From the NCBI RefSeq assembly GCF_001048695.1, contig NZ_CVRB01000003.1:558001-622000 (forward strand): a DNA stretch of 64,000 bases, given 5' to 3'. Shown here piece after piece: positions 1 through 64,000 of this stretch. The stretch's first letter is position 1. Each line of letters opens with the position of its first letter. The stretch comes from Neobacillus massiliamazoniensis (GTDB lineage Bacteria > Bacillota > Bacilli > Bacillales > Cytobacillaceae). The position numbers were made by a program, and so were the translations under genes. Under the pieces are notes generated by a model. The model was not told where the DNA came from. It saw only the letters and a list, made by a program, of their open reading frames with translations, and did not search any database.

Positions 1-1
1 A

Positions 2-703
2 GGAAGTATGATTTACAACATGAAAGAGAGTAGCTTTCAAACATTAAAAGGACCTATTTTCACCAATATTCTCTTAGCCGATGAAATTAATCGGACACCG
101 GCTAAGACCCAGGCAGCTCTTCTAGAAGCCATGGAAGAAAGGCAAGTAACCATACAAGGTGAAACCTATTCCTTACCTGAGGTATTTTTTGTAGTCGCAA
201 CCCAAAACCCAATCGAATTTGAAGGCACCTATCCGCTACCTGAAGCACAGCAGGATCGTTTCTTATTTAAACTACATATAGATTTTCCTTCCTTTGAGGA
301 AGAAAAAAATGTGTTAAAAAATGTGATTGAAAACAGCTTTAACGAAACACCTGTTTCTCAGGTCCTAGATTTGAATACTTTTATCAAAATTAGAAAAGAG
401 ATTGAGCAGGTCACAGTTGGTGAGAATATTTTAGAATATCTTTTACAAATTGTCAGGAAGACAAGAGAATCGGAAGCCATACGTTTTGGAGCGAGTACCA
501 GGGCAGGGATTTCCATTGGGAAAGCCGCACAAGCATGGGCATATTTAGCCGGACGGAATTATGTTACCCCGGATGATATCAAAATGACAGCTAAGCCGGC
601 ACTAAGACACCGTATTCAGTTATCCCCGCATATAGAATTGGAGGGAGCAGCCGTTGACCAAATCATTGAAGAGCTTGTGGGGTCGGTTCCTGTTCCGCGA
701 TAG
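2..703 (+). CDS. MoxR-family AAA+ ATPase (5' end outside window)
   Basis: The reading frame is open to the left edge, so the N-terminus with the Walker A loop is missing. What remains shows a Walker B region (ILLADEINR), the sensor motif ATQNP and an arginine-finger region (QQDRFLFK), followed by the C-terminal lid. This is the MoxR branch of AAA+ ATPases, chaperone-like enzymes that usually act with the DUF58 protein encoded next door. The 3' end overlaps the start of that DUF58 gene, so the two are almost certainly cotranslated. The in-frame ATG visible near the left edge is not the true start, because conserved MoxR residues continue upstream of it. Substrate is unknown. Confidence 0.93.
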
Positions 704-2012
704 AGGGATTATTCCAACAAAAAGAATCATGCTCGTCTTCGGTCTCCTTTCTCTTACATTATTAGTAGGAGCTGTACGAGGAATCTCATGGGGATTCATA
801 TTGACGATTAATGGACTGGTTTTTTTAGTAAGTCTTATCGATTTACTATTTTCTCCGAAAAAAAATCAGCTTTCCTTTAACCGTATATTACCAGAAGAGA
901 TGGAGAGAGGTCTTCCGTATACCATCCAGCTTGAAGTAAACAATCATTCTCAGCATTCTTTTTCGTATCGGATGGTAGATAACCTGCCGCAATCGTTCGT
1001 TCAGCCATTTCCTATCGTGGGAATGGCGGCAAAGGAAGCTGTAACCGAAGTAACCTATGAAACGACCGCATCGGTAAGAGGAAAATATGAAGTCACAAAG
1101 CTTTTTTGCCGGTATCGAAGTTTCATTGGCTTATGGGAAAAGCAAACAACAGTGGATATAGTGGATACCGTGAAAGTCATTCCTGATTTAACCGAAACGA
1201 AGCAGTATTTAGCCAATGCCCAGCAATTTTTAATATACGAAGGTTTAAAGATTCGTAAGCAGAGAAGCGGTGTAGGCGAGTTTTCCAAAATCAGAAGCTA
1301 CGTTGTAGGGGATGACCCGCGGAAAATCAATTGGCGCCAAACTGCTAAACTGCAAGAAGTGATGACAAATGAATATGAACCAGAGCACGGGAAGTATATC
1401 ACCATCTTACTTGATTGTGGCAGAATGATGGGGGCTGAATTGAAAAAAGGGAACCGCTTAGAAAAAGTGTTAGAGGCAGCTTTGACTGTCGCGGCGGCTG
1501 CTCTAAAAAAAGGTGACTATGTTTCTGTCCTAGCTTTTTCAAAGGAAATTAAAGTATTTGTGCCCCCTGCGAAGGGAATGGCGCATTTGCAGACCATCCT
1601 CCAAGCGATTTTTGATGTAAAGGTGGATGCAGCTGAGTCTAATTATGCAGCTGTCTTTCAATATTTAGAAATCGTTCAAAAGAAGCGCAGCTTGCTCTTA
1701 TTATTTAGTGATGTTCGTACATTCCTTCATGAGGAAAGCGCATTGTTGTATTTAAAACGATTAAGGCAGAGGCATTTGTTCTTTATGATGGGGATTGAGG
1801 ATCAGACACTTATTAATAGAATAAAAGAAGAGCCAAAGGATGTTCAAACCGTAATGATGAAAAGTATTGCTCAGCAGCAAATGCTAATTAAAAAGCGGGA
1901 AAAAATCAAATGGGAAAAACAGGGCCTCCAAATGGTGGAGGCCCGAGAGGAAAAATTAGCGATTGCAGCTGTTTCTCATTATATTGACATTATGAATCAA
2001 AATCTCCTCTAG
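654..2012 (+). CDS. DUF58 domain membrane-anchored protein
   Basis: A 452-residue protein with two hydrophobic segments (about residues 25-42 and 46-66), a beta-rich middle, and the DUF58 hallmark [14 protein letters not shown] at about 219-232, followed by a von Willebrand A-like region ([10 protein letters not shown]). DUF58 proteins pair with MoxR ATPases, as YeaD does with YeaC in B. subtilis. The start is uncertain: the TTG used here overlaps the MoxR gene by 50 bp; an in-frame TTG at 672 is also possible. The first ATG would remove the conserved [11 protein letters not shown] segment, so it is less likely. The 3' end overlaps the end of the convergent SpoIIM-like gene by about 20 bp. 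Confidence 0.9.
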
Positions 2013-2970
2013 TTTCACTTTTAGATAGTTTTAGCTTTCCGATGATCACATAGAGAATTAAGCCCAACACTGTTAGGAGTGCGACGATGTACTTTGCTTC
2101 AAGTGGGATAGCAGCAGGAGTGATAAAGCCCTCTATTATACCAGCGATGACAAACAAAGGAACCGTCCCGAGCAGGAGCTGTACGGAGCGTTTGGCCTGC
2201 TCCTTTAATTGGAATCCTCTTGAATAGTGTCCCGGTACAAAGAGCTTATAGCCCATTAATAATCCGGCACCGCCGGCAATAAAAATGGCTGTAAGCTCTA
2301 TCATCCCATGTGGAACGATATATGCCCAAAAATCATAGGATTTTCCATGTTGCCAAAACAGTGCAGCGAGTGCTCCCATCAAAATTCCATTCGAGACTAG
2401 TATATAGACGGTTAAAATCCCAAATGTAACACCACCGGCAAAGGCTAAGATTGCCACTTGAATATTGTTCGTCATAATGCTAGCGGACATAAGGGAGGAA
2501 TCGACGGCGGCGCCGTTTTTTCCTAGATGTTCGGGTGAAACACCTTGGGCGACCTCCGGTGGTAGAATAGAATAAATATGTAATGGGTCGTTCATGACTG
2601 ATAGGAAACTTCCGATTGCACCGATGATAAACAGGACCATGGCAACCAAGACAAATTTCCATTGTTCTAGTAGTAAGCCAATAAATTTGGTGCTAAAAAA
2701 ATAGCGAATTTGTTTTCCACTAGAAATTTGATCTTTATAAAAAAGATTATGTGATTTTGAAACAAGTCCGTTTAAGTATCCGGTTACTTCGTCATTTGGG
2801 AAGTAGGTTTGGCAATATGAGAGATTCTGAGCTGCCTTTTGATAGAGTCGATAGAATTGTGTAATATTGGACCCAGTAATCACCTTTTTGCTCTTATTTA
2901 ACGACGTAACCATTTGTTCAAGCTGTTTCCAGTCTTCACGATGCTTTTTAATAAATTGTAAAGAATCCAT
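1990..2970 (-). CDS. SpoIIM-like (DUF95) integral membrane protein
   Basis: A 326-residue protein with an acidic and basic soluble N-terminal third (about 1-100) and then five or so hydrophobic helices. The layout and motifs such as NNIQVAILAFAGGVTFGILT and VPHGMIELTAIFIAGGAGLLMG match the stage II sporulation protein M / DUF95 family. It is longer than sporulation SpoIIM of B. subtilis (about 214 residues), so it is probably the family member found in MoxR-DUF58-RDD clusters rather than the forespore-engulfment protein itself. It is convergent with DUF58 and divergent from the RDD gene. A good ribosome binding site (AAGGAGGTGTC) precedes the ATG. Confidence 0.88.
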   Translation of the reverse strand: MDSLQFIKKHREDWKQLEQMVTSLNKSKKVITGSNITQFYRLYQKAAQNLSYCQTYFPNDEVTGYLNGLVSKSHNLFYKDQISSGKQIRYFFSTKFIGLLLEQWKFVLVAMVLFIIGAIGSFLSVMNDPLHIYSILPPEVAQGVSPEHLGKNGAAVDSSLMSASIMTNNIQVAILAFAGGVTFGILTVYILVSNGILMGALAALFWQHGKSYDFWAYIVPHGMIELTAIFIAGGAGLLMGYKLFVPGHYSRGFQLKEQAKRSVQLLLGTVPLFVIAGIIEGFITPAAIPLEAKYIVALLTVLGLILYVIIGKLKLSKSETRGDFDS

Positions 2971-3082
2971 TTTGACACCTCCTTGTTTAAACAGTATTAT
3001 TTTCTATTCCTTATTATAGTAATGATGTAGAAAAATAGAAACACCTAAAGATAATTACAACAATGAAATGGGGGAAAACCTA

Positions 3083-3886
3083 GTGAACAAAGACCAAATG
3101 GATATTAAAACACCTGAATACGTATCGCTTCAGTTTCAGCTAGCAGGTTTAGGGAGCAGAGCTGCAGCCTTTATCTACGATCAGGTTATCTTAGGCTTCG
3201 CAAGTATTCTGTTATTCTTTGGAAGTCTTTTTGTGATGAAGGGGATGTCATCTTTTCCGTTTTTTCAGGATGAGAATCTTGTTCCTCTTGCGATTATCGT
3301 TATTGTCCTGTTTATCCTTAAATGGTGTTACTTTTTTGCCTGCGAGTTTTTTTCTGGAGGAAGGACGATTGGAAAGAAAATTGTGGGAATCCGTGTGATT
3401 CAGGAAAATGGTCACAGCATCACTTTGCTATCAAGCTTCATTCGCAATCTGCTGCGTATCATTGATGCCTTGCCAACCAGTTATTTCCTTGGCATCGTGA
3501 TGATTTTACTTCATTCCAAGCATAAAAGGCTGGGCGATGTAGTTGCAGGAACGATCGTCGTTCATGAGCGAAAAGCAAAGCCGAAAAAGAAGCGGTCTCC
3601 TATTGAAAAAGAAATTCAGCGCCGTGGACTCTCCCAAGCTAGTCTAACAGTTGACGAATTTGCATTAAAATCATATACCTCAAAAGATTGGAAGCTGATT
3701 AGTACATATGTAAGTAGATTTCATGATTTACCATTAGTAGAAAGAAATCAGCTTACAAAACAAATCGCAGAAATTTTGCTTCCTAAAATCGGGATGGAAG
3801 TGGAAGGAAGTAATGAACAAGATTTAGAAAATACCCTCCTCGTGCTATATTTACTACTGAAAGAGGAATGGGAGTTTGAATTATAG
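3083..3886 (+). CDS. RDD family membrane protein
   Basis: Polytopic protein with the RDD signature: GLGSRAAAFIYDQ near the N-terminus, the GRTIGKKIVGIRV turn, and KRLGDVVAGTIVVHE after the last helix. About 80 soluble residues follow the membrane domain. RDD proteins are often encoded next to SpoIIM/DUF95, DUF58 and MoxR genes, as here, and some have been linked to ion transport; no substrate can be assigned. I prefer the GTG start at 3083, because the GGGGG ribosome binding site lies 7-8 bases upstream of it, over the ATG at 3068, which would place that G-run inside the gene. Confidence 0.88.
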   Translation: MNKDQMDIKTPEYVSLQFQLAGLGSRAAAFIYDQVILGFASILLFFGSLFVMKGMSSFPFFQDENLVPLAIIVIVLFILKWCYFFACEFFSGGRTIGKKIVGIRVIQENGHSITLLSSFIRNLLRIIDALPTSYFLGIVMILLHSKHKRLGDVVAGTIVVHERKAKPKKKRSPIEKEIQRRGLSQASLTVDEFALKSYTSKDWKLISTYVSRFHDLPLVERNQLTKQIAEILLPKIGMEVEGSNEQDLENTLLVLYLLLKEEWEFEL

Positions 3887-3894
3887 TGAAAATG

Positions 3895-4198
3895 GAGGAT
3901 GTCCCAAAAGGTGACAGGCACCACTATATGTACAAAGTTCATAATAATTTTTCCGCAATGTTGATTGGAGCGGAAGGCGCTCGATCCTCGAAAATGCTAT
4001 CGCATTTCCTTCGTGCGGTGTTGATTCAAAGATGATGTTTCAAGTCCTGCGGGAGTACGGGGCAGGGGAGACCCCACAGGCGCAGGTAGCGCCGAGGAGG
4101 CTCCAAGGACCGCCACTAGAACGGAAATCAACAGACAAAGTTTAACAGACTATTAATAAAAAGGGGGGCCCTAAAAGTAATACTTTTGGGACATCCTC
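3895..4198. repeat. Palindrome-flanked intergenic repeat (MITE-like)
   Basis: About 304 bp bounded by a perfect 16-bp inverted repeat (GAGGATGTCCCAAAAG at the left, its complement at the right). The interior holds GC-rich blocks (GGAGCGGAAGGC, CTGCGGGAGTA, GAGACCCCACAGGCGCAGG, GCGCCGAGGAGGCT, ACGGAAATCAAC) that I recognise as a degraded copy of a repeat scattered through Bacillaceae genomes, and the GGTGACAGGCACCAC motif common in such elements. It has no coding potential. The right end also forms a smaller hairpin (CCCTAAAAGTA / TACTTTTGGG) that may end transcription. Confidence 0.7.
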
Positions 4199-4371
4199 TT
4201 TATGTTTTGTTTAAAATCAACCACGGTCTTGTTTGATTTTGTCAAATCCCTCCGACTTTTGTCGTATTTTCAAAAATCAAATCGAAAAATTTACATTTAC
4301 GATGTATAATAGGAACTTGGTATTATAGGATTTTATCAATCTTAAAGTTGAAGAAGGAGGAAATGATTTTA

Positions 4372-4752
4372 ATGGAATGGACATTAGCGTGCTTGTTTGG
4401 AATTTCTGCTTTGTTGCTAATCGTTTCGATAAAGAAAAATCGTAATGCGTCAAAAGAAGAACAAAAAGGAATCGATCTGGTTCACGTATCTTTGATGAAA
4501 GAAATAAATGATATCCAAGAAACCATTCGCAATATAGAACTTGACATAGAAGTTGTCATGAAGGAAGCAGGAAGTCAACTTTCTCCTCAAGAAAAACTAT
4601 TCATGCGTGAAGTTCTAGACTTGTATAAACGAGATTATTCCATGGCAAGTATTGCTGAGAAAAAACAAGTACCAGTGAGTGAAATTGAAGAGCTGCTTGC
4701 TCCTTTTCAAGCATTAAAGAATGAAAGGAGAAAAGTTGCAAATGAGAATTAA
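4372..4752 (+). CDS. Small membrane-anchored protein, unknown function
   Basis: One N-terminal transmembrane helix (about residues 3-20) is followed by a coiled, charged cytoplasmic tail of about 105 residues. The segment SMASIAEKKQVPVSEIEELL near the C-terminus resembles a helix-turn-helix-like pair of helices. I do not recognise a named family. The ATG at 4372 sits 11 bases after AAGGAGG and puts the hydrophobic stretch right at the N-terminus; the in-frame ATG at 4363 is too close to that site, and the TTG at 4348 lies before it. The stop overlaps the start region of the next gene, so the pair is probably translated together. Confidence 0.7.
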   Translation: MEWTLACLFGISALLLIVSIKKNRNASKEEQKGIDLVHVSLMKEINDIQETIRNIELDIEVVMKEAGSQLSPQEKLFMREVLDLYKRDYSMASIAEKKQVPVSEIEELLAPFQALKNERRKVANEN

Positions 4753-5221
4753 CTTATTGAGCAGCTTTGCAGCAGGGATCCTTATTACGACAACTATTTG
4801 CAGCGCTGTTTACATTTTTGATAAAGGGAACACAGCGAAAACATCAGAAAAAATAATCGTAAAGCAAACAAATGCTCAACCATCTGAGACTGATATGAAA
4901 AACAAGCTTTCATCAGTTGGCTATGTCGTCCAAACGAAGGATGAATATGATAAGACTATAAACGATGCAAAAGCAGCCGCACAAAAAGGAGCAGCACCTG
5001 ACCCTAACAAACCCGTCTCCAAAGTAGTGTTGAATGTTTCAAATGGGATGACAAGCATCGATATCGGGCGCGCACTACAAAAAGCAAATATTGTCCCGGA
5101 TGCATATGCCTTCTCGAAAGATATCGAGGGTAAAGGATTGCAAAAAAAATTACGTCCTGGTATTTATGAAGTGGACAGCAGTATGACATACGATCAAGTC
5201 GTTTCAACTATTTTTAAATAA
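4742..5221 (+). CDS. Short MltG/YceG-like membrane-anchored protein
   Basis: About 159 residues: an N-terminal signal-anchor (LLSSFAAGILITTTICSAVYIF), a charged linker with a coiled stretch, and a C-terminal domain of about 60 residues (GMTSIDIGRALQKANIV through LRPGIYEV) like the LysM-like N-terminal part of endolytic transglycosylase MltG. The catalytic part of MltG, a protein of more than 300 residues, is absent, so this is a cell-surface binding module rather than an enzyme. AAAGGAG lies about 10 bases before the ATG used. The gene overlaps the preceding one and ends at a hairpin terminator. Confidence 0.72.
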   Translation: MRINLLSSFAAGILITTTICSAVYIFDKGNTAKTSEKIIVKQTNAQPSETDMKNKLSSVGYVVQTKDEYDKTINDAKAAAQKGAAPDPNKPVSKVVLNVSNGMTSIDIGRALQKANIVPDAYAFSKDIEGKGLQKKLRPGIYEVDSSMTYDQVVSTIFK

Positions 5222-5260
5222 TGTTTCTAATTAAATAGGCTACTTTAATAATAGATACAT

Positions 5261-5295
5261 AAGGACACTTCTATAATCAAGGAAGTGTCCTTTGT
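5261..5295 (+). terminator. Rho-independent terminator
   Basis: Stem AGGACACTT / AAGTGTCCT with a T-rich tail, 40 bases after the MltG-like gene. Confidence 0.8.
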
Positions 5296-5686
5296 TTATA
5301 AGAACTATTTATTTCGTTAGTAGTTTGTGAATTTGTCCTTTACCGATGATAGTATTTTATATTATAATGTCCTTAATTACGAACAAATTCCTCTTCGATT
5401 AACCCAAATTATTACCCAATTTAAAGTGTTTCTCTCCTATTAAAATTTTAATCCTTTATTACGGAATTCTTCTATATTGTGATATTTCCTTGAAATGATC
5501 TATTTTTAAGGAGGTGATTTAATGTCCTAAAAAGTGATAATTATATTATTTTATTAGTCTAAGTTTCATATCCTCTAAGATCTGCTTTAAGTTCAGCCAA
5601 CACATCTTGAATCTTCTCCTTGTTATTGAAAAATTCCTTACTAAAAAAATCCTAGATTATATAAAAAGAGGGGATGGAGTTATTTT
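5296..5686. other. Gene-poor gap with a vestigial start site
   Basis: No convincing gene. A near-perfect Shine-Dalgarno sequence (AAGGAGGTGATTT, from about 5508) is followed by ATG-TCC-TAA, a two-codon reading frame. On the minus strand, about 5559-5655, a short stop-flanked frame ends in a protein-like stretch (IQDVLAELKADLRGYET). Both look like remnants of deleted genes; neither can be named. Confidence 0.4.
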
Positions 5687-7738
5687 ATGGCGAAAAATCG
5701 AAAAATTTGGGCAATTCTTTCTTCCGCTGCTTTAGCCAGCAGTATTTTACTACCGACTACTATTGTAAACGGGCAATCTCAAGCGTATAATCCTAATCCG
5801 AACGTCTTGGATATCGGTTCTAAGCTTCGTGCCGAAACATTGGAAGAAGCGAAGGCAGCAAATAAAATTGATTTGCAAGGTGCCAGCACAGAAAGTAGTC
5901 AAACAACTAGTGGAGCAACTAATTCATTAACACAAGCAAATGTGGGTTTAGAAAAAAAGTGGTTAACGCACAATGACTATACAGGGAAATATGCCTTAAC
6001 CGACTTTACCCTTCGTGCAGTAGGTAAATATGGGGAAGTTTGGGTAGCAAACAATTTGAATTTCCCTGCTAACGATCCTCGAAATGGTAAAGTATCAATT
6101 TCAGATGCTCAAGTCAATTACTTGCTAAACGAGTTTGATGCAAGAATGTATGAAAAGGAAGTTTCATTTTTTGGTGCTCCTGCTGAGCGAAAAGGTGAAG
6201 ATGGCTATAATGGCTGGTATAAAGATGACAGCGGAAGAACGGTTATTTTAATCGACAATATCAAAGACCAAAGTTATTACAACTCTAACTATCCAAGTTA
6301 CATAGCTGGTTATTTTTCACCAACCATCAGTGACTTTGTTGATCGAAATGTCATGACGGTTGATTGCTATGACTGGCTGAACCGTACGGGTCCTAATTCT
6401 GCAAATCCATATTTGTATGAAGGAGTATTCGCACACGAATTTCAGCATTTATTACACCGTGATACTGATAGCTCCGAAGAAAGTTTCGTGAATGAAGGAC
6501 TGTCTGATTTTGCCCAATATCTTGTAGGATATGGGCACCCAATGGGACATGTGAATTTCTTTATGAATAATCTCCGTAATTCTTTAACACTTTGGGGAGA
6601 CCAATCTGATTTAGAGATTCTTGGCGACTATGGGAATGCTTATCTTTTCCAACTTTACATGTATGAACATTTTGGAGAGCCGTTTATACAAGCCGAATTT
6701 AAGAATCAAAAACATGGTATTGCCGGAATTAACGATGCACTAAAAACTATTGGAGCAAATACTGACTTTGAAACCCTTTATCAGGATTATATGACTGCAA
6801 TAATGCTTGATGGAAAATATCAAGGTAGTAGTCAATATAAGTTTAATTTAATAGATTTAAAGCCTAATGTTGATGCTGTAAAACAGAATACTGAAGTGCC
6901 GGCATGGGGAACAGATTTCAAAACGATCATTCCTGATAAGAAAATTGATCACTTATACTTTAAAGGATTGGATTTCTTAGGAACTAATTGGACAACTGCC
7001 CAAGATACTTTGAAAGGAACGGTCCTTTGGGGAAATAAGGGCGACCAGGCTGATAATTTTCTAATCAAGGAACTTGATTTAACGAATTTATCCCAAGCAA
7101 ACCTTACCTTTGATACAAAATATGATATTGAAGAGCAGTGGGATTTTGGCATGGTTCAAGTTTCAACTGATAATGGGAAAACTTGGACATCTCTTTCGAA
7201 TGGAGATACTCGTAGTGATATTGTTGATAAAGGCTATCCAAAAATTAAAGAAAATGTTCCTGGTTTTACTGGCAGCTCACATGGCTGGAAAACAGAGTCA
7301 TTCGACCTCAACAAATACGCCGGACAGAAAGTATTGCTCGGCTTCCGTTATATGACAGATTGGGCCTCAACTGATGCTGGCTGGTATCTATCAAACCTTA
7401 AATTAAATGGCAACACTATTGATGAAATGAAATCTACAACTGGATTTATGAGTTTAGAACAGGCCACTAAAGAATACGTCAATTATCAAGTACAATTTGT
7501 TGGCTATAAGAAAGGTGTAGCGAAGGGGTCAGAAAGTCATGTAAAAGTCATTCGCTTCCCAAGCTTAGTCAACATGTCCGAGTCAGACCGTGTTGATTTA
7601 CGGGGTATGTTGCGGAATGCGGAGTTCGAAAAAGTGGTTATGATGGTAACTTACGATGCACCAGAAGGTAAAAACGGCAGCGTAAATTACAATTACGATG
7701 TAGTAATGAATTCAGCAAAGAATAAAGTAAAACAATAG
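5687..7738 (+). CDS. Secreted zinc metallopeptidase, immune inhibitor A-like
   Basis: A 683-residue exported protein. It has a signal peptide (charged start, hydrophobic core about 8-24, likely cleavage near VNG-QS), then a catalytic domain with HEFQHLLH at 250-257 and a downstream NEGLSDF (269-275) whose Glu is placed like the third zinc ligand. The HEFQH plus NEG pairing resembles M30-type peptidases as well as M6. Residues about 430-575 form the beta-sandwich accessory domain found in InhA-like proteins (choice-of-anchor-J type: VQVSTDNGKTW, FRYMTDWASTDAGWYLSNL). No cell-wall anchor is seen, so it is probably released. A GGGGATGGAG site lies before the ATG, and the gene ends at a strong terminator. 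Confidence 0.85.
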   Translation: MAKNRKIWAILSSAALASSILLPTTIVNGQSQAYNPNPNVLDIGSKLRAETLEEAKAANKIDLQGASTESSQTTSGATNSLTQANVGLEKKWLTHNDYTGKYALTDFTLRAVGKYGEVWVANNLNFPANDPRNGKVSISDAQVNYLLNEFDARMYEKEVSFFGAPAERKGEDGYNGWYKDDSGRTVILIDNIKDQSYYNSNYPSYIAGYFSPTISDFVDRNVMTVDCYDWLNRTGPNSANPYLYEGVFAHEFQHLLHRDTDSSEESFVNEGLSDFAQYLVGYGHPMGHVNFFMNNLRNSLTLWGDQSDLEILGDYGNAYLFQLYMYEHFGEPFIQAEFKNQKHGIAGINDALKTIGANTDFETLYQDYMTAIMLDGKYQGSSQYKFNLIDLKPNVDAVKQNTEVPAWGTDFKTIIPDKKIDHLYFKGLDFLGTNWTTAQDTLKGTVLWGNKGDQADNFLIKELDLTNLSQANLTFDTKYDIEEQWDFGMVQVSTDNGKTWTSLSNGDTRSDIVDKGYPKIKENVPGFTGSSHGWKTESFDLNKYAGQKVLLGFRYMTDWASTDAGWYLSNLKLNGNTIDEMKSTTGFMSLEQATKEYVNYQVQFVGYKKGVAKGSESHVKVIRFPSLVNMSESDRVDLRGMLRNAEFEKVVMMVTYDAPEGKNGSVNYNYDVVMNSAKNKVKQ

Positions 7739-7759
7739 ATTTTGAATAAGAAAGTCAGG

Positions 7760-7808
7760 AAGCTGTCGCAAATTCACTTTATGTGGACTTATTGCGACAG
7801 CTTTTTTT
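7760..7808 (+). terminator. Rho-independent terminator
   Basis: A 12-bp stem (AAGCTGTCGCAA / TTGCGACAGCTT) followed by seven T, just after the metallopeptidase gene. Confidence 0.9.
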
Positions 7809-7992
7809 ATGCACGGTAAACCTCCTTTACGTGAAGTACCAATATTAAGGATTCTTAAGGTTTTTTCCAATAAAATGTTAAGTTTTAGTTTCTATACTAA
7901 CCTTGTAAGTTGACTGAAGCAGCTTTAAAAGTGCTGATGATACCTCAAGAGCCAATGTGCTGGAGAGAAATACAGGGAGGTAACGGGTTAGT

Positions 7993-8553
7993 ATGAAATG
8001 GATAAAATTTTTAATAGAGTCAATTAAAGCACCAAGAACTGTTGGCGCTATAGCACCTAGTCAAAATAAGCTTGCTAAGGAAATGATGGCAGACATAGAT
8101 TTTGACAGTGCAACGTGCATTGTGGAATATGGACCAGGAACTGGAGTATTTACTGATGAACTCATTAATAAAAAGGGAAAGCATACAAAATTGATAATAA
8201 TTGAAAATAATAAGGTGTTTTACGACCTTTTGGGGGTTAAATATTCCAATTGTGATAATATTATAATAATTAATGATTCTGCTGAGAATATCGGCGAGCA
8301 CTTAAAAAAGCATAGTATTGAAAGAGTGGATTATATCGTTTCAGGTCTACCATTTACTAGTCTGCCAAAACATATTTCTAATAAAATATTAGCTGCCACA
8401 AGAGAAATCCTAAAAGAAGGCGGAATGTTTATTACTTTCCAGTATACGTTATTAAAGAAGGACTATATTGCAGGTTACTTTAAAAGTGTAAACTATTGCA
8501 GAGTATTACTAAATTTTCCTCCAGCCTATGTTTTAAGGTGCAAAAATGCTTAA
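7993..8553 (+). CDS. PmtA-like class I SAM methyltransferase
   Basis: A 186-residue protein with SAM motif I (EYGPGTGVFTDEL, about 44-56) and the VSGLPFTSLP segment typical of the phospholipid N-methyltransferase / rRNA adenine dimethylase-like family (COG3963). The amphipathic N-terminus (KWIKFLIESIKAPRTVGAIAPS) matches that family too. The likely role is methylation of a membrane lipid head group, inferred from family only. It is AT-rich and sits 18 bases ahead of a VanR-type regulator in the same direction, so methylation and signalling are probably one operon. Confidence 0.8.
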   Translation: MKWIKFLIESIKAPRTVGAIAPSQNKLAKEMMADIDFDSATCIVEYGPGTGVFTDELINKKGKHTKLIIIENNKVFYDLLGVKYSNCDNIIIINDSAENIGEHLKKHSIERVDYIVSGLPFTSLPKHISNKILAATREILKEGGMFITFQYTLLKKDYIAGYFKSVNYCRVLLNFPPAYVLRCKNA

Positions 8554-8571
8554 TTGAAGAGGAGTTTGATT

Positions 8572-9258
8572 ATGGCAAATAGGATTCTAATAGTGGATGA
8601 TGATGACGAAATAAGAAAAATCACGGGAATATATTTAGCCAATGAAGGCTTTGAAGTACTTAAAGCGGAAAATGGACCGGAAGCCCTTGAAGTTATTAAA
8701 AATCATGTAGTGGACCTTGTCATTCTAGATATTATGATGCCAGGGATGGATGGTATTGAGGTTTGTCTGAAAATTAGAGAAAAGGATGTAATGCCAATTA
8801 TATTTTTATCAGCAAAATCAGAGGATCTGGACAAAATTCAAGGACTGGCATCAGGAGCTGATGATTATATTATTAAGCCTTTTAATGCCATGGAGCTTAT
8901 AGCAAGAGTCAAATCAAATCTAAGAAGATATACTAAGTATTCTGCTACACAAAATGCCAATAAAAATTTAATTGAAATAGGAAACCTAACAATAAATGCA
9001 GACACTAGAGAGGTTTTTATTGGAAACAATAATGTTAGACTAACTCCTAAGGAGTTTGATATTTTAGAGCTTTTAGCAAGAAATAAAGGGATTGTCTTTA
9101 GTATAGAAAAAATATACGAGCGGGTATGGGGAGAAGCGTTTTATAAATCAGATAATACTGTTATGGTTCATATAACAAAAATAAGAGAAAAAATTGAGCC
9201 GGATCCAAAAAAGCCAATATACATTAAGACCGTATGGGGAGTAGGTTATAAGATTTGA
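8572..9258 (+). CDS. OmpR/PhoB-family response regulator (VanR-like)
   Basis: About 228 residues: receiver domain with the acidic pocket DDDD at 9-12, phospho-acceptor Asp53 (ILDIMMPG), conserved Lys near FLSAK and KPF, and a C-terminal winged helix (LTPKEFDILELLARNKG, VHITKIREKIEPDP, TVWGVGYKI). The ATG chosen follows AAGAGGAG by about 8 bases; the upstream TTG would put the ribosome binding site inside the gene. It overlaps the kinase gene by 4 bases. DNA targets are not visible; the upstream methyltransferase gene is an obvious candidate. Confidence 0.93.
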   Translation: MANRILIVDDDDEIRKITGIYLANEGFEVLKAENGPEALEVIKNHVVDLVILDIMMPGMDGIEVCLKIREKDVMPIIFLSAKSEDLDKIQGLASGADDYIIKPFNAMELIARVKSNLRRYTKYSATQNANKNLIEIGNLTINADTREVFIGNNNVRLTPKEFDILELLARNKGIVFSIEKIYERVWGEAFYKSDNTVMVHITKIREKIEPDPKKPIYIKTVWGVGYKI

Positions 9259-10340
9259 AAAGGTATGTATTTAGAAGGAGTTTAAGTGCTAAGCTTTTAT
9301 ATAAAATAGCTCTTAGCTTTTTCATATCCTTAGGAGCATTATGGGTATTATCAAACCTTTTTATAACTAAATATATTGTAGATCATAGAGAGGACATTAC
9401 TGCAGTAATATATAACCTTTTAGTAGTCGGTATATATGTATTAAGTATTGCTATATTCAGTTTAATTTTCTTGCTGCTAGTAAATAGTGAGGTAAAATAT
9501 ATTAAATATATTGGTCATCAGGTAAAACGGATTTCCACCAAAGAACTAGGTTCAACACTGGAAGTGCGAGGCAATGATGAACTTGCAGAGCTTTGCAAAA
9601 ATATAAATTCTATGTCAATAGAAGTGAAAAATAGGTTTGAAAAAGAGAGAGAACTAGAAAAAATTAAAACCGAGCTTATAGCAAATGTTTCTCATGACTT
9701 AAGGACTCCACTTACTTCAATAATAGGCTACCTCGATATTTTATTAAGTGAAACCGTTAAAAATGGTGAAGAACAAAAGGAATACTTGAATTCAACCTAT
9801 AGTTTGTCAATGAAGTTAAAAAGACTTATAGATGAACTATTTGAATATACAAAGCTGTCAAATAGTGAAATAGAATTGGAACGAACAGAAATAGATATAT
9901 GTGCTCTCATTAATCAGTTGCTAGGGGAATATACACCTATTTTTGAGGCTAAAGGTTTAAGGATTATTCCTTTTATACCTGAAGATAAGTTAATTGTGAA
10001 CGTAGATATTGAAATGATCGTTAGAGTATTTGAAAATATATTAAGTAATGCTGAAAAATATAGCATTAAGCCCTCAGACATAGTGGTTAGAATAGAGAAT
10101 GAAGGAGAAGCAGTTAGTGTATCCTTCACTAATTACACAGAGAATATACCACAGGAGAGTATTGATAAAATGTTTGAGAGATTTTATAGAATTGATCAAT
10201 CTCGTTCTAGTAAAGTACCAGGATCTGGACTCGGGCTCGCTATTGCAAAGAAAATAGTTGAATTGCACCATGGAGAAATATTTGCCGAGATCAATGAAGA
10301 TAAAATCACCTTCAGAGTTAAATTGAATTTGGAGAATTAA
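9255..10340 (+). CDS. VanS-like sensor histidine kinase
   Basis: A 361-residue kinase with two membrane helices (about 15-37 and 55-77) bracketing a very short outside loop, then a HAMP-like linker, a dimerisation domain with His147 (ANVSHDLRTPLT), and an ATPase domain with N box (ENILSNAEKYS), F box (FERFYRIDQSRS) and G box (GSGLGLAIAKKIVE). The tiny extracellular loop suggests sensing inside the membrane or at its surface. It starts with TTG, overlapping the response regulator stop, so the two are translationally coupled. Base composition is lower in GC than that of the flanking housekeeping-type genes. Confidence 0.92.
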   Translation: MKRYVFRRSLSAKLLYKIALSFFISLGALWVLSNLFITKYIVDHREDITAVIYNLLVVGIYVLSIAIFSLIFLLLVNSEVKYIKYIGHQVKRISTKELGSTLEVRGNDELAELCKNINSMSIEVKNRFEKERELEKIKTELIANVSHDLRTPLTSIIGYLDILLSETVKNGEEQKEYLNSTYSLSMKLKRLIDELFEYTKLSNSEIELERTEIDICALINQLLGEYTPIFEAKGLRIIPFIPEDKLIVNVDIEMIVRVFENILSNAEKYSIKPSDIVVRIENEGEAVSVSFTNYTENIPQESIDKMFERFYRIDQSRSSKVPGSGLGLAIAKKIVELHHGEIFAEINEDKITFRVKLNLEN

Positions 10341-10423
10341 AAGCTGTTTTTTTGAAAAATTCATTAATTGTAGATGAATTTGACACTCATTTCTGTTTTT
10401 TAGTATTAGCTAACGTATAGGAA

Positions 10424-10467
10424 AAAGCAAACGGCTCGGTATAGGACTGAGCCGTTTGCTTTTTAAG
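10424..10467 (+). terminator. Rho-independent terminator
   Basis: Stem of about 16 bp (AAGCAAACGGCTCGGT / ACTGAGCCGTTTGCTT) with a T-tail, after the kinase gene. Confidence 0.88.
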
Positions 10468-10556
10468 TACAAATATTGATACAAAACACATTACAAATTC
10501 ATTTAAAGTTGTGCTAACATGGCTATACTAGATTTAGAGAATGGAGAGGATATCCG

Positions 10557-13500
10557 ATGAAAATAAATCAATTAATTGCCAACAATATTAACCGTTTAGA
10601 TACCGTCTTGCCGGAAGATCAATCGTTAGGAATTGCTGGTTTGTCCGGATCTGGTAAAACCACATTTTGTCAAACCATTGGTGAAGAATCCAAGAAGCGT
10701 CTCGTTTCCTTATTGCCTAAGGCTGAATATCAGTATTTGTTTCCCAATATAATGGAAACGAATTTTAGTGGCATCAAGATGGAAGACATGCCTTTAGTTC
10801 TTTTTCTAGGGAGATCATCGATTTCTTCTAATCCACGTTCAACGATTGGCACCCATACCGGCGTTTTTAAAGAGATTCGTGAGAGGCTTGCAGAAAACTT
10901 TCATCTTTCGCCAGAAGTTTTTTCATTTAATAATGCATTAGGCTGGTGCCCTGAGTGTAAAGGGCGGGGCACTACCAAAAATGTCGAATGTAAAAAGTGT
11001 GAGGGCAGACGCTATAGTCCTGAGGTTGAGCAAAAAAGAATAGAATTATTGAATCAACCACATAGTATTTCCGATATCAACAATTTAAGCGTTGAAGCGG
11101 TTTATTCTCTTGCAGAGGAATTACATATTAGTGAAGCGAAACAACTTATTCTTAAACATATTATCAATATGAATATTGGTTACTTAACATTGAATCGGAT
11201 CATGGGGACATTGTCAGGCGGGGAATTAACACGGCTTTACTTGGCAGAATTCATGGCAGCAAGTTGTAATACCGTGATTATTATTGATGAAATCTCCGTT
11301 GGTCTTGATCACCAAACCCTATTGAAAATTTTAGAACAGATTAAACAATTAGGCTATAAGAATCAAATTTGGTTGATTGATCATTCTGACACGGTGCTCG
11401 ATGCGACAGATGAGCAATTGTTCTTTGGGCCTGGCAGTGGGAAATACGGCGGAAAAATTGTCGATGAATCACCGCGTCCAAAACCTGTTCTTTGGGAACG
11501 AAATCAGGCAATGCCAACAGAATATTATCAATTTCATGATCTTTACTGTCGTAATATTCAAATGGCTGAAATTCAGATTCCCAAAAATAGACTTGTAACC
11601 GTTACAGGTGAGTCTGGATGTGGTAAATCGACACTTGTCAATGAGTGTATAGCCAAGGATTTTCTGAAGCGATATCCAAAAGATAAACTGGTCATGGTAG
11701 GGCAGGACCGAAACCAATCGATTACCAGCCGGTCAACAGTTGCGACTTTTCTTGATATTAAAAAGAAACTCACAAAATATAGTGAAGATATTGATGATAT
11801 TTTTCTGCGCTCGATTGAAGATATTATTGATGAACTACCAAATGAAGACATCGCTCATAAACGCTTGAGTTTACTGATCAAACTAGGACTGGGTTATTTG
11901 ACATTAGAAAGAAAGACACAATCCTTATCGACTGGTGAATTTCAATGTGTCCATTTAGTTTCTGAGCTGTTTACCAACTCAAGAAACCCACATACGCTGT
12001 TTATTTTCGACGAGCCTTCAAAAGGTTTATCACAAAATATATTAAATCAATTCATTGATAGTATTCGGGTCATTCTGCAGGATGAATCTGTCAGCATCAT
12101 GATGATTGAACATAACGCCTATATGCTGGAAAGCTCTGATTTTATCATTGATTTTGGTAACAGACAGCTTGAACCTGTTCGACATCTTGAGGTTGTCAGT
12201 CATGATGATTATTTTTGTCAAAAAAAGAGTGCAGAAAGAGTTGACCCATTGCATATTTCTTCAACACTCAAGCAGCAAAAGGGTATTCACTACTTAGAAG
12301 AAAATCATATTGCCTATTTTAAAAATGCAGAAAACGTCTATAAGGGTGGCATCTTAAAAAGCCTATCTTCCATGGCCCGTCTGATTTATGGTGAATACGA
12401 ATCTGACACAATTGCACCCGTCATCGCCATTAATCTTGAAAGGCATTTGTATAGTCAATATAGTTTTCTCTATGAAATTGGTGGACTAATCAACCATATT
12501 GTGTCTTCTCATCCGACCAATAAAGACACAAGAAGCTTCGATTTCTATAATCAAGAAAATCATTGTCCATACTGTTCTGGTCGCCGGGTTATTGAAAAAT
12601 TTGATTTTGATATTGTCATTCAAGACAAAACTGCACCATTCTGGGATGGCTTATTACATCCAGACGTGATGAAGGTATTAAAACATTATCAATATCCGAA
12701 ATTGCAATTCCTATTTGATGAGATCAAGAATGAACTTGGTCAGGATATTAGTAAAAGCTATACCGAAATGACGGAAGAAGAAAAGCATACCTTTTTATAC
12801 GGGTATTGGGAAAAGTCATTCTATGATAAAGCAGGCAAGACACGGAGGACATGGGAGGGCTTTAATAAGATCATAGGGATGTATATGGTTATTTCAAAAT
12901 CCATTATTAAAGAGCAAATGAAAGAATCAAAAGTGAGGATAACCTGTCCAGTCTGTCAAGGAATCGTGCTAAACCACCATAAAAAATTAAAATTTGGTGA
13001 AACAGATATTCGTGAGATTATTCATCAGCCTATTGATCAGGTTATAAAAAAAGTAGGGAAGTTACCAGAACTAGAAAAACTAAAAGCAATTGTTGGTGGC
13101 GATATTGCACTTACGGAAGATGGCTCCTTACTTCCTAGGGAAACACAAGTATCGCTGAAAATGCTTGAACTGGAACTAGCAAGCTTTGTAGGTTATGAAA
13201 TGGTATTACAAAATGTTTTACCATTCTGGGACAGAATTAAAGGTAATATTGAAGCTATAAGTCGCAAAAATCGGATCACAATATGTGATTTTGCCAATAT
13301 AGACGAAACTAGAGAAACGATTATTGATAAGTATTTCACCAATGGAAAATACAAAAAACTGACTTATGTCTATGAAGCGTTTGGTTACAAAAAAATTGTT
13401 ACACAAATTAATAAGATTAAAGCAAGTCATCCTTGTCCATTTTGTAAAGGGAAGAAAGTCATTTCAGAAGATAATCTGCATGATGGCGTGTTTAAATTAA

Positions 13501-13727
13501 CAATTCCATGTGTCAGTTGTTATGCAAGTGGCATCAATGATGAAGGGCGTAAGGAAATCGTCGATGGCATAGACGTACAAACATGGCTAACTGGCAAAGT
13601 AAGTGATGTTGTTGCTGAAAGCTTAAATCTTGAGGCTGTTGCAGATATCCCAATTTTCAACCGTATTCGTGAGTTGAATAAACGAGAAATGATGACGATA
13701 TACCAATTCCTTGAGCAAAATAATTAA
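10557..13727 (+). CDS. UvrA-like tandem ABC ATPase with Zn-rich C-terminal half
   Basis: A 1056-residue protein. ABC module 1 has Walker A GLSGSGKTT (28-36), a UvrA-type zinc module (CPECKG from 131 and CKKCEG) and signature LSGGE (219-223). Module 2 has Walker A GESGCGKST (351-359) and a degenerate signature LSTGEF (457-462), then FIFDEPSKGL. Canonical UvrA has a large UvrB-binding and signature insertion in module 1; here Walker A and signature are only about 190 residues apart, so that region is missing. Residues about 580-1056 hold more CxxC motifs (CPYC at 670, CPVC at 797, CPFC at 960, CVSC at 985) but no Walker motifs. It is therefore a UvrA paralogue, perhaps for drug or DNA-lesion tolerance, not the repair subunit. 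It has its own terminator. Confidence 0.85.
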   Translation: MKINQLIANNINRLDTVLPEDQSLGIAGLSGSGKTTFCQTIGEESKKRLVSLLPKAEYQYLFPNIMETNFSGIKMEDMPLVLFLGRSSISSNPRSTIGTHTGVFKEIRERLAENFHLSPEVFSFNNALGWCPECKGRGTTKNVECKKCEGRRYSPEVEQKRIELLNQPHSISDINNLSVEAVYSLAEELHISEAKQLILKHIINMNIGYLTLNRIMGTLSGGELTRLYLAEFMAASCNTVIIIDEISVGLDHQTLLKILEQIKQLGYKNQIWLIDHSDTVLDATDEQLFFGPGSGKYGGKIVDESPRPKPVLWERNQAMPTEYYQFHDLYCRNIQMAEIQIPKNRLVTVTGESGCGKSTLVNECIAKDFLKRYPKDKLVMVGQDRNQSITSRSTVATFLDIKKKLTKYSEDIDDIFLRSIEDIIDELPNEDIAHKRLSLLIKLGLGYLTLERKTQSLSTGEFQCVHLVSELFTNSRNPHTLFIFDEPSKGLSQNILNQFIDSIRVILQDESVSIMMIEHNAYMLESSDFIIDFGNRQLEPVRHLEVVSHDDYFCQKKSAERVDPLHISSTLKQQKGIHYLEENHIAYFKNAENVYKGGILKSLSSMARLIYGEYESDTIAPVIAINLERHLYSQYSFLYEIGGLINHIVSSHPTNKDTRSFDFYNQENHCPYCSGRRVIEKFDFDIVIQDKTAPFWDGLLHPDVMKVLKHYQYPKLQFLFDEIKNELGQDISKSYTEMTEEEKHTFLYGYWEKSFYDKAGKTRRTWEGFNKIIGMYMVISKSIIKEQMKESKVRITCPVCQGIVLNHHKKLKFGETDIREIIHQPIDQVIKKVGKLPELEKLKAIVGGDIALTEDGSLLPRETQVSLKMLELELASFVGYEMVLQNVLPFWDRIKGNIEAISRKNRITICDFANIDETRETIIDKYFTNGKYKKLTYVYEAFGYKKIVTQINKIKASHPCPFCKGKKVISEDNLHDGVFKLTIPCVSCYASGINDEGRKEIVDGIDVQTWLTGKVSDVVAESLNLEAVADIPIFNRIRELNKREMMTIYQFLEQNN

Positions 13728-13786
13728 ATTAGAATTTATTAAAACAAGCGATATTTTAATACAGAGCTAAATGTTAGTCAGTGAAG

Positions 13787-13825
13787 AAAACTCATTTGCA
13801 ATAATAAATTGCAAATGAGTTTTTA
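13787..13825 (+). terminator. Rho-independent terminator
   Basis: Stem AAAACTCATTTGCA / TGCAAATGAGTTTT with a T-tail after the UvrA-like gene. Confidence 0.88.
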
Positions 13826-13923
13826 TGCTATTCTGAAGAGGAGCTTGTTGGTTTAAAAGAACCGTTGTAAATCCGAATTTTCCTGACGATACCCCTGTCT
13901 GGGCATTTTAAAGGAGGAACTAT

Positions 13924-14130
13924 ATGTATACAAGATTTTCTAAATTTATTTGTACATTTATAACAGTTGCATTAGGTCCTTTACTTTACTTATTTATATC
14001 TTTCTATGTAAAAACAGGATATAACTTAACTAGAAAGCAAGCAGGTTTAATAGGAATATTTTGTATGTTGTCATATAGTTTGGGGGTTATTGTGACTTTA
14101 GTACAAAAAAACATAATTAGCAAAAAATAG
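13924..14130 (+). CDS. Small two-helix membrane protein, unknown
   Basis: A 68-residue protein with two hydrophobic helices (about 8-28 and 40-60) joined by a short basic turn (TGYNLTRKQAG) and a lysine-rich C-terminus. AAAGGAGG lies just upstream of the ATG. I recognise no family. It lies directly before the spoIIS locus on the same strand, about 75 bp away, so a link to the toxin is possible but unproven. Confidence 0.6.
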   Translation: MYTRFSKFICTFITVALGPLLYLFISFYVKTGYNLTRKQAGLIGIFCMLSYSLGVIVTLVQKNIISKK

Positions 14131-14204
14131 ACTACCTGTTATTGTTCAGAAAACAATCTCTTTTCAGCCTTTTAATCATGTTATAATAAGCCAGGAGGTG
14201 AATT

Positions 14205-15104
14205 ATGGAATCTGAAAAATGGTATAAGAACCCCCTCAACATAGTGATTCTAAAAATGGTAATCCCTATAATTCTTGTTTTAGTTCTAATTACCGAAAAG
14301 AAAATGTTGGGGACATCAATCCTGACCTTTACGCAAGAAAATAAGTGGCTTATTCTTATAGGATTTTCAGCTGTCATTCTATACATAAGTTGGGCATTTG
14401 AAGCCTTTTTTAAAAAACATAAGCAAAATCTACGAAAAACTTGGTATTTCTTTTTTATTGTTGGGGTTGTACTATTCCTTGATCATACAGGGTTTAATGT
14501 AAAAGAATGGGAACGACTCACATTGCTTGCAGCAATGTTCATCTTTGTTGATTTAGCTTTGTTTCTTACGCCATCTATTAAGAAAATCGGTGGAGCTGAA
14601 ATGGAGCAAATCAATGAAGTGGAAAGTGTCAATGAAGAAATGAAAAAGGTAATTATCCAAACACAAAATAGAAGTTTGCAATTTACAGATATATTAGACA
14701 TGATGCAAATATCATCTTTTGAAACGCAGGAATGGAATGAAATAGACAGTTATCGAGAGAGTTTAGAAGATTTTTTATATTCTTACGGAGAAACTTGCAG
14801 GCAAGTGATTACCGTATTCAAGAAAGACAATAACAACTTTTTTAAGCAAGAAGTAGGTACGATACTTGGGGTAAACCTTACGGAAGAACAAATGAAATCC
14901 ATAAATGACAAAACAGTGGTTCATATTAATAAACAAATCGCTCTCATTCCGTATCTCGAAAAAGTATTTCCCGTAGTCATTTCTATTGAATCGGAAAAGG
15001 AACATGTGTTAGATATAGACATAGATCATATCATTAATCTGTCTTTAATACATAGTTGGTTGAAAAAAACGCAGGAAGAGCAACCTGAATGGCAAACAAT
15101 ATAG
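14205..15104 (+). CDS. spoIISA: SpoIISA-family membrane toxin
   Basis: A 299-residue protein. Residues 77-134 (RKTWYFFFIVG..., WERLTLLAAMFIFVDLALFL, KKIGGAEME) match B. subtilis SpoIISA closely, and the rest is the cytosolic GAF-like domain. SpoIISA damages the membrane and kills cells during sporulation unless bound by SpoIISB. B. subtilis SpoIISA has about 248 residues and three helices; this one has an extra N-terminal hydrophobic helix (about 12-30), giving four. The ribosome binding site AGGAGGTGAATT is strong. Two small basic genes follow, matching antitoxins. Confidence 0.85.
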   Translation: MESEKWYKNPLNIVILKMVIPIILVLVLITEKKMLGTSILTFTQENKWLILIGFSAVILYISWAFEAFFKKHKQNLRKTWYFFFIVGVVLFLDHTGFNVKEWERLTLLAAMFIFVDLALFLTPSIKKIGGAEMEQINEVESVNEEMKKVIIQTQNRSLQFTDILDMMQISSFETQEWNEIDSYRESLEDFLYSYGETCRQVITVFKKDNNNFFKQEVGTILGVNLTEEQMKSINDKTVVHINKQIALIPYLEKVFPVVISIESEKEHVLDIDIDHIINLSLIHSWLKKTQEEQPEWQTI

Positions 15105-15161
15105 ATAAAAAAGTGTAAGTTTGATAGAATTAGGGTAATAGATAGGAAAGGAGTGGATAAA

Positions 15162-15359
15162 ATGCCCGAGCGTACAAGCACAACAAAAAGTCCTGTCGTA
15201 AGTGTAGATGAAAGACGCAGTGGTAGGGTTAAGTCTCCTTTTTTACGTGAGAAGACTACTCGAACAACTCCACGAACTTCTCCATCATTGTATACTAAGG
15301 AGTTATTTAAGAGAAGCGATGAAGCAGTAGGTCGTTTAAAAAATAGTCGTTTAGGTTAA
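15162..15359 (+). CDS. spoIISB: SpoIISB-like antitoxin
   Basis: A 65-residue, strongly basic, Ser/Thr/Arg-rich protein with little predicted fold apart from a C-terminal helix (SLYTKELFKRSDEAVGRLKN). That C-terminal pattern parallels B. subtilis SpoIISB, a disordered 56-residue antitoxin that wraps around SpoIISA. AAAGGAG ends 8 bases before the ATG used; the GTG three codons earlier overlaps that site. Position directly after the toxin supports the role. A terminator follows. Confidence 0.75.
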   Translation: MPERTSTTKSPVVSVDERRSGRVKSPFLREKTTRTTPRTSPSLYTKELFKRSDEAVGRLKNSRLG

Positions 15360-15370
15360 ATGAGAAGATA

Positions 15371-15396
15371 GGACAGGAGCTGTTCCTGTCTTTTTT
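15371..15396 (+). terminator. Rho-independent terminator
   Basis: Stem GACAGGA / TCCTGTC, loop of five, then a run of T; it separates the two antitoxin-like genes. Confidence 0.82.
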
Positions 15397-15466
15397 GTTT
15401 AAACCCTTCATAAATTGACCATACAGACAGTATAAATGTACTAAGATTTGTATGGGAGATGATCCA

Positions 15467-15610
15467 ATGGGAGAAAAAAAGAAGAAAAACCCCTTTTTGA
15501 CAGACAAGCCCTCAGGAACCTTACCAAAGCGTGATAAAGATAATAGTTTACTTTTAAATTTGAATAAGAAAATGAAGGATAATATTGATAAATTAAAGGA
15601 AAGCAAATAG
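15467..15610 (+). CDS. SpoIISC-like second small antitoxin
   Basis: A 47-residue, Lys-rich protein (starts MGEKKKKNPFLTDKPSGTLP, ends NIDKLKESK). It has a GGGAG ribosome binding site 8 bases before the ATG and its own promoter-like sequence (TTGACC about 50 bp upstream, TACTAA near -10). B. subtilis encodes SpoIISC, a small protein downstream of SpoIISB that also counteracts SpoIISA. Size, charge, location and C-terminal helix fit that role, but sequence similarity is too short to prove it. Confidence 0.6.
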   Translation: MGEKKKKNPFLTDKPSGTLPKRDKDNSLLLNLNKKMKDNIDKLKESK

Positions 15611-15763
15611 CGTTAGCTCATTTGCTTTTTTAATTCTTATCTTTTTACGCAATTTTTTAAAGGGAATTACTAAAATATGGAGAAAAATTTAGGTAGAAAA
15701 GGAATTTATAAAAAATTCCAATATTTAAATCGGTTTTAATCGTTTAGAAGAAAGGAATAAAGG

Positions 15764-17284
15764 ATGAGATTATTACCCCATTTTAATTTCCAACGCCTCC
15801 AATGGAAGTTGACTCTATACTATATTTTAATTACCATAATTGTTCTTCTTTTACTTGAAGTGGTAGGTTTCCTCGTTTCTCTTGCTCTCGTCAATTATTA
15901 TACGAATCGTACACTTGAACTGCAGGTTGCTACTCAAGCACAAGTGATAGCTTCCAATTTTAATGGCCCCTTTGTCAATCAAAATAAACTAGAGAAAGCT
16001 TTAGACGATTGGCCATTTGAGGTTGGGGTTGAATTCCAAGGATTTTCTATGGTCATCAACTCAGAAGGGCAAATGATTGCAAGTAGTGGAGGGAAGGCGC
16101 AGCAAAAAATAGATATTCAATCGGAACTGCCTGAAAAAGTTCAAAAGGATATTCAAACTGCTTTGTCACTTTCTCCCTCAGAAGCTCGTAAACTAAAAAC
16201 GTATCATTATACTCGTGATGATATCTTGTATATTGTTGCACCATTAGCAAATGAAAAGGATGTACGAGGGACCCTAGTCTTAAAAGCTAAAGATATACAT
16301 TTTTCATACGTAAATTTTTGGAGGACAACTTTTCAATTTTTCGGTTTGAGTATTTTAGCATTCCTGTTAGGTGCAGCATTTGTTGGTATTGCCTTTGGTA
16401 TCTTTACATCAAGAAGTCTAGTTCGCAGGATTCGTAGAATTTTATCTTCAACTGATCGATGGAGTGAAGGGGATTTTACAACATTTGTGGACGATCCTTC
16501 TAAAGATGAATTAGGACAGTTGTCACGGAGACTGAACCAGATGGCGAAACAGCTTCGTAACTTATTTCGTATACGGCAAGATTTAGCTACTCTTGAGGAG
16601 CGGAATCGGTTAGCGAGAGAGCTTCACGACAGTGTGAAGCAACAGCTGTTTGCGACCTCAATCTGGTTGAATACGAGCAAAACCCTTATCGGAAAAGATG
16701 AGAAAACATCTAAAGATCATTTGATGAAAGCGGAAAACCTGTTACGTCAGACACAACGGGAATTAAGTGCATTAATACGTGAATTACGTCCAGTAGTTCT
16801 GGAAGGTAAGGATTTAACGGATGCACTTAAGGATTATGTTGATATGTGGCAGGAACAAACAGGTATTCACGTAGACTTTAAGACAATTGGAAAGCAGCAG
16901 GTTTCCCCTATTATTGAAGAGGTGTTCTTTCGCATTACACAGGAAGCGTTGCACAATGTGGCGCGTCATAGTCAGGCTAGCAGGGTGACGATTCATTTGA
17001 TTTGTGAAGAAATCGTTACTCTTTTCATTCAAGATAATGGCTGTGGATTCGATATAAATAGCCATAACCATCAAGGAGTTGGTCTATCCTCAATGCGTGA
17101 GCGGATACACATACTTAAGGGACAAATTGAAATCCAAAGCATGCCTGGGGAAGGTGTAAAGATTACCGTTCAATGTAACCAAAAAGAAATTCCTACAGAT
17201 AGTAAAGTAGGTATTAGAAGTTATTTAGATGAGGTGAAACAAAATGGCGACGACAGAACCAATTTCGATTTTAATAGTGGATGA
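15764..17284 (+). CDS. NarL/LiaS-type sensor histidine kinase
   Basis: A 506-residue kinase: transmembrane helix about 18-44, an extracellular sensor region of about 140 residues, a second helix about 187-212, HAMP (to about 265), HisKA_3 with phospho-acceptor His288 (RLARELHDSVKQQ), and a GHKL ATPase domain (ITQEALHNVARHS, DNGCGFD, GVGLSSMRERI). The enzyme should phosphorylate the LuxR-type regulator encoded by the overlapping downstream gene. The sensor domain has no recognisable ligand motif. The three membrane proteins that follow may be targets. Confidence 0.93.
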   Translation: MRLLPHFNFQRLQWKLTLYYILITIIVLLLLEVVGFLVSLALVNYYTNRTLELQVATQAQVIASNFNGPFVNQNKLEKALDDWPFEVGVEFQGFSMVINSEGQMIASSGGKAQQKIDIQSELPEKVQKDIQTALSLSPSEARKLKTYHYTRDDILYIVAPLANEKDVRGTLVLKAKDIHFSYVNFWRTTFQFFGLSILAFLLGAAFVGIAFGIFTSRSLVRRIRRILSSTDRWSEGDFTTFVDDPSKDELGQLSRRLNQMAKQLRNLFRIRQDLATLEERNRLARELHDSVKQQLFATSIWLNTSKTLIGKDEKTSKDHLMKAENLLRQTQRELSALIRELRPVVLEGKDLTDALKDYVDMWQEQTGIHVDFKTIGKQQVSPIIEEVFFRITQEALHNVARHSQASRVTIHLICEEIVTLFIQDNGCGFDINSHNHQGVGLSSMRERIHILKGQIEIQSMPGEGVKITVQCNQKEIPTDSKVGIRSYLDEVKQNGDDRTNFDFNSG

Positions 17285-17903
17285 TCACACAATTGTAAGA
17301 CAGGGGTTAATTACTCTGTTCACTATTCAACCCGATTTTCTTGTAGTGGGGGAGGCAGACAATGGGGAAAGGGCTGTATCGAAGGCAGCGGAACTTATTC
17401 CTGATGTTGTTCTAATGGATTTAGTGATGCCAGGCATCAATGGGGTTGAGGCGATTCGAGAAGTAAAACAAGTAAGTCCCCGTTCACAGGTAATTGTACT
17501 AACTTCATATCATGAGGATGAGTATATTTTTCCTGCTCTTCGTGCTGGTGCGATTTCCTATGTTCTTAAAGACATAGAGCCTGATCAATTAGTTGAAACA
17601 GTTAAGAGGGCTGTACAAGGAGAATCCATCATGCATCCGCAAGTAGCTGCTCGAGTTGTTCAAGAGATTCGGGTAACAAATCGAAACTCTTCCAATCCTT
17701 TTTCCGAACTAAGTGAACGTGAACTTGAAGTACTGCGTTATATTGCTAACGGCCTAACAAATGCTGAAATTGCAGAACAATTGTTCATTAGTGAAAAAAC
17801 AGTTAAAGGCCACGTTAGCAATATTTTAAGTAAACTGCACATGCTTGACCGTACGAAAGCAGCGGTTTTTGCCTGGAAACAAGGATTTATGCAGTCTGAT
17901 TAA
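17244..17903 (+). CDS. NarL/LuxR-family response regulator
   Basis: A 219-residue regulator: receiver domain with DDH (13-15), phospho-acceptor Asp59 (VVLMDLVMPG) and Lys in VLKD, then a LuxR helix-turn-helix (LSERELEVLRYIANGLTNAE, ISEKTVKGHVSNIL). The ATG lies 41 bp inside the end of the kinase gene behind GAGGTGAAA, a classic coupled pair. A terminator follows directly. Confidence 0.95.
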   Translation: MATTEPISILIVDDHTIVRQGLITLFTIQPDFLVVGEADNGERAVSKAAELIPDVVLMDLVMPGINGVEAIREVKQVSPRSQVIVLTSYHEDEYIFPALRAGAISYVLKDIEPDQLVETVKRAVQGESIMHPQVAARVVQEIRVTNRNSSNPFSELSERELEVLRYIANGLTNAEIAEQLFISEKTVKGHVSNILSKLHMLDRTKAAVFAWKQGFMQSD

Positions 17904-17931
17904 AAAATGTAAAATAAATACAATTTAACTA

Positions 17932-17957
17932 AACTCGTCAAAAATTGACGAGTTTTT
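17932..17957 (+). terminator. Rho-independent terminator
   Basis: Stem AACTCGTCA / TGACGAGTT followed by T-run, after the response regulator. Confidence 0.88.
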
Positions 17958-18084
17958 TTACGTAATGGAGCAGTTCTTCTTTTAATTGTACCAGCTTAGG
18001 ATTTCAAAACTTCAACTTCATCCTTTTATTCCTCGGATTAAAATCAAAGCGGGGCTGAATGTTTTCTAAGATGAACGCTACTCT

Positions 18085-18106
18085 AGAACTGTTCCTAAAC
18101 AGTTCT
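18085..18106. promoter_or_regulatory. Perfect inverted repeat, candidate operator
   Basis: AGAACTGTT-CCTA-AACAGTTCT lies in the 377-bp gap between the two-component genes and the membrane trio. It has no T-tail, so it is more like a protein binding site than a terminator. A role for the neighbouring regulator is inference. The rest of the gap shows nothing else I can name. Confidence 0.35.
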
Positions 18107-18280
18107 GTAGATTCGTTTCAAACTCTTCCTCCCATTGTAATATGAAGGTATTCATAGATGGAACGATTTCCCACTATGAAAGAAGACTGAGTCCTTCATT
18201 GCAGCATAGTACCCAAGACAGATGCTCAGTAAAAATAAATGATGATATACAATAAAATTTTTATGAAAAGGATGATTTAA

Positions 18281-19351
18281 ATGGAATCTACATCACCTCT
18301 ATTGAAGAAAAAAACAATTAAATCAGTAAGAGGTTGGCCCTCCTTGATTGGGTATGCTGCTATAATTTGGTCGGTACTATATGGGTTTTTACAACTTTAT
18401 TGGTTACTTGGAGGGGACGGTTACCCTTTCAAGCATGAAGAGAGTATAGGCTTGTTCTCAGGAATGATCACCTATCTTTCTGCACAAGCTGGAGGAATTA
18501 TATTTGTCACTCTTTGTTTCCTAGGTATAGGAATCGGTATTGATATGCAAAGAAATTCAAAAAGTTTTCTTCCGCATTGGTTCGTCTTAGCTTATGCGTG
18601 GGGATTAGCTGCTTCATTAATTCTCTTTGTTCCAGATATGACATTAATCGCGATGATGGGTTATGCCTTCATGCTAAAATTTGCTTTTAACTGGACGATG
18701 TTTAACCAGATTATTTGTATTATTGGGGCAATCCTTTGGTTCTTCACAGGAGTTATCTATCTACGCAAAACCAGTGGAGCTTGTGAATATTGTGGAAGGA
18801 CAGAGACTGAAAAAGTTCCCTTCCTTGTCCGTTGGGGATCTTGGATTACCATTATTGCTGCTGTAGCCCCACTTCCTTATGCCTTATCCCGGTTTGCATG
18901 GGCATTGAATATTCCTTTTGGAGTAGATAAACAGTTTTTCAAGGATTTTTCTACCATAAATCCGGGGCATCATTTAACAGAATGGGTATTTGGATCACTT
19001 TGCATAATGGGAGGAATCCTTACACTTGGATTGATTCAGAAATGGGGAGAAATTTTTCCTCACTGGTTCCCGTTTATTGGCGGTAAAAGAGTCCCGATTT
19101 TATTAGCGGTAATCCCTGCATCTATGGTTTCCATTGCTGTTACCTCTGCTGGTTTTGTCTTTACCTTCGGTTTTTTAGCTGTCACTCTTCATCTAATATC
19201 AGTAGAAAATATTTTAGTCAACAATATCTGGGGAACGATCGGGCCGATGATTTTTTGGGTACCTTGGGGAGTCAGCCTCGGACTTGCAACTATTGCTTAT
19301 TATTATCGCAGGAGAAATAAGTGTTCGAAATGCAGTAGAGGAGGGGCTTAA
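18281..19351 (+). CDS. Polytopic membrane protein with two CxxC motifs (paralogue 1)
   Basis: A 356-residue protein with about eight hydrophobic helices. It has a YWLLGGDG motif after helix 1, a central cytosolic-type loop with CEYC (SGACEYCGR), and C-terminal CSKC. Between helices it carries IQKWGEIFPHWFPFIGGKRVP, a motif repeated in the next two genes. I do not recognise the family; YW-LGG recalls DUF3995-like proteins. CxxC pairs could bind zinc or act in redox. It follows a NarL-type two-component system on the same strand and is the first of three adjacent paralogues. Confidence 0.75.
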   Translation: MESTSPLLKKKTIKSVRGWPSLIGYAAIIWSVLYGFLQLYWLLGGDGYPFKHEESIGLFSGMITYLSAQAGGIIFVTLCFLGIGIGIDMQRNSKSFLPHWFVLAYAWGLAASLILFVPDMTLIAMMGYAFMLKFAFNWTMFNQIICIIGAILWFFTGVIYLRKTSGACEYCGRTETEKVPFLVRWGSWITIIAAVAPLPYALSRFAWALNIPFGVDKQFFKDFSTINPGHHLTEWVFGSLCIMGGILTLGLIQKWGEIFPHWFPFIGGKRVPILLAVIPASMVSIAVTSAGFVFTFGFLAVTLHLISVENILVNNIWGTIGPMIFWVPWGVSLGLATIAYYYRRRNKCSKCSRGGA

Positions 19352-19353
19352 AT

Positions 19354-20040
19354 ATGGTACAGAATGAAAAAGAAATGAAAAACATCCTAACTAACGAAAA
19401 ATTACCATTAGAAAAATTAAATAAATTTGAGCGCTTTACCATGACATCTGTTTGGCCGGGTTATCTTGGTTTCCTTTGGGCTCTATTGTATGCAGTGTTT
19501 GTTAGGTTTTATCAAGCTGCAGGTGGATCGGTAGGAATGCCTGGTCAATTAATGGACCCTAAATCAGGATACATGGCAAGTTATGTTGCAGGTGTTGTCA
19601 TTATGTTCTGTGGATTTGCCTTGCTTTTACTAATCAAGCCCTGGGGGAAAGTTGTTCCAAATTGGGTGCCGGTGATTGGAGGCAGAAAAATTCCTTGTCT
19701 ACTGTTATTGTTCCCAACTCTAGCAGGGACTGCGTTCTTAATTGCTCATGGTATTAGTGGAATCATTACAAAAATCCTTCATTTGCTAAGCATCATTACC
19801 ATTGACATTCATGGGTGGAGTGTACTCAATATGAAAAGTTTAGTTTTATGGGATCTTTTATTTTATGAGCCGTGGTTCATCATAATGGGAATATTAGCTG
19901 GGTTGACTGCTTTTCATTATGCGCAAACATCAGGTATATCAATATCTATGTTAAGAAGGGGTACAAAAATTTATCTAACATTTCTATTTCTCCTAAGTTC
20001 GCTTTTTGTATATGAGATCATTTCTACTCTAACAATTTAA
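19354..20040 (+). CDS. Polytopic membrane protein without CxxC (paralogue 2)
   Basis: A 228-residue protein with about five helices, starting two bases after the previous stop, so cotranslated. It shares the core motif in the form IKPWGKVVPNWVPVIGGRKIP, and RFYQAAGGS in place of the YWLLGG element. Both CxxC sites of its neighbours are absent, and it is shorter, so it may be a partner subunit or a degenerate copy. No named family recognised. Confidence 0.7.
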   Translation: MVQNEKEMKNILTNEKLPLEKLNKFERFTMTSVWPGYLGFLWALLYAVFVRFYQAAGGSVGMPGQLMDPKSGYMASYVAGVVIMFCGFALLLLIKPWGKVVPNWVPVIGGRKIPCLLLLFPTLAGTAFLIAHGISGIITKILHLLSIITIDIHGWSVLNMKSLVLWDLLFYEPWFIIMGILAGLTAFHYAQTSGISISMLRRGTKIYLTFLFLLSSLFVYEIISTLTI

Positions 20041-20083
20041 AAGCTTTTCAAATAATGTGAAGAAGTTAAGGGAGGGGATGTAT

Positions 20084-21076
20084 TTGTCTGAATTCGGCGA
20101 AATCATTCCAAGTAATTATGAACAGAAAATCGTAAGGCACTTCCATTTTCGCTTGAGGGCTTCACTAGGAATTTTCTCTGTAATGTTCGTGTTAATAGTT
20201 TTGAAGTTCATTTTACCTGAAGGACCAAATTATACGAAGGGGTTTGCCCCGATTTGGGTGACGATTTTTGCTTCTTTGTTAGGATCGATTGTAGTTATGC
20301 TTGAAAAGAGGTGGCTTCGTAACCAATTTTCGCAAAAAGGGTTCGTGAAAATCATTGCATGGGGATCCTGTATATTACTAATCTGGTCATCTGCAGGAAT
20401 CGTTTTCGACTTTCTCCGAGCAGCTGCGGTAATGGGAATCCCAGGATTGCCTCCAGTCGTAGACTGGTTAGGCTTCGTTTTTCGTACAGTTAGCCTCATT
20501 GCGGCAATCCTTATTGCTACAGCAACTATTACTTTTCAACGAATTTCTCGAGGTGCATGTGTTCTATGCGGTAAAGGGCCACAATTCACAATGCGATCTA
20601 AAAAATGGTACGGTTATGCAGCGTTTGTACTCTCATTTCCATATCCTTTGCTAAAAATTTATTGGTCGCTTGGAGGACCATTATGGGGTGGTAATAGTTT
20701 CGCCCATAATTCCGCTTATGGGGAAATAATTGTATTTGGCATAAGTGCCTTGCTTTCCCTTGCACTTGTACAAAAATGGGGTAGAGTTTTTCCGAACTGG
20801 TTTCCGATTTTTTCGGGTAAAAGAGTTCCACGATGGTTACTTATTACAGGAGGTTGGATTGCTGCAAGTATGACGACTACATTGGGAATATTAGCGATTT
20901 TCGGTTCCATCCTACAGGCATTAGGATTGGAGGAAGGACCAGTGGGTACAGGTGGAAATCCGTGGATCGTTTCCTTTGTGTACGTTAACTGGCTTTTATT
21001 AGGAATTTCAATGGGAGCTGCTACATGGTTCTATCAGCAATCCAGTCGAGGGAAATGCCTAGAATGTAAAAGGTGA
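20084..21076 (+). CDS. Polytopic membrane protein with two CxxC motifs (paralogue 3)
   Basis: About 330 residues and eight helices. Shared elements are VQKWGRVFPNWFPIFSGKRVP, YWSLGGP, a central CVLC (RGACVLCGK) and a C-terminal CLEC, the same layout as paralogue 1. The start is debatable: GGAGGGG lies 6 bases before the TTG at 20084, which I prefer; the GTG at 20057 would include that site. It closes the three-gene set. Confidence 0.72.
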   Translation: MSEFGEIIPSNYEQKIVRHFHFRLRASLGIFSVMFVLIVLKFILPEGPNYTKGFAPIWVTIFASLLGSIVVMLEKRWLRNQFSQKGFVKIIAWGSCILLIWSSAGIVFDFLRAAAVMGIPGLPPVVDWLGFVFRTVSLIAAILIATATITFQRISRGACVLCGKGPQFTMRSKKWYGYAAFVLSFPYPLLKIYWSLGGPLWGGNSFAHNSAYGEIIVFGISALLSLALVQKWGRVFPNWFPIFSGKRVPRWLLITGGWIAASMTTTLGILAIFGSILQALGLEEGPVGTGGNPWIVSFVYVNWLLLGISMGAATWFYQQSSRGKCLECKR

Positions 21077-21309
21077 ATGTATAAATGACATTAGATGTAT
21101 GCATCATTTGGAGAATTTAAGTAGGATGTTTATTGTCCAAGAATAACAAAAATAAAAAGATGAACATTTTAAAGACACGGCAGGTTATCAATACCTTTAT
21201 AAAAAAGTTAGATTTTTGATGTATTCTTTCATAATAGACTTGTATTTAAAGTATGAATTAAAAATGACTACCTTTTTAAACAATACAGGAAGATAAGGAG
21301 AGATTAAAT

Positions 21310-21723
21310 TTGTTAAAATCGGAAAAAAATCCACTTTTAATTGCGATGGAAGAATACTTGAATGCAGGTCTTGAAATGGATCTTGAGAAATTGGAGACTA
21401 TTTATGCTCCTAATTTTGAAAACATTCGCTTCGATACAAGTGGGAGAACTATTAATATAACTAAAGAACAGTTCATGCAACGATTTCGCAACATGAACGA
21501 TCAAGGTAAAAAATTGGACAGTATTGATGATGTCGAGTTTCTTACGACAACCATCTATGATAACCACGGATCGGTTATTATGCGACGGATCAAAGACGGA
21601 TCTCCAGTCCTTTATAACTTTGTTTGGATTATGAAAGATGGATTACCTTTTTCACTTGTTCGTGAATTTACTTTTGTTGAGGACCTCTCATACCTCATTA
21701 ACATGATCCATAAAAGTGATTAA
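21310..21723 (+). CDS. NTF2-like (SnoaL/DUF4440-type) small protein
   Basis: A 137-residue single-domain protein with the alpha+beta pattern of the NTF2-like fold: LLIAMEEYLNAGLEMDLEKLETIYAP, then beta strands ending in SLVREFTFVED. This fold serves as ligand pocket or small enzyme; no catalytic residues can be assigned. It starts with TTG, with AAGGAG about 9 bases upstream. It lies 230 bp after the membrane trio, so cotranscription is uncertain. Confidence 0.7.
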   Translation: MLKSEKNPLLIAMEEYLNAGLEMDLEKLETIYAPNFENIRFDTSGRTINITKEQFMQRFRNMNDQGKKLDSIDDVEFLTTTIYDNHGSVIMRRIKDGSPVLYNFVWIMKDGLPFSLVREFTFVEDLSYLINMIHKSD

Positions 21724-22146
21724 TTCCCATTCATGGGGTCTAAACCTACGCGCTTTAGCCGGGCAGCCTCCATTGACACAATTAGAGGTGGTTTAAAAAG
21801 CTATCATCGTCCGCATATTGTCATTCTTCAAGACCGTCCAAGGAATGAACCTTAAAATAAACTTAAATTTCTCAACAAATGGGCGTATTTCTGGGGCATG
21901 AAATGCGCTCTTCTTAATGAATGGGGGATTTTTGTTCGGTACCTCTTTGCAAGAGTGAAGGAGGGAATGGAGTTTTTAAACAGGTTAGCTATTTTTTCAT
22001 AACTAATTTTGAGTCAAATTCAGGTAGTTGAAATAAGACTATTTCCTCATTTTACCAATAGGTAAAATGAGGAATAGATGAATATGTATTATTTTTCCAT
22101 TTTTGTTATAATTCCTATGTATCAAAATAATTTTTAAAGGGGAACT
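21724..22146. other. Gene-free accessory gap with hairpins
   Basis: No gene is seen. The stretch holds a GGGCG-type stem-loop (21881-21910) and a 13-bp inverted repeat TCCTCATTTTACC / GGTAAAATGAGGA at 22044-22073 that lacks a T-tail. Some protein-like fragments occur but every frame is broken. Confidence 0.5.
21881..21912. repeat. GGGCG stem-loop repeat, copy 1
   Basis: GGGCGTATTTC / GAAATGCGCTC stem followed by TTCTTAAT. The same architecture recurs at 23986, so these are two copies of one small dispersed hairpin. Confidence 0.45.
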
Positions 22147-22272
22147 TTGATAGCAAGAAAAGTAATACCTGTTCTAACCTTTCCTGTAGTGGCTTTGGCG
22201 TAAGTATTTTCTTTATCTTATGGTTTTGAAGAAAAAGCAAATGCAGCTAATCCAACATTAAGTTCCATTTAA
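22147..22272 (+). pseudogene. Decayed secreted-peptide gene
   Basis: After a GGGGAA site, a TTG starts a typical signal peptide (IARKVIPVLTFPVVALA), interrupted by TAA at 22201, then continues in frame (VFSLSYGFEEKANAANPTL) to a second TAA. The ANA-A cleavage-site pattern makes a former exported protein likely. The family is not recognisable. Confidence 0.5.
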
Positions 22273-22437
22273 AATCTAAAAATTGACACAATAGAGGGAA
22301 TAAATACTCACGAGATAAACATAAAAAAATTCAATGGATTGCAGTTATTACTTATTTAGCAATCTAACTTCGTGGACCAACGGTAAATAATAGAACGATT
22401 ACTCTATTAAATCTGGATATTTAAGGAGTGAACAAAA

Positions 22438-22962
22438 ATGTTAAGTAGGTTTCGAAATCTAATGAAAGTATGTGTTCTTACTATAGCGGGTATTGGGCTG
22501 ATATTTGGTTTTCATGGGAATGCACTTGCTGTTTCCGATTTAAGTAGTTACTATGATGGGAAAAATCCAACGACAACTAAGGTCTATGGGGGGAGTACTA
22601 CATGTGATTCTGATGCATTCAATGCCAAATCTGCTGTAGTATACGAAAAAGGCAAAAGAGTGGGGATCATATACCTCAGGTACAGTAATCAATGTCATGC
22701 AGCGTGGGCTAAGTTGGTTCTTGATAATCCTGCCCCTTCGGTAGCTGGAGGCGTATATGCCTATGCTGTTGTAAATAAGTATAAAAATGGGGTATTCCAA
22801 AAGTCAATTGATTCTAATAACGGTAACGGAGCAATTAAAACCGGACAGACAAGTTGCTATACTGGTATGGTGTTTGATGAAACTCCAACCTGGGGATATA
22901 CGGCTACGGCTGAAGGTGTTACTTATCCCGGAACCGGATACGGGAAGACTGCTCCTTACTAA
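22438..22962 (+). CDS. Secreted DUF2690 (YjfA-like) protein
   Basis: A 174-residue exported protein: signal peptide with hydrophobic core about 11-30 and likely cleavage after ALA, then a domain with the DUF2690 pattern YDGKNPTTTKV, a Cys after the first strand, YLRYSNQCHAAWAKL, and a third Cys (TSCYTGMVFDE). Two of the three cysteines probably pair. DUF2690 proteins such as YjfA are small secreted proteins without known activity. AAGGAGTG precedes the ATG. It is flanked by decayed genes, which suggests an accessory region. Confidence 0.82.
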   Translation: MLSRFRNLMKVCVLTIAGIGLIFGFHGNALAVSDLSSYYDGKNPTTTKVYGGSTTCDSDAFNAKSAVVYEKGKRVGIIYLRYSNQCHAAWAKLVLDNPAPSVAGGVYAYAVVNKYKNGVFQKSIDSNNGNGAIKTGQTSCYTGMVFDETPTWGYTATAEGVTYPGTGYGKTAPY

Positions 22963-23200
22963 AGAGGTAAAGGTAGCATCTATAAAATTGGGGGCCTTGT
23001 TATTGTTAGCTAATGAGAGATGTTGATGCAGATAAAGCAGTTACTCCTCATACATAAGGAAACCTCCAAGTTATGATGTATTTAAAACCTAATCGATAAA
23101 TATATTAGAAGGAAAACTTATTAAGATTCTTACACTCGTTTGTATACCACACGCTTCATGAACCACCAAACAAATTCCTTTATGGAGAGGAAGATTTAAA

Positions 23201-23629
23201 ATGACAAACCACCAAGAAAATCTGATAGCTATCGGCATATTGTTTGCAAAGCTGATCGAAGCTTGGAACCAGGGTAACGGAGAGCTTTTCGGTAGCTGCT
23301 TTACGGAGGATGCCGATTATGTAACGTTCATGGGACAGCATCTGAAGGGAAGAAAGCAAATTGCCGATGTACATCAAATGCTGTTCGCGGGTCCGCTGAA
23401 GGACTCCGTCATGGTATCAAGCACCACTGCCGACTTGCAGCTGCGCTTCATCACGCCCGATGTAGCCGTTGTACACGCGATCGGTGAAGTACACCTCCCC
23501 GTGCCTTCCGATGACCCTAACGACAGAGGATCGATTAATACGAATGTAGTAGTTAAGGAGAATGAAGAATGGAAGCTGACCGCTTTCCATAATTGTCGCA
23601 TTCAAGAGATGCCAAGAGGAGCGCGGTAA
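23201..23629 (+). CDS. SgcJ/EcaC-type NTF2-like protein
   Basis: A 142-residue protein with a DUF4440/SnoaL-like fold (FAKLIEAWNQGNGELFGSCFTED, ADYVTFMGQHLKGRKQI, EEWKLTAFHNCRI). Annotated relatives are called SgcJ/EcaC family oxidoreductases, but no reaction is established. Its base composition is clearly higher in GC than genes to the left, shared with the WYL regulator and DinB genes downstream, which suggests joint transfer. An SDR fragment follows immediately. Confidence 0.8.
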   Translation: MTNHQENLIAIGILFAKLIEAWNQGNGELFGSCFTEDADYVTFMGQHLKGRKQIADVHQMLFAGPLKDSVMVSSTTADLQLRFITPDVAVVHAIGEVHLPVPSDDPNDRGSINTNVVVKENEEWKLTAFHNCRIQEMPRGAR

Positions 23630-23630
23630 G

Positions 23631-23774
23631 ATAGATTATGGTTTAAATGGAAAAGTGGTCATGATTACTGGCGGATCGCGCGGTATAGGCAAAGCAGCCG
23701 CCCGCAAATTCGCAGGCGAAGGAGTGCATGTCTTCGTCACGTATTCCGGCAACCGGAACCACCAGACTGCCTAA
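23631..23774 (+). pseudogene. Truncated short-chain dehydrogenase (SDR) N-terminus
   Basis: The frame reads DYGLNGKVVMITGGSRGIGK then AAARKFAGEGVHVFVTYSG before a stop at 23772. The TGGSRGIG motif is the SDR cofactor-binding loop. Only about 47 of the usual 250 residues remain and no later SDR motifs (NNAG, YxxxK) follow, so this is a deletion remnant. GC content matches the NTF2-like gene before it. Confidence 0.75.
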
Positions 23775-24304
23775 GAAATTCATCGGCAGCCCGGTGGTTC
23801 TTGCAGCAAACTGCTTGATTTTGTAGTCCACAGTCGAGCAATACTTCATGAAGAGTCAAAGAAATTAAGATAATATGGAAATCATTTAACTAGAAACCCT
23901 ACAGAACAATTCAGAGTAAGCATTCCATCCATTTGGAAAGACATGTGGGTAATCCAAAATAGCCAAAAACACTCTTCCACAAAACGGGCGCAATTCCGCA
24001 GCAAGAATTGTGCTCTTTCTTTATGTTAAGGGCCATATTGTTGAAAATGAACAGGGAATATTCACACATTCGCTGAAAAATATAGATATGGACTTTAAAT
24101 AAGTTGGGTTTCAGAATTAGGGATAGAATTTTTAAGAATTACGAAGATTGTATAAGTATGAGGTATTGAGAGCAGAGCTTTTCTATGCATTTGTTAATAT
24201 TAATAACTTTTAGGATGCAGATCATTTGAGTGGTTTGTGAGACTAACTAAGCAGTATTACCTCAAGGAATAAATTGAAATCAAAAACGCGTGGGAGGATA
24301 GCTT
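23775..24304. other. Gene-free stretch after the SDR remnant
   Basis: No gene recognised. Apart from the stem-loop at 23986 the sequence is AT-rich and has stops in all frames. Confidence 0.5.
23986..24018. repeat. GGGCG stem-loop repeat, copy 2
   Basis: GGGCGCAATTC / GAATTGTGCTC (with G-U pairing) followed by TTTCTTTAT; same shape as the hairpin at 21881. It could act as a terminator. Confidence 0.45.
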
Positions 24305-24391
24305 ATGAAGAATAAAGACTTTAATTATTATCAACCGTTTATTATGGTTGTGCAGGACAGCCCTATATCGGAGGGAGGCTTCATATATTGA
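24305..24391 (+). CDS. Possible 28-residue leader peptide
   Basis: The frame begins with ATG behind GGGAGGAT and encodes MKNKDFNYYQPFIMVVQDSP plus eight residues. Its stop overlaps the TTG start of the WYL regulator by two bases, and its own final codons contain the regulator's GGAGGGAGG ribosome binding site. It may be a translation-coupling leader or a chance frame. Confidence 0.35.
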   Translation: MKNKDFNYYQPFIMVVQDSPISEGGFIY

Positions 24392-25323
24392 AAGTCCATC
24401 GTCTCCTTTCGATCGTCATGCATCTGTTAAGCCGCAAAAGAATGAGTGGTCAGGAGCTTGCCAATTTGTTCGAGGTATCACTAAGGACCATCTATCGTGA
24501 CCTGGAAGCCATCAATAGCGCCGGTATCCCAATTGTCTCTTATTCAGGTGCGAACGGCGGTTATGAGATCATGGAGCAGTATCAAATCGACAGACAAATC
24601 GTCACTTTCGAAGACCTCCATTCCATTATGAATGCGTTAAAGGGTATTCAATCTTCTCTTGACGATCCTGATTTGGCCGATCTGATGGTGAAAGTCGGCG
24701 CACTTTTGACCAAATCTGAGCAAAGCCAGCTTGAGGAAGCTGGCGAAACACTCATATTTGATACGAACATCTGGCGAGGCGGACATGTTGACAGGTCAAT
24801 GATTGCAAGGCTCCGGCAAGCAGCCAGAAATCGATTCGTCGTTCTCTTCGTGTATACGAATTCTGAAGGGATGGTTGAGCTGCGGACTGTGGAACCCATC
24901 GGCTTGGCATGGAAAGGCTATGCATGGTACTTATACGCCTATTGCCAGCTTCGAAGTGATTATCGAACCTTCAGACTCTCCAGAATGAAAGAAGTTGTTG
25001 TATCGGATGAAAGCTTTATACGCAGAGATATGAGCTTGGAGGACCTTAATGCCAGATGGGGAAAAATAGATACGGCCAATCTGATCAGAATGGTACTGCG
25101 CTTCCACCCTCGGGTGCAGATCAAGGTCGAAGAATACTTCCTCCCTGAGGAAATTACTATCGCAGAGGATGGCTATTTCATTGTGAGAACCGATCATGCC
25201 GAGGATGTATGGTTATATGGAACCTTACTAAGTTTTGGTACAGACGTTACGGTCCTTGAGCCGAAGCATTTGGCCGACAGCATCAAAGAGCGTGCACTAC
25301 AGATTTATAGCCTTTACGAATAA
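24388..25323 (+). CDS. YafY/DeoR-type HTH regulator with WYL domain
   Basis: A 311-residue regulator: N-terminal winged helix (RLLSIVMHLLSRKRMSGQEL, VSLRTIYRDLEAINSAGIPI), then the WYL ligand-sensing domain (about 140-235: VEPIGLAWKGYAWYLYAYCQ, DYRTFRLSRMKEV) and a C-terminal WCX extension. Such proteins usually repress or activate a neighbouring gene; the SDR remnant upstream or the convergent DinB gene are candidates. It starts with TTG behind GGAGGGAGG. GC-richer than the window average. Confidence 0.88.
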   Translation: MKVHRLLSIVMHLLSRKRMSGQELANLFEVSLRTIYRDLEAINSAGIPIVSYSGANGGYEIMEQYQIDRQIVTFEDLHSIMNALKGIQSSLDDPDLADLMVKVGALLTKSEQSQLEEAGETLIFDTNIWRGGHVDRSMIARLRQAARNRFVVLFVYTNSEGMVELRTVEPIGLAWKGYAWYLYAYCQLRSDYRTFRLSRMKEVVVSDESFIRRDMSLEDLNARWGKIDTANLIRMVLRFHPRVQIKVEEYFLPEEITIAEDGYFIVRTDHAEDVWLYGTLLSFGTDVTVLEPKHLADSIKERALQIYSLYE

Positions 25324-25455
25324 AAATTTTACGCCTCTGATGACACTTTGCCATATCTTCGGATCTGAGTCGATTCTCCGCTTGATCGTCCGATACATAC
25401 ACTGTTACGCTTCACTAATACCATTTATATTCACTCTATTTTTATTTTAAAGTGA

Positions 25456-25500
25456 AGAAAGCGCGCATCTTTAACGTCACCATAGAGAGCGCGCTTTCAT
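25456..25500. terminator. Bidirectional terminator
   Basis: GAAAGCGCGC / GCGCGCTTTC stem with A- and T-rich flanks between the convergent WYL regulator and DinB genes. Confidence 0.75.
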
Positions 25501-25506
25501 TTATGT

Positions 25507-26004
25507 TTAAACAGGGGCTTCCATCCCCATGCTAATCCACTCTTCTTTGGAAGGACCGTATATTCCGATAACTGGAAGTCCCGCTTGGCGCATCAACATG
25601 GTTAACTGTCCGCGGTGATGAATTTCGTGCTTGATAAAGATCGCTAACGTGAAACCGTTCTTCCATTGTTGACCGAACATATTTACGGATTCCTGAAGCT
25701 TCTCATCTGTCCACTGTGTCTGTATCGCCTCGATGAGAGCAGCGGAAGTGTTGCTGTAGACTCGAACAATCTCATCTGCGGATTCAGGAGCCTTGCTGTC
25801 CTCGGGCGGTGCTTCGAAATCGAGACCGGTCGGTTTCAGAAGACCGCCAGATGGCACCAAATGCCACGCTAATGTTCCAAGCGTACGGAAGCCTGGTGCG
25901 ATCTTTTGCTTCAATGACGCGTCCGTCAAGGAACTCAGAAGTTTCTGCGTAAACTTGGACTCATTCTGGTACTCGGTAATGAAGCTTTGAACGGATTGAT
26001 ACAT
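25507..26004 (-). CDS. DinB-family protein
   Basis: A 165-residue four-helix-bundle protein with the DinB metal-ligand pattern: His48 (LAWHLVPSG), His126 and His130 in KHEIHHRGQ. The family (DinB/YfiT) includes damage-inducible proteins and thiol-dependent transferases; function here is open. The ribosome binding site AGGAGG lies 9-10 bases before the ATG. It shares the elevated GC of the WYL regulator with which it converges. Confidence 0.87.
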   Translation of the reverse strand: MYQSVQSFITEYQNESKFTQKLLSSLTDASLKQKIAPGFRTLGTLAWHLVPSGGLLKPTGLDFEAPPEDSKAPESADEIVRVYSNTSAALIEAIQTQWTDEKLQESVNMFGQQWKNGFTLAIFIKHEIHHRGQLTMLMRQAGLPVIGIYGPSKEEWISMGMEAPV

Positions 26005-26176
26005 GGGGGAAAACCTCCTAATTAGTTGTTAGTTGAGTTATATTTGAACTCATTTACAATTCCTATTATAGGAAGCACCGACTGACAACTGTGTGTCAGC
26101 AAATTTTAAATCAAACAAAAAAGATGACAGAAAATGAAAAAGTTCTTATTACACTAAATGATACGATAGCTCAATA

Positions 26177-26229
26177 AAAGCAGCGACATCCTAGGTCTTT
26201 CGGGTACCTAGTCCCTCGCTGCTTTTTTT
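26177..26229 (+). terminator. Strong terminator with no upstream gene
   Basis: AAAGCAGCGA / TCGCTGCTTT outer stem, CCTAGGT / ACCTAG inner stem, then eight or more T. A possible 3' end of a small RNA, or of a transcript antisense to dinB. Confidence 0.7.
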
Positions 26230-26417
26230 TTAACGAGTCAATCTAGTAAGTGGAATTTGACATTCGACTTGTCGGGTGACTCGTACCGGATCAACATAGG
26301 GTAAGAGAAAACGCCAAACCCGACATGTTCATGGGCTTAACGTATATTTTCGTTAATATGTTGGCATGACTCCTATAAGGAATGTACTTAAAGTAACTGG
26401 GGTTTATGTTGAATAAA

Positions 26418-26443
26418 GGGGTCGCAGCTGCGAACCCCATTTT
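26418..26443 (+). terminator. Hairpin with T-rich tail
   Basis: GGGGTCGCAG / CTGCGAACCCC with one bulge, then ATTTTTATTG. No gene lies directly before it. Confidence 0.5.
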
Positions 26444-26747
26444 TATTGAACTTAACCAGTTAATATTTTTTCAATATTTTTCAAAAAAACTTAAAGTGTT
26501 TTATTTTATATTCATTAGGAAAGTAATTAAGTAAGAACGAAGTAACCCACTAAAATATGAAAAACTTTACTTTTCTTTTTTTCTCCAAGATGATGTAGAA
26601 ACCATCACACAAGTTTGTTTTTTTCCCTCTTATTTTAAAAATAAAAGATAGATTCTAAGAAAATTCTAATAAACAGTTATTAAACTTAATCATGAAATTG
26701 ACATTAATTTTTGGAAGAAACAAAATGCAAAAACACAAGGAGATGAA

Positions 26748-27278
26748 ATGATAATGGAAAAAAAGATAACAAGTCAATTAGTTCTACCTCTTCTGATTTT
26801 GGTTATCGCTTATCAATGGTTAATTGCTTTCTTTAATAAGGTTGTAACCAAACACTATTTCAACGAATTACACAAACAAATGAAGGATTCTTTATCAAGT
26901 ATTACAATTCATCCGTATGCAACTTTATTCAAAAATGTAGGTATTCCACACTTTCATTTATTTGGAACATTAGTAATGCTAGGAGAGTTGTTTGTGGGTG
27001 CTATTTTCCTTCTTTATGCAATTCAAAAACTGATGGGGAAAAATAATAAGGTAATCGCAATATTGGGTTTAATTGCAACGGTCATTGGTGCTTTTATGAA
27101 TTTGAATTATGCCCTTTTAGGCGGGGATACCCTTTTTGTTGATCCAGGTAATGCTTTTCAAGAAGCTATTTCTGTTGACTGGTTCATGTTTCTTATGCAA
27201 ATCATTTTAATCGTTTATTTTTATACCGTATCCTTTAAAAGAAATGAAGAGGCGGAGTTAAATAATCAAGCAGCATAA
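26748..27278 (+). CDS. DoxX-like membrane protein
   Basis: A 176-residue protein with four hydrophobic helices (about 10-30, 68-90, 100-122, 145-165) in the DoxX/TQO-small-subunit layout (LVMLGELFVGAIFLL, GLIATVIGAFMNLNYALLGG). DoxX-like proteins are membrane subunits often linked to quinone or thiol oxidation; no specific partner is proven. AAGGAG lies 5 bases before this ATG; a second ATG two codons on is an alternative. It is followed 116 bp later by a b561-like gene, possibly the same operon. Confidence 0.78.
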   Translation: MIMEKKITSQLVLPLLILVIAYQWLIAFFNKVVTKHYFNELHKQMKDSLSSITIHPYATLFKNVGIPHFHLFGTLVMLGELFVGAIFLLYAIQKLMGKNNKVIAILGLIATVIGAFMNLNYALLGGDTLFVDPGNAFQEAISVDWFMFLMQIILIVYFYTVSFKRNEEAELNNQAA

Positions 27279-27394
27279 AAAATTGTAAAAACCTAACAAA
27301 TTCCTTTCTTATGGAAAAACTCTATTTTTGCGGGAAAAACTACTTAAATAAACGCCCGTAAAAGTACCGTAATCGAAGAAAGAAGGAGAAGTGA

Positions 27395-28102
27395 ATGCAA
27401 AATAGAAAAGAGTTCTATGCTGATGATAATAAACGGTTTCCAATTGAACGAAACAAACGGATGACGGCAATTGCTGGAACTGTGCTTTTTGTACTCATCA
27501 TAGCGGAACTTGTCATTACTGCGAACTTAGCTGCACTAAGGTCTGAACATATTTTCGTTGGTGTCCTATTAGCTGGACCCTTAGTCGTCAAAATGTGTAG
27601 CACCGGATACCGATTTTTTCGTTATTATACAAAATCCCCTGAATTTGTCAGGGCAGGTCCACCTAACATATTACTTAGGCTTTTAGCCCCGTTCCTCGTT
27701 GTAATTACCATTTTGGTGTTTATTAGCGGGTTTGGACTCGTGTTGGGTGGACATGCCCATGAGGAATTGTTTATTAAGATCCATGCCGTTAGCGTAACTT
27801 TATGGTTGCCGTTGCTCGCAGTCCACATATACGCCTATATTCGCAAGGCTTCAGGTCTAATTGCAAATGATTGGACCGGAAAATCCAAATACCGAGTACC
27901 AGGTCGCGAAGGGCGTCTCGGTATTAACGTTGCAGCAATAATAATGAGCGGGATTGCCGCTATCATCATGACTCCGTGGAAGGCTGGGGAGGGTGATCAT
28001 GGAATACCAAGTCCACTTATTGTAGGAATTATGGCTGCTGTAATTGCGGTCTTGATCTTTAAACTGCTATTACGTAAAACTAATAATAAACCACAGTTAT
28101 GA
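27395..28102 (+). CDS. Cytochrome b561/DUF4405-like membrane protein
   Basis: A 235-residue protein with five to six helices and several helix-embedded histidines (SEHIFVGVLL, GGHAHEELFIKIHAVSVTLWL, LAVHIYAYI) spaced as in haem-b-binding four-helix bundles. This points to a membrane electron carrier but haem binding is inference. AAGAAGGAG precedes the ATG. The neighbouring DoxX-like gene suggests a small membrane redox pair. Confidence 0.65.
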   Translation: MQNRKEFYADDNKRFPIERNKRMTAIAGTVLFVLIIAELVITANLAALRSEHIFVGVLLAGPLVVKMCSTGYRFFRYYTKSPEFVRAGPPNILLRLLAPFLVVITILVFISGFGLVLGGHAHEELFIKIHAVSVTLWLPLLAVHIYAYIRKASGLIANDWTGKSKYRVPGREGRLGINVAAIIMSGIAAIIMTPWKAGEGDHGIPSPLIVGIMAAVIAVLIFKLLLRKTNNKPQL

Positions 28103-28503
28103 AGAAACTTTACCTCCTTTGGAGCAGGTATAATGGTGTGTGCTGAGGTACACTGACTCGATATTAGCAGGAAAGCTTTCAGGATTGGCGCCGTTTCATC
28201 TTGATTCCTGAGAAATTTAAAAATTTTATTAACTGAAGAAAACAGTCCTTCTGTTTTACCTTTTAATAAAAAGAAGAAGCTCCGCAGAAATTTTCTCTGC
28301 GGAGTCTTTCTTTTAATTGTAGCAAACTTCGGGTTTAATGCTAATTGAGCGGTTGTTGTTAATATTAGATTTATTTAAAATATTCCCCGAGGATAATTAG
28401 TTTAGTAAAAGATTTGCGAGCTATTTCACTCAAAGCTTCGATCTTTTTTCTTATTCGACTAACGTCTCAGGTTGATGAAGGATATTACAATAGGAAATAG
28501 AAT
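28103..28503. other. Gap between b561-like gene and IS element
   Basis: Holds a terminator at 28279 and, on the minus strand at about 28371-28466, a stop-flanked 31-codon frame (ends SFTKLIILGEYFK) that looks protein-like but cannot be named. The last 33 bases are the left half of a segment that is repeated near 32684. Confidence 0.45.
28279..28312 (+). terminator. Rho-independent terminator
   Basis: CTCCGCAGA / TCTGCGGAG stem with TCTTTCTTTT tail. Confidence 0.82.
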
Positions 28504-28640
28504 TTGAACCTCACACGGCTAAGGACACGTGATTCTTTGACGAGACTACGATGTGATTCTGCTTACCAGTAGAAATCAGTCGTATTCTCGTTGGGAACGT
28601 CAAAATCCCCTTAGCCACTTCTTCCAAATGGAATTCGTGG
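28504..28640 (-). ncRNA. Predicted omega/reRNA overlapping the tnpB 3' end
   Basis: In tnpB elements the guide RNA is made from the 3' end of tnpB and the right end. Here the terminal segment AATCACGTGTCC...GCCGTGTGAGGTTCAA folds as a hairpin and ends exactly at the deduced element boundary; the adjoining flank (ATTCTATTTCCTATTG) would be the guide. The 5' limit is approximate. Family knowledge plus inference; no transcript evidence. Confidence 0.5.
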
Positions 28641-29809
28641 TTACTTTTTCGCAAAATATTAGCGGCTCCGTTAACATCTGCATTTATTTTAATAGAAGCT
28701 TTTGTTTGATATAGACCTCTTTTTATTCGTTTTCCAGAGAACAAATGTATTTTATCCTCTTTTTCGTTGTAGGCTGGTAAATGGTCTTTATCGATAAAAG
28801 AAGCTTTAGATGTATAGGATTCTTCTTGTTTCACAAGCTCAATCCCGTAACGTTTACACATTGACTCGATTTTATCTATCAGTTGACTATGTGGGATTTG
28901 AACAAATTTTTGATTGCTTTGTTTTCCTAAATTTATGTTTTGCTTCCAGCCCTGATTATAACCAATAACTATTTTGCCGATATTATGATCAAGGCAATAA
29001 TTAATAATGTAACGAGTAGTTTTATTTAAATAATCTCGAACAAAGTTCCTCCTCTTTTCCAATAGACGAATCTGACGATTCGTTAAAGTCTTAATTCCTT
29101 GTTTATCTTTAATAGACTGTAATCTTGCATTTTGCTGGTTATACCGTTGGTTAACAGATTTTAATTTTCTCCCATCAATAATAAATGATGTCCCAAGGGT
29201 AGTGACACAAGTGGCTAGATTATTAATACCAAGATCGATAGATAAAGCGTGTTTGTGATTCAGTTTAGGTTTGATGGTTTTTACTTCATAAACATATTCG
29301 ATTTCAAAATAAGAAGCATTGTATTTTGGTAAAATTCTAATTTCGCAAATATCATTTGAGTTTAAATTACTTGGAAATTTAATATTGATTAATCCAAATT
29401 CTTTTTTGAATTTTGGTGACATTGGAACATTAAAACTTCCATCAGCCTGAAGTTTAAACTGGGGATAGGAAATTTCGAAAAAACCATCTTTTTTAAGATA
29501 GCGTGGAATTCTAGCTTTTTGTCCTTCTATTTTGATTAAACTAAAAAATGATTTAAAAGCTTCTTCTACTTTTTTTAATGTTTGTTGAGAAGCAGCAGAT
29601 CCTAGTAATTTATAATTTTCGTTTTGTTTAGCTATTTTATAATTTTCTTCGTAACAAAGATATTGCTTTGTTTCAAAAAAATGTTGTCTGACTTGATACA
29701 AACCAACATTAAACATATTTTTGGATAACCAACACAATTGTCGCAAAGCCAAATATTCTTTTTTATTCAAGTGAAGTTTTTCTTTTTGAATACCGTATTG
29801 TTTACTCAC
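28511..29809 (-). CDS. tnpB: TnpB RNA-guided nuclease (IS605 OrfB)
   Basis: About 432 residues with the TnpB layout: N-terminal helix-turn-helix-like and wedge region (SKQYGIQKEKLHLNKKEY), then a split RuvC domain. Asp192 lies in SIDLGINNLA and Asp378 in KINADVNGAANIL. The usual RuvC-II Glu (IVIE) is Gly here (IVIGYNQGWK); acidic residues 329-330 in KQEESYTSK may replace it, as reported for a subset of TnpB and Fanzor proteins. The zinc-finger cysteines are absent. The GTG start follows AAGGAGGTG by 6 bases; the longer frame to 29842 would swallow that site. Its last codons form part of the right-end hairpin. Confidence 0.88.
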   Translation of the reverse strand: MSKQYGIQKEKLHLNKKEYLALRQLCWLSKNMFNVGLYQVRQHFFETKQYLCYEENYKIAKQNENYKLLGSAASQQTLKKVEEAFKSFFSLIKIEGQKARIPRYLKKDGFFEISYPQFKLQADGSFNVPMSPKFKKEFGLINIKFPSNLNSNDICEIRILPKYNASYFEIEYVYEVKTIKPKLNHKHALSIDLGINNLATCVTTLGTSFIIDGRKLKSVNQRYNQQNARLQSIKDKQGIKTLTNRQIRLLEKRRNFVRDYLNKTTRYIINYCLDHNIGKIVIGYNQGWKQNINLGKQSNQKFVQIPHSQLIDKIESMCKRYGIELVKQEESYTSKASFIDKDHLPAYNEKEDKIHLFSGKRIKRGLYQTKASIKINADVNGAANILRKSNHEFHLEEVAKGILTFPTRIRLISTGKQNHIVVSSKNHVSLAV

Positions 29810-29966
29810 AGTTTTCACCTCCTTGTAAAATAATTTTACCAAATATATGTTCGCCTTTCATTTAATTACTCCAAAATAGAAAACGGCGAAACTGTATCCC
29901 ATCACTAAAGAAAAGGGTGTTAGTTTCGCTTTTCATAAATAAAATATTTAATAAGGAGGGATATAG

Positions 29967-30500
29967 TTGTCAATTTTAAAAACTATTGGGAGTTATATTG
30001 TGCGTACTGGAAAAATAGAAGATGCAGAAGTAACTTTAGACATACAAAGGTCAGTAGTTAGCGAAGGTGAATATCTAATTGCTTATCCAGAAGAGTTTAC
30101 TAATACTCTAAACCAACAGAGAGAATATATACAGAACATATTAGAAAATGAAAATGAAACAATTAATGTAGCTGAAAAAGATGGTGAGGTTGATGGGTGG
30201 ATTGTATTTGAAAGTACCCAAAACAGAAAACGAATGTCACATACAGGTTCTTTTGGAATGTTAATCAGAAACAATTACAGAGGACTAGGGATTGGAAAAA
30301 TGCTGCTACAAGTTTTATTAGATTGGACAGAAAAGAATCCTTTAATTGAGAAAGTAAGTTTAGGAGTTTTTGCAACAAATCATAGGGCAATATCTTTGTA
30401 CAAAAAAATGGGGTTCATTGAAGAGGGACGTAAAATTAATGAATTTAAATTTGATGATAATGAATATGTGGATGATATTCTTATGTATAAATTAGTTTAG
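29967..30500 (+). CDS. GNAT-family N-acetyltransferase
   Basis: A 177-residue acetyltransferase with the acetyl-CoA motif RGLGIGK at 105-111, a preceding strand (HTGSFGMLIRNNY), and the family end pattern VFATNHRAISLYKKMGFIEEGR. The closest layout is RimJ/RimL-like or YhhY-like acetyltransferases; substrate unknown. It starts with TTG behind AAGGAGGG. The IS element lies just upstream, within 35 bp of the start, so the native promoter may be displaced. A shortened copy of this gene occurs about 2.8 kb downstream. Confidence 0.88.
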   Translation: MSILKTIGSYIVRTGKIEDAEVTLDIQRSVVSEGEYLIAYPEEFTNTLNQQREYIQNILENENETINVAEKDGEVDGWIVFESTQNRKRMSHTGSFGMLIRNNYRGLGIGKMLLQVLLDWTEKNPLIEKVSLGVFATNHRAISLYKKMGFIEEGRKINEFKFDDNEYVDDILMYKLV

Positions 30501-30522
30501 CATTGATTTATCTTTTTTCTGT

Positions 30523-30560
30523 TAATGCGTTTCTACATTAAGTTGAAACGCATTTTTTTA
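30523..30560 (+). terminator. Rho-independent terminator
   Basis: AATGCGTTTC / GAAACGCATT stem and T-run after the GNAT gene. The same terminator recurs in the partial duplicate at 32887. Confidence 0.88.
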
Positions 30561-30653
30561 TTAAACGAAAGGACAGGTTTATTAAAAAAGGAAAATAGAA
30601 ACTTTTGTTGAATTATTAGGATTAATTTAATGAAAGGAGAGATTCATTTAGTC

Positions 30654-31739
30654 ATGGAATTATCAATTGCCCAATTATTGGCTTTAGAAAATATTACAAA
30701 GTATGCAAGGAAATATAGACAAGAAGCGAATAAAACAATAAATCACATACTTAAGATGTCTAATATCTCAGATGAAATTTTTGAAAATGCTGTCTATAAA
30801 ATAAAGGCTCACTCAAAGATAGGATTACATTTTCATCCAGATAGACCAGATTCAACTATGAAAAGCGTTGCTGAAGCACTGCTAGAGGATGGAATATATA
30901 AGAGCCAATTTGAAACTTTAATATCTAATGGTAGTGTATCCGCTTACCCTGGTGGTGAACGCGACATTTGGGAGGAGAGAATTTTTGGTGGGGCATATCA
31001 ACTAGAGGGAACAACCGATAATCAACGTCCTAAATATGGTGCTCTAAATTTGATGTTGCACTCAGATGGACCTGCTCCACGTTTTGGATCATGCTATTTT
31101 CTTCTATCCCCCAAGGTCTCATATCGTTCTACATACACTTACTTAGATTCGCATCAAGACCCAAAAGAAAAGGGTACCTATAAAGAGTTTGACCTCATTT
31201 TAAGTGCACTCTTAGAAGAGGCGTTCTTAAGAGATTTTGCAATTGGCGAAAGAAATATTACGCCAGCAAGTTTAATCAATCATTTCCTGGTTAATCTTGA
31301 AAGGCCGTATACTAATCCAGCAAACAAAGAGCCAAACCGCAATCTTAATCACTATATTGAAGCTCAAATTCATGGAGAAATTTCACTTAAAGAAGACGTG
31401 GAAGTGCTTGTTGCAGATCCTTCTTTCAAGGAAACTTATGTAGGGAGAATCTTAGAACAACTATGCCTTAAGTATTCCATTGATCTGTATTGGCACAAGG
31501 GCTTTGCACTTATGGTAGACGAAGTTCCTTCTGATTTTAGAGGTCCATCTATGTCCTCCTTAGCAAAACGCATTGGACAAAATAATTTTATCGATGCAAG
31601 CATAATTGGATCTGCTGTAATGGACTTGAAACGCAATCCAGCTTCTTGGTGCGATCGAGGAACTTATAAGGAAGTATTTCAAGAATTAAAACTATTGTGG
31701 CACGTTTTAGTAAGGTATGGAAAGCCATTTAGTAGTTGA
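30654..31739 (+). CDS. DUF3626 domain protein
   Basis: About 361 residues. Conserved DUF3626 elements are visible: LHFHPDRPDSTMKSVAEALLEDG near the start region, FGSCYFLLSPKVSYRSTYTY, EAQIHGEISLKEDVEVLVADPSF, and a C-terminal YWHKGFALMVDEVP. The His-x-His-Pro-Asp-Arg pattern hints at a metal or nucleotide site, but no activity is established for the family. Start choice is uncertain: the ATG at 30654 lies 13 bases after AAGGAGA, while an ATG at 30630 precedes that site. Confidence 0.82.
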   Translation: MELSIAQLLALENITKYARKYRQEANKTINHILKMSNISDEIFENAVYKIKAHSKIGLHFHPDRPDSTMKSVAEALLEDGIYKSQFETLISNGSVSAYPGGERDIWEERIFGGAYQLEGTTDNQRPKYGALNLMLHSDGPAPRFGSCYFLLSPKVSYRSTYTYLDSHQDPKEKGTYKEFDLILSALLEEAFLRDFAIGERNITPASLINHFLVNLERPYTNPANKEPNRNLNHYIEAQIHGEISLKEDVEVLVADPSFKETYVGRILEQLCLKYSIDLYWHKGFALMVDEVPSDFRGPSMSSLAKRIGQNNFIDASIIGSAVMDLKRNPASWCDRGTYKEVFQELKLLWHVLVRYGKPFSS

Positions 31740-32141
31740 ACGAACAGGTGTTTTAGTTTTAGATCAGAGCTATCATCGAGGTAGCTTTTTCTTTTTGAAC
31801 TACTTTTTGAACTACTATGTGAGAACTTAACTTTTTTACATTATCTGTTGTATGCTCTACTTCATAGATGGCTAACTGGAAGCAGAGTCCAGTTAGCAAG
31901 CCGTGAATATTGCTACGGAAAAAGGATGGCTCTAATAAAGGGTGGAATACCAAAATTTTATAAAACTCGATAGTGGGAATCAATTGACTTAGATATGTAT
32001 AAAGAAACTCCTTTATCTTTTAAATGATCAACTGGTTAAAAGGGATTTCGCCTTCCTTAACATAGTTTTTTATCAGTTGAATAAGTTTAAGATGATTAAT
32101 TAACTTCAAACTATATGTCTGTATTGAAAAGAGGCGAGACG
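31740..32141. other. Gap with one terminator
   Basis: Apart from the terminator at 31767 I see no gene; the fragment has stops in all frames. Confidence 0.5.
31767..31795 (+). terminator. Rho-independent terminator
   Basis: AGCTATC / GGTAGCT stem (one G-U pair) then TTTTTCTTTTT, after the DUF3626 gene. Confidence 0.72.
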
Positions 32142-32690
32142 TTGAACTTTGTTGCATGGATGATTGTCACCTGTGAAATTATGTTCTGGATCGTAATTGT
32201 ATTAGGGTTGGTAACACGGTATGTGTTCAAGCTGAACAGATTAGGAATATTCCTTTTAGCATTAACCCCAGTAATTGATTTAATTTTATTAATTATAACT
32301 GGTATTGATTTATACCTTGGTGCGACTGCAACACAAGCGCATGCGATCGCTGGAGTTTATATTGGTGTATCTATTGCGTTTGGAAAAAGTATGATTCAAT
32401 GGGCAGATCAGCGGTTTCAGTATTATGTAACAAAGCAAGGTGCAAAACCAGCAAAGAGGTTCGGAATGGAGCATGCAAAGCATTATATGAAAGGCTGGTT
32501 AAGGCATGTCATCGCATATCTTATTGGCGCTGGATTATTAGCCGCGATGATCTATTTAATAAATGATCCAACTCGGACTGAAGCATTAAGCGGGATGATA
32601 AAAATTTGGTCAATAGTTCTAAGCATTGATTTGATTATTACAATCAGCTATTTTATTTGGCCGAAAAAAGCAAAAAACCGTGCAGGTTGA
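32142..32690 (+). CDS. ymcC: YmcC-like integral membrane protein
   Basis: A 182-residue protein with about five helices. The sequence WMIVTCEIMFWIVIVLGLVTR, the run LALTPVIDLILLIITGIDLY and the block AHAIAGVYIGVSIAFGKSMI match what I recall of B. subtilis YmcC, an uncharacterised membrane protein. I prefer the TTG start, which aligns with that N-terminus and follows AGAGGCGAG; an ATG nine codons upstream is the alternative. Its stop codon region is the left border of the partial duplicate described next. Confidence 0.75.
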   Translation: MNFVAWMIVTCEIMFWIVIVLGLVTRYVFKLNRLGIFLLALTPVIDLILLIITGIDLYLGATATQAHAIAGVYIGVSIAFGKSMIQWADQRFQYYVTKQGAKPAKRFGMEHAKHYMKGWLRHVIAYLIGAGLLAAMIYLINDPTRTEALSGMIKIWSIVLSIDLIITISYFIWPKKAKNRAG

Positions 32691-32750
32691 AGAAGGATAT
32701 TACAATGGGGAAAAGAATATAAATAAAATATTTAATAAGGAGGGATATAG

Positions 32751-32863
32751 TTGTCCATTTTAAAAGCTATTGGGAGTTAGTTGAAGAGGGACGTAAAATT
32801 AATGAATTTAAATTTGATGATAATGAATATGTAGATGATATTCTTATGTATAAATTAGTTTAG
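32751..32863 (+). pseudogene. Internally deleted GNAT acetyltransferase copy
   Basis: TTG start with AAGGAGGG, then SILKAIGS and a TAG at the deletion joint; after it the C-terminal part EEGRKINEFKFDDNEYVDDI continues to the stop. No functional product is expected. Confidence 0.85.
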
Positions 32864-32886
32864 CGTTGATTTGTCTTTTTTCTGCC

Positions 32887-32926
32887 AATGCGTTTCTACA
32901 TTAAGTTGAAACGCATTTCTTTATTA
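32887..32926 (+). terminator. Terminator, duplicate copy
   Basis: Same AATGCGTTTC / GAAACGCATT stem as the GNAT terminator, tail interrupted by one C. Confidence 0.7.
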
Positions 32927-32988
32927 AAAAAGGTTAGTTCAAGAAGGACCGACCTACTTGGAAGGAGTAAATTGGAGGAATGTTAACC

Positions 32989-33032
32989 AAACAAAATCCC
33001 AGCTTTAGGTCATAAAGGGGATTTTGTTTAGA
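32989..33032. terminator. Hairpin between duplicate and tetR gene
   Basis: AAACAAAATCCC / GGGATTTTGTTT, a 12-bp stem with A- and T-rich arms. It probably ends transcription from either side. The remainder of the 32931-33098 gap shows nothing. Confidence 0.65.
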
Positions 33033-33098
33033 AGACCTTGGGAATAAGTTACTTATAAGTGTGAATGGTATAGCTTCTATTTTTATGTTGAATATCTG

Positions 33099-33680
33099 TT
33101 AGTCTTCACCTAATCGAAAAAGCATAGACAACTGTTTAGCAAGAAATTGCGGTGTATAAGGCATATCCCTGCGCAACCAAGCTGAAATCGTTCCGATTAA
33201 AGCTGAGGAACCGTACCAGATCGCAATATCCTTTTGAATGTCTTTCGCAGCGGGTAAGGAGACATTCTCCGATCTCTCTTTTATTGTTGCAGAAATGATA
33301 TTTAACAAACGCTCCATAAAAATTGATGTTCGTTTGGTACTAAGAACTACTTTATAGAATTTGGCATTCTTGGCAATATACTCAAGCAAGGTTTCAAGCT
33401 TCACCCCTCCTATATCCTCAACGGAATTTTGATTCGTTGATGTACTCATCAAGATAGACTCAATATCCTCGGCCATTTCCTGCGCCATTTTCTCCAGCAT
33501 ATCTTGAATGTCACTATAATGGAGATAAAACGTAACACGGTTAATTGTTGCGCGTTCTGCGATTCGATTAACCGTTATTTTATTGATTTCCATCTCCTGT
33601 AGCAAATCTATAAATGCATCTTTGATTAATTGGCGTGTACGAAGAATCCGAGGATCTATTCGTTGCTTTTGATTGTTCAT
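33099..33680 (-). CDS. TetR/AcrR-family regulator
   Basis: About 193 residues: N-terminal helix-turn-helix (RQLIKDAFIDLLQEMEINKI then TVNRIAERATINRVTFYLHY) and a C-terminal TetR_C33-type ligand domain ending MPYTPQFLAKQLSMLFRLGED. The ATG used follows AGAAGGGGGA by 8 bases; the longer frame adds 54 low-complexity residues and lacks a binding site. It is divergent from a HlyD adaptor and a DHA2 exporter, so it most likely represses them and itself and responds to a drug-like ligand. Confidence 0.88.
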   Translation of the reverse strand: MNNQKQRIDPRILRTRQLIKDAFIDLLQEMEINKITVNRIAERATINRVTFYLHYSDIQDMLEKMAQEMAEDIESILMSTSTNQNSVEDIGGVKLETLLEYIAKNAKFYKVVLSTKRTSIFMERLLNIISATIKERSENVSLPAAKDIQKDIAIWYGSSALIGTISAWLRRDMPYTPQFLAKQLSMLFRLGED

Positions 33681-33796
33681 ACTACTAATCCCCCTTCTAT
33701 TGGAAAATTTACAATTATTATTTTTCTGTCTATTATCCTCAGTATTTACTACAAAATTGAAATAAATGATAACTAATATACATTTTTTCAGAAATT

Positions 33797-33864
33797 GTTG
33801 GTTGTAAGAACCAACTTTATATCTATAATTTAATTTATACAATGTTAATTATTCAACACATTGT
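33797..33864. promoter_or_regulatory. Candidate operators in the divergent tetR/efflux promoter
   Basis: Two inverted repeats lie in the intergenic region: GTTGGTT-GTAAG-AACCAAC (33797-33815) and ACAATGTT...AACACATTGT (33839-33864, one extra base in one arm). Either could bind the TetR protein. Placement supports this; no consensus is known to me. Confidence 0.4.
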
Positions 33865-33958
33865 AAAATAAGTCTACATTAAAATTAGAAAGGATAGAAG
33901 AGAATTGATTCATAATTCTAAAACTGTTAACAAAGCTATCATAATAGGAGGATAATTT

Positions 33959-34600
33959 ATGAGTAATAAACGTTTATTATTATTAAACATTATTATTTTA
34001 CTTGTTTTAGTCGGTGGAGGTTTCGGTGGTTATGCCTATTATAATAGTTCTGTAAACTATTTATCGACAGATAATGCTCAAATTGCCGGACAACAAGTAA
34101 CAATTGCTGCAACTGCCAGCGGGAAATTAACAGATTGGAATGGCAAAGTTGGTTCCACATTATCGAAGGATTCTACAGTTGGGACGATAGTAACAACAGA
34201 TGCAACAGGAAAACCTGTAAATATCGATGTTACTGTTCCAACCAACGGAACAATCGTACAAAATAATGCAGTTCAAAATTCATTCGTTGCTGCAGGAACA
34301 CCACTAGCGGTAGCATTTGATCTAAATAATTTGTGGGTAACAGCAAATATTGATGAAACAAAAATTAACGAAGTAGCCGTAGGACAAGACGTTGATATTT
34401 ACGTTGATGCATTCCCAAATAATACGTTAAAAGGAAAAGTACAACAAATCGGCTTAGCAACTTCCGGGACATTTTCCTTGTTACCTAGTTCAAATACTAC
34501 AGGTAACTACACAAAAGTTACACAAGTTGTCCCTGTAAAAGTATCTATTGATGATAATAAAGGTATTGCAATAGTTCCTGGTATGAACGTAACCGTGTGA
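33959..34600 (+). CDS. HlyD/EmrA-type membrane-fusion adaptor
   Basis: A 213-residue protein with a signal-anchor helix (about 5-26), the STDNAQIAGQQVTIAATASG adaptor motif, a short hairpin region and a beta-barrel (LNNLWVTANIDETKINEVAVG), ending in VPGMNVTV. It is shorter than Gram-negative EmrA proteins (about 390), with a minimal coiled coil, as usual in Bacilli. It should link the downstream exporter to the cell-wall side. AATAGGAGG precedes the ATG. Confidence 0.87.
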   Translation: MSNKRLLLLNIIILLVLVGGGFGGYAYYNSSVNYLSTDNAQIAGQQVTIAATASGKLTDWNGKVGSTLSKDSTVGTIVTTDATGKPVNIDVTVPTNGTIVQNNAVQNSFVAAGTPLAVAFDLNNLWVTANIDETKINEVAVGQDVDIYVDAFPNNTLKGKVQQIGLATSGTFSLLPSSNTTGNYTKVTQVVPVKVSIDDNKGIAIVPGMNVTV

Positions 34601-34620
34601 ATTCATAAGTAGGTGATAAT

Positions 34621-36480
34621 ATGTCATTATATATCACGGTATATGTTATTTTAGCCATTTTGCTGTTACTTTTGATCAATTTTAGGTTGATCAATCAAAA
34701 GAATTCTAGCAAGGTTCGGGGAAAGAAGAATATTAAAAGGGTTAAAGAAGTTCATTCCAATAGTGGAGCCAAGGAGAATCTTGCTAAATCTGAAAAAGAG
34801 GATATAAAGATTCAGGAGAACCCTTCGCCGGATTTATCTAATCAAGAGGTGGAAATGCTGAGAGATTCAGCTATTACTAAACCGACATTGGAAAATGCAG
34901 AAGCTGATGTTCAACCGAAGGAAAGCTTAAACAGACGGGAAAAATCTACTGCTACTGACAATGAAAAAGTTTCAGGAACAGGAAAAATTTTAGTTGCTAT
35001 TATGCTTGGTGCGTTTGTTGCCATTCTTAATCAAACCTTATTGAACGTTGCCATTCCACATATAATGAATGATTTGGGCATTACCGCTAATACAGTCCAG
35101 TGGCTTTCAACTGGTTATATGTTAGTAAACGGAATTGCTATTCCAATTACAGCCTTTCTTACTGAAAAATTAGGAACAAGGAAGCTATTTATTTCTGCGA
35201 TGTCCCTATTCACTTTAGGTTCGTTAGTATGTTCCTTATCACCAAATTTTAGTTTATTAATGACTGGGAGGATTATCCAGGGTTGTGGTGCTGGAATTAT
35301 TATGCCTCTTTTAATGACCGTTTTTTTCACGGTGTTTCCTCCGGAAAAACGAGGAAAGGCCATGGGGATCATGGGTACTGTCATAATATTTGCTCCAGCA
35401 ATTGGTCCAACCTTATCCGGTTGGCTAATAGGACATTATTCATGGAGATTTTTGTTTGATATTGTTATTCCATTTGGAGTACTTGATTTAATTCTTTGCT
35501 TTTTATGGTTGAAGGACGTTACTAAAGTGACGAATCCTAAATTTGATTTCCCAGGATTTATATTTTCCACTTTAGGATTTGGGTTTTTATTATATGGATT
35601 TAGTGAAGCAGGGAATGATGGCTGGACTAGTACCACTGTAATCATTTCATTTGCTATTGGAATCATTTCTTTAGCAGCCTTTGTCTGGCGTGAATTAACT
35701 GTTGACAAACCAATGCTTGATTTGCGGGTCTTTAAATATGATATTTTTACATTAACAACCATTATTAGTATGTTGGTTAACATGGCTATGTATGGTGCAA
35801 TGATCATGCTTCCAATATATCTACAAAATATACGGGGATTTACGGCATTACAATCTGGCTTATTAATGCTTCCCGGTGCTGTAATAATGGGAATTATGTC
35901 ACCAATCTCTGGAGCTCTTTTTGATAAAATTGGTTCAAGATGGCTAGCAGTGATTGGGTTAACGATTACGGCACTTACCACATGGCAATTTACTACTCTA
36001 AGTATGACAACGAGTTTTAGTAGAATAGTATTTCTATATTCCATGCGGAGTTTTGGTATGTCATTTATCATGATGACGATCATGACGGAAGGTCTTAATC
36101 AGCTGCCCCGTCACCTTGGTTCCCATGGTACTGCGGTATCCAATACAGCAAAGCAGGTTGCAGGCAGTATTGGGACGGCACTTCTTGTTACAATCATGAG
36201 TACAAAACAAGGGGTCCATTATGGTGAGTTTACGAATACTGTCACAAGTACCAACCCATTTATATCCGGAAATTTTTCTCATATTGCTCAAACCTTATCC
36301 GGTTACGCACACTTACCGCCAGCAGCAGGAAGAGGGCTTACAACCTATTTGATTTATGGTCAAGCTATGCAGCAATCTACAATTGATGGGATTAATGATA
36401 CTTTTATTTTTGCAACAGGAATCGCAATCGTAGGCTTAATTCTATCATTCTTTATTAAACGCGCAAGAGTAAAAGAATAG
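34621..36480 (+). CDS. DHA2-family MFS multidrug exporter with N-terminal extension
   Basis: A 619-residue transporter. Residues about 120-615 give the 14-helix EmrB/QacA fold (VAILNQTLLNVAIPHIMNDL, WLSTGYMLVNGIAIPI, GRIIQGCGAGIIMPL). Residues 1-120 are unusual: one hydrophobic helix (2-22) then a charged, disordered-looking linker with no motif, where relatives of about 480-520 residues begin directly. It is coupled to the adaptor gene (20-bp gap) and probably controlled by the divergent TetR. Drug specificity cannot be read from sequence. Confidence 0.9.
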   Translation: MSLYITVYVILAILLLLLINFRLINQKNSSKVRGKKNIKRVKEVHSNSGAKENLAKSEKEDIKIQENPSPDLSNQEVEMLRDSAITKPTLENAEADVQPKESLNRREKSTATDNEKVSGTGKILVAIMLGAFVAILNQTLLNVAIPHIMNDLGITANTVQWLSTGYMLVNGIAIPITAFLTEKLGTRKLFISAMSLFTLGSLVCSLSPNFSLLMTGRIIQGCGAGIIMPLLMTVFFTVFPPEKRGKAMGIMGTVIIFAPAIGPTLSGWLIGHYSWRFLFDIVIPFGVLDLILCFLWLKDVTKVTNPKFDFPGFIFSTLGFGFLLYGFSEAGNDGWTSTTVIISFAIGIISLAAFVWRELTVDKPMLDLRVFKYDIFTLTTIISMLVNMAMYGAMIMLPIYLQNIRGFTALQSGLLMLPGAVIMGIMSPISGALFDKIGSRWLAVIGLTITALTTWQFTTLSMTTSFSRIVFLYSMRSFGMSFIMMTIMTEGLNQLPRHLGSHGTAVSNTAKQVAGSIGTALLVTIMSTKQGVHYGEFTNTVTSTNPFISGNFSHIAQTLSGYAHLPPAAGRGLTTYLIYGQAMQQSTIDGINDTFIFATGIAIVGLILSFFIKRARVKE

Positions 36481-36683
36481 CTTTAACTATAGTGTGTTTA
36501 TAGTGTGCTTGGCATGGGTTATTTTAACCACAGTGGACGTTTCTGTAATAAACAGGAAGATTTTCTCTAACGGATCAGTTTAATAAGGATATTGACGAAA
36601 AATTATGATATGAAAAGTTTTGTATAAGTAGAAAACAAATGGGATCATAAAATAAAGCTGTTAAAATATGAAACCAATAAATG

Positions 36684-36726
36684 AGGGAATCCTAAAAGTT
36701 TAACTTTTAGGACTCCCTTTTTTGTA
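36684..36726 (+). terminator. Rho-independent terminator
   Basis: AGGGAATCCTAAAAGT / ACTTTTAGGACTCCCT stem and T-run, about 200 bp after the MFS gene. Confidence 0.85.
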
Positions 36727-37177
36727 CATTTTTAACCAGAATATATATAAAGAACACACTAAAACTAAGGTTAAGGTGGATTCGAAATGGATAAAAGAGT
36801 TCTATTCGACTTTGAAATCAAGTTTACGAATGGCGGTGGACTTCACGGACAGGAATTACGTCTTGATATTGCTGGTTGTTAAAGTAGGGGATCTATAGGT
36901 AGGGATAGCAGTAAATGTTTGGTAGCATTCTAATAACATTGAGAGAAGTTTGGGAACAGATGTACTAAAGCTATTAGGGGGGCGATGTATAAATAAAGTA
37001 TTGCCTTTTCCCATGTTCGACTATTATGGCTTCGTTTTAAAAAAATCTGGCTAACCTTATATTATGAACGGGTACAAGAGTTGAAGATGAAAGGTTGACT
37101 CATCAACCCAATTTTTTTCTTAAAATTAAATTATTTTGGCATACTATACACATCCTTCAAATAAAAGGAGTAGTAAT
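36727..37177. other. Gap containing one gene remnant
   Basis: Besides the short frame at 36787 no gene is seen up to the DUF202 gene; stops occur in all frames. Confidence 0.5.
36787..36882 (+). pseudogene. Truncated small-protein gene
   Basis: AAGGTGGA precedes an ATG encoding 31 residues (DKRVLFDFEIKFTNGGG, then GQELRLDIAGC) and a stop. The stretch reads like the start of a small conserved Bacillus protein I cannot name with confidence; the sequence after the stop carries no clean continuation. Confidence 0.4.
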
Positions 37178-37465
37178 ATGAGCGGAAATACTAATGCACC
37201 TAATAAAAACTCAGTATCTGCTAGTGACTTATTGGCAATGGAAAGAACCAAACTAACCAATATTCAGACACTCTTATCCTATATTCGAACATCCCTAACA
37301 TTCTTTGCGGTTGCTGCAGCCCTAATAGAATTTTTTAATAAGAACATAAAATTCGAAATTACAGCGTACATATCCATCACATTAGGAGTAATTCTCCTTT
37401 TGATAGGGTTTTATAATTATTACCGTTCAAAAAAATTGATCAAAGCAGTGCAATGGATTAAATAA
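37178..37465 (+). CDS. DUF202 small membrane protein (YidH/VTC1-like)
   Basis: A 95-residue protein: LLAMERTKLTNIQTLLSYIR followed by TSLTFFAVAAALIEFF, then a second helix (about 68-88) and a basic tail. The ERT-x-LA-x-IRTSL pattern defines DUF202. In yeast the related VTC1-type subunit belongs to the polyphosphate polymerase/translocator. Here it sits 340 bp before two ppk genes, so a polyphosphate-linked membrane role is attractive, but not shown. AAAAGGAG lies before the ATG chosen; the frame could extend 14 codons upstream without a binding site. Confidence 0.82.
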   Translation: MSGNTNAPNKNSVSASDLLAMERTKLTNIQTLLSYIRTSLTFFAVAAALIEFFNKNIKFEITAYISITLGVILLLIGFYNYYRSKKLIKAVQWIK

Positions 37466-37802
37466 TATGTAATACTTAAAATATTCTTTCTATATTTTTT
37501 CACCATTCGATTTTTTAGGTTTATGCTTCATTTAAAAGTTTTCTAAATATACTATAAATATTCTTGTTTACCCAATTTCACGAACCGTTTGAAAGTCATT
37601 TCAAAAACCACAAATTGATAGTTTTTAACTGATATATAGTATAAAATAAAATGGTAAAAAGTGTTTGACAAAGAATATTTTGTGAAATAGATTTATAAAT
37701 GTAATGAATTTATTGTTATCTTATAATAGTAAATTTACAAAAAATCATGGATCTATTTATAAAATATAGTATAGAAAATGTCGAAAAAGGTTGGCATAGA
37801 GT
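37466..37802. other. AT-rich promoter region before the first ppk
   Basis: No gene. A degenerate series TTTACC, TTCACG, TTTGAA, TTTCAA at 10-11 bp spacing (about 37567-37604) recalls PhoP boxes but is weak. TTATAAT near 37721 may be a -10 element. Confidence 0.3.
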
Positions 37803-39923
37803 ATGAAAACTATTAATAGGCTGAATGTAGATTTGAATAGCTCAAAGTATTATAACAATAGAGAGCTAAGCTGGCTTGCGTTTAACGAACGTGTCTTGGA
37901 AGAAGCGATGGACGACAGAAATCCATTATTGGAACAATTAAAGTTTTTATCTATATTCAGTTCAAATCTCGATGAATTTTTTATGGTCCGTGTTGCCGGG
38001 CTTTTAGATCAGGTTAAGGCTGGGTTTAACAAACCAGATAATAAATCTGGAATGACTCCTTCGCAGCAATTACGTGAAATTGCCAAAAAAGCTCATGACT
38101 TAGTTGAACTACAGTATAAAACATTAAAACATATTCTGTTGCCAAAACTGTTGGATGAACAAATTGAATTACTAAGTATAAAGGATCTAACCAAAAATCA
38201 ACTAAACAAACTGGAGGAATATTTTGACGAACAAATTTTTCCGGTTTTAACTCCGATGGCTGTAGATGCATATAGGCCATTCCCTATGCTTTTAAACAAA
38301 AGTTTAAATTTAGCGATTATCCTTGAAGACAAAAAAACGGAGGAAGAAACGAGCTTTAAAATGGCAATTGTACAGGTTCCTTCGGTATTGGAACGATTAG
38401 TCCTATTAGAGACGGAAACCTCTCTGAAAAAAGTCCAATTGATCCTGTTAGAGGAGATCATCAGTTATTTCATCCATAAATTATTTAAAGGATATAAGGT
38501 CGTTTCCGTTTCTGTTTTTCGCATCACAAGAAATGCGGATTTAACCATCCACGAAGAGGGAGCACGTGATTTGCTTAGTGAAATTGAAAAAGAATTGAAA
38601 AAACGCAAATCCGGTGCTGCAGTTAGATTAGAAATTCAGCAAAGAGGTTTAGATAGCAATATTTTGCAATATTTAACAGATGAATTAGAAATTCAGGAAG
38701 AAGACGTTTATAAGATTGATGGACCTTTAGATATAACCATGTTTTTTCGTTTTTATAAGAGAATGAAAAAAAAATACGAACATTTAGTCTATCATCCACT
38801 CGTTCCACAGCAACCCACTGCCCTTGGTGTAGATACAGATTTATTTAACAAGATTACTCATGAAGATATACTGATTCACCACCCATACGAATCGTTTGAA
38901 ACAGTTATTGAATTTATTTCACAGTCAGCAGATGACCCGGAAGTTTTGGCAATCAAACAAACGCTATATAGGGTAAGTGGAGATTCACCCATTATCGATG
39001 CATTAAAACGGGCTGCTGAAAATGGAAAACAAGTAACCGTTTTAGTGGAGCTTAAAGCGCGCTTTGATGAGGAAAACAATGTTCAATGGGCAAAGGAACT
39101 TGAAAAAGCCGGCTGTCATGTTATTTATGGAATGACCCATTTAAAAACACATAGCAAAATAACTCTGGTTGTACGGAGAAAAAATAATCACATTGAACGA
39201 TTTGTCCATCTGGGGACAGGCAATTACAATGATCAAACGGCGAAAATTTATACGGATATGGGCTTATTCACCTCAAAACGAAAGTTTGGCATAGACGCTA
39301 CCAATTTTTTTAATTATTTAAGCGGATTTTCAGAAAAGCCGGAGTTCTTTCACTTATCCGTAGCGCCTTTTGATATCCGAGAAGACCTGATTGAACTCAT
39401 CGATAAAGAAATCTACTTTCATAAAAGATTTACCCATGGTCGAATTATTGCTAAAATGAATTCCATCACGGATAAGAAATTAATTATGAAATTATATGAG
39501 GCGTCGATTGCAGGTGTGAAAATTGATTTAATTGTTCGTGGGACTTGTTGCCTCCGCCCTGGAATTCAAGGAGTTAGTGAAAACATTAAAGTACGCAGTA
39601 TTGTAGGTCGATTTTTGGAGCATAGTCGAATCTTCTACTTCCATCATAATGGGGAAGAAAAAATTTACCTTTCTTCTGCAGATTGGATGACAAGAAATAT
39701 GGAAAAACGCGTAGAAATTTTATTTCCTATTTTTGAGGGGAGTATCAAAATCCGGGTGAATCATATTTTACAGAGTTATTTAGCAGATAATGTAAAATCT
39801 CGGGAACTTGACTCGAATGGCAAATATCACTATGTACCTATTGGCGAGAACAAACAGGAAATAGATAGTCAATTACGATTGTTCAACGAAGCATATGAGA
39901 AAAATCAAACTTTAAATATTTAA
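37803..39923 (+). CDS. ppk: Polyphosphate kinase 1 (first copy)
   Basis: A 706-residue Ppk1, the enzyme that builds polyphosphate from ATP. The N domain begins YYNNRELSWLAFNERVLEEA; FSSNLDEFFMVRVAGLLDQ and HHPYESFE are typical. The C1 domain carries the phospho-acceptor His450 in THLKTHSKITLVVRR, and the C2 domain ends with SSADWMTRNMEKRVEILFP. Length fits the family. It is the first gene of ppk-CHAD-ppx-ppk, 33 bp before the CHAD gene. The second copy, 2.8 kb on, is visibly similar along its whole length. Confidence 0.96.
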   Translation: MKTINRLNVDLNSSKYYNNRELSWLAFNERVLEEAMDDRNPLLEQLKFLSIFSSNLDEFFMVRVAGLLDQVKAGFNKPDNKSGMTPSQQLREIAKKAHDLVELQYKTLKHILLPKLLDEQIELLSIKDLTKNQLNKLEEYFDEQIFPVLTPMAVDAYRPFPMLLNKSLNLAIILEDKKTEEETSFKMAIVQVPSVLERLVLLETETSLKKVQLILLEEIISYFIHKLFKGYKVVSVSVFRITRNADLTIHEEGARDLLSEIEKELKKRKSGAAVRLEIQQRGLDSNILQYLTDELEIQEEDVYKIDGPLDITMFFRFYKRMKKKYEHLVYHPLVPQQPTALGVDTDLFNKITHEDILIHHPYESFETVIEFISQSADDPEVLAIKQTLYRVSGDSPIIDALKRAAENGKQVTVLVELKARFDEENNVQWAKELEKAGCHVIYGMTHLKTHSKITLVVRRKNNHIERFVHLGTGNYNDQTAKIYTDMGLFTSKRKFGIDATNFFNYLSGFSEKPEFFHLSVAPFDIREDLIELIDKEIYFHKRFTHGRIIAKMNSITDKKLIMKLYEASIAGVKIDLIVRGTCCLRPGIQGVSENIKVRSIVGRFLEHSRIFYFHHNGEEKIYLSSADWMTRNMEKRVEILFPIFEGSIKIRVNHILQSYLADNVKSRELDSNGKYHYVPIGENKQEIDSQLRLFNEAYEKNQTLNI

Positions 39924-39955
39924 TCATCAATAAAATAAAAACGGGGTGAATTTGT

Positions 39956-40894
39956 ATGGAAAATCAAAACCAATTATGCTGTATTTGTGACAGTGAACAT
40001 TCTCTCATTGAGGTTAAAGAAAAGTGGATATGTGAAGACTGTTTACATGCCGGAAATGAAAAGCTTGTTTTCCCTTGGAAGAATGTATTAGAAAAACTAA
40101 TGAAGGAATATTCAGAATCCTGTTCGAAATTTATTGCATCATATGACCCAAGGGAGATTCATAAAGCAAAAATAGTTGGTAAAAAAATTAGTACCATTTT
40201 TGAATTTTTAGGGGTTCCTAAAAAACAATCTATTTTTCATGCATTTAGAAAAATGAATCAAGTTTTAAGTAAATTAAGGGTATTAGATGTACTACTCGAT
40301 GAAATGTTGGGACAAACCGAAGAAAAGATTGTTTACAATGAGATGGTAAGATTAATAAGAAAAAATCAAAAAAAATTGCATAAATTAGTAACAGAGGAAT
40401 TCCCGGCAATCATGAATGAATCCTTTTTTGAAAAAATAGAGCTTTTTCTACACAAAGAACTCAAAAGCTATGTTTTACCACTGGAAAGGAAGACTGGATT
40501 GGTGGAGTATGAAGAACGTTTTATCCGTCTCCAAGAGCACTACCATCAGTCTGCAAAGGAAAAGGGCAAAACAGCACTCGAAACCGTAGAATCCATACAA
40601 TCAGTTCGGAAAATTGCAAAGTCATTGCGTTATCTTTTCAATATATTAAATGAGATATTTGGTGAAAACTATCAGGATAAAGAAACTTATTACAAAAGTT
40701 TACAATTACAGTTGAGCAAAATTAGAGATGTTGAGGATTGGCTACAGCAAATTAAGAAATTTCAAAACAAAATCGATGCTCCAAAAAAGGAAATTCAAAA
40801 TGTTAAAAAGGAATTAAAAGCTAGACTTAAGCAACTTTTAGAAGAAGTGGAGTTACCTGAAATGTCCGTAGATGGTACGGTGGAAAGTCACTGA
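39956..40894 (+). CDS. CHAD-domain protein with N-terminal zinc ribbon
   Basis: A 312-residue protein. The first 30 residues hold C8-x2-C11 and C26-x2-C29, a zinc-ribbon-like module. The rest is an all-helical CHAD domain with its conserved basic/His patches: REIHKAKIVGKKISTIFEFL, VRKIAKSLRYLFNIL and LQLSKIRDVEDWLQQI. CHAD domains bind polyphosphate, and its place between ppk and ppx supports that. The ribbon is not a usual CHAD partner and might contact protein or RNA. A terminator with a long loop follows. Confidence 0.85.
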   Translation: MENQNQLCCICDSEHSLIEVKEKWICEDCLHAGNEKLVFPWKNVLEKLMKEYSESCSKFIASYDPREIHKAKIVGKKISTIFEFLGVPKKQSIFHAFRKMNQVLSKLRVLDVLLDEMLGQTEEKIVYNEMVRLIRKNQKKLHKLVTEEFPAIMNESFFEKIELFLHKELKSYVLPLERKTGLVEYEERFIRLQEHYHQSAKEKGKTALETVESIQSVRKIAKSLRYLFNILNEIFGENYQDKETYYKSLQLQLSKIRDVEDWLQQIKKFQNKIDAPKKEIQNVKKELKARLKQLLEEVELPEMSVDGTVESH

Positions 40895-40929
40895 TACATC
40901 TGGTGGATTAAAACGATTCAATGGACTAC

Positions 40930-40976
40930 AAAGCTCTATGGAGGTGTCTTCATAAACTCTTTCAGGGCTTTTTTGT
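40930..40976 (+). terminator. Terminator after CHAD gene
   Basis: AAAGCTCT / AGGGCTTT (one G-U pair), then TTTTGTTTTTT. It would separate ppk-CHAD from ppx. Confidence 0.6.
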
Positions 40977-41099
40977 TTTTTCTAAAATGATAAAGCAGTT
41001 AATGAAAATAGTTCTTTACACACATATAACTTTTCATCATAGGAAATAGAGTTAGTTACTTGTATAATTTAAATTAAGGAATGGATTTGGAGGTTAAAA

Positions 41100-42638
41100 A
41101 TGCAAAATGCCAATAGAAAACTTGCCATTATAGATATAGGTTCGAACACTATACGTCTTGTTATATACTGGAAAAATAAATTTGGAAAATATAAAGAAGA
41201 AGAGAACATTAAATCTGTTGCCAGGTTACGTCATTATTTAGTTGATAACGGGAACCTTCACGATCAAGGTATTTCGATACTGGTAAATTGCCTTAAGGGC
41301 TTTAAAGAAATTATTGAATTTCACAAGGTGGAAGTAGTAAAATGTGTTGCTACAGCAACGATCAGACAAGCATTAAATAAAGAAGACGTCTTAGATATTG
41401 TTAAAGAACAAACGGGTTTTAAAATTGATATTTTATCAGAAAAAGAAGAAGCATATTATGGCTACTTTGCTGTCATTCAAACTACTCCTATAACTGAAGG
41501 AGTCACGATCGATATGGGGGGAGGAAGTACAGAAATTACTTATTTTCAAAATCGCGAATTGAAGTACTCACATAGCTTCCCATTTGGAGTCGTATCGTTA
41601 AAAGAGCAATTTATAAAAGGAGATACCATATCCTTTGAAGAAAAAGAAAGCTTAATAAAGTATATCCAAGAAAGCCTTCAGCAATTGCCGTGGCTAAAAA
41701 ACTTGCAAGTACCAATTATTGCTATTGGAGGTAGTGCTAGAACGGTAGCGCAAATTGATCAAAATTTAAAGAAATATCCGTTGGCCGGAATCCATCAATA
41801 TACCATGTCTACCAGAGATTTAAAAGAGATTCTTGATATGGTAGAAAGATTAAATCCCCTTCAAATAGAAAAATTGGAAGGTGTCTCAAAGGATAGGGCT
41901 GATATTATTCTGCCTGCTTTAGAGGTATTTTTCACGATTAGCGAATATGTCCGAACAGAAAAGTTTATGTTTAGCAAAAAAGGACTAAGAGAAGGAATTT
42001 ACCTTAAAGAATATGAAAAAAATCGAGAAATTACTGAGATCGAGGTGATTGTGTCATCTAACATACAAGAACTGGTGCATGATTATGGAATAAGTGCCCA
42101 GCATTCAAATCATGTAGCACAGCTTGCAAAACAAATCTACACCCAATTAGAAATTGTCAGAGGCTTACAATTGAGTAGCGAAATAAAGAAAATGATTGAT
42201 TTGAGTTCTAGGCTTTATTATGTGGGGCAAATTGTTGATTCCGATGTCAGTAGTCAGCACACTTTCTATTATTTAGCCAATACATCGATTGATGGTTTGG
42301 AACATAAAGACCGTTTAAAGTTAGCCTTAATCGCTTCCTTCAAAAACAAAGCTTTATTAAAACAATACTCCGCGCCATTTGAAAACTGGTTTACCAGAGC
42401 GGAATTGCAAGAAATTAGGATAGCAGGTGCCATAACAAAAATTGCCTCGGCCTTGGATGCATCTAAAAGAGGAGTTATAAAAGATGTCTCGATTCAAAAT
42501 GAATTTCAAAATAATAAATTAATCTTTACCATAGATGGCTCGGGAAATCTCTTCGCTGAAAAATATCAGGCAGAAAAACAGTTAAGACATTTAGAAAAAG
42601 CAATCAAAAAAAATATTCAGTTAGTCTTTATCCACTAA
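41100..42638 (+). CDS. ppx: Ppx/GppA exopolyphosphatase
   Basis: A 512-residue member of the ASKHA phosphatases: phosphate-1 loop IDIGSNTIRLVIY, ATATIRQALNKED, phosphate-2 loop DMGGGSTEITYF and the adenosine-type loop AIGGSARTVAQ. A C-terminal HD-like helical region of about 190 residues follows. It removes phosphate from polyphosphate ends or pppGpp. The ATG follows TGGAGG. It lies between the two ppk genes, so the cluster encodes synthesis, binding and breakdown. Confidence 0.93.
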   Translation: MQNANRKLAIIDIGSNTIRLVIYWKNKFGKYKEEENIKSVARLRHYLVDNGNLHDQGISILVNCLKGFKEIIEFHKVEVVKCVATATIRQALNKEDVLDIVKEQTGFKIDILSEKEEAYYGYFAVIQTTPITEGVTIDMGGGSTEITYFQNRELKYSHSFPFGVVSLKEQFIKGDTISFEEKESLIKYIQESLQQLPWLKNLQVPIIAIGGSARTVAQIDQNLKKYPLAGIHQYTMSTRDLKEILDMVERLNPLQIEKLEGVSKDRADIILPALEVFFTISEYVRTEKFMFSKKGLREGIYLKEYEKNREITEIEVIVSSNIQELVHDYGISAQHSNHVAQLAKQIYTQLEIVRGLQLSSEIKKMIDLSSRLYYVGQIVDSDVSSQHTFYYLANTSIDGLEHKDRLKLALIASFKNKALLKQYSAPFENWFTRAELQEIRIAGAITKIASALDASKRGVIKDVSIQNEFQNNKLIFTIDGSGNLFAEKYQAEKQLRHLEKAIKKNIQLVFIH

Positions 42639-42678
42639 GAAATAACTGCAAAATATTTTTAATTTAATTAATAAAATA

Positions 42679-42706
42679 TTTACACTTCCTTTACAATAAA
42701 TTTACA
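42679..42706 (+). promoter_or_regulatory. Three TTTACA boxes, candidate PhoP site
   Basis: TTTACA occurs three times at an exact 11-bp period (42679, 42690, 42701), 65 bp before the second ppk. B. subtilis PhoP binds TT(A/T/C)ACA repeats separated by about 5 bases. This suggests induction by phosphate starvation. Reading by eye; no matrix score. Confidence 0.6.
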
Positions 42707-42770
42707 TTTTAATGGTATTTTAATAAATATAAATAATACATTCGTAATGGTGTGAAGGAGTTGTAAATAC

Positions 42771-44960
42771 GTGGTATCGACAAGAAAAGACAACCTGACA
42801 ATCAATCTAGAAGCACCATCTTTTTATAATAATCGTGAGTTAAGCTGGTTGTCTTTTAATAAAAGAGTTTTAGAAGAAGCAGTAGATGAACAGAACCCTT
42901 TACTGGAGAGATATAAATTTTTGGCGATTTTCAGCTCTAACCTGGATGAGTTTTTTATGGTCAGAGTAGCTGGTTTATTAGACCAGATGAAGGCCGGCTA
43001 CAATAGACCTGAAAATAAAGCAGGATTGACACCAAAAGAACAAATCGCTGCTATTAGCAAAGTTACAAGTGAACTGGTTGAGGAGCAAGATCGAATTTTT
43101 TTAGAACTTTCCTCTTTATTAGCAAAAGAAGGGGTAAAAATAATTTCGATTACCGAAGTCAATACTTCACATCTATCTTTTTTAGAGACCTATTTTGCTG
43201 AACAATTATTTCCTGTTCTCACACCGATGGCGATAGATGCCTACCGTCCTTTTCCTATGTTATTAAATAAATCTTTGAATTTAGCCATTATACTGCAAGA
43301 AAATAGAGAAGGGAATGCCACCCCGTTCCCTTTTAATGGGAAATTAGCAATTGTACAAGTTCCGTCCATATTTGATCGCTTCATTGAATTGCCTTCAGAA
43401 AACGGGGAAAGAGTATTTGTCTTGTTAGAACAAATAATCTCCCATTTTATACATAAATTATTTAGTGGACAAGTTATTCATTCTGTCACTCCTTTTCGCA
43501 TCACAAGAAATGCCGATTTAGAGTTTGATGAAGACGGAGCTGAAGATTTGTTACATGAAATTGAAGAAGAACTAAAGAAACGTAAGAGTGGTGCAAGTGT
43601 AAGGTTAGAAGTCCAACGTCATTGTTACGACGGTCAAGTGGTCGATTATTTAAAAGAAGAACTTGAAATCGACAATAAGGATGTATATTTTATAGAGTCT
43701 CCTCTTGATTTGACGTTTCTCTATTCATTTTACAAAGTCATTCATTTTACACATGACCATTTGGTTCTAAGATCCTTCATTCCCCAGCCTCCACAAGATT
43801 TAGATCGTCGGGAAGATATTTTTTCTAAAGCACTTAAGGAAGATATATTGCTTCATCACCCATATGAATCGTTTGAGCCGGTTATTCAATTTATTTCCGA
43901 GGCCGCCAATGACCCAGATGTACTTGCTATTAAACAAACTCTCTACCGGGTAAGCGGAAATTCTCCTATTATTAAAAGCCTTAAGAGAGCAGCAGAAAAC
44001 GGAAAACAAGTAACTGTTCTCGTTGAATTGAAAGCCCGTTTTGATGAAGAAAACAACGTCCAATGGGCGAAAGAATTGGAACAGGCCGGCTGTCATGTCA
44101 TTTACGGTATGACACACTTGAAAACCCATAGCAAAATTACGCTTGTTGTTCGGCGTAAACTTGGAAAAATTGAACGTTTTGTGCATTTGGGAACAGGAAA
44201 TTACAATGATGCCACAGCTAAAATTTACACAGACATGGGATTAATTACCTCAAATCGGGAAATTGGCATAGATGCCACTAACTTTTTTAATTATTTAAGC
44301 GGGCATATGGATATGCCGGAATATAATCAATTGTCTGTAGCGCCGTTTGAAATAAGAAATACTTTCTTAGAGTTAATTAACCAGGAAATAGATTTTCAAA
44401 GCAAAAATGGGAATGGGTATATCATTGCTAAAATGAATTCCTTGTCCGACAAACAAATTATCCTGAAGCTGTATGAAGCTTCCAATGCAGGGGTAAAAAT
44501 TGATTTAATTGTCAGAGGCATCTGTTGCTTGCGTCCTGGCATAAAAGGAGTTAGCGAAAATATTACCGTCAAAAGTATTGTAGGGATTTTTTTAGAACAC
44601 TCGCGAGTTTACTATTTTCACCATAATGGGGTAGAGAAGTTATTTTTATCTTCTGCAGATATGATGACGCGGAACATGGAAAATCGAGTGGAAATCCTAT
44701 TTCCGATCTTGAAAGACCATTTAAAGGAACGAGTTAAGGGATGGTTTAAACTAATGCTTGCAGATAATGTAAAGGCGCGTGAACAAGATTCTGAAGGGGA
44801 ATATCATTACGTTAAAATAGCTGACCATGACGCTGTGGTTAATAGTCAACTTCTATTATGTAAGATGGCTTACGATAACAAAAATGAGAGGCAAGTAGCC
44901 AAAAATAAATTGACCAGGAACGGATATGAACCATTCGGAAAAAGTGATATTTTAGAATAA
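42771..44960 (+). CDS. ppk: Polyphosphate kinase 1 (second copy)
   Basis: A 729-residue Ppk1 with all landmarks: FYNNRELSWLSFNKRVLEEA, FSSNLDEFFMVRVAGLLDQ, phospho-acceptor His453 (THLKTHSKITLVVRR), and SSADMMTRNMENRVEILFP. It begins with GTG behind AAGGAG. It differs from the first copy in the middle domain (QENREGNATPFPF insertion) and by a longer, basic C-terminus. The upstream PhoP-like boxes suggest it is the phosphate-controlled isozyme. Confidence 0.96.
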   Translation: MVSTRKDNLTINLEAPSFYNNRELSWLSFNKRVLEEAVDEQNPLLERYKFLAIFSSNLDEFFMVRVAGLLDQMKAGYNRPENKAGLTPKEQIAAISKVTSELVEEQDRIFLELSSLLAKEGVKIISITEVNTSHLSFLETYFAEQLFPVLTPMAIDAYRPFPMLLNKSLNLAIILQENREGNATPFPFNGKLAIVQVPSIFDRFIELPSENGERVFVLLEQIISHFIHKLFSGQVIHSVTPFRITRNADLEFDEDGAEDLLHEIEEELKKRKSGASVRLEVQRHCYDGQVVDYLKEELEIDNKDVYFIESPLDLTFLYSFYKVIHFTHDHLVLRSFIPQPPQDLDRREDIFSKALKEDILLHHPYESFEPVIQFISEAANDPDVLAIKQTLYRVSGNSPIIKSLKRAAENGKQVTVLVELKARFDEENNVQWAKELEQAGCHVIYGMTHLKTHSKITLVVRRKLGKIERFVHLGTGNYNDATAKIYTDMGLITSNREIGIDATNFFNYLSGHMDMPEYNQLSVAPFEIRNTFLELINQEIDFQSKNGNGYIIAKMNSLSDKQIILKLYEASNAGVKIDLIVRGICCLRPGIKGVSENITVKSIVGIFLEHSRVYYFHHNGVEKLFLSSADMMTRNMENRVEILFPILKDHLKERVKGWFKLMLADNVKAREQDSEGEYHYVKIADHDAVVNSQLLLCKMAYDNKNERQVAKNKLTRNGYEPFGKSDILE

Positions 44961-44982
44961 CAAAATAACGACAAAACATGAA

Positions 44983-45036
44983 GGAGCCTGTCATCGAGGG
45001 TTAAAATGCCCTTTGGTAACAGGCTCTTTTTGTGTT
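44983..45036 (+). terminator. Rho-independent terminator
   Basis: GAGCCTGT / ACAGGCTC outer stem with an inner GAGGG / CCCTT pairing and T-tail. Confidence 0.8.
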
Positions 45037-45176
45037 CAATGGGAGAGGTGATGAAAAAAGAAATAACGATTATTTGTTTGAATTAACCCTTAAATAAAGA
45101 ATCTAAAAAAATAACCCGTATACATTGAGGGGATTAAGATACCTTTGGATTATCGGAAGTGTAAGAATGTTTGTAT

Positions 45177-46850
45177 CTATCTATTCCGATGCCTCTCTCG
45201 AAATCTATCGCGATAACTATAGCGTTCTCTGTCATTTTTCTGTGCTTTTATAACCTCCATGGGGCGCATCATTTCATAATCTTCATGCTCCAACAAATGA
45301 CAATGCCACACATAACGCCCAGTGTAGGGTCCAAAACGGCTTATAATGGAGGTAACGTATCCAAAGGGACTCTGAACTGTATCTTTTAATCCCATTTCAT
45401 AAGGTTCAGGAGGAATAGAAGGTCCTGTAAAAATAAGGTTTCCGGTTTTTTGAAAATGGGAAACATCAAACGGCTGGCGACCGAGAATTTGAAAGCCCAC
45501 CAAATGAATATGGATAGGGTGGGGAACATCATTGATCACATTGATAATTCGCCAAACTTCTATACTATCTACTTCAATATTTTCAGTTATTCGGTCCATC
45601 CACAATTTTCCATCCAATAAATTCAAGGAACGACCATACTGATCCTTAATTCTGACAAGTGTTAAATCTCTCGTTCTCTTTGCCATACTTATTGGAAAAC
45701 CTTTGATTTTCCTTAAAAAGTTAGGTATGGAGCTCGTATCTTTCCTTTTTAATGGTACGGTTACCCTGAATTGCATGACATCTCTTGTTTCCGGGGATGC
45801 ACTTTGGGTGACATTCTTTAGAATAATGGTTTTACCGTAGTATTTTGAAAAATCAATGATCACATCTACCCGCTCGGCGCTCATAAGTATAAACTCATTT
45901 ATTTTTACCGTTCTCTCAAGAAAGCTACGATCTGTACCAATTTGATAAAAAGGTTGATTGGAGTCCATTCTTAAAGTAAGGATTCGGCTATTCGATGCGT
46001 TTAAAATGCGGAATCGATATTTTCTCGGTTCAACTTCTAGATATGGATAAACCTTACCATTTACCAAGATCGTATCCGCATCAAAAGGAGGAACAATTGA
46101 AGGATGGGGAAGAGGAAGATTTGCATTACTTTGCTGAGAATGACCAGCATTGTTTTGTTGAGATGTAGCCTCACTATTTTGATGAGGTTGACCTGCATTA
46201 CTTAGAGACGGTTCACTAGGGTAGTAAAGTGATCCATCTGGGTTAATCGAACGGTCTACAATTAAAAGAGGGATTTCATATTTTCCTCTTGGAAGATTAA
46301 GGATTTTTTCATTTGCGTCTCGTATGAGATAGAATCCCGCGAGTCCAGCGTAAACATTCAATCTTGTAATTCCTATCGTATGGTCGTGATACCATAACGT
46401 TGTAGCTGGTTCAATGTTTGGATACGAATAAACCTCTTGTTTGAATAAAGGTCCCGTTTCTTCAAAATTTCTTGTAAACCACGCTTCAGGGTAACCATCA
46501 CTATTGGCAGGTGTTCTTCCTCCATGTAAATGAACAACGGTTCTAACCTCTGGAACCGTTAGTTCTGACCCATGAACCGTTATATCAACGGGAAGAAAAT
46601 GCTTATTCGGTAGATCATTTATCCATTTAACAAACACTGTTTCATTACGCATCACATCGAATGTGGGACCCGGAAATCTTCCTTCATAACCCCATAAACG
46701 GGTTGGAGGAAGGTCCCTGTGTAGCTTCTGATAAAACTCCTTCATGGTCACTTTATAATATGAGCCTTGCTCGTCTCGTTTGATTGGTGAAATAGTTTTG
46801 GGAATCGGTAGTTTATCAACGAATTTTATCAGATTTACTTTTGCAGGCAT
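45177..46850 (-). CDS. cotA: CotA-type spore-coat laccase (multicopper oxidase)
   Basis: A 557-residue multicopper oxidase with all copper motifs: HLHGG, WYHDHT, HPIHIHL and HCHLLEHEDYEMM. The start (LIKFVDKLPIPKTISPIK) is that of B. subtilis CotA (513 residues), which oxidises phenolics and bilirubin in the outer spore coat and pigments the spore. It has no signal peptide, as CotA. The extra length is an Asn/Gln/Ser/His-rich insert at about 213-245 (NAGQPHQNSEATSQQNNAGH). It is divergent from a cwlJ-like gene. Ribosome binding site AAGGAGGGG. Mother-cell expression is inferred. Confidence 0.92.
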   Translation of the reverse strand: MPAKVNLIKFVDKLPIPKTISPIKRDEQGSYYKVTMKEFYQKLHRDLPPTRLWGYEGRFPGPTFDVMRNETVFVKWINDLPNKHFLPVDITVHGSELTVPEVRTVVHLHGGRTPANSDGYPEAWFTRNFEETGPLFKQEVYSYPNIEPATTLWYHDHTIGITRLNVYAGLAGFYLIRDANEKILNLPRGKYEIPLLIVDRSINPDGSLYYPSEPSLSNAGQPHQNSEATSQQNNAGHSQQSNANLPLPHPSIVPPFDADTILVNGKVYPYLEVEPRKYRFRILNASNSRILTLRMDSNQPFYQIGTDRSFLERTVKINEFILMSAERVDVIIDFSKYYGKTIILKNVTQSASPETRDVMQFRVTVPLKRKDTSSIPNFLRKIKGFPISMAKRTRDLTLVRIKDQYGRSLNLLDGKLWMDRITENIEVDSIEVWRIINVINDVPHPIHIHLVGFQILGRQPFDVSHFQKTGNLIFTGPSIPPEPYEMGLKDTVQSPFGYVTSIISRFGPYTGRYVWHCHLLEHEDYEMMRPMEVIKAQKNDRERYSYRDRFRERHRNR

Positions 46851-47092
46851 TTGAGTCAGCCCCTCCTTACAATTAATACTCTAAGTAAGTTTATGAAGGA
46901 AAACTTGTTCATTATGTTTTTAACCAAACACTAGGGATGAATTTTTCCTTATTCCCTTACCGTGGTAGTTGAAGAGAAAATTTGAATTTTATGGTAAAGG
47001 TTATTTGCGAGATGGAGTGGGAATCTCTTATTTTTAGCTTTTGTGAATCTGATAAGGTCTTACTGGCATACGTATAATAAGAGGTGATCGGT

Positions 47093-47539
47093 ATGCCAAG
47101 AGTAAAATATACAACTGATGACGTAGATTTATTGGCAAGAATGATCAGAGCCGAAGCAGAGGGTGAAGGCGAACAAGGAATGCTAATGGTTGGAAATGTT
47201 GGTGTAAATCGTATAGTGTGCAATTGCTTGGATTTTAAAGACATTAGAACTGTCCACCAAATGGTTTATCAAATTCAAGGTGGAAATTATTCCTTTGAAT
47301 GTGTTGAAAAAGGCTATTTTTATCAGCGAGCTAGATCACAAGAAAAAAGATTAGCCAAAAAAAATTTAGATTATTATAGATTATATCCAGCAACATATTC
47401 ATTATGGTATTTTAACCCTCCAGGGGAGGCAGGACAATGCCCACCACAATGGTATGATCAAAAATTAGTTGATGGTTTTAAAAACCATTGTTTTTATCAA
47501 CCAAGTCAACAAGATTGTCCAAATGTATTTAATGGATAA
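47093..47539 (+). CDS. cwlJ: CwlJ-like spore cell-wall hydrolase
   Basis: A 148-residue Hydrolase_2 protein (YTTDDVDLLARMIRAEAEGE with the catalytic Glu, GNVGVNRI, GQCPPQWYDQ). Length and lack of signal peptide and peptidoglycan-binding domain match CwlJ (142 residues), which degrades cortex during germination, rather than SleB. GAGGTGATC precedes the ATG used; a GTG three codons earlier lies inside that site. CATACGTATAAT upstream resembles a sigma-E -10 element. Confidence 0.88.
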   Translation: MPRVKYTTDDVDLLARMIRAEAEGEGEQGMLMVGNVGVNRIVCNCLDFKDIRTVHQMVYQIQGGNYSFECVEKGYFYQRARSQEKRLAKKNLDYYRLYPATYSLWYFNPPGEAGQCPPQWYDQKLVDGFKNHCFYQPSQQDCPNVFNG

Positions 47540-47638
47540 ATTTTAGGCTTTATATCAAACTCTTTCCAAGATCATTTTAAAAAACGAAGGATGACTTTTA
47601 TTTTTGTTAAAGATATGTTGAAATATGAATCCAAAAAA

Positions 47639-47672
47639 TGAAAAGCACAGTTGTACTGTGCTTTTCATTTTT
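47639..47672 (+). terminator. Rho-independent terminator
   Basis: GAAAAGCACAG / CTGTGCTTTTC stem and T-rich tail after cwlJ. The rest of the 320-bp gap is AT-rich promoter-like DNA. Confidence 0.88.
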
Positions 47673-47860
47673 CCATTCAATTATTTTACCTTGTACTTAT
47701 TAAATCCCAAATCAATAAATAATTGTTAAAAAATTATGAATAAAAAATTAATAAAATTGTAAATATTCAGGAATTTATTGTTTGATATGTTGAATTTTGC
47801 TAATGTATTTACAAAAGTGGAAATTATTATTTTTTATAATTTATCCTGAAGGAGTAATTT

Positions 47861-49279
47861 ATGAAAATCAGGTTCCTTTATCAATTAGTTTTAAGTCATT
47901 TAGGTGTTATCTTGGTTGCATTTTTATTATTAAGTACCTTATTTACACATTATATTGAAACGGTAGTTTATCAGGATAAATCTAAAGAATTATTATCGTA
48001 TGGAAAAAATATTCTGCTTGCGTTAGAAAATAATGAATTCGGTCCAGAAAAAGTAATAGGACAATATGAAGAGGTTTTAGCTGGTAGAAACATTAATTTT
48101 TCTCTATTTAATCAAGATGGAAATATCCTATATCCTAAAGGACTCCTAGTTCCAGATGTAAAACTAACGGATGTTGCCCTTGGAAAAATTAAAGGTGGTT
48201 CACCACTTGTAGTTAAAGATAGGATTAGAGGTTCTAATAACGAAGTTACCCTTGTGGCATTACCTTATTTAATAAATAACAAGTTAGTTGGGGGAATATT
48301 ACTAACGTCTCCTATTAGTGGCTCTAATGTGATGATAAATCAAATTAATCATTACTTGATTTATGCCATTCTTATAGCCTTATCAGTATCTTTATTATTG
48401 AGTTGGTTACTATCTAGAATACACGTTAATAGAATTAAACGTATTCAAAAAGCAACATCAATTGTTTCTTCTGGAGATTATTCTGTAACAATTCCGACTT
48501 CCCACTTTGATGAGATAGGTGAACTAGGAAATGACTTTAACCAAATGGTAGACAAAATTAATCGTTCAATGGAAGAAATCAGTGCCTTGGAAAGCAGAAG
48601 AAGGCAATTTATGTCTGATGTTTCACACGAATTAAAAACCCCACTTACTACTATATGTGGAGTTTTAGATGGATTAAATCAAAATATGATCCCCGAAAAA
48701 GAAAGACAAAATGGGATTGCACTTGTTACTAAAGAAGCAAAAAGATTAATACGTCTTGTGAATGAAAATTTGGACTATGATAAAATCAGGTCCAATCAAA
48801 TTAAGCTATTTATACAAGAAATTCAAGTGTTAGAGATAATTGAGGTAATTAAAGATCAATTATACATTCAAGCAGCAGAAAAAGATAATGAGATCATTAT
48901 TGAAGCCGATGAACACTTAATAATTTTTGCTGATTTAGATAGATTACTACAAATTCTCATTAATATTGTTAAAAACAGTATTCAGTTTACAAGTGGTGGA
49001 ACAATTTTCATTCGAGGGAAAGAAGATGAACAGGAGACAATAATAGAGGTTGAAGACACCGGTATTGGAATCGAAGCAAGTGAAGTGGAAAATATTTGGG
49101 GAAGATTTTATAAAGCAGATGTTTCAAGAACCAATAATCCATTTGGAGAATTTGGACTGGGATTATCTATTGTTAAGAAACTTGTAGAACTGCATAATGG
49201 TAAAATTGAGGTATTTAGTGTTAAGAATGAGGGTACAAAATTTGTTCTAAGATTTCCAAAAATGAATTTAAATTCATAA
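47861..49279 (+). CDS. Orphan sensor histidine kinase
   Basis: A 472-residue kinase: helix about 9-31, extracellular sensor (about 32-165), helix 167-187, HAMP (188-240), dimerisation domain with His256 (DVSHELKTPLTT), and HATPase with N box (LINIVKNSIQFTSG), DTGIGIE and GEFGLGLSIVKKLVE. It resembles YclK/PhoR-type kinases. No response regulator gene lies next to it and terminators flank it on both sides, so it is an orphan whose partner is elsewhere. Confidence 0.92.
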   Translation: MKIRFLYQLVLSHLGVILVAFLLLSTLFTHYIETVVYQDKSKELLSYGKNILLALENNEFGPEKVIGQYEEVLAGRNINFSLFNQDGNILYPKGLLVPDVKLTDVALGKIKGGSPLVVKDRIRGSNNEVTLVALPYLINNKLVGGILLTSPISGSNVMINQINHYLIYAILIALSVSLLLSWLLSRIHVNRIKRIQKATSIVSSGDYSVTIPTSHFDEIGELGNDFNQMVDKINRSMEEISALESRRRQFMSDVSHELKTPLTTICGVLDGLNQNMIPEKERQNGIALVTKEAKRLIRLVNENLDYDKIRSNQIKLFIQEIQVLEIIEVIKDQLYIQAAEKDNEIIIEADEHLIIFADLDRLLQILINIVKNSIQFTSGGTIFIRGKEDEQETIIEVEDTGIGIEASEVENIWGRFYKADVSRTNNPFGEFGLGLSIVKKLVELHNGKIEVFSVKNEGTKFVLRFPKMNLNS

Positions 49280-49332
49280 ATGTAGAATTCATTTGTATAG
49301 GTTGATTTTGGATCACATTTGTGAAACTGACT

Positions 49333-49378
49333 TTGTGACACAAACGCTTATGTATCAACGTTTGTGTCACAAAAATAA
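49333..49378 (+). terminator. Rho-independent terminator
   Basis: A 14-bp perfect stem, TTGTGACACAAACG / CGTTTGTGTCACAA, then A/T-rich sequence. Confidence 0.85.
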
Positions 49379-49542
49379 TAAAAAAAATTGATTAATAGTG
49401 TACCAGTGTCATTACAACAACCATATATTAAATTTTTTTACTAAATCAATATGTTTTTTATAGTCCAATTAAAGATATTGGTACAAGCAAATTCTTTGAT
49501 TTCCCATATTTTAAAATAACAACAAATATGAGGTGATAAAAA

Positions 49543-49779
49543 TTGAGTTCCCATTCCACTCGAAATCGTGATCATCACTGTAAATGTGGACCTGATTGCG
49601 ATTGTGATTCTGAATATGGTTGTGACTCTCGTTGCAATTGTGGACCAAATTGTAAATGTGGCTCTCGATGCAATTGTGGACCAGACTGTAATTGTGGTTC
49701 TCATTGCAAATGCGGTCCAAGCTGCAAATGTGGCCCAAATTGTAAATGTGGCTCCAGCCAAGTCTGGCTCAATTTATAA
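49543..49779 (+). CDS. Cys-rich metallothionein-like repeat protein
   Basis: A 78-residue protein with 19 cysteines. From residue 13 to 69 it is built of CxCG units every six residues (CKCGPD, CDCDSE, CNCGPN, CKCGSR ...), giving nine C-x-C pairs and one lone Cys27. There is no signal peptide and few hydrophobic residues except a short VWLNL tail. Such density of CxC is typical of metal-thiolate proteins, so metal storage or detoxification is likely; it does not match a family I can name. Start is TTG behind GAGGTGATA. The underlying DNA is an 18-bp tandem repeat. Copper-linked genes lie downstream. Confidence 0.75.
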   Translation: MSSHSTRNRDHHCKCGPDCDCDSEYGCDSRCNCGPNCKCGSRCNCGPDCNCGSHCKCGPSCKCGPNCKCGSSQVWLNL

Positions 49780-49826
49780 TTGTCGTGCTAACTATAAAAA
49801 TTGGTATAAAAGAAAGAAGGACTTAA

Positions 49827-50072
49827 ATGCTAGAAAAGAATGACTGGAGACTAACTAACCAAGAATCATCTTTAATCGGTGCACAACTTTACCTTAAAAA
49901 GTTTATATCTAGATCAAAAGACCATGAGCACTGTGTGTTTTGTTTGAGAAAGATTATGGATGATAACAGTAAAGATGATTTATACAGAGAAGCGTATACC
50001 ACACAGGATGAACAGCATTGGGTGTGTAAATATTGTTTTATTGACTTTAAAGATATGTTCAAATGGAAATAA
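49827..50072 (+). CDS. Small CxxC zinc-type protein, unknown
   Basis: An 81-residue protein with two CxxC pairs (HCVFC at 35-39, VCKYC at 66-70) and the ending CFIDFKDMFKWK. Similar small proteins (DHEHC...C, QHWVC-xx-CF-DFKDMF) are widespread in Bacilli and uncharacterised. It probably binds zinc. GAAAGAAGGA lies about 10 bases before the ATG. A terminator follows within a few bases. Confidence 0.7.
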   Translation: MLEKNDWRLTNQESSLIGAQLYLKKFISRSKDHEHCVFCLRKIMDDNSKDDLYREAYTTQDEQHWVCKYCFIDFKDMFKWK

Positions 50073-50074
50073 TG

Positions 50075-50103
50075 AAACCCATTCAGCTGAATGGGTTTTG
50101 TAT
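50075..50103 (+). terminator. Hairpin terminator
   Basis: AAACCCATTCAG directly followed by its complement CTGAATGGGTTT, then TGTATAT; immediately after the CxxC protein gene. Confidence 0.7.
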
Positions 50104-50198
50104 ATAATGGTTGTTTTTAAGATAGATAGTCAAATCCATCACACTTTTCTTATAATTCTTTTCTCATTGTATAAGTTAACTAACTGTTATGAATCAAC

Positions 50199-50720
50199 CT
50201 AAAATAATTTAAAATTAAAATTTACAAGTAAAACCAATAATAATAAAAGAGCAATGAAAACAATGAGATTGACTTTATTTTTTTTATGTGAGTATTCTTT
50301 GTGGTTTTTTATTTCTTCATCCATTATACGAAGTAGTAAAACACTTATCGAAAAATCAATTATGTCAATAAAGTAAACTGTGACTTCTGCAGATTGGGGT
50401 GACAACATAACTCCTAACATGGCACCCATCATACCACCCATTATTCCTGCAGTTATTCCCTCTAATGAAGCCATTAAAGAAATAGGTCTTCCAGTTACAT
50501 ATCCCACAAAAATGCCTATTAATACAGAAAAAATTGTTGGTATGGCTATATCCTTTTCTTGAATCAGAACACCTATAAAAGTACCTATTGCAATACTTGT
50601 CATCATTGAGTTTGTCATACTTCCAATCATGGTTGAAAGATATTTTCTATTTTTGTAAGTATAGTAAGCTACAAAACTTGACAAGAGAAATATTAGCAGA
50701 AAGCTAATCGGAAGCAACAT
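50199..50720 (-). CDS. Gly/Met-rich polytopic membrane protein
   Basis: A 173-residue protein with four to five helices, including a Gly-Met-rich one (LEGITAGIMGGMMGAMLGVM) that repeats a small-residue packing motif. An acidic-basic loop and a last hydrophobic helix end the protein. Related sequences are often encoded near copper or plastocyanin-type genes, which fits the CopC-CopD gene to the right, but I do not recognise a defined family. AAAGCAGGTGATT lies before the ATG. Confidence 0.6.
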   Translation of the reverse strand: MLLPISFLLIFLLSSFVAYYTYKNRKYLSTMIGSMTNSMMTSIAIGTFIGVLIQEKDIAIPTIFSVLIGIFVGYVTGRPISLMASLEGITAGIMGGMMGAMLGVMLSPQSAEVTVYFIDIIDFSISVLLLRIMDEEIKNHKEYSHKKNKVNLIVFIALLLLLVLLVNFNFKLF

Positions 50721-51025
50721 TTTGGTACAATCACCTGCTTTCCAAAAAAAGGAGCATTCTTGTTACCCCTTAAGTCAATTTCGTAACTATTTTCCTCATT
50801 AGCGAACCCCTAATTATATATTTAATAAATACGTCCCTTACTAATATGATAAATAAAGCTTGTTAATGCATAGTGCATTATTTTGTGTAATAAATTGTGA
50901 TATGTTGATATTTCTTAACACATATTTCACATTTTCATTTTGTTAATCAAAATATAACGATTAGTGCTAAGTTAGTTTATTTTCTATTGGATCCAGGTTT
51001 TTAGTTAAGTTGTTGCTAACCGCAG

Positions 51026-51160
51026 GTACTAGCATTTGAAACATCAAAATATGTGGAACAATTTCAGAAAGGCTTTGGTGGTGTGATCTCCAAATATAAT
51101 GAAGCAGATGAAATCATCAATAGAATGAATGGTGAAAGAGGTTGTATATGCCATAGATAG
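51026..51160 (+). pseudogene. NosL-like C-terminal remnant (possibly ycnK)
   Basis: A stop-preceded frame without a start codon reads VLAFETSKYVEQFQKGFGG then VISKYNEADEIINRMNG and stops just before the CopC-CopD gene. The FET-x-x-Y-x-x-x-F-x-x-x-x-GG pattern is that of NosL copper-binding domains. In B. subtilis the copper regulator YcnK, which ends in a NosL domain, lies directly before ycnJ, so this may be what is left of a ycnK gene. Confidence 0.5.
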
Positions 51161-51174
51161 GAGGAAGAGTCGGC

Positions 51175-52830
51175 TTGAATAATAGAAAGTGCTTTAGCAT
51201 AGTAATTTCAGTCATATGTTTAATTCTATTTTCATTTCCTCCTTTAATTTATGCACATGCTTACATAATAAAATCCAATCCATATAATAACGAGGTACTC
51301 AAACAATCACCACAGAAGGTTTCCATCCAGTTTAATGAGACCATTCAATCAGTAAATAACTCAATTCAAATTTACGATGAAAAAGGTAATCGAGTTGATC
51401 AGAAGAATGGGGGTATTAATCCTAAAAACTCAACTATTCTTGAATGCGGGTTAAATCACAACCTTCCTAATAGTGCCTATCGAATCCAATGGAAGGTTAT
51501 ATCAAACGACGGACATCCGGTTCAAGGAGTAATTTCTTTTCAAATAGGTCCTGGAAATAAAGCCAAAGATGGAACGACGGTAAGCCAGAAGTCAAATGGA
51601 TATACACCTCTTTTAGACCTCATCATTATTCGTTGGATTCAGTATTTTAGCAACGCTTGCTATGTCGGAATCCTTTTCTTTTATCTATTGATAATGCCAA
51701 ATGAATTAGCACAAAATGAATTTGTTAAAACAAGATTTTTAAGAATAATAAATTTTTCATTTTTATTTTTACTTTTTAGTATTTTATTGAATTTACCCTT
51801 AATGGCATCCATTGAATTAACCACATCCTGGAGTAATGTGTTAAATGTCCAAACGTTAATGGACATGGTCAGGAATACAGCGCTCGGAAAAATATGGATT
51901 TTACAAGTGGATGATTTGTTTTTCCTATCGATTTTTACTTACCTTTTAAATGCAAAAAAGTTTAATAAACCATTGTTTCCTTGGATTTCTTTCATTTTCG
52001 GAATAGGTTTGTTATTAACAAAGGCTTTGACAGGTCATTCTTTTTCACGGCCAAACCCAACGTTGCCAATTGGCATGGATTTTTTACATTTACTTGCAGC
52101 ATCGATATGGATAGGGAGTTTGGTTGGTATAATCGCTTTCTTTTCATTGAGCAAGATGATGGAAACCAAGAATCTTTACTTTGAAATACTCAGAAGGTTT
52201 TCTAAATGGGGAACCGTCATCGTATTAGTTTTAACGACTACCGGTGTTTTTGGAGCTTTTTTAAACATTCCTAACCTTTCTTCACTTGTTTATACCGATT
52301 ATGGAAATACATTGTTAGGTAAGGTTATACTGCTTGTGGTCATGATCATTATTGCAGCAATAAATTTTTTAAAAGGAAAACGCAAAAAGGAAAAAGGACT
52401 ATCAACATCATTATGGAGTGAATTAATAACCGGGATGATTGTGTTACTCCTTTCAGTTATATTAACCAATTTACCAACAGCAATGGCGTCTCCGGGACCG
52501 GAAAACGTAACGAAAATAGTTGAACATGCAGGTAGCATAACACTGAATATAACACCCAACGCAATTGGTGAAAATACATTACAAGTATCCTTGAAAGATC
52601 AAAATGGGCAAGCAATGAGTAATATTGAGCAGGTTACCTTAACCTTAACTTCTATGGAGAGGGGTATGGGAGATGACACCATTACCTTACACAAAGGAAC
52701 CGATGGTATATATAAAGCGAAGGGTATGGATTTAAATATGGCAGGTCGATGGAACGTCCATGTACACGTTCTAACAAAGGAATTAAATACCATTGATACA
52801 GACATTCGAATTATTGTAGGAAGCCAATAA
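51175..52830 (+). CDS. CopC-CopD fusion copper protein (YcnJ-like)
   Basis: A 551-residue protein. After a signal peptide (to about residue 27) it starts with the CopC copper ligand His28 (AHAYIIKS) and NDGHPVQG, then eight hydrophobic helices of CopD (about 150-440) with LTGHSFSRPNP and FLHLLAASIWIGSL, then a C-terminal YtkA-like beta domain (NITPNAIGENTLQVSLKDQN). This is the layout of B. subtilis YcnJ, a copper importer expressed under copper limitation. Start is TTG behind AGGAGGAA. Confidence 0.88.
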   Translation: MNNRKCFSIVISVICLILFSFPPLIYAHAYIIKSNPYNNEVLKQSPQKVSIQFNETIQSVNNSIQIYDEKGNRVDQKNGGINPKNSTILECGLNHNLPNSAYRIQWKVISNDGHPVQGVISFQIGPGNKAKDGTTVSQKSNGYTPLLDLIIIRWIQYFSNACYVGILFFYLLIMPNELAQNEFVKTRFLRIINFSFLFLLFSILLNLPLMASIELTTSWSNVLNVQTLMDMVRNTALGKIWILQVDDLFFLSIFTYLLNAKKFNKPLFPWISFIFGIGLLLTKALTGHSFSRPNPTLPIGMDFLHLLAASIWIGSLVGIIAFFSLSKMMETKNLYFEILRRFSKWGTVIVLVLTTTGVFGAFLNIPNLSSLVYTDYGNTLLGKVILLVVMIIIAAINFLKGKRKKEKGLSTSLWSELITGMIVLLLSVILTNLPTAMASPGPENVTKIVEHAGSITLNITPNAIGENTLQVSLKDQNGQAMSNIEQVTLTLTSMERGMGDDTITLHKGTDGIYKAKGMDLNMAGRWNVHVHVLTKELNTIDTDIRIIVGSQ

Positions 52831-53113
52831 AAATAATAAATTTTGTTAACCCATTAAAAAATTTTTTGATAGCCCTGTCCAATAAATCAACATTGAATAT
52901 ATGAGTGTGCTTACTAATTATGAAGTACGTCCATCATAAAAGAAAAAAATAAAAGAAATACAAAAATTTAGGATGAAATCAAAGCGTTGGGCTTTTAAAT
53001 ACCCGAAAAAATAATCAAATGAGGACATGATTGCTCTCTTGTTTGTTTTATATTTCGATTCAATTAAATCCAAGAAAGAGATTTATCAGGTATTAAGTAG
53101 AATTTTTTAGTTA
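52831..53113. other. Convergent gap without recognisable features
   Basis: AT-rich, with stops in all frames; no clear terminator hairpin is visible. Confidence 0.5.
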
Positions 53114-54541
53114 TCATGGAACAATTTCAAAAACAGTACCTTGGTTAAAATCAGTCACTTTCATAGAGCCATAAACACCTAAATATAGTCTGGTTTGATC
53201 CAGATTCGTTCCCAAACTAACATAATAAGCTGATTGAGGCCCAAAATTATAATCGGTTTCAATAACACTAAAATCATTTAGTTTACCATCTGTTCTTACC
53301 CTGCTATAAGCTAAAACCCCTCTAACTGGAGATTGAGATTCTTCAACTCGGGCAAAATCGGTAAACACAACACTTCCCGTTAAATCAGGGATTCCATTCC
53401 CCATATATGGCTGCACTCCTGTAAGAGCGGTTCCTCCAAACTTATCAGGCCTTTGATCATTATGAAAATAACTAGTTAAAGGCTGAAGACGCCTCACTGA
53501 AGTTTTTAATGCTTCATCGTAATAAGCAATCGTTTTCTCATTCAAAGCCGGATTCTCTGAGCAGCCCCTTATAAACGAAGTAGGAAAAGCACCTTCCCAT
53601 CCTCGCCATCCAAAGTTAATAAATCCTTCTTCTTCAGATTTCATTAAAGAAGCTTGAATAAGCTGAGTAACCGGTATTGATTTATAATGAAAAAATGAAT
53701 AAATCGACTCTACCAAATCCTGTCCGACATTTCCCACATATTTGATATATTGATTATAAAACCTTTGAAATGAAATGCCTGGCATATTGCGAACCCCTTT
53801 GGCAATTACCGTAAGCGTTTCCTGAATGGGTACGGGAAGTTCATTAAAACGGGTGACCACGGGTGGATTATTGATAAATGTATTCTTAACTACGTCAATT
53901 TCAATTATTTTACCGGCTATTTCCATAATATCCTGGCTTAAATTAAATGGATCATAGCCTGATCCACCATCTCCGGTTGTTAAAACAAGTCTTCCTGTTT
54001 CAGGTGAAAAGTTTAAGCTATTGACACCATTATGATTTAAAAATGGTCTTCTTAAGTTAAGTAATGTCCGTCGTTTTTGAGGTTGACCATTCGATTGTAA
54101 AATCCATTCTTCAACTGTATCAATATGATCATATTGAGTTTCTCTATTTATCCACTTCAGGTTTAAGGTTCTGGGATCACACGGGTTAGGCATAAAAGGT
54201 TCAGAAAGAGCACCTGGACCTTGTGTTCCAGCCATTGAAAAATGAAGATAAAACAGACCGTTATAATAAAATTCGGGATGAAACGCTAGACCTAGCAATC
54301 CCCGTTCATCATATCCACCCCCAAAATCATATCCACCACCAGAAACACCTAGTTTTATGATTCGCGGGCGAATATCTAAAAAAGTCCTTAAACTTGAGTT
54401 TCCTATGTAAAAGATCTCTCCTACCTGGGTTGCAATAAATAATCTTTCAATTGAGTCACCCGGAAGTATAGTTGTTTTCAAAACAGTGGGTAAATTTACC
54501 CTACTAACAATGGGCCGTAAACTAACCTTAACTTTTATCAA
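53114..54541 (-). CDS. PQQ-type glucose/sorbosone dehydrogenase-like protein
   Basis: A 475-residue beta-propeller: LFIATQVGEIFYI, the ERGLLGLAFHPEFYYNGLFYLH hallmark strand region, GRLVLTTGDGGSG, and TALTGVQPYMG. These are features of the GSDH / sorbosone dehydrogenase family, in which PQQ or Ca2+ sites sit in the propeller. A Cys-containing insert and absence of a signal peptide argue for a cytosolic or spore-associated protein, and PQQ binding is unproven. It starts with TTG behind AGAGGGAG. Confidence 0.78.
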   Translation of the reverse strand: MIKVKVSLRPIVSRVNLPTVLKTTILPGDSIERLFIATQVGEIFYIGNSSLRTFLDIRPRIIKLGVSGGGYDFGGGYDERGLLGLAFHPEFYYNGLFYLHFSMAGTQGPGALSEPFMPNPCDPRTLNLKWINRETQYDHIDTVEEWILQSNGQPQKRRTLLNLRRPFLNHNGVNSLNFSPETGRLVLTTGDGGSGYDPFNLSQDIMEIAGKIIEIDVVKNTFINNPPVVTRFNELPVPIQETLTVIAKGVRNMPGISFQRFYNQYIKYVGNVGQDLVESIYSFFHYKSIPVTQLIQASLMKSEEEGFINFGWRGWEGAFPTSFIRGCSENPALNEKTIAYYDEALKTSVRRLQPLTSYFHNDQRPDKFGGTALTGVQPYMGNGIPDLTGSVVFTDFARVEESQSPVRGVLAYSRVRTDGKLNDFSVIETDYNFGPQSAYYVSLGTNLDQTRLYLGVYGSMKVTDFNQGTVFEIVP

Positions 54542-54686
54542 CTAACTTTACACTCCCTCTTATTGTTTTCTTTTACAAGAATATGTTTAGAACTGTTCTA
54601 TTAGTACCAAAATAGCACCGAGGAATCTGACAAGGCATTACTCCATTTGCCGCACCAGCGTATTTAAAACTAAACATACTTTTCGG

Positions 54687-54887
54687 ATGTGCCCCCCAAA
54701 AAAGCTATTTGTTTCGATTGATGAAATGGTACATGAAGATCACCTTCTTCGTATGATTGATAAATATATTAATTTTTCTTTTCTTCTTGAGAAAGTCCGT
54801 CCTTTTTATAGTGATGATAGTGACCGTCTCTTGAGGACAGCTTTTGCTTTACCAGACGCGGTTCTTGAACTCAAGAATGCCACATGA
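54687..54887 (+). pseudogene. IS1182-family transposase N-terminal fragment
   Basis: A 66-codon frame: LFVSIDEMVHEDHLLRMIDK then YINFSFLLEKVRPFYSDDS matches the start of IS1182-type transposases; the sequence then diverges (LLRTAFALPDAVLELKNAT) and stops. The DDE catalytic part is absent. Confidence 0.75.
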
Positions 54888-55011
54888 AGGCAGTTTTGCA
54901 TCTAATTGACGTCATACAAATCAAAAGAAAAAATACTTGATATATTCTAATAATTAGACTAGTATGGTAATTATCATAAACTTGCAAAAAATTTAATAGT
55001 GTTTTGTTACA

Positions 55012-55196
55012 TATTAGTTAAGATGCCTTTTGGGCTTAATAGGGAATCTGGTGAAAGTCCAGAACTGTCCCCGCAACTGTAAGTGTGGACGAAATAGACA
55101 AACCACTGTTTCGTATATTAATAGATATACGAAAACGGGAAGGATCTAAAGTAGGAAGATACACAAGTCAGGAGACCTGTCTTAACTTGTAAAGTT
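55012..55196 (+). ncRNA. Cobalamin riboswitch 1
   Basis: Contains the conserved core: GGGAATCTGGTGAAAGTCC, GTCCCCGCAACTGTAAGTG, and the B12 box AAGTCAGGAGACCTG at 55164-55178. Its expression platform is the terminator at 55279. No gene lies between this aptamer and the second one. Confidence 0.93.
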
Positions 55197-55278
55197 TCGA
55201 TTTCTTCGGGGGTTGAGAAGATGGAACGTTCGCGGTCAAAAGTACTGTTTCATTAACTTTTCTTAACGCTGACGTTTT

Positions 55279-55312
55279 ATCCGTTCAACTCTTGTTGAAC
55301 GGATTTTTTGCT
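55279..55312 (+). terminator. Terminator of riboswitch 1
   Basis: ATCCGTTCAAC / GTTGAACGGAT stem with T-run; about 100 bases after the B12 box. Confidence 0.88.
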
Positions 55313-55345
55313 TTTCAGATTGTTAATGAAAATTGAATACGTTTA

Positions 55346-55522
55346 GGATAGGTGCGCATCAAAGGAAAGAATTGCGCTGAAAAGGGAAGTACGGTTAAAA
55401 TCCGTCACGGTACCCGCCACTGTATGGGGGAGTTTATTGCAAATGTCACTGAAATTTTTTCGGGAAGACGCAATCGAACGATGAGCCTTAGTCAGGAGAC
55501 CTGCCTGTGCCTAATGACTTCA
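55346..55522 (+). ncRNA. Cobalamin riboswitch 2
   Basis: GGTGCGCATCAAAGGAA start, GGGAAGTACGGTTAAAATCC, CGGTACCCGCCACTGTA, and the B12 box TTAGTCAGGAGACCTGCC near 55489-55505. It leads to its own terminator just before cbiW. The core differs from aptamer 1, so the two are not a recent duplication. Confidence 0.93.
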
Positions 55523-55587
55523 TGAACCTACGGGACCATAGGTAGAAGTGCCGGGAAATATATCATTATTTTATGTGTATTTGCTCT

Positions 55588-55619
55588 GCACCCCTATGTG
55601 TTCATAGGGGTGCTTTTTT
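55588..55619 (+). terminator. Terminator of riboswitch 2
   Basis: GCACCCCTATG / CATAGGGGTGC stem with T-run, ending 30 bases before cbiW. Confidence 0.92.
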
Positions 55620-55648
55620 GCGTAATAAAAATAGAAGGAGAGTGTTTT

Positions 55649-56032
55649 ATGACAACCTGGAATTTAAATGGGACGAAACACCATGTGCTAATTTGTAACG
55701 GCAGCAGCTGCATGAGAAAGGGAGGGGAAGAAGCGACACAAGCCATTCGGAATGAAATCGCTAATTTAGATTTGGATTCATTCATTCATACAACACGGAC
55801 ACGGTGCAATGGAAGATGCAATGATGCCCCTGTTGCCATTGTTTATCCAGAAGGAACCTGGTATAAGAACGTGACGCCGGTAGTGGGAAGTCAGATTGTT
55901 CGTCAGCATTTGTCAGGGGGATCCTGTCTTCCGGAATATGTCATCTATCAATATGACCAGGAAGGGTTTATCGCGCCAGAAAGTACTGAATCGATTGAAG
56001 GGGTGTTAAAGCCTGTAAAAAGTAATGTCTAG
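55649..56032 (+). CDS. cbiW: CbiW, [2Fe-2S] ferredoxin-like protein
   Basis: A 127-residue thioredoxin-fold ferredoxin with ligands C16-x4-C21 and C53-x3-C57 (ICNGSSCMRK, TRCNGRCNDAP). In P. megaterium the cobalamin operon begins with the same gene, cbiW, whose product probably supplies electrons for the pathway. The ATG follows GAAGGAGA; the longer frame begins inside the riboswitch terminator and is not real. Confidence 0.88.
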   Translation: MTTWNLNGTKHHVLICNGSSCMRKGGEEATQAIRNEIANLDLDSFIHTTRTRCNGRCNDAPVAIVYPEGTWYKNVTPVVGSQIVRQHLSGGSCLPEYVIYQYDQEGFIAPESTESIEGVLKPVKSNV

Positions 56033-56098
56033 CACCGAACTTTTTTAGATTCATAGGCGACAATTGGAAAGAAATTTTTCGAAGGAGGAGGAACAAGA

Positions 56099-57724
56099 GT
56101 GAAAGGGAAACTGTTGGTTATTGGCTTTGGCCCTGGTGATGAAAAACATATTACCGGACGGGCAAAAGAAGCCATCCAGGAAAGTGATATCATCATCGGT
56201 TACAAAACTTATGTCGATTTGATTAAGGGATTAATTGGAGGAAAGCAAATCATCAGTACTGGAATGACAGAAGAAGTAAGCCGGGCTCAAGAGGCAGTGA
56301 AACAGGCCGAACTCGGTTACACGGTAGCCGTGATTTCGAGTGGTGATGCTGGTGTTTATGGAATGGCAGGACTTGTCTACGAAGTGTTAATCGAAAAAGG
56401 CTGGAAAAAAGCGTCGGGCGTAGAAGTCGAGGTAATCCCTGGTATTTCCGCTATCAACTCGTGTGCCGCATTATTGGGAGCACCAGTGATGCACGATGCC
56501 TGTACCATCAGTTTAAGTGACCATTTAACCCCGTGGAATTTAATTGAGAAGCGGATAGAAGCGGCGGCTCAGGCTGACTTTGTGATTGCTCTATATAACC
56601 CAAAAAGTGGAAGAAGAACGAGGCAGATCGTGGAAGCGCAAAAAATCCTGTTAAAATATCGCTCTCCAGATACGCCGGTGGGATTGGTAAAGAGTGCCTA
56701 CCGAGACAGTCAAAATGTCGTCTTAACCAATTTACAAGACATGCTTGAACATGAAATCGGGATGTTGACGACTGTCATCATCGGAAACTCATCTACCTTT
56801 TTCTACGATGGCTTAATCATAACCCCGCGCGGTTATCAGAGAAAATATACATTAAATCATGCGATCCAGCCATTGAAACCGCATCAACGTCTACAAAAGG
56901 AAGCGGAACCATGGTCATTAGAGCAAACGGAAGATGTTCTGCCATCGAAAAACAAATCAGTGACGGCGATTGCCGTTAAAGAATCACCAAGAGCTCTTGC
57001 AGAGGAAGCCTTACAAATGATTCTTGGTGAAATTCAAGTCCATTCTTCCGATCAAGTGGTTAAGCAGGACTTTCAATCGATTTTTGAGATTGCGGTCAGT
57101 CCTGGTGTAGCCAATAAAAAATTTACAGCGAAACAGATGATGACCCTTTCCGAGATTGTCGGAGAAGAAGGGTCCATGGAATACACGCAGGACCATTTTA
57201 TGAAGCTGCAAATTCTAACTACCCAGCCAGATGACATTGTAGAAAAACTAACTTCAACCAATTTTTTGATTGCTCCAGTTGGGGACGTATTAACCGTCAA
57301 AGCGTGTGACTTTTGTGACGGAGAAAAAAAGGATTCTATCCCTTTTGCAAAGGAACTGCATGAAAGGCTTGGAGGAATGGAACTTCCAAAGGAATTAAAA
57401 CTCGGCGTGAACGGCTGCGGTATGGCCTGCTACGGAGCAGTAAAAGAGGATATTGGCCTGGTCTACCGCAAAGGGGCTTTCGATTTATTTTTAGGAGCAA
57501 AGACAGCTGGTAGAACGGCCCATCCCGGCCAAATCGTAGCGGAAGGGATCGCACCGGATGAAATCGTCGAAGTAGTGGAGCGGATTGTCCAGGAATACAA
57601 ACAGAAAGCCTATCCAAATGAACGGTTCTATAAATTTTTTAAGCGGGTTAAGCAAGTTCAAGGTTTCATGCACCAGGACATAACACCGAATATAAAAATT
57701 GAAGTTCCAATATGTGGGGAGTAA
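56099..57724 (+). CDS. cbiH60: CbiH60, factor III/precorrin-3B C17-methyltransferase with Fe-S domain
   Basis: A 541-residue fusion. Residues 1-245 are the CobJ/CbiH methyltransferase (VIGFGPGDEKHITGRA, SSGDAGVYGMAG, VEVIPGISAINSCAA), which methylates C17 and contracts the corrin ring. About 330-530 is a sulfite/nitrite-reductase-like domain with C403-x2-C406 and C440-x3-C444 ligands for a [4Fe-4S] cluster, as in P. megaterium CbiH60. Starts with GTG behind GGAGGAGG. Confidence 0.93.
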   Translation: MKGKLLVIGFGPGDEKHITGRAKEAIQESDIIIGYKTYVDLIKGLIGGKQIISTGMTEEVSRAQEAVKQAELGYTVAVISSGDAGVYGMAGLVYEVLIEKGWKKASGVEVEVIPGISAINSCAALLGAPVMHDACTISLSDHLTPWNLIEKRIEAAAQADFVIALYNPKSGRRTRQIVEAQKILLKYRSPDTPVGLVKSAYRDSQNVVLTNLQDMLEHEIGMLTTVIIGNSSTFFYDGLIITPRGYQRKYTLNHAIQPLKPHQRLQKEAEPWSLEQTEDVLPSKNKSVTAIAVKESPRALAEEALQMILGEIQVHSSDQVVKQDFQSIFEIAVSPGVANKKFTAKQMMTLSEIVGEEGSMEYTQDHFMKLQILTTQPDDIVEKLTSTNFLIAPVGDVLTVKACDFCDGEKKDSIPFAKELHERLGGMELPKELKLGVNGCGMACYGAVKEDIGLVYRKGAFDLFLGAKTAGRTAHPGQIVAEGIAPDEIVEVVERIVQEYKQKAYPNERFYKFFKRVKQVQGFMHQDITPNIKIEVPICGE

Positions 57725-57770
57725 CCGGGCAATCATTAGGATTAGCACAACAAACAAAGGGGGAAACATT

Positions 57771-58733
57771 TTGAAAGCCATTTTATTTGTGGGTCATGGG
57801 AGTAAAGATCATGAGGGGAATAATCAGGTTCGTGAGTTCATCGAAACGATGAGAAGTACATGGGACGATAGCATCCTGATTGAGACGTGCTTTTTAGAAT
57901 TCGAAAGACCAACGGTGAACCAAGGAATTGAGGTTTGTGTCGCGAAGGGGACCGACCATATTGTGCTGATTCCAATTATGCTCTTACAGGCAGGGCATTC
58001 CAAAATTCATATTCCAGCGGCGATTGATGAGGCCAAGAAGAAATATCCATTCGTACAATTTACTTATGGCAGACCGATTGGTGTCCATGAGGAAACATTT
58101 GAAATTTTAAAAACGAGATTAACAGAAATTGGGGAGAGCTTGGATCTTCCAGAGGATGATACCGCCGTCCTTTTGTTAGGGCGCGGTGGGAGCGATCCGG
58201 ATGCTAATAGTGATTTATATAAGATTGCTAGATTATTATGGGAAAAAACAAACTATAAAATCGTCGAACCTGCTTTTATGGGTGTTACCAATCCCCTTGT
58301 CGATGAAGGGATTGAGCGATGTATAAAGCTTGGGGCCAAGAAAGTGGTTATCCTTCCATACTTTTTATTTACTGGCATTTTGATAAAACGGCTGGATGAG
58401 ATGATGAACCTCTTTCAAACTCAATATTCAGCGGTTGAATTTAAATTAGCTGACTATTTTGGTTATCATCCGAAACTGCAGACGATTTTAACGGAACGGG
58501 TGGAAGAAGCACTCCGCGATGAGGTGAAGATGAACTGTGATACGTGCCAATACCGCCTGAATGTGATGGAACATATCCATCATCACCACCACCATGATCA
58601 TGACCATGACCATGATCATGACCATGACCATGATCATGACCATGACCACGATCATCATCATCATCATGACCACGATCATCATGATCATGATCACCATGAA
58701 CACGCAGTGCAGAAGGTTGGGGATAGAGGATGA
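57771..58733 (+). CDS. cbiX: CbiX, sirohydrochlorin cobaltochelatase with His-rich tail
   Basis: A 320-residue chelatase that inserts cobalt into sirohydrochlorin. Two CbiX half-domains are visible: ILFVGHGSKDHEGNNQVREF with metal-site histidines in the first and LLLGRGGSDPDANSD in the second. C-terminally there is an MNCDTC motif (C256, C259; an Fe-S site in P. megaterium CbiX) and then about 45 residues of HD/HH repeats, probably cobalt storage or delivery. The TTG start follows AAAGGGGGAA; the longer frame starts within cbiH60. Confidence 0.93.
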   Translation: MKAILFVGHGSKDHEGNNQVREFIETMRSTWDDSILIETCFLEFERPTVNQGIEVCVAKGTDHIVLIPIMLLQAGHSKIHIPAAIDEAKKKYPFVQFTYGRPIGVHEETFEILKTRLTEIGESLDLPEDDTAVLLLGRGGSDPDANSDLYKIARLLWEKTNYKIVEPAFMGVTNPLVDEGIERCIKLGAKKVVILPYFLFTGILIKRLDEMMNLFQTQYSAVEFKLADYFGYHPKLQTILTERVEEALRDEVKMNCDTCQYRLNVMEHIHHHHHHDHDHDHDHDHDHDHDHDHDHHHHHDHDHHDHDHHEHAVQKVGDRG

Positions 58734-59527
58734 TTTTAGTATTAGCCGGAACAAGTGATGCACGAGCTCTTGCTTTGGAAATAAAGAAGGATGGCTTTGA
58801 TCCCCTTGCTACGGTTGTCACTGAAAATGCGGCAACTGAATATAGGGAGACCGGGATCAAGGTTCAAACAGGAAGATTAACCGATGAAGAGATGGTGCGT
58901 TTGATTGAGACGAAAGGAATTCAAGCCATCGTCGATGCAAGTCACCCTTTTGCCGAAGAAGCTTCCAAAAACGCGATTCATGCGGCTAAAACGGTGGGAA
59001 TCCCCTATATCCGTTACGAGCGGGAGTCGCAAACGTTCCAATATGAAAAGATGCGAGTTGTCGATAGCTATGAGCAAGCAGCGGAGATCGCAGCCGCCAA
59101 AAAAGGTGTTGTGATGCTGACGACCGGCAGCAAGACCCTTCAGATCTTTACGGAAAAGTTATTAGGCGACCCTGAAATCCGCTTAATCGCCCGGATGTTG
59201 CCGCGCGTTGAAAATATGGAAAAATGCGAGCAACTAGGCCTGCCACAAAAAAATATTGTCGCTATCCAGGGCCCATTCTCAAAAGAGTTCGACCAAGCGC
59301 TTTATCAGCAATATGGCGTGACTTTAATGGTGACAAAAGAGAGTGGGAAAGTCGGATCGGTCGATGAAAAGGTCGAAGCGGCAAAGGAACTGGGAATTGA
59401 GATCATCCTGATAGCCCGTCCAAAACTTAATTATGGAACGGCATATGCCAATTTTATCGATGTCATTCAGGAATTACATAAAAAGGTTGGTTTCACCCCA
59501 ACCGTCACAACACAACATTCATTTTAG
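58730..59527 (+). CDS. cbiJ: CbiJ, cobalt-precorrin-6A reductase
   Basis: A 265-residue protein with the CobK/CbiJ pattern: MILVLAGTSDARALALEIKK, VDASHPFAEEASKNA, and MLTTGSKTL, plus IAIQGPFS-like VAIQGPFSKEF. It reduces cobalt-precorrin-6A with NADH. It overlaps cbiX by 4 bases (ATGA), so the two are translationally coupled. Confidence 0.93.
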   Translation: MILVLAGTSDARALALEIKKDGFDPLATVVTENAATEYRETGIKVQTGRLTDEEMVRLIETKGIQAIVDASHPFAEEASKNAIHAAKTVGIPYIRYERESQTFQYEKMRVVDSYEQAAEIAAAKKGVVMLTTGSKTLQIFTEKLLGDPEIRLIARMLPRVENMEKCEQLGLPQKNIVAIQGPFSKEFDQALYQQYGVTLMVTKESGKVGSVDEKVEAAKELGIEIILIARPKLNYGTAYANFIDVIQELHKKVGFTPTVTTQHSF

Positions 59528-59543
59528 TATAGGAGTGAGAGAA

Positions 59544-60191
59544 ATGGATTTTCGTACCGAATTTAAACCGTTAACGGTCCAACCTGAACAGATTGAGGGA
59601 AGAAGTTTTGAAATGATTAATGAAGAAATTGGTGAGCACCCTTTTACTGAGGAGCAATATCCGATTGTCCAGCGCATCATTCATGCGTCAGCTGACTTTG
59701 AACTCGGAAAAAGCGTCCTCTTCCATCCAGACGCCATCCAATCAGGAATCCGGGCAATTCGAAGCGGGAAAAAAGTGGTCGCGGATGTTCAAATGATTCA
59801 AAGCGGAGCCAATAAAGCACGGATTGAAAAGTACGGTGGAGAAATCAAAGTGTATATTTCCGACCCCGATGTCGTGGAGGAAGCCAAACGCTTAAATACT
59901 ACAAGGGCGATTATCTCGATGCGCAAGGCGATTAAAGAAGCGGACGGCGGGATCTTTGCGATTGGAAATGCCCCAACAGCCCTATTGGAACTAATCCGCC
60001 TGATTAAAGAAGGGGAAACGAAACCAGGTCTTGTCATCGGGCTACCGGTTGGATTTGTTTCCGCCGCTGAATCAAAGGAAGAACTAGCCAAGTTGGATAT
60101 CCCATTCATCACCAATATAGGCCGGAAAGGCGGCAGTACCGTTACCGTTGCGGCATTAAATGCTATTTCCATTATGGCGGACCGGGGATAA
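59544..60191 (+). CDS. cbiC: CbiC, cobalt-precorrin-8 methylmutase
   Basis: A 215-residue protein with the catalytic His in RIIHASADFE, FHPDAIQSGIRAIRSGKKVV, IGNAPTALLELIRLI and GLPVGFVSAAESKEEL, all typical of CbiC/CobH. It moves a methyl group from C11 to C12. GGAGTGAGAG lies before the ATG; the longer frame reads back into cbiJ without a binding site. GC content is above the window average. Confidence 0.94.
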   Translation: MDFRTEFKPLTVQPEQIEGRSFEMINEEIGEHPFTEEQYPIVQRIIHASADFELGKSVLFHPDAIQSGIRAIRSGKKVVADVQMIQSGANKARIEKYGGEIKVYISDPDVVEEAKRLNTTRAIISMRKAIKEADGGIFAIGNAPTALLELIRLIKEGETKPGLVIGLPVGFVSAAESKEELAKLDIPFITNIGRKGGSTVTVAALNAISIMADRG

Positions 60192-60194
60192 CCC

Positions 60195-61298
60195 ATGCAG
60201 GAAGTACCAAAAGGAAAGCTTCGTGAGGGATATACGACCGGGGCATGCGCAACGGCTACAACCAAGGCGGCGCTTACGGCATTAATTACCTGTGAACCGC
60301 AGACAGAGTCAACCATTTACTTACCAGTAAAGCGGTTTGCTACTTTTCATATCGAAAGCTGTGAGGTCACAGAACAAGAAGGGACAGCCAGTACGATTAA
60401 AGACGCGGGGGATGATCCTGATGCCACCCACGGGGCCTTAATCGTTTCAACCGTGTCGTGGTCAGACGTACCCGGCATCGTGCTTGACGGGGGTGTCGGG
60501 GTTGGCCGGGTCACAAAGGACGGCTTGCCCGTTCCCGTCGGGGAGGCAGCGATAAACCCTATGCCACGGAGGATGATCCGTGAGACGGCGGAAGGGGTTT
60601 TAAAAGAATTTGGCATTACGAAAGGGATTAAGATTGTGATTTCTGTACCAGACGGTGAAGAAATTGCCAAAAAGACCCTCAATGGACGCTTAGGAATTAT
60701 CGGCGGAATCTCAATACTCGGGACTCGCGGGATTGTCGTCCCCTTTTCAACAGCAGCCTATAAGGCCAGTATCATTCAGGCCATCAGTGTCGCCCGGGCG
60801 AGCGGCTGTGAGCATATCGCAATTACGACGGGTGGTCGGAGCGAGAAATATGCGATGAAGCAATTCCCCGAACTCCCTGAGGAAGCCTTTATCGAGATGG
60901 GAGACTTTGTCGGCTTTACCCTTAAACAGTGCAAAAAGCAAGGGGTAAAAAGAGTTTCGATGGTGGGTATGATGGGGAAATTTTCTAAAGTTGCGATGGG
61001 CATCATGATGGTTCATTCGAAAAGTGCACCTGTAGATTTTGAATTTTTAGCTGAGGTTTCAAGCCGTTCAGGAGCAGATGCCACTCTTGCCGAGGAAATT
61101 AGAAAGGCGAATACCGCCTCACAGGTTGGAGATTTGATGGCAGCACAGGGCCATCTATCCTTTTTTGAACTGTTAAGCGATAATTGCTGTCTTGCTGCCT
61201 TGAAAGAAGTCGATGGCGGGATTGAGGTAGATACGACCCTTTATACGATGAAGGGGGAATTATTAGGAAAGGCGGTGCGAAATGGTGGTATCGATTAA
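60195..61298 (+). CDS. cbiD: CbiD, cobalt-precorrin-5B C1-methyltransferase
   Basis: A 367-residue protein with the CbiD start [19 protein letters not shown], and [40 protein letters not shown]. It methylates C1 in the anaerobic pathway and its presence marks the route as oxygen-independent. It begins 3 bases after cbiC and overlaps cbiET. Confidence 0.95.
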
Positions 61299-62499
61299 AA
61301 TGATTGGCATTGGGGATGAGGGGAAAGAAAGCTTGCTCCCAATGTATGAAAAATGGATTTATGAAAGTGATGTATTAATAGGAGGAAAGCGTCAACTTTC
61401 CTTTTTTTCTGAATTCCAAGGCGAAAAAATCGTCATTGAGAGCGGACTTTCAACACTCGTGGAACGGTTGCAGTCGGAGACAAGAAACGTTGTCATTTTG
61501 GCCTCTGGCGACCCTTTGTTCTATGGAATCGGAAGCTATTTATCTACAAAAATTGATTTGGAAATCTATCCTTACTTAAGTTCTGTCCAGCTTGCCTTTG
61601 CCAAAATGAGAGAGAGATGGCAGGATGCTTATTTCACTAGCGTTCACGGCAGGAGTATGAAAGGACTGGCCCAGCGGATTGATGGAAAAGAGAAAGTCGC
61701 GATTTTAACAGATACGGAAAATTCCCCGAATAAAATCGCTCAGTATCTCCTTTCCTTTGGTATGACTGAATATCAGGCGTTTGTGGGAGAGAACTTGGGA
61801 AGTGAACAGGAACGATGTCGCTGGTTCAGTCTCGACGGAATGAAGGATGCGGAGTTTTCACCGCTCAATGTCGTAATACTTAAGAAAACAGGAGAAAATC
61901 CTAAGTGGTCCACCGGCATTGACGATGAGGAGTTTTATCAGCGTAAACCGGATAAAGGTTTAATCACAAAAAAAGAAATTCGTACGTTAAGCATCAGTGC
62001 CTTACGGTTAAAGGAAGACAGCATTGTTTGGGATATTGGTACGTGTACGGGTTCTATCGCGATTGAAGCGGCTAAAATCGCCCGGGAAGGACAAGTCTTT
62101 GCGATTGAAAAGAACGACGGAGACCTAGAAAACTGCAAACAAAATTTGGCTAAATTCCGCGTCGATGCCACAATCGTTCATGGGAAAGCACCAGAGGGAT
62201 TAGATACCTTCCCCAATCCAGATGCAGTCTTTATCGGCGGGACAGCTGGCGGGATGGAGGAAATTTTGGATATCTGCTGCAGCTGCTTGAAGGAGGGTGG
62301 ACGCATCGTCTTAAATGCCGTCACCATCGAAAATCTTTCGGAGGCCATGGCGGCGTTTAAACAGCGGAGTTATCACACCAATATTACGCTCGCACAAATT
62401 TCCAGAAGTAAGCCGATTTTGAATCTTACAAGATTCGATGCGTTAAATCCGATATACATAATAGAAGCTTGGCGTCAGGAAGGGGAGTTAAGATGTTAG
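61282..62499 (+). CDS. cbiET: CbiET fusion, precorrin-6Y/7 C5,C15-methyltransferase (decarboxylating)
   Basis: A 405-residue fusion. The N-terminal 210 residues are CbiE ([43 protein letters not shown]). The C-terminal half is CbiT ([51 protein letters not shown]). Together they methylate C5 and C15 and remove a carboxylate. The gene overlaps cbiD by 17 bases and cbiL by 7. Confidence 0.94.
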
Positions 62500-63194
62500 G
62501 GACATTATACGGCTTAGGGGTCGGCCCGGGGGATCCGGAACTGATCACCGTAAAGGCGTTTCGAAAATTAAAGGAATCACCAGTCATTGCCTATCCAAAG
62601 AAACAAAGGGGTAGCAAAAGCTATGCCCATCGAATCATTGATGCCTATATTCAGCCGAATGAAAAGGAGATGCTGGGCCTTGTCTTTCCGATGACAAAGG
62701 ATCCGGTGACATTGGAAAGAAAATGGACGGAAACAGTGGAAAGTGTCTGGGAGAAGCTGCAGGAGGGGAAGGATGTTGCTTTTGTAACAGAAGGAGATCC
62801 CCTGCTTTACAGTACTTTTATCCATATGATGCGCCTCATGCAGGAGAAACATCCGGAGGCCCCGATTGAGGTAGTCCCTGGAATTTCTTCAATAAATGGA
62901 GCGGCCTCAAGGCTCGGGATTCCATTAGCAGATGGTGATGAGCATGTGGCGATTGTTCCGGCTCGGGATGACTATGAAACAATGAAAAAAGTAATCGAAG
63001 AGAATGATTGTGTCATTTTTATAAAAGTAGCGAAAGTAATCGATTTAATGCTGGAAGTTTTACGTGATTTAGGTCTGCTTCACAAGGCTTCGGTCGTTAC
63101 AAAGGTGACATCGGATGAAGAGATTATTTGGCGGGCTGACGAGCTGGAAGGAGCCGAGCTTGAATACTTAACGTTAATGGTGGTGAGGAAATGA
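62493..63194 (+). CDS. cbiL: CbiL, cobalt-factor II C20-methyltransferase
   Basis: A 233-residue methyltransferase of the CobI/CbiL group: [65 protein letters not shown] lies just before the ATG; the longer frame starts inside cbiET. It adds the C20 methyl group, an early step. Confidence 0.94.
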
Positions 63195-63964
63195 AGTTAT
63201 ATATCATCGGAGCTGGTCCCGGGGATCCGGATTTAATTACGGTAAAAGGACTGCAGCATCTTCAGGATGCAGACGTTGTCCTATATGCAGACTCCCTTGT
63301 CAACGAAGAATTGATTGCCAAAGTGAAGCCGTCTGCGGAAGTGCTGAAAACTGCAGGTATGCATCTGGAAGAGATGGTGGACATTATGGCCGACCGCATC
63401 AAGCAAGGTAAAAAGGTTGTCCGGGTTCATACCGGAGATCCAGCGGTCTATGGGGCAATCATGGAGCAAATCGTTCTTTTAAAAAAGAAGAACATAGAAG
63501 TAGAAATCGTTCCGGGTGTTAGCTCCGTTTTTGCCGCAGCTGCGGCGGCACAAGCCGAGTTGACGATTCCCGATTTGACGCAAACCGTGATCCTGACAAG
63601 AGCCGAGGGCCGGACCCCGGTGCCGGAATTTGAAAAGCTTGCGGATTTAGCGAAACATCATTGCACGATTGCACTCTTCTTAAGTGCGACGTTGACGAAA
63701 AAGCTGGTTAAGGAATTGACCGGGGCCGGTTGGAGTAAGGATACCCCTGTTGCGGTCGTCTATAAAGCTTCATGGCCGGATCAAAAAATTGTCCGGACGA
63801 CACTTGAACGGTTGGACGAAGATATGCGGATAAACGGGATTCGCAAGCAGGCGATGATTTTGGCCGGCTGGGCCTTAGACGAAAACATTCATGACCGAGA
63901 TTACCGTTCAAAGCTCTATGACAAAACGTTTACGCACGGATTCCGCCGGGGGGTGGAGGCTTGA
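63191..63964 (+). CDS. cbiF: CbiF, cobalt-precorrin-4 C11-methyltransferase
   Basis: A 257-residue methyltransferase: LYIIGAGPGDPDLITVKGLQ, VLYADSLVNEELI, RVHTGDPAVYGAIMEQI, IVPGVSSVFAAAAAAQAELT, matching CobM/CbiF. It methylates C11. The start overlaps cbiL by 4 bases and the stop overlaps the next start by one base. Confidence 0.95.
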   Translation: MKLYIIGAGPGDPDLITVKGLQHLQDADVVLYADSLVNEELIAKVKPSAEVLKTAGMHLEEMVDIMADRIKQGKKVVRVHTGDPAVYGAIMEQIVLLKKKNIEVEIVPGVSSVFAAAAAAQAELTIPDLTQTVILTRAEGRTPVPEFEKLADLAKHHCTIALFLSATLTKKLVKELTGAGWSKDTPVAVVYKASWPDQKIVRTTLERLDEDMRINGIRKQAMILAGWALDENIHDRDYRSKLYDKTFTHGFRRGVEA

Positions 63965-64000
63965 TGATCGAGCTTCAGGAAGCGCAAAAAGCCCAGATTA
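63964..64000 (+). CDS. cbiG: Start of the next cobalamin gene, probably cbiG (cut by window)
   Basis: ATG overlapping the cbiF stop (TGATG) begins a frame (MIELQEAQKAQI) that runs off the edge. Twelve codons are not enough for recognition; cbiG is inferred from the P. megaterium operon order, where it follows cbiF. Confidence 0.45.
   Translation, partial: MIELQEAQKAQI

Follow-up and report, generated by a model that had tools for sequence, protein, structure and literature searches.

Results

Genes and features of the locus

The window, the whole 64,000-nucleotide stretch of Neobacillus massiliamazoniensis DNA analysed here, carries on one strand a DUF202 gene, two polyphosphate kinase genes (ppkA and ppkB), a gene for a CHAD protein and the putative exopolyphosphatase gene ppx (Table 1). 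The original prediction had placed these five reading frames correctly, and all of them scored above the Pfam cut-offs; its polyphosphate locus of two Ppk1 enzymes, a CHAD protein and Ppx is supported.

Table 1. Coordinates of genes and candidate control elements, in window positions
Feature	Position	Strand	Basis
DUF202 protein, 95 aa, two hydrophobic segments	37178..37465	+	PF02656 and hydropathy
Sigma-A-like promoter candidate for ppkA, TTGACA-17-TAGATT	37665..37693	+	10/12 positions
ppkA, polyphosphate kinase 1, 706 aa	37803..39923	+	Pfam and NCBIfam
Zinc ribbon (putative; C8, C11, C26, C29) and CHAD, 312 aa	39956..40894	+	
Candidate terminator between CHAD and ppx, hairpin then T runs	40925..40985	+	Fold −16.3 kcal/mol (run on 40900-40985; hairpin absent from consensus terminator scan)
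ppx, putative exopolyphosphatase, 512 aa	41100..42638	+	PF02541, 194.9 bits (cut-off 27)
Pho box (predicted), four TTHAYA repeats spaced 11 bp	42668..42706	+	Pattern search
ppkB, polyphosphate kinase 1, 729 aa, GTG start	42771..44960	+	Pfam and NCBIfam
Probable ppkB terminator, strong hairpin and T run	44980..45035	+	Fold −31.8 kcal/mol (run on 44955-45040; hairpin absent from consensus terminator scan)

PpkA and PpkB each contain all four Ppk1 domains above the Pfam cut-offs, and the two kinases matched the NCBIfam model for polyphosphate kinase 1 (TIGR03705) at 927.2 and 898.3 bits. The motifs HSK, FVHLGTGNYN, RGxCCLRPG and EHSR, which we take to be Ppk1 active-site motifs including the phospho-accepting histidine, were found in both and also in a third Ppk. 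The gene of the latter, absent from the original prediction, lies elsewhere in the genome (match G000:C2:256373-256921). By profile and motifs both kinases of the locus are polyphosphate kinase 1, with a predicted activity in polyphosphate synthesis. Besides its Ppx-GppA match (Table 1), the ppx product scored 305.3 bits against TIGR03706, just below the cut-off of 307, and only 125.2 and 108.5 bits against the E. coli-type Ppx and GppA models.

The CHAD gene starts 33 bases past ppkA and is probably co-transcribed with it, while the candidate terminator would separate this pair from ppx. A search for a structured RNA leader gave no Rfam match at gathering scores across 33000-47900. Among 40 fetched ppk genes, 34 were accompanied by a Ppx gene within the fetched stretch. 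One relative (G006) has ppk, CHAD and ppx genes in the order of the window, with identities of 74, 44 and 68%.

The zinc-ribbon CHAD protein

The CHAD profile (PF05235) matched at 40.6 bits (cut-off 25.6), and the domain is preceded by Cys-x2-Cys pairs that the original prediction did not include. A structural model of the protein (mean pLDDT 91.9) aligned with 6qv5 (Z 22.1, 261 aligned residues, rmsd 3.1) and with the CHAD-polyphosphate complex 6qva (Z 20.1, 265 aligned residues, rmsd 3.2); in this comparison (VIA-align) five CHAD-type entries were used and the lower rows, comprising receptor fusions and other helical proteins, were left out. The excerpted text of PMC6537752 gives the polyphosphate-site residues of CtCHAD as His253, Arg256, Arg260, Arg296 and Arg418-Tyr419. 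Read by motif and not by superposition, the window protein has HxxKxxxK, R108 and R225-Y226, with Gln215 replacing the second conserved histidine, so that lysine stands for two helix-1 arginines and one histidine is lost. Because some site residues are lost, polyphosphate binding by this protein may be weak.

Presence of the family goes together with Ppk1. In the order sample, all 19 CHAD-positive genomes carry Ppk1, compared with 152 of 299 genomes overall (Fisher P 2.2e-6), and counted by genus the figures are 10/10 and 67/116 (P 0.003). The ribbon cysteines are invariant in all 20 aligned members, and 14 of these have two AbrB-type hairpins ahead of the ribbon, as read from the alignment. 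At E 0.001, Pfam found MraZ in 13, MazE in 12 and CHAD in 18 of the 20. These three observations, the association with Ppk1, the invariant cysteines and the profile-supported hairpins, would also suit a polyphosphate-responsive regulator of DNA or RNA in place of a granule protein. We regard this as unlikely for the window protein, which lacks the AbrB part and belongs to six AbrB-less members that all fall on one side of a branch with support 100. Moreover, the CHAD domains examined in PMC6537752 are described in the excerpted account as binding polyphosphate but no nucleic acids.

For the family in the order as a whole, we tentatively suggest that it may couple polyphosphate to DNA, the window form being hairpin-less and encoded in the operon of the enzyme that synthesizes its ligand. 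The family tree has no outgroup and hence gives no order of the AbrB-bearing and AbrB-less states. If the suggestion is right, the sites at which AbrB-ribbon-CHAD proteins bind DNA would depend on polyphosphate, or else these proteins would anchor granules to the nucleoid. The analysis also points to a family that joins a polyphosphate-binding fold with DNA-binding parts. The literature listed for CHAD in combination with AbrB was a single paper (PMC11796401).

As a separate observation, the reading frames around the CHAD genes were clustered. The largest group, whose members look like ABC-type ATPases on visual inspection, was present at 10 of the 19 loci; the smaller ones covered 4 or 5 loci.

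Two kinases of different lineages

PpkA and PpkB are 64% identical. In a quick tree (LG+G4, support by SH-aLRT only), PpkA paired with the Ppk1 of G006 (L082) with moderate support (SH-aLRT 91, not starred) and PpkB with the Ppk1 of G102, a genome of the same genus (78% identical; SH-aLRT 99), while the third Ppk sits in another, starred clade. PpkA and PpkB are thus of different Ppk1 clades. A recent tandem duplication was rejected, since the copies fall at different places of the tree. Within the genus ppk1 is patchy, being present in 2 of 16 sampled genomes, the window's genome included.

A predicted Pho box precedes ppkB

That the two kinases differ in their promoters, as originally predicted, was borne out: PhoP-box-type repeats stand before ppkB and none before ppkA. 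As the criterion for a PhoP box we used at least three upstream TTHAYA repeats 11 bp apart, the hexamer reportedly being that of the PhoP box in work on B. subtilis. In the excerpted part of PMC4415409, PHO boxes are described as 11-nucleotide direct repeats, and the TTHAYA hexamer is not confirmed there. The predicted box consists of one TTAATA and three TTTACA and ends 64 bp before the ppkB start. The three-repeat pattern matches there with 0 mismatches, in contrast to 4 mismatches for the best match within 300 bp of ppkA and likewise of the third ppk. For ppkA, a sigma-A-like candidate was found, which is weak because chance alone predicts such matches (45 promoter-like sites in 36000-46500, 40.3 expected).

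It could be argued that the kinases are redundant, with ppkB acquired by transfer and expressed like ppkA, and that the box arose by chance in an AT-rich gap. The 132-base gap between ppx and ppkB is indeed very AT-rich (18% GC), and transfers would predict both the patchy occurrence of ppk1 in the genus and three copies at three places of the tree. However, four repeats were reached in none of 20,000 dinucleotide-preserving shuffles of this gap. Across the 5.6 Mb genome the three-repeat pattern had 9 matches at 8 sites (reversed pattern: 2 matches), one of them 65 bp before the alkaline phosphatase gene phoA (PF00245, 455.6 bits) and another 64 bp before phnG (PF06754, 114.2 bits), the same spacing as for ppkB. 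A clear phosphorus role downstream was seen for only these three sites. Of the remaining five, which speak for chance, L130 and L132 face no reading frame of at least 100 aa, L131 precedes a DUF347 protein, and L124 and L127 stand before proteins whose role is unclear.

The box is also found in relatives. We compared 40 ppk genes, made up of 36 of 46 family matches (38 with the window's two) and four from the order sample, with L109 entered once despite its split into two frames. The pattern lay within 300 bp of 10 of them at no more than one mismatch (6 exact) and was absent from the other 30 at this threshold; the reversed pattern preceded 0/40 ppk genes and the box pattern 0/35 ppx genes. 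The closest relative of PpkB, that of G102, has its own exact three-repeat box, whose sequence differs from that before ppkB. Together with the shuffles and the company of phoA and phnG, these findings make a redundant pair with a chance box distinctly improbable. Having the box does not set the PpkB lineage apart, because 8 of the 10 box-bearing ppk genes match PpkA better than PpkB. General Pho control of CHAD genes was considered and rejected, as the best three-repeat matches before 19 CHAD genes from relatives had 3 to 6 mismatches.

The DUF202 gene is probably a bystander

The original prediction suggested that the DUF202 protein, encoded directly upstream, could be part of a membrane-associated polyphosphate system. 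Its gene is the next one on the same strand and its product a family member (PF02656, 41.4 bits; cut-off 23.4), but a 337-base gap of 21% GC separates it from ppkA. In comparison with five ordinary DUF202 proteins, the window protein lacks the third hydrophobic segment and reads NIQT, with glutamine where those five and VTC1 have the arginine of NERT. By alignment this arginine is residue 31 in the 8i6v chain (7ytj numbering is off by one), and Arg31 of the Vtc1 NERT motif is a channel-wall residue according to the excerpt of PMC9911596. Searched against the PDB, the window protein found no VTC chain at E up to 10 and the DUF202 family profile (A3) none at E up to 1, whereas an ordinary DUF202 protein from a related genome aligned with the Vtc1 chains 7ytj and 8i6v at E 0.19-0.28.

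We also looked at linkage and co-occurrence. In the family sample, DUF202 and ppk occurred together in 13 of 121 genomes, fewer than the 19.7 expected (P 0.012), and only in the window's genome were they adjacent; in the other 12 they shared a contig six times, lying closest in G072 at about 27 kb, and were on separate contigs six times. In the order sample, DUF202 and Ppk1 were both present in 58 of 299 genomes, the window's genome included (60.0 expected, P 0.72). Among the other 57, 16 had both on the same contig (nearest 13.9 and 15.1 kb, start to start) and 37 on different contigs, an arrangement that in draft genomes could still hide neighbours at contig ends, and four (G198, G272, G358 and G371) were unplaced among the matches listed. 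The two closest relatives of the DUF202 protein (59% and 58% identical), and likewise two weak ones, are from genomes without a Ppk1 match. In G006, the one relative with ppk-CHAD-ppx, DUF202 lies on another contig.

As far as relatives could be placed, adjacency to ppk is thus not conserved, and we conclude that the DUF202 protein is probably a bystander outside the polyphosphate locus. That it works with Ppk1 and CHAD as the VTC1-like membrane component of a bacterial polyphosphate compartment, as its position, the alignment of a relative's protein with Vtc1, a distance of 14-15 kb from ppk in two genomes of one other genus and the joint presence of CHAD and DUF202 in 10 genomes out of 19 (against an expectation of 7.5; P 0.24) might suggest, is highly improbable, and we rejected it with linkage, co-occurrence and sequence all against it. 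Among the DUF202 and polyphosphate literature matches listed, no title concerned a bacterial DUF202-ppk locus. The tempting VTC-like reading of this bacterial DUF202 is removed here as unsupported.

Discussion

Our findings favour, as the probable reading, a composite cytoplasmic polyphosphate locus under split control with an unrelated DUF202 neighbour. The regulation and function of the locus are predicted from its sequence. PpkA and the zinc-ribbon CHAD protein would form one unit: the kinase would supply polyphosphate when conditions are ordinary, and the CHAD protein would bind either the polymer itself or the surface of granules. Ppx would degrade polyphosphate. PpkB, a Ppk1 of another lineage behind a four-repeat PhoP box, would be switched on when phosphate limitation activates PhoPR and PhoP binds the box. 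Such a division of labour may allow phosphate taken up through the Pho response to be stored. According to the excerpted text of PMC4415409, most bacteria induce Ppk to store phosphate. The portion of PMC4744853 at hand counts ppk among storage genes with no tie to PhoP in that account, and the corresponding portion of PMC12676729 mentions neither ppk nor polyphosphate.

Two neighbouring Ppk1 enzymes of unlike lineage, only one of them predicted to respond to phosphate starvation, offer a simple test system. In a cell of this kind, the part that polyphosphate plays in storage could be told apart from its part in stress, two roles that are confounded in cells with one kinase.

The locus resembles the E. 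coli-type ppk-ppx polyphosphate operon, reportedly described by Akiyama et al. in 1993, in that Ppk1 is encoded beside Ppx. It differs in that two Ppk1 lineages flank CHAD and Ppx and in that the set is split by a candidate terminator and a predicted Pho box. With Vtc1 of the VTC complex (PMC9911596, in excerpt) the DUF202 protein shares family membership by Pfam, but it lacks the NERT arginine, has two hydrophobic segments and is unlinked to ppk in placed relatives. AlgP of Pseudomonas aeruginosa is a proposed tether of polyphosphate granules to the nucleoid (PMC9239181, excerpted account), a function like that proposed here for AbrB-ribbon-CHAD relatives; AlgP, however, is built from different domains, namely KPAA repeats, and the window protein is without the AbrB part. 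As in the stand-alone CHAD proteins of polyphosphate operons treated in the excerpt of PMC6537752, CHAD is encoded beside polyphosphate enzymes and has the fold of 6qva; the window protein adds an N-terminal four-Cys ribbon, and its site residues are less conserved. Finally, PHO-box-type 11-bp direct repeats before ppk recall the place of ppk in the Pho regulon, for which the excerpted part of PMC4415409 cites work on Streptomyces lividans. In the window, by contrast, one of the neighbouring ppk1 genes has the box and the other lacks it.

Genes of the locus and the DUF202 neighbour

As originally predicted, genes for a DUF202 protein, two polyphosphate kinases (PpkA and PpkB), a CHAD protein and an exopolyphosphatase (Ppx) were confirmed at the coordinates listed in the table, each above its own Pfam cut-off. 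PpkA and PpkB are 64% identical; each has all four Ppk1 domains, matches the NCBI polyphosphate kinase 1 model and keeps the Ppk1 active-site motifs sought in a sequence check. The whole genome encodes one DUF202, one CHAD and one clear Ppx protein (a second Ppx/GppA match fell under the cut-off), and a third ppk1 lies on contig C2. We conclude that the locus is real and mostly of a known kind.

The DUF202 protein had been proposed as part of a membrane polyphosphate compartment, which our data do not bear out. In the family sample (n=121), DUF202 occurred in 61 genomes, Ppk1 in 39 and both in 13, a deficit against an expectation of 19.7 (P 0.012); in the order sample (n=299) the numbers were 118, 152 and 58 (60.0 expected), so there is no excess of co-occurrence. 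Among genomes that could be placed, DUF202 and ppk were adjacent in the window's genome alone, a result limited by the genes being on different contigs in 37 of 57 order and 6 of 12 family genomes and by four unplaced genomes; the nearest distances elsewhere were about 14, 15 and 27 kb.

The window protein is a divergent, short family member. It scored 38.8 bits in the genome scan versus 52 to 74 for the other family-sample matches, has two hydrophobic segments versus three in five ordinary family copies, and carries NIQT at the position of their NERT. By alignment, the NERT arginine corresponds to residue 31 of the solved Vtc1 chain (8i6v), which forms part of the channel wall in the VTC structure (PMC9911596). 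Loss of this arginine is not decisive by itself, since the same paper reports that joint changes of K24 and R31 raised activity in vitro. With the window protein as query, four other genomes of the 299 were matched, none with a Ppk1 match; the two close relatives were 59% and 58% identical. Given the missing linkage in genomes that could be placed, the missing co-occurrence with Ppk1, the divergent sequence and the lack of a Ppk1 match in the genomes of its closest relatives, we conclude that DUF202 is a neighbour and not part of the polyphosphate locus, and that the membrane-compartment reading should be dropped.

Features in the window and in fetched loci (L numbers) of its genome and of relatives
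Feature	Location	Strand	Remark
DUF202	37178-37465	+	
ppkA	37803-39923	+	
CHAD	39956-40894	+	
ppx	41100-42638	+	
Four TTHAYA repeats	42668-42706		11-bp steps, in 132-base gap before ppkB
ppkB	42771-44960	+	
TetR-like regulator	33099-33842		by eye; divergent from EmrA/MFS pair
EmrA-like adaptor and MFS transporter	33959-36480		
Multicopper oxidase	45177-46850		nearest model PhsA (o-aminophenol oxidase), far under cut-off
Sensor histidine kinase-like protein	47861-49279		by eye
Third ppk1	L084:7659-9848	-	one small ORF between it and the ATPase
Long P-type cation ATPase	L084:2629-6867	-	by eye
ppk of G063 (relative)	L109:5633-7817		split over two frames that overlap (104 and 655 aa); frameshift or assembly error
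Three-repeat site			65 bp before alkaline phosphatase
Three-repeat site			64 bp before phnG (C-P lyase set)
Three-repeat site			64 bp before ppkB
Three-repeat site	L127:1501-3026		about 280 bases before beta-propeller protein (secreted by eye)
Three-repeat site	L124:1-1528		before protein that looks secreted by eye and has no clear family
Three-repeat site	L131		before DUF347 protein
Three-repeat sites	L130, L132		not directed at any ORF of at least 100 aa

A predicted Pho box before ppkB

The repeats before ppkB have the form of B. subtilis PhoP boxes. Among 20,000 dinucleotide-keeping shuffles of the gap, four repeats arose in none and three in four; upstream of DUF202, ppkA and ppx, each gap has at most one repeat. 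Genome-wide, the three-repeat pattern gave nine matches at eight sites versus two matches for the reversed pattern. No phosphatase family was assigned to the part seen of the L127 beta-propeller protein.

In relatives and the window's genome, 10 of 40 ppk genes carried the pattern within 300 bp at no more than one mismatch (six exactly), while the controls yielded 0/40 for the reversed pattern before ppk and 0/35 for the pattern before ppx. Eight of these ten ppk genes match PpkA better than PpkB, which argues that the putative box is common before ppk in the family and no mark of one lineage. Within the window, the box stands before ppkB alone; the closest relative of PpkB, in G102 of the same genus, is likewise preceded by an exact copy of the pattern. 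The expectation of unlike kinase promoters was thus upheld, with a predicted Pho box before ppkB and none before ppkA, and PpkB is best read as a kinase under predicted phosphate control. According to a review, PHO boxes are in general made up of 11-nucleotide direct repeats, and Ppk is induced for phosphate storage in most bacteria (PMC4415409).

Proposed assembly of the locus

A tree built from 42 Ppk1 sequences paired PpkA with the Ppk1 of the relative G006 (support 91) and PpkB with that of G102 (support 99); the third Ppk fell within another well supported clade. G006 has ppk-CHAD-ppx in the same order, and G102 has ppx followed by a Pho box and a PpkB-type kinase; this suggests that the window locus arose when a ppkA-CHAD-ppx module and a Pho-box-ppkB unit came together. 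Neither Ppx, CHAD nor a Pho box was found around the third ppk1 in the fetched stretch. Of 16 genomes sampled from the genus, only the window's and one other have Ppk1, so gain or loss of ppk1 is frequent.

The ribbon-CHAD family

The predicted model of the window CHAD protein is confident (mean pLDDT 91.9) and matched CHAD structures over most of its length: 6qv5 (Z 22.1, 261 aligned, rmsd 3.1) and 6qva, a complex with polyphosphate (Z 20.1, 265 aligned, rmsd 3.2), the latter also being the top Foldseek match (E 8.5e-5). Its helix-1 motif is HxxKxxxK versus HxxRxxxR in most members, and one later His is lost; polyphosphate-site changes are greater still in the G006 protein. Four Cys N-terminal of the CHAD domain are invariant in 20/20 members. 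Matches of members to zinc-ribbon families all stayed under cut-offs, so it is the Cys pattern that points to metal binding by this putative ribbon.

The family occurs in 19 of 299 order genomes (10 genera), and Ppk1 in all 19 versus 152/299 overall (P 2.2e-6 in Fisher's test; P 0.003 when counted by genus). The stretches of 14.5-17 kb fetched around the CHAD gene in the other 18 showed no ppk. Two AbrB-type hairpins N-terminal of the ribbon, matching AbrB, SpoVT, MazE or MraZ models or structures, are present in 14 of 20 aligned members; the six lacking them all fall to the same side of a single branch (support 100). Genes for proteins with both hairpins and the four-Cys ribbon (L066-L073 and L076-L081) lie away from ppk, all in Ppk1-bearing genomes; L080 and L081 retain the AbrB part along with all four Cys but have lost most CHAD polyphosphate-site residues.

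The strongest new points are that just one member of a pair of adjacent Ppk1 genes has a putative Pho box, and that there is a ribbon-CHAD family with AbrB-bearing relatives. The CHAD domains examined in a published study bound polyphosphate and not nucleic acids (PMC6537752). The AbrB-ribbon-CHAD proteins are candidates for linking polyphosphate to DNA.
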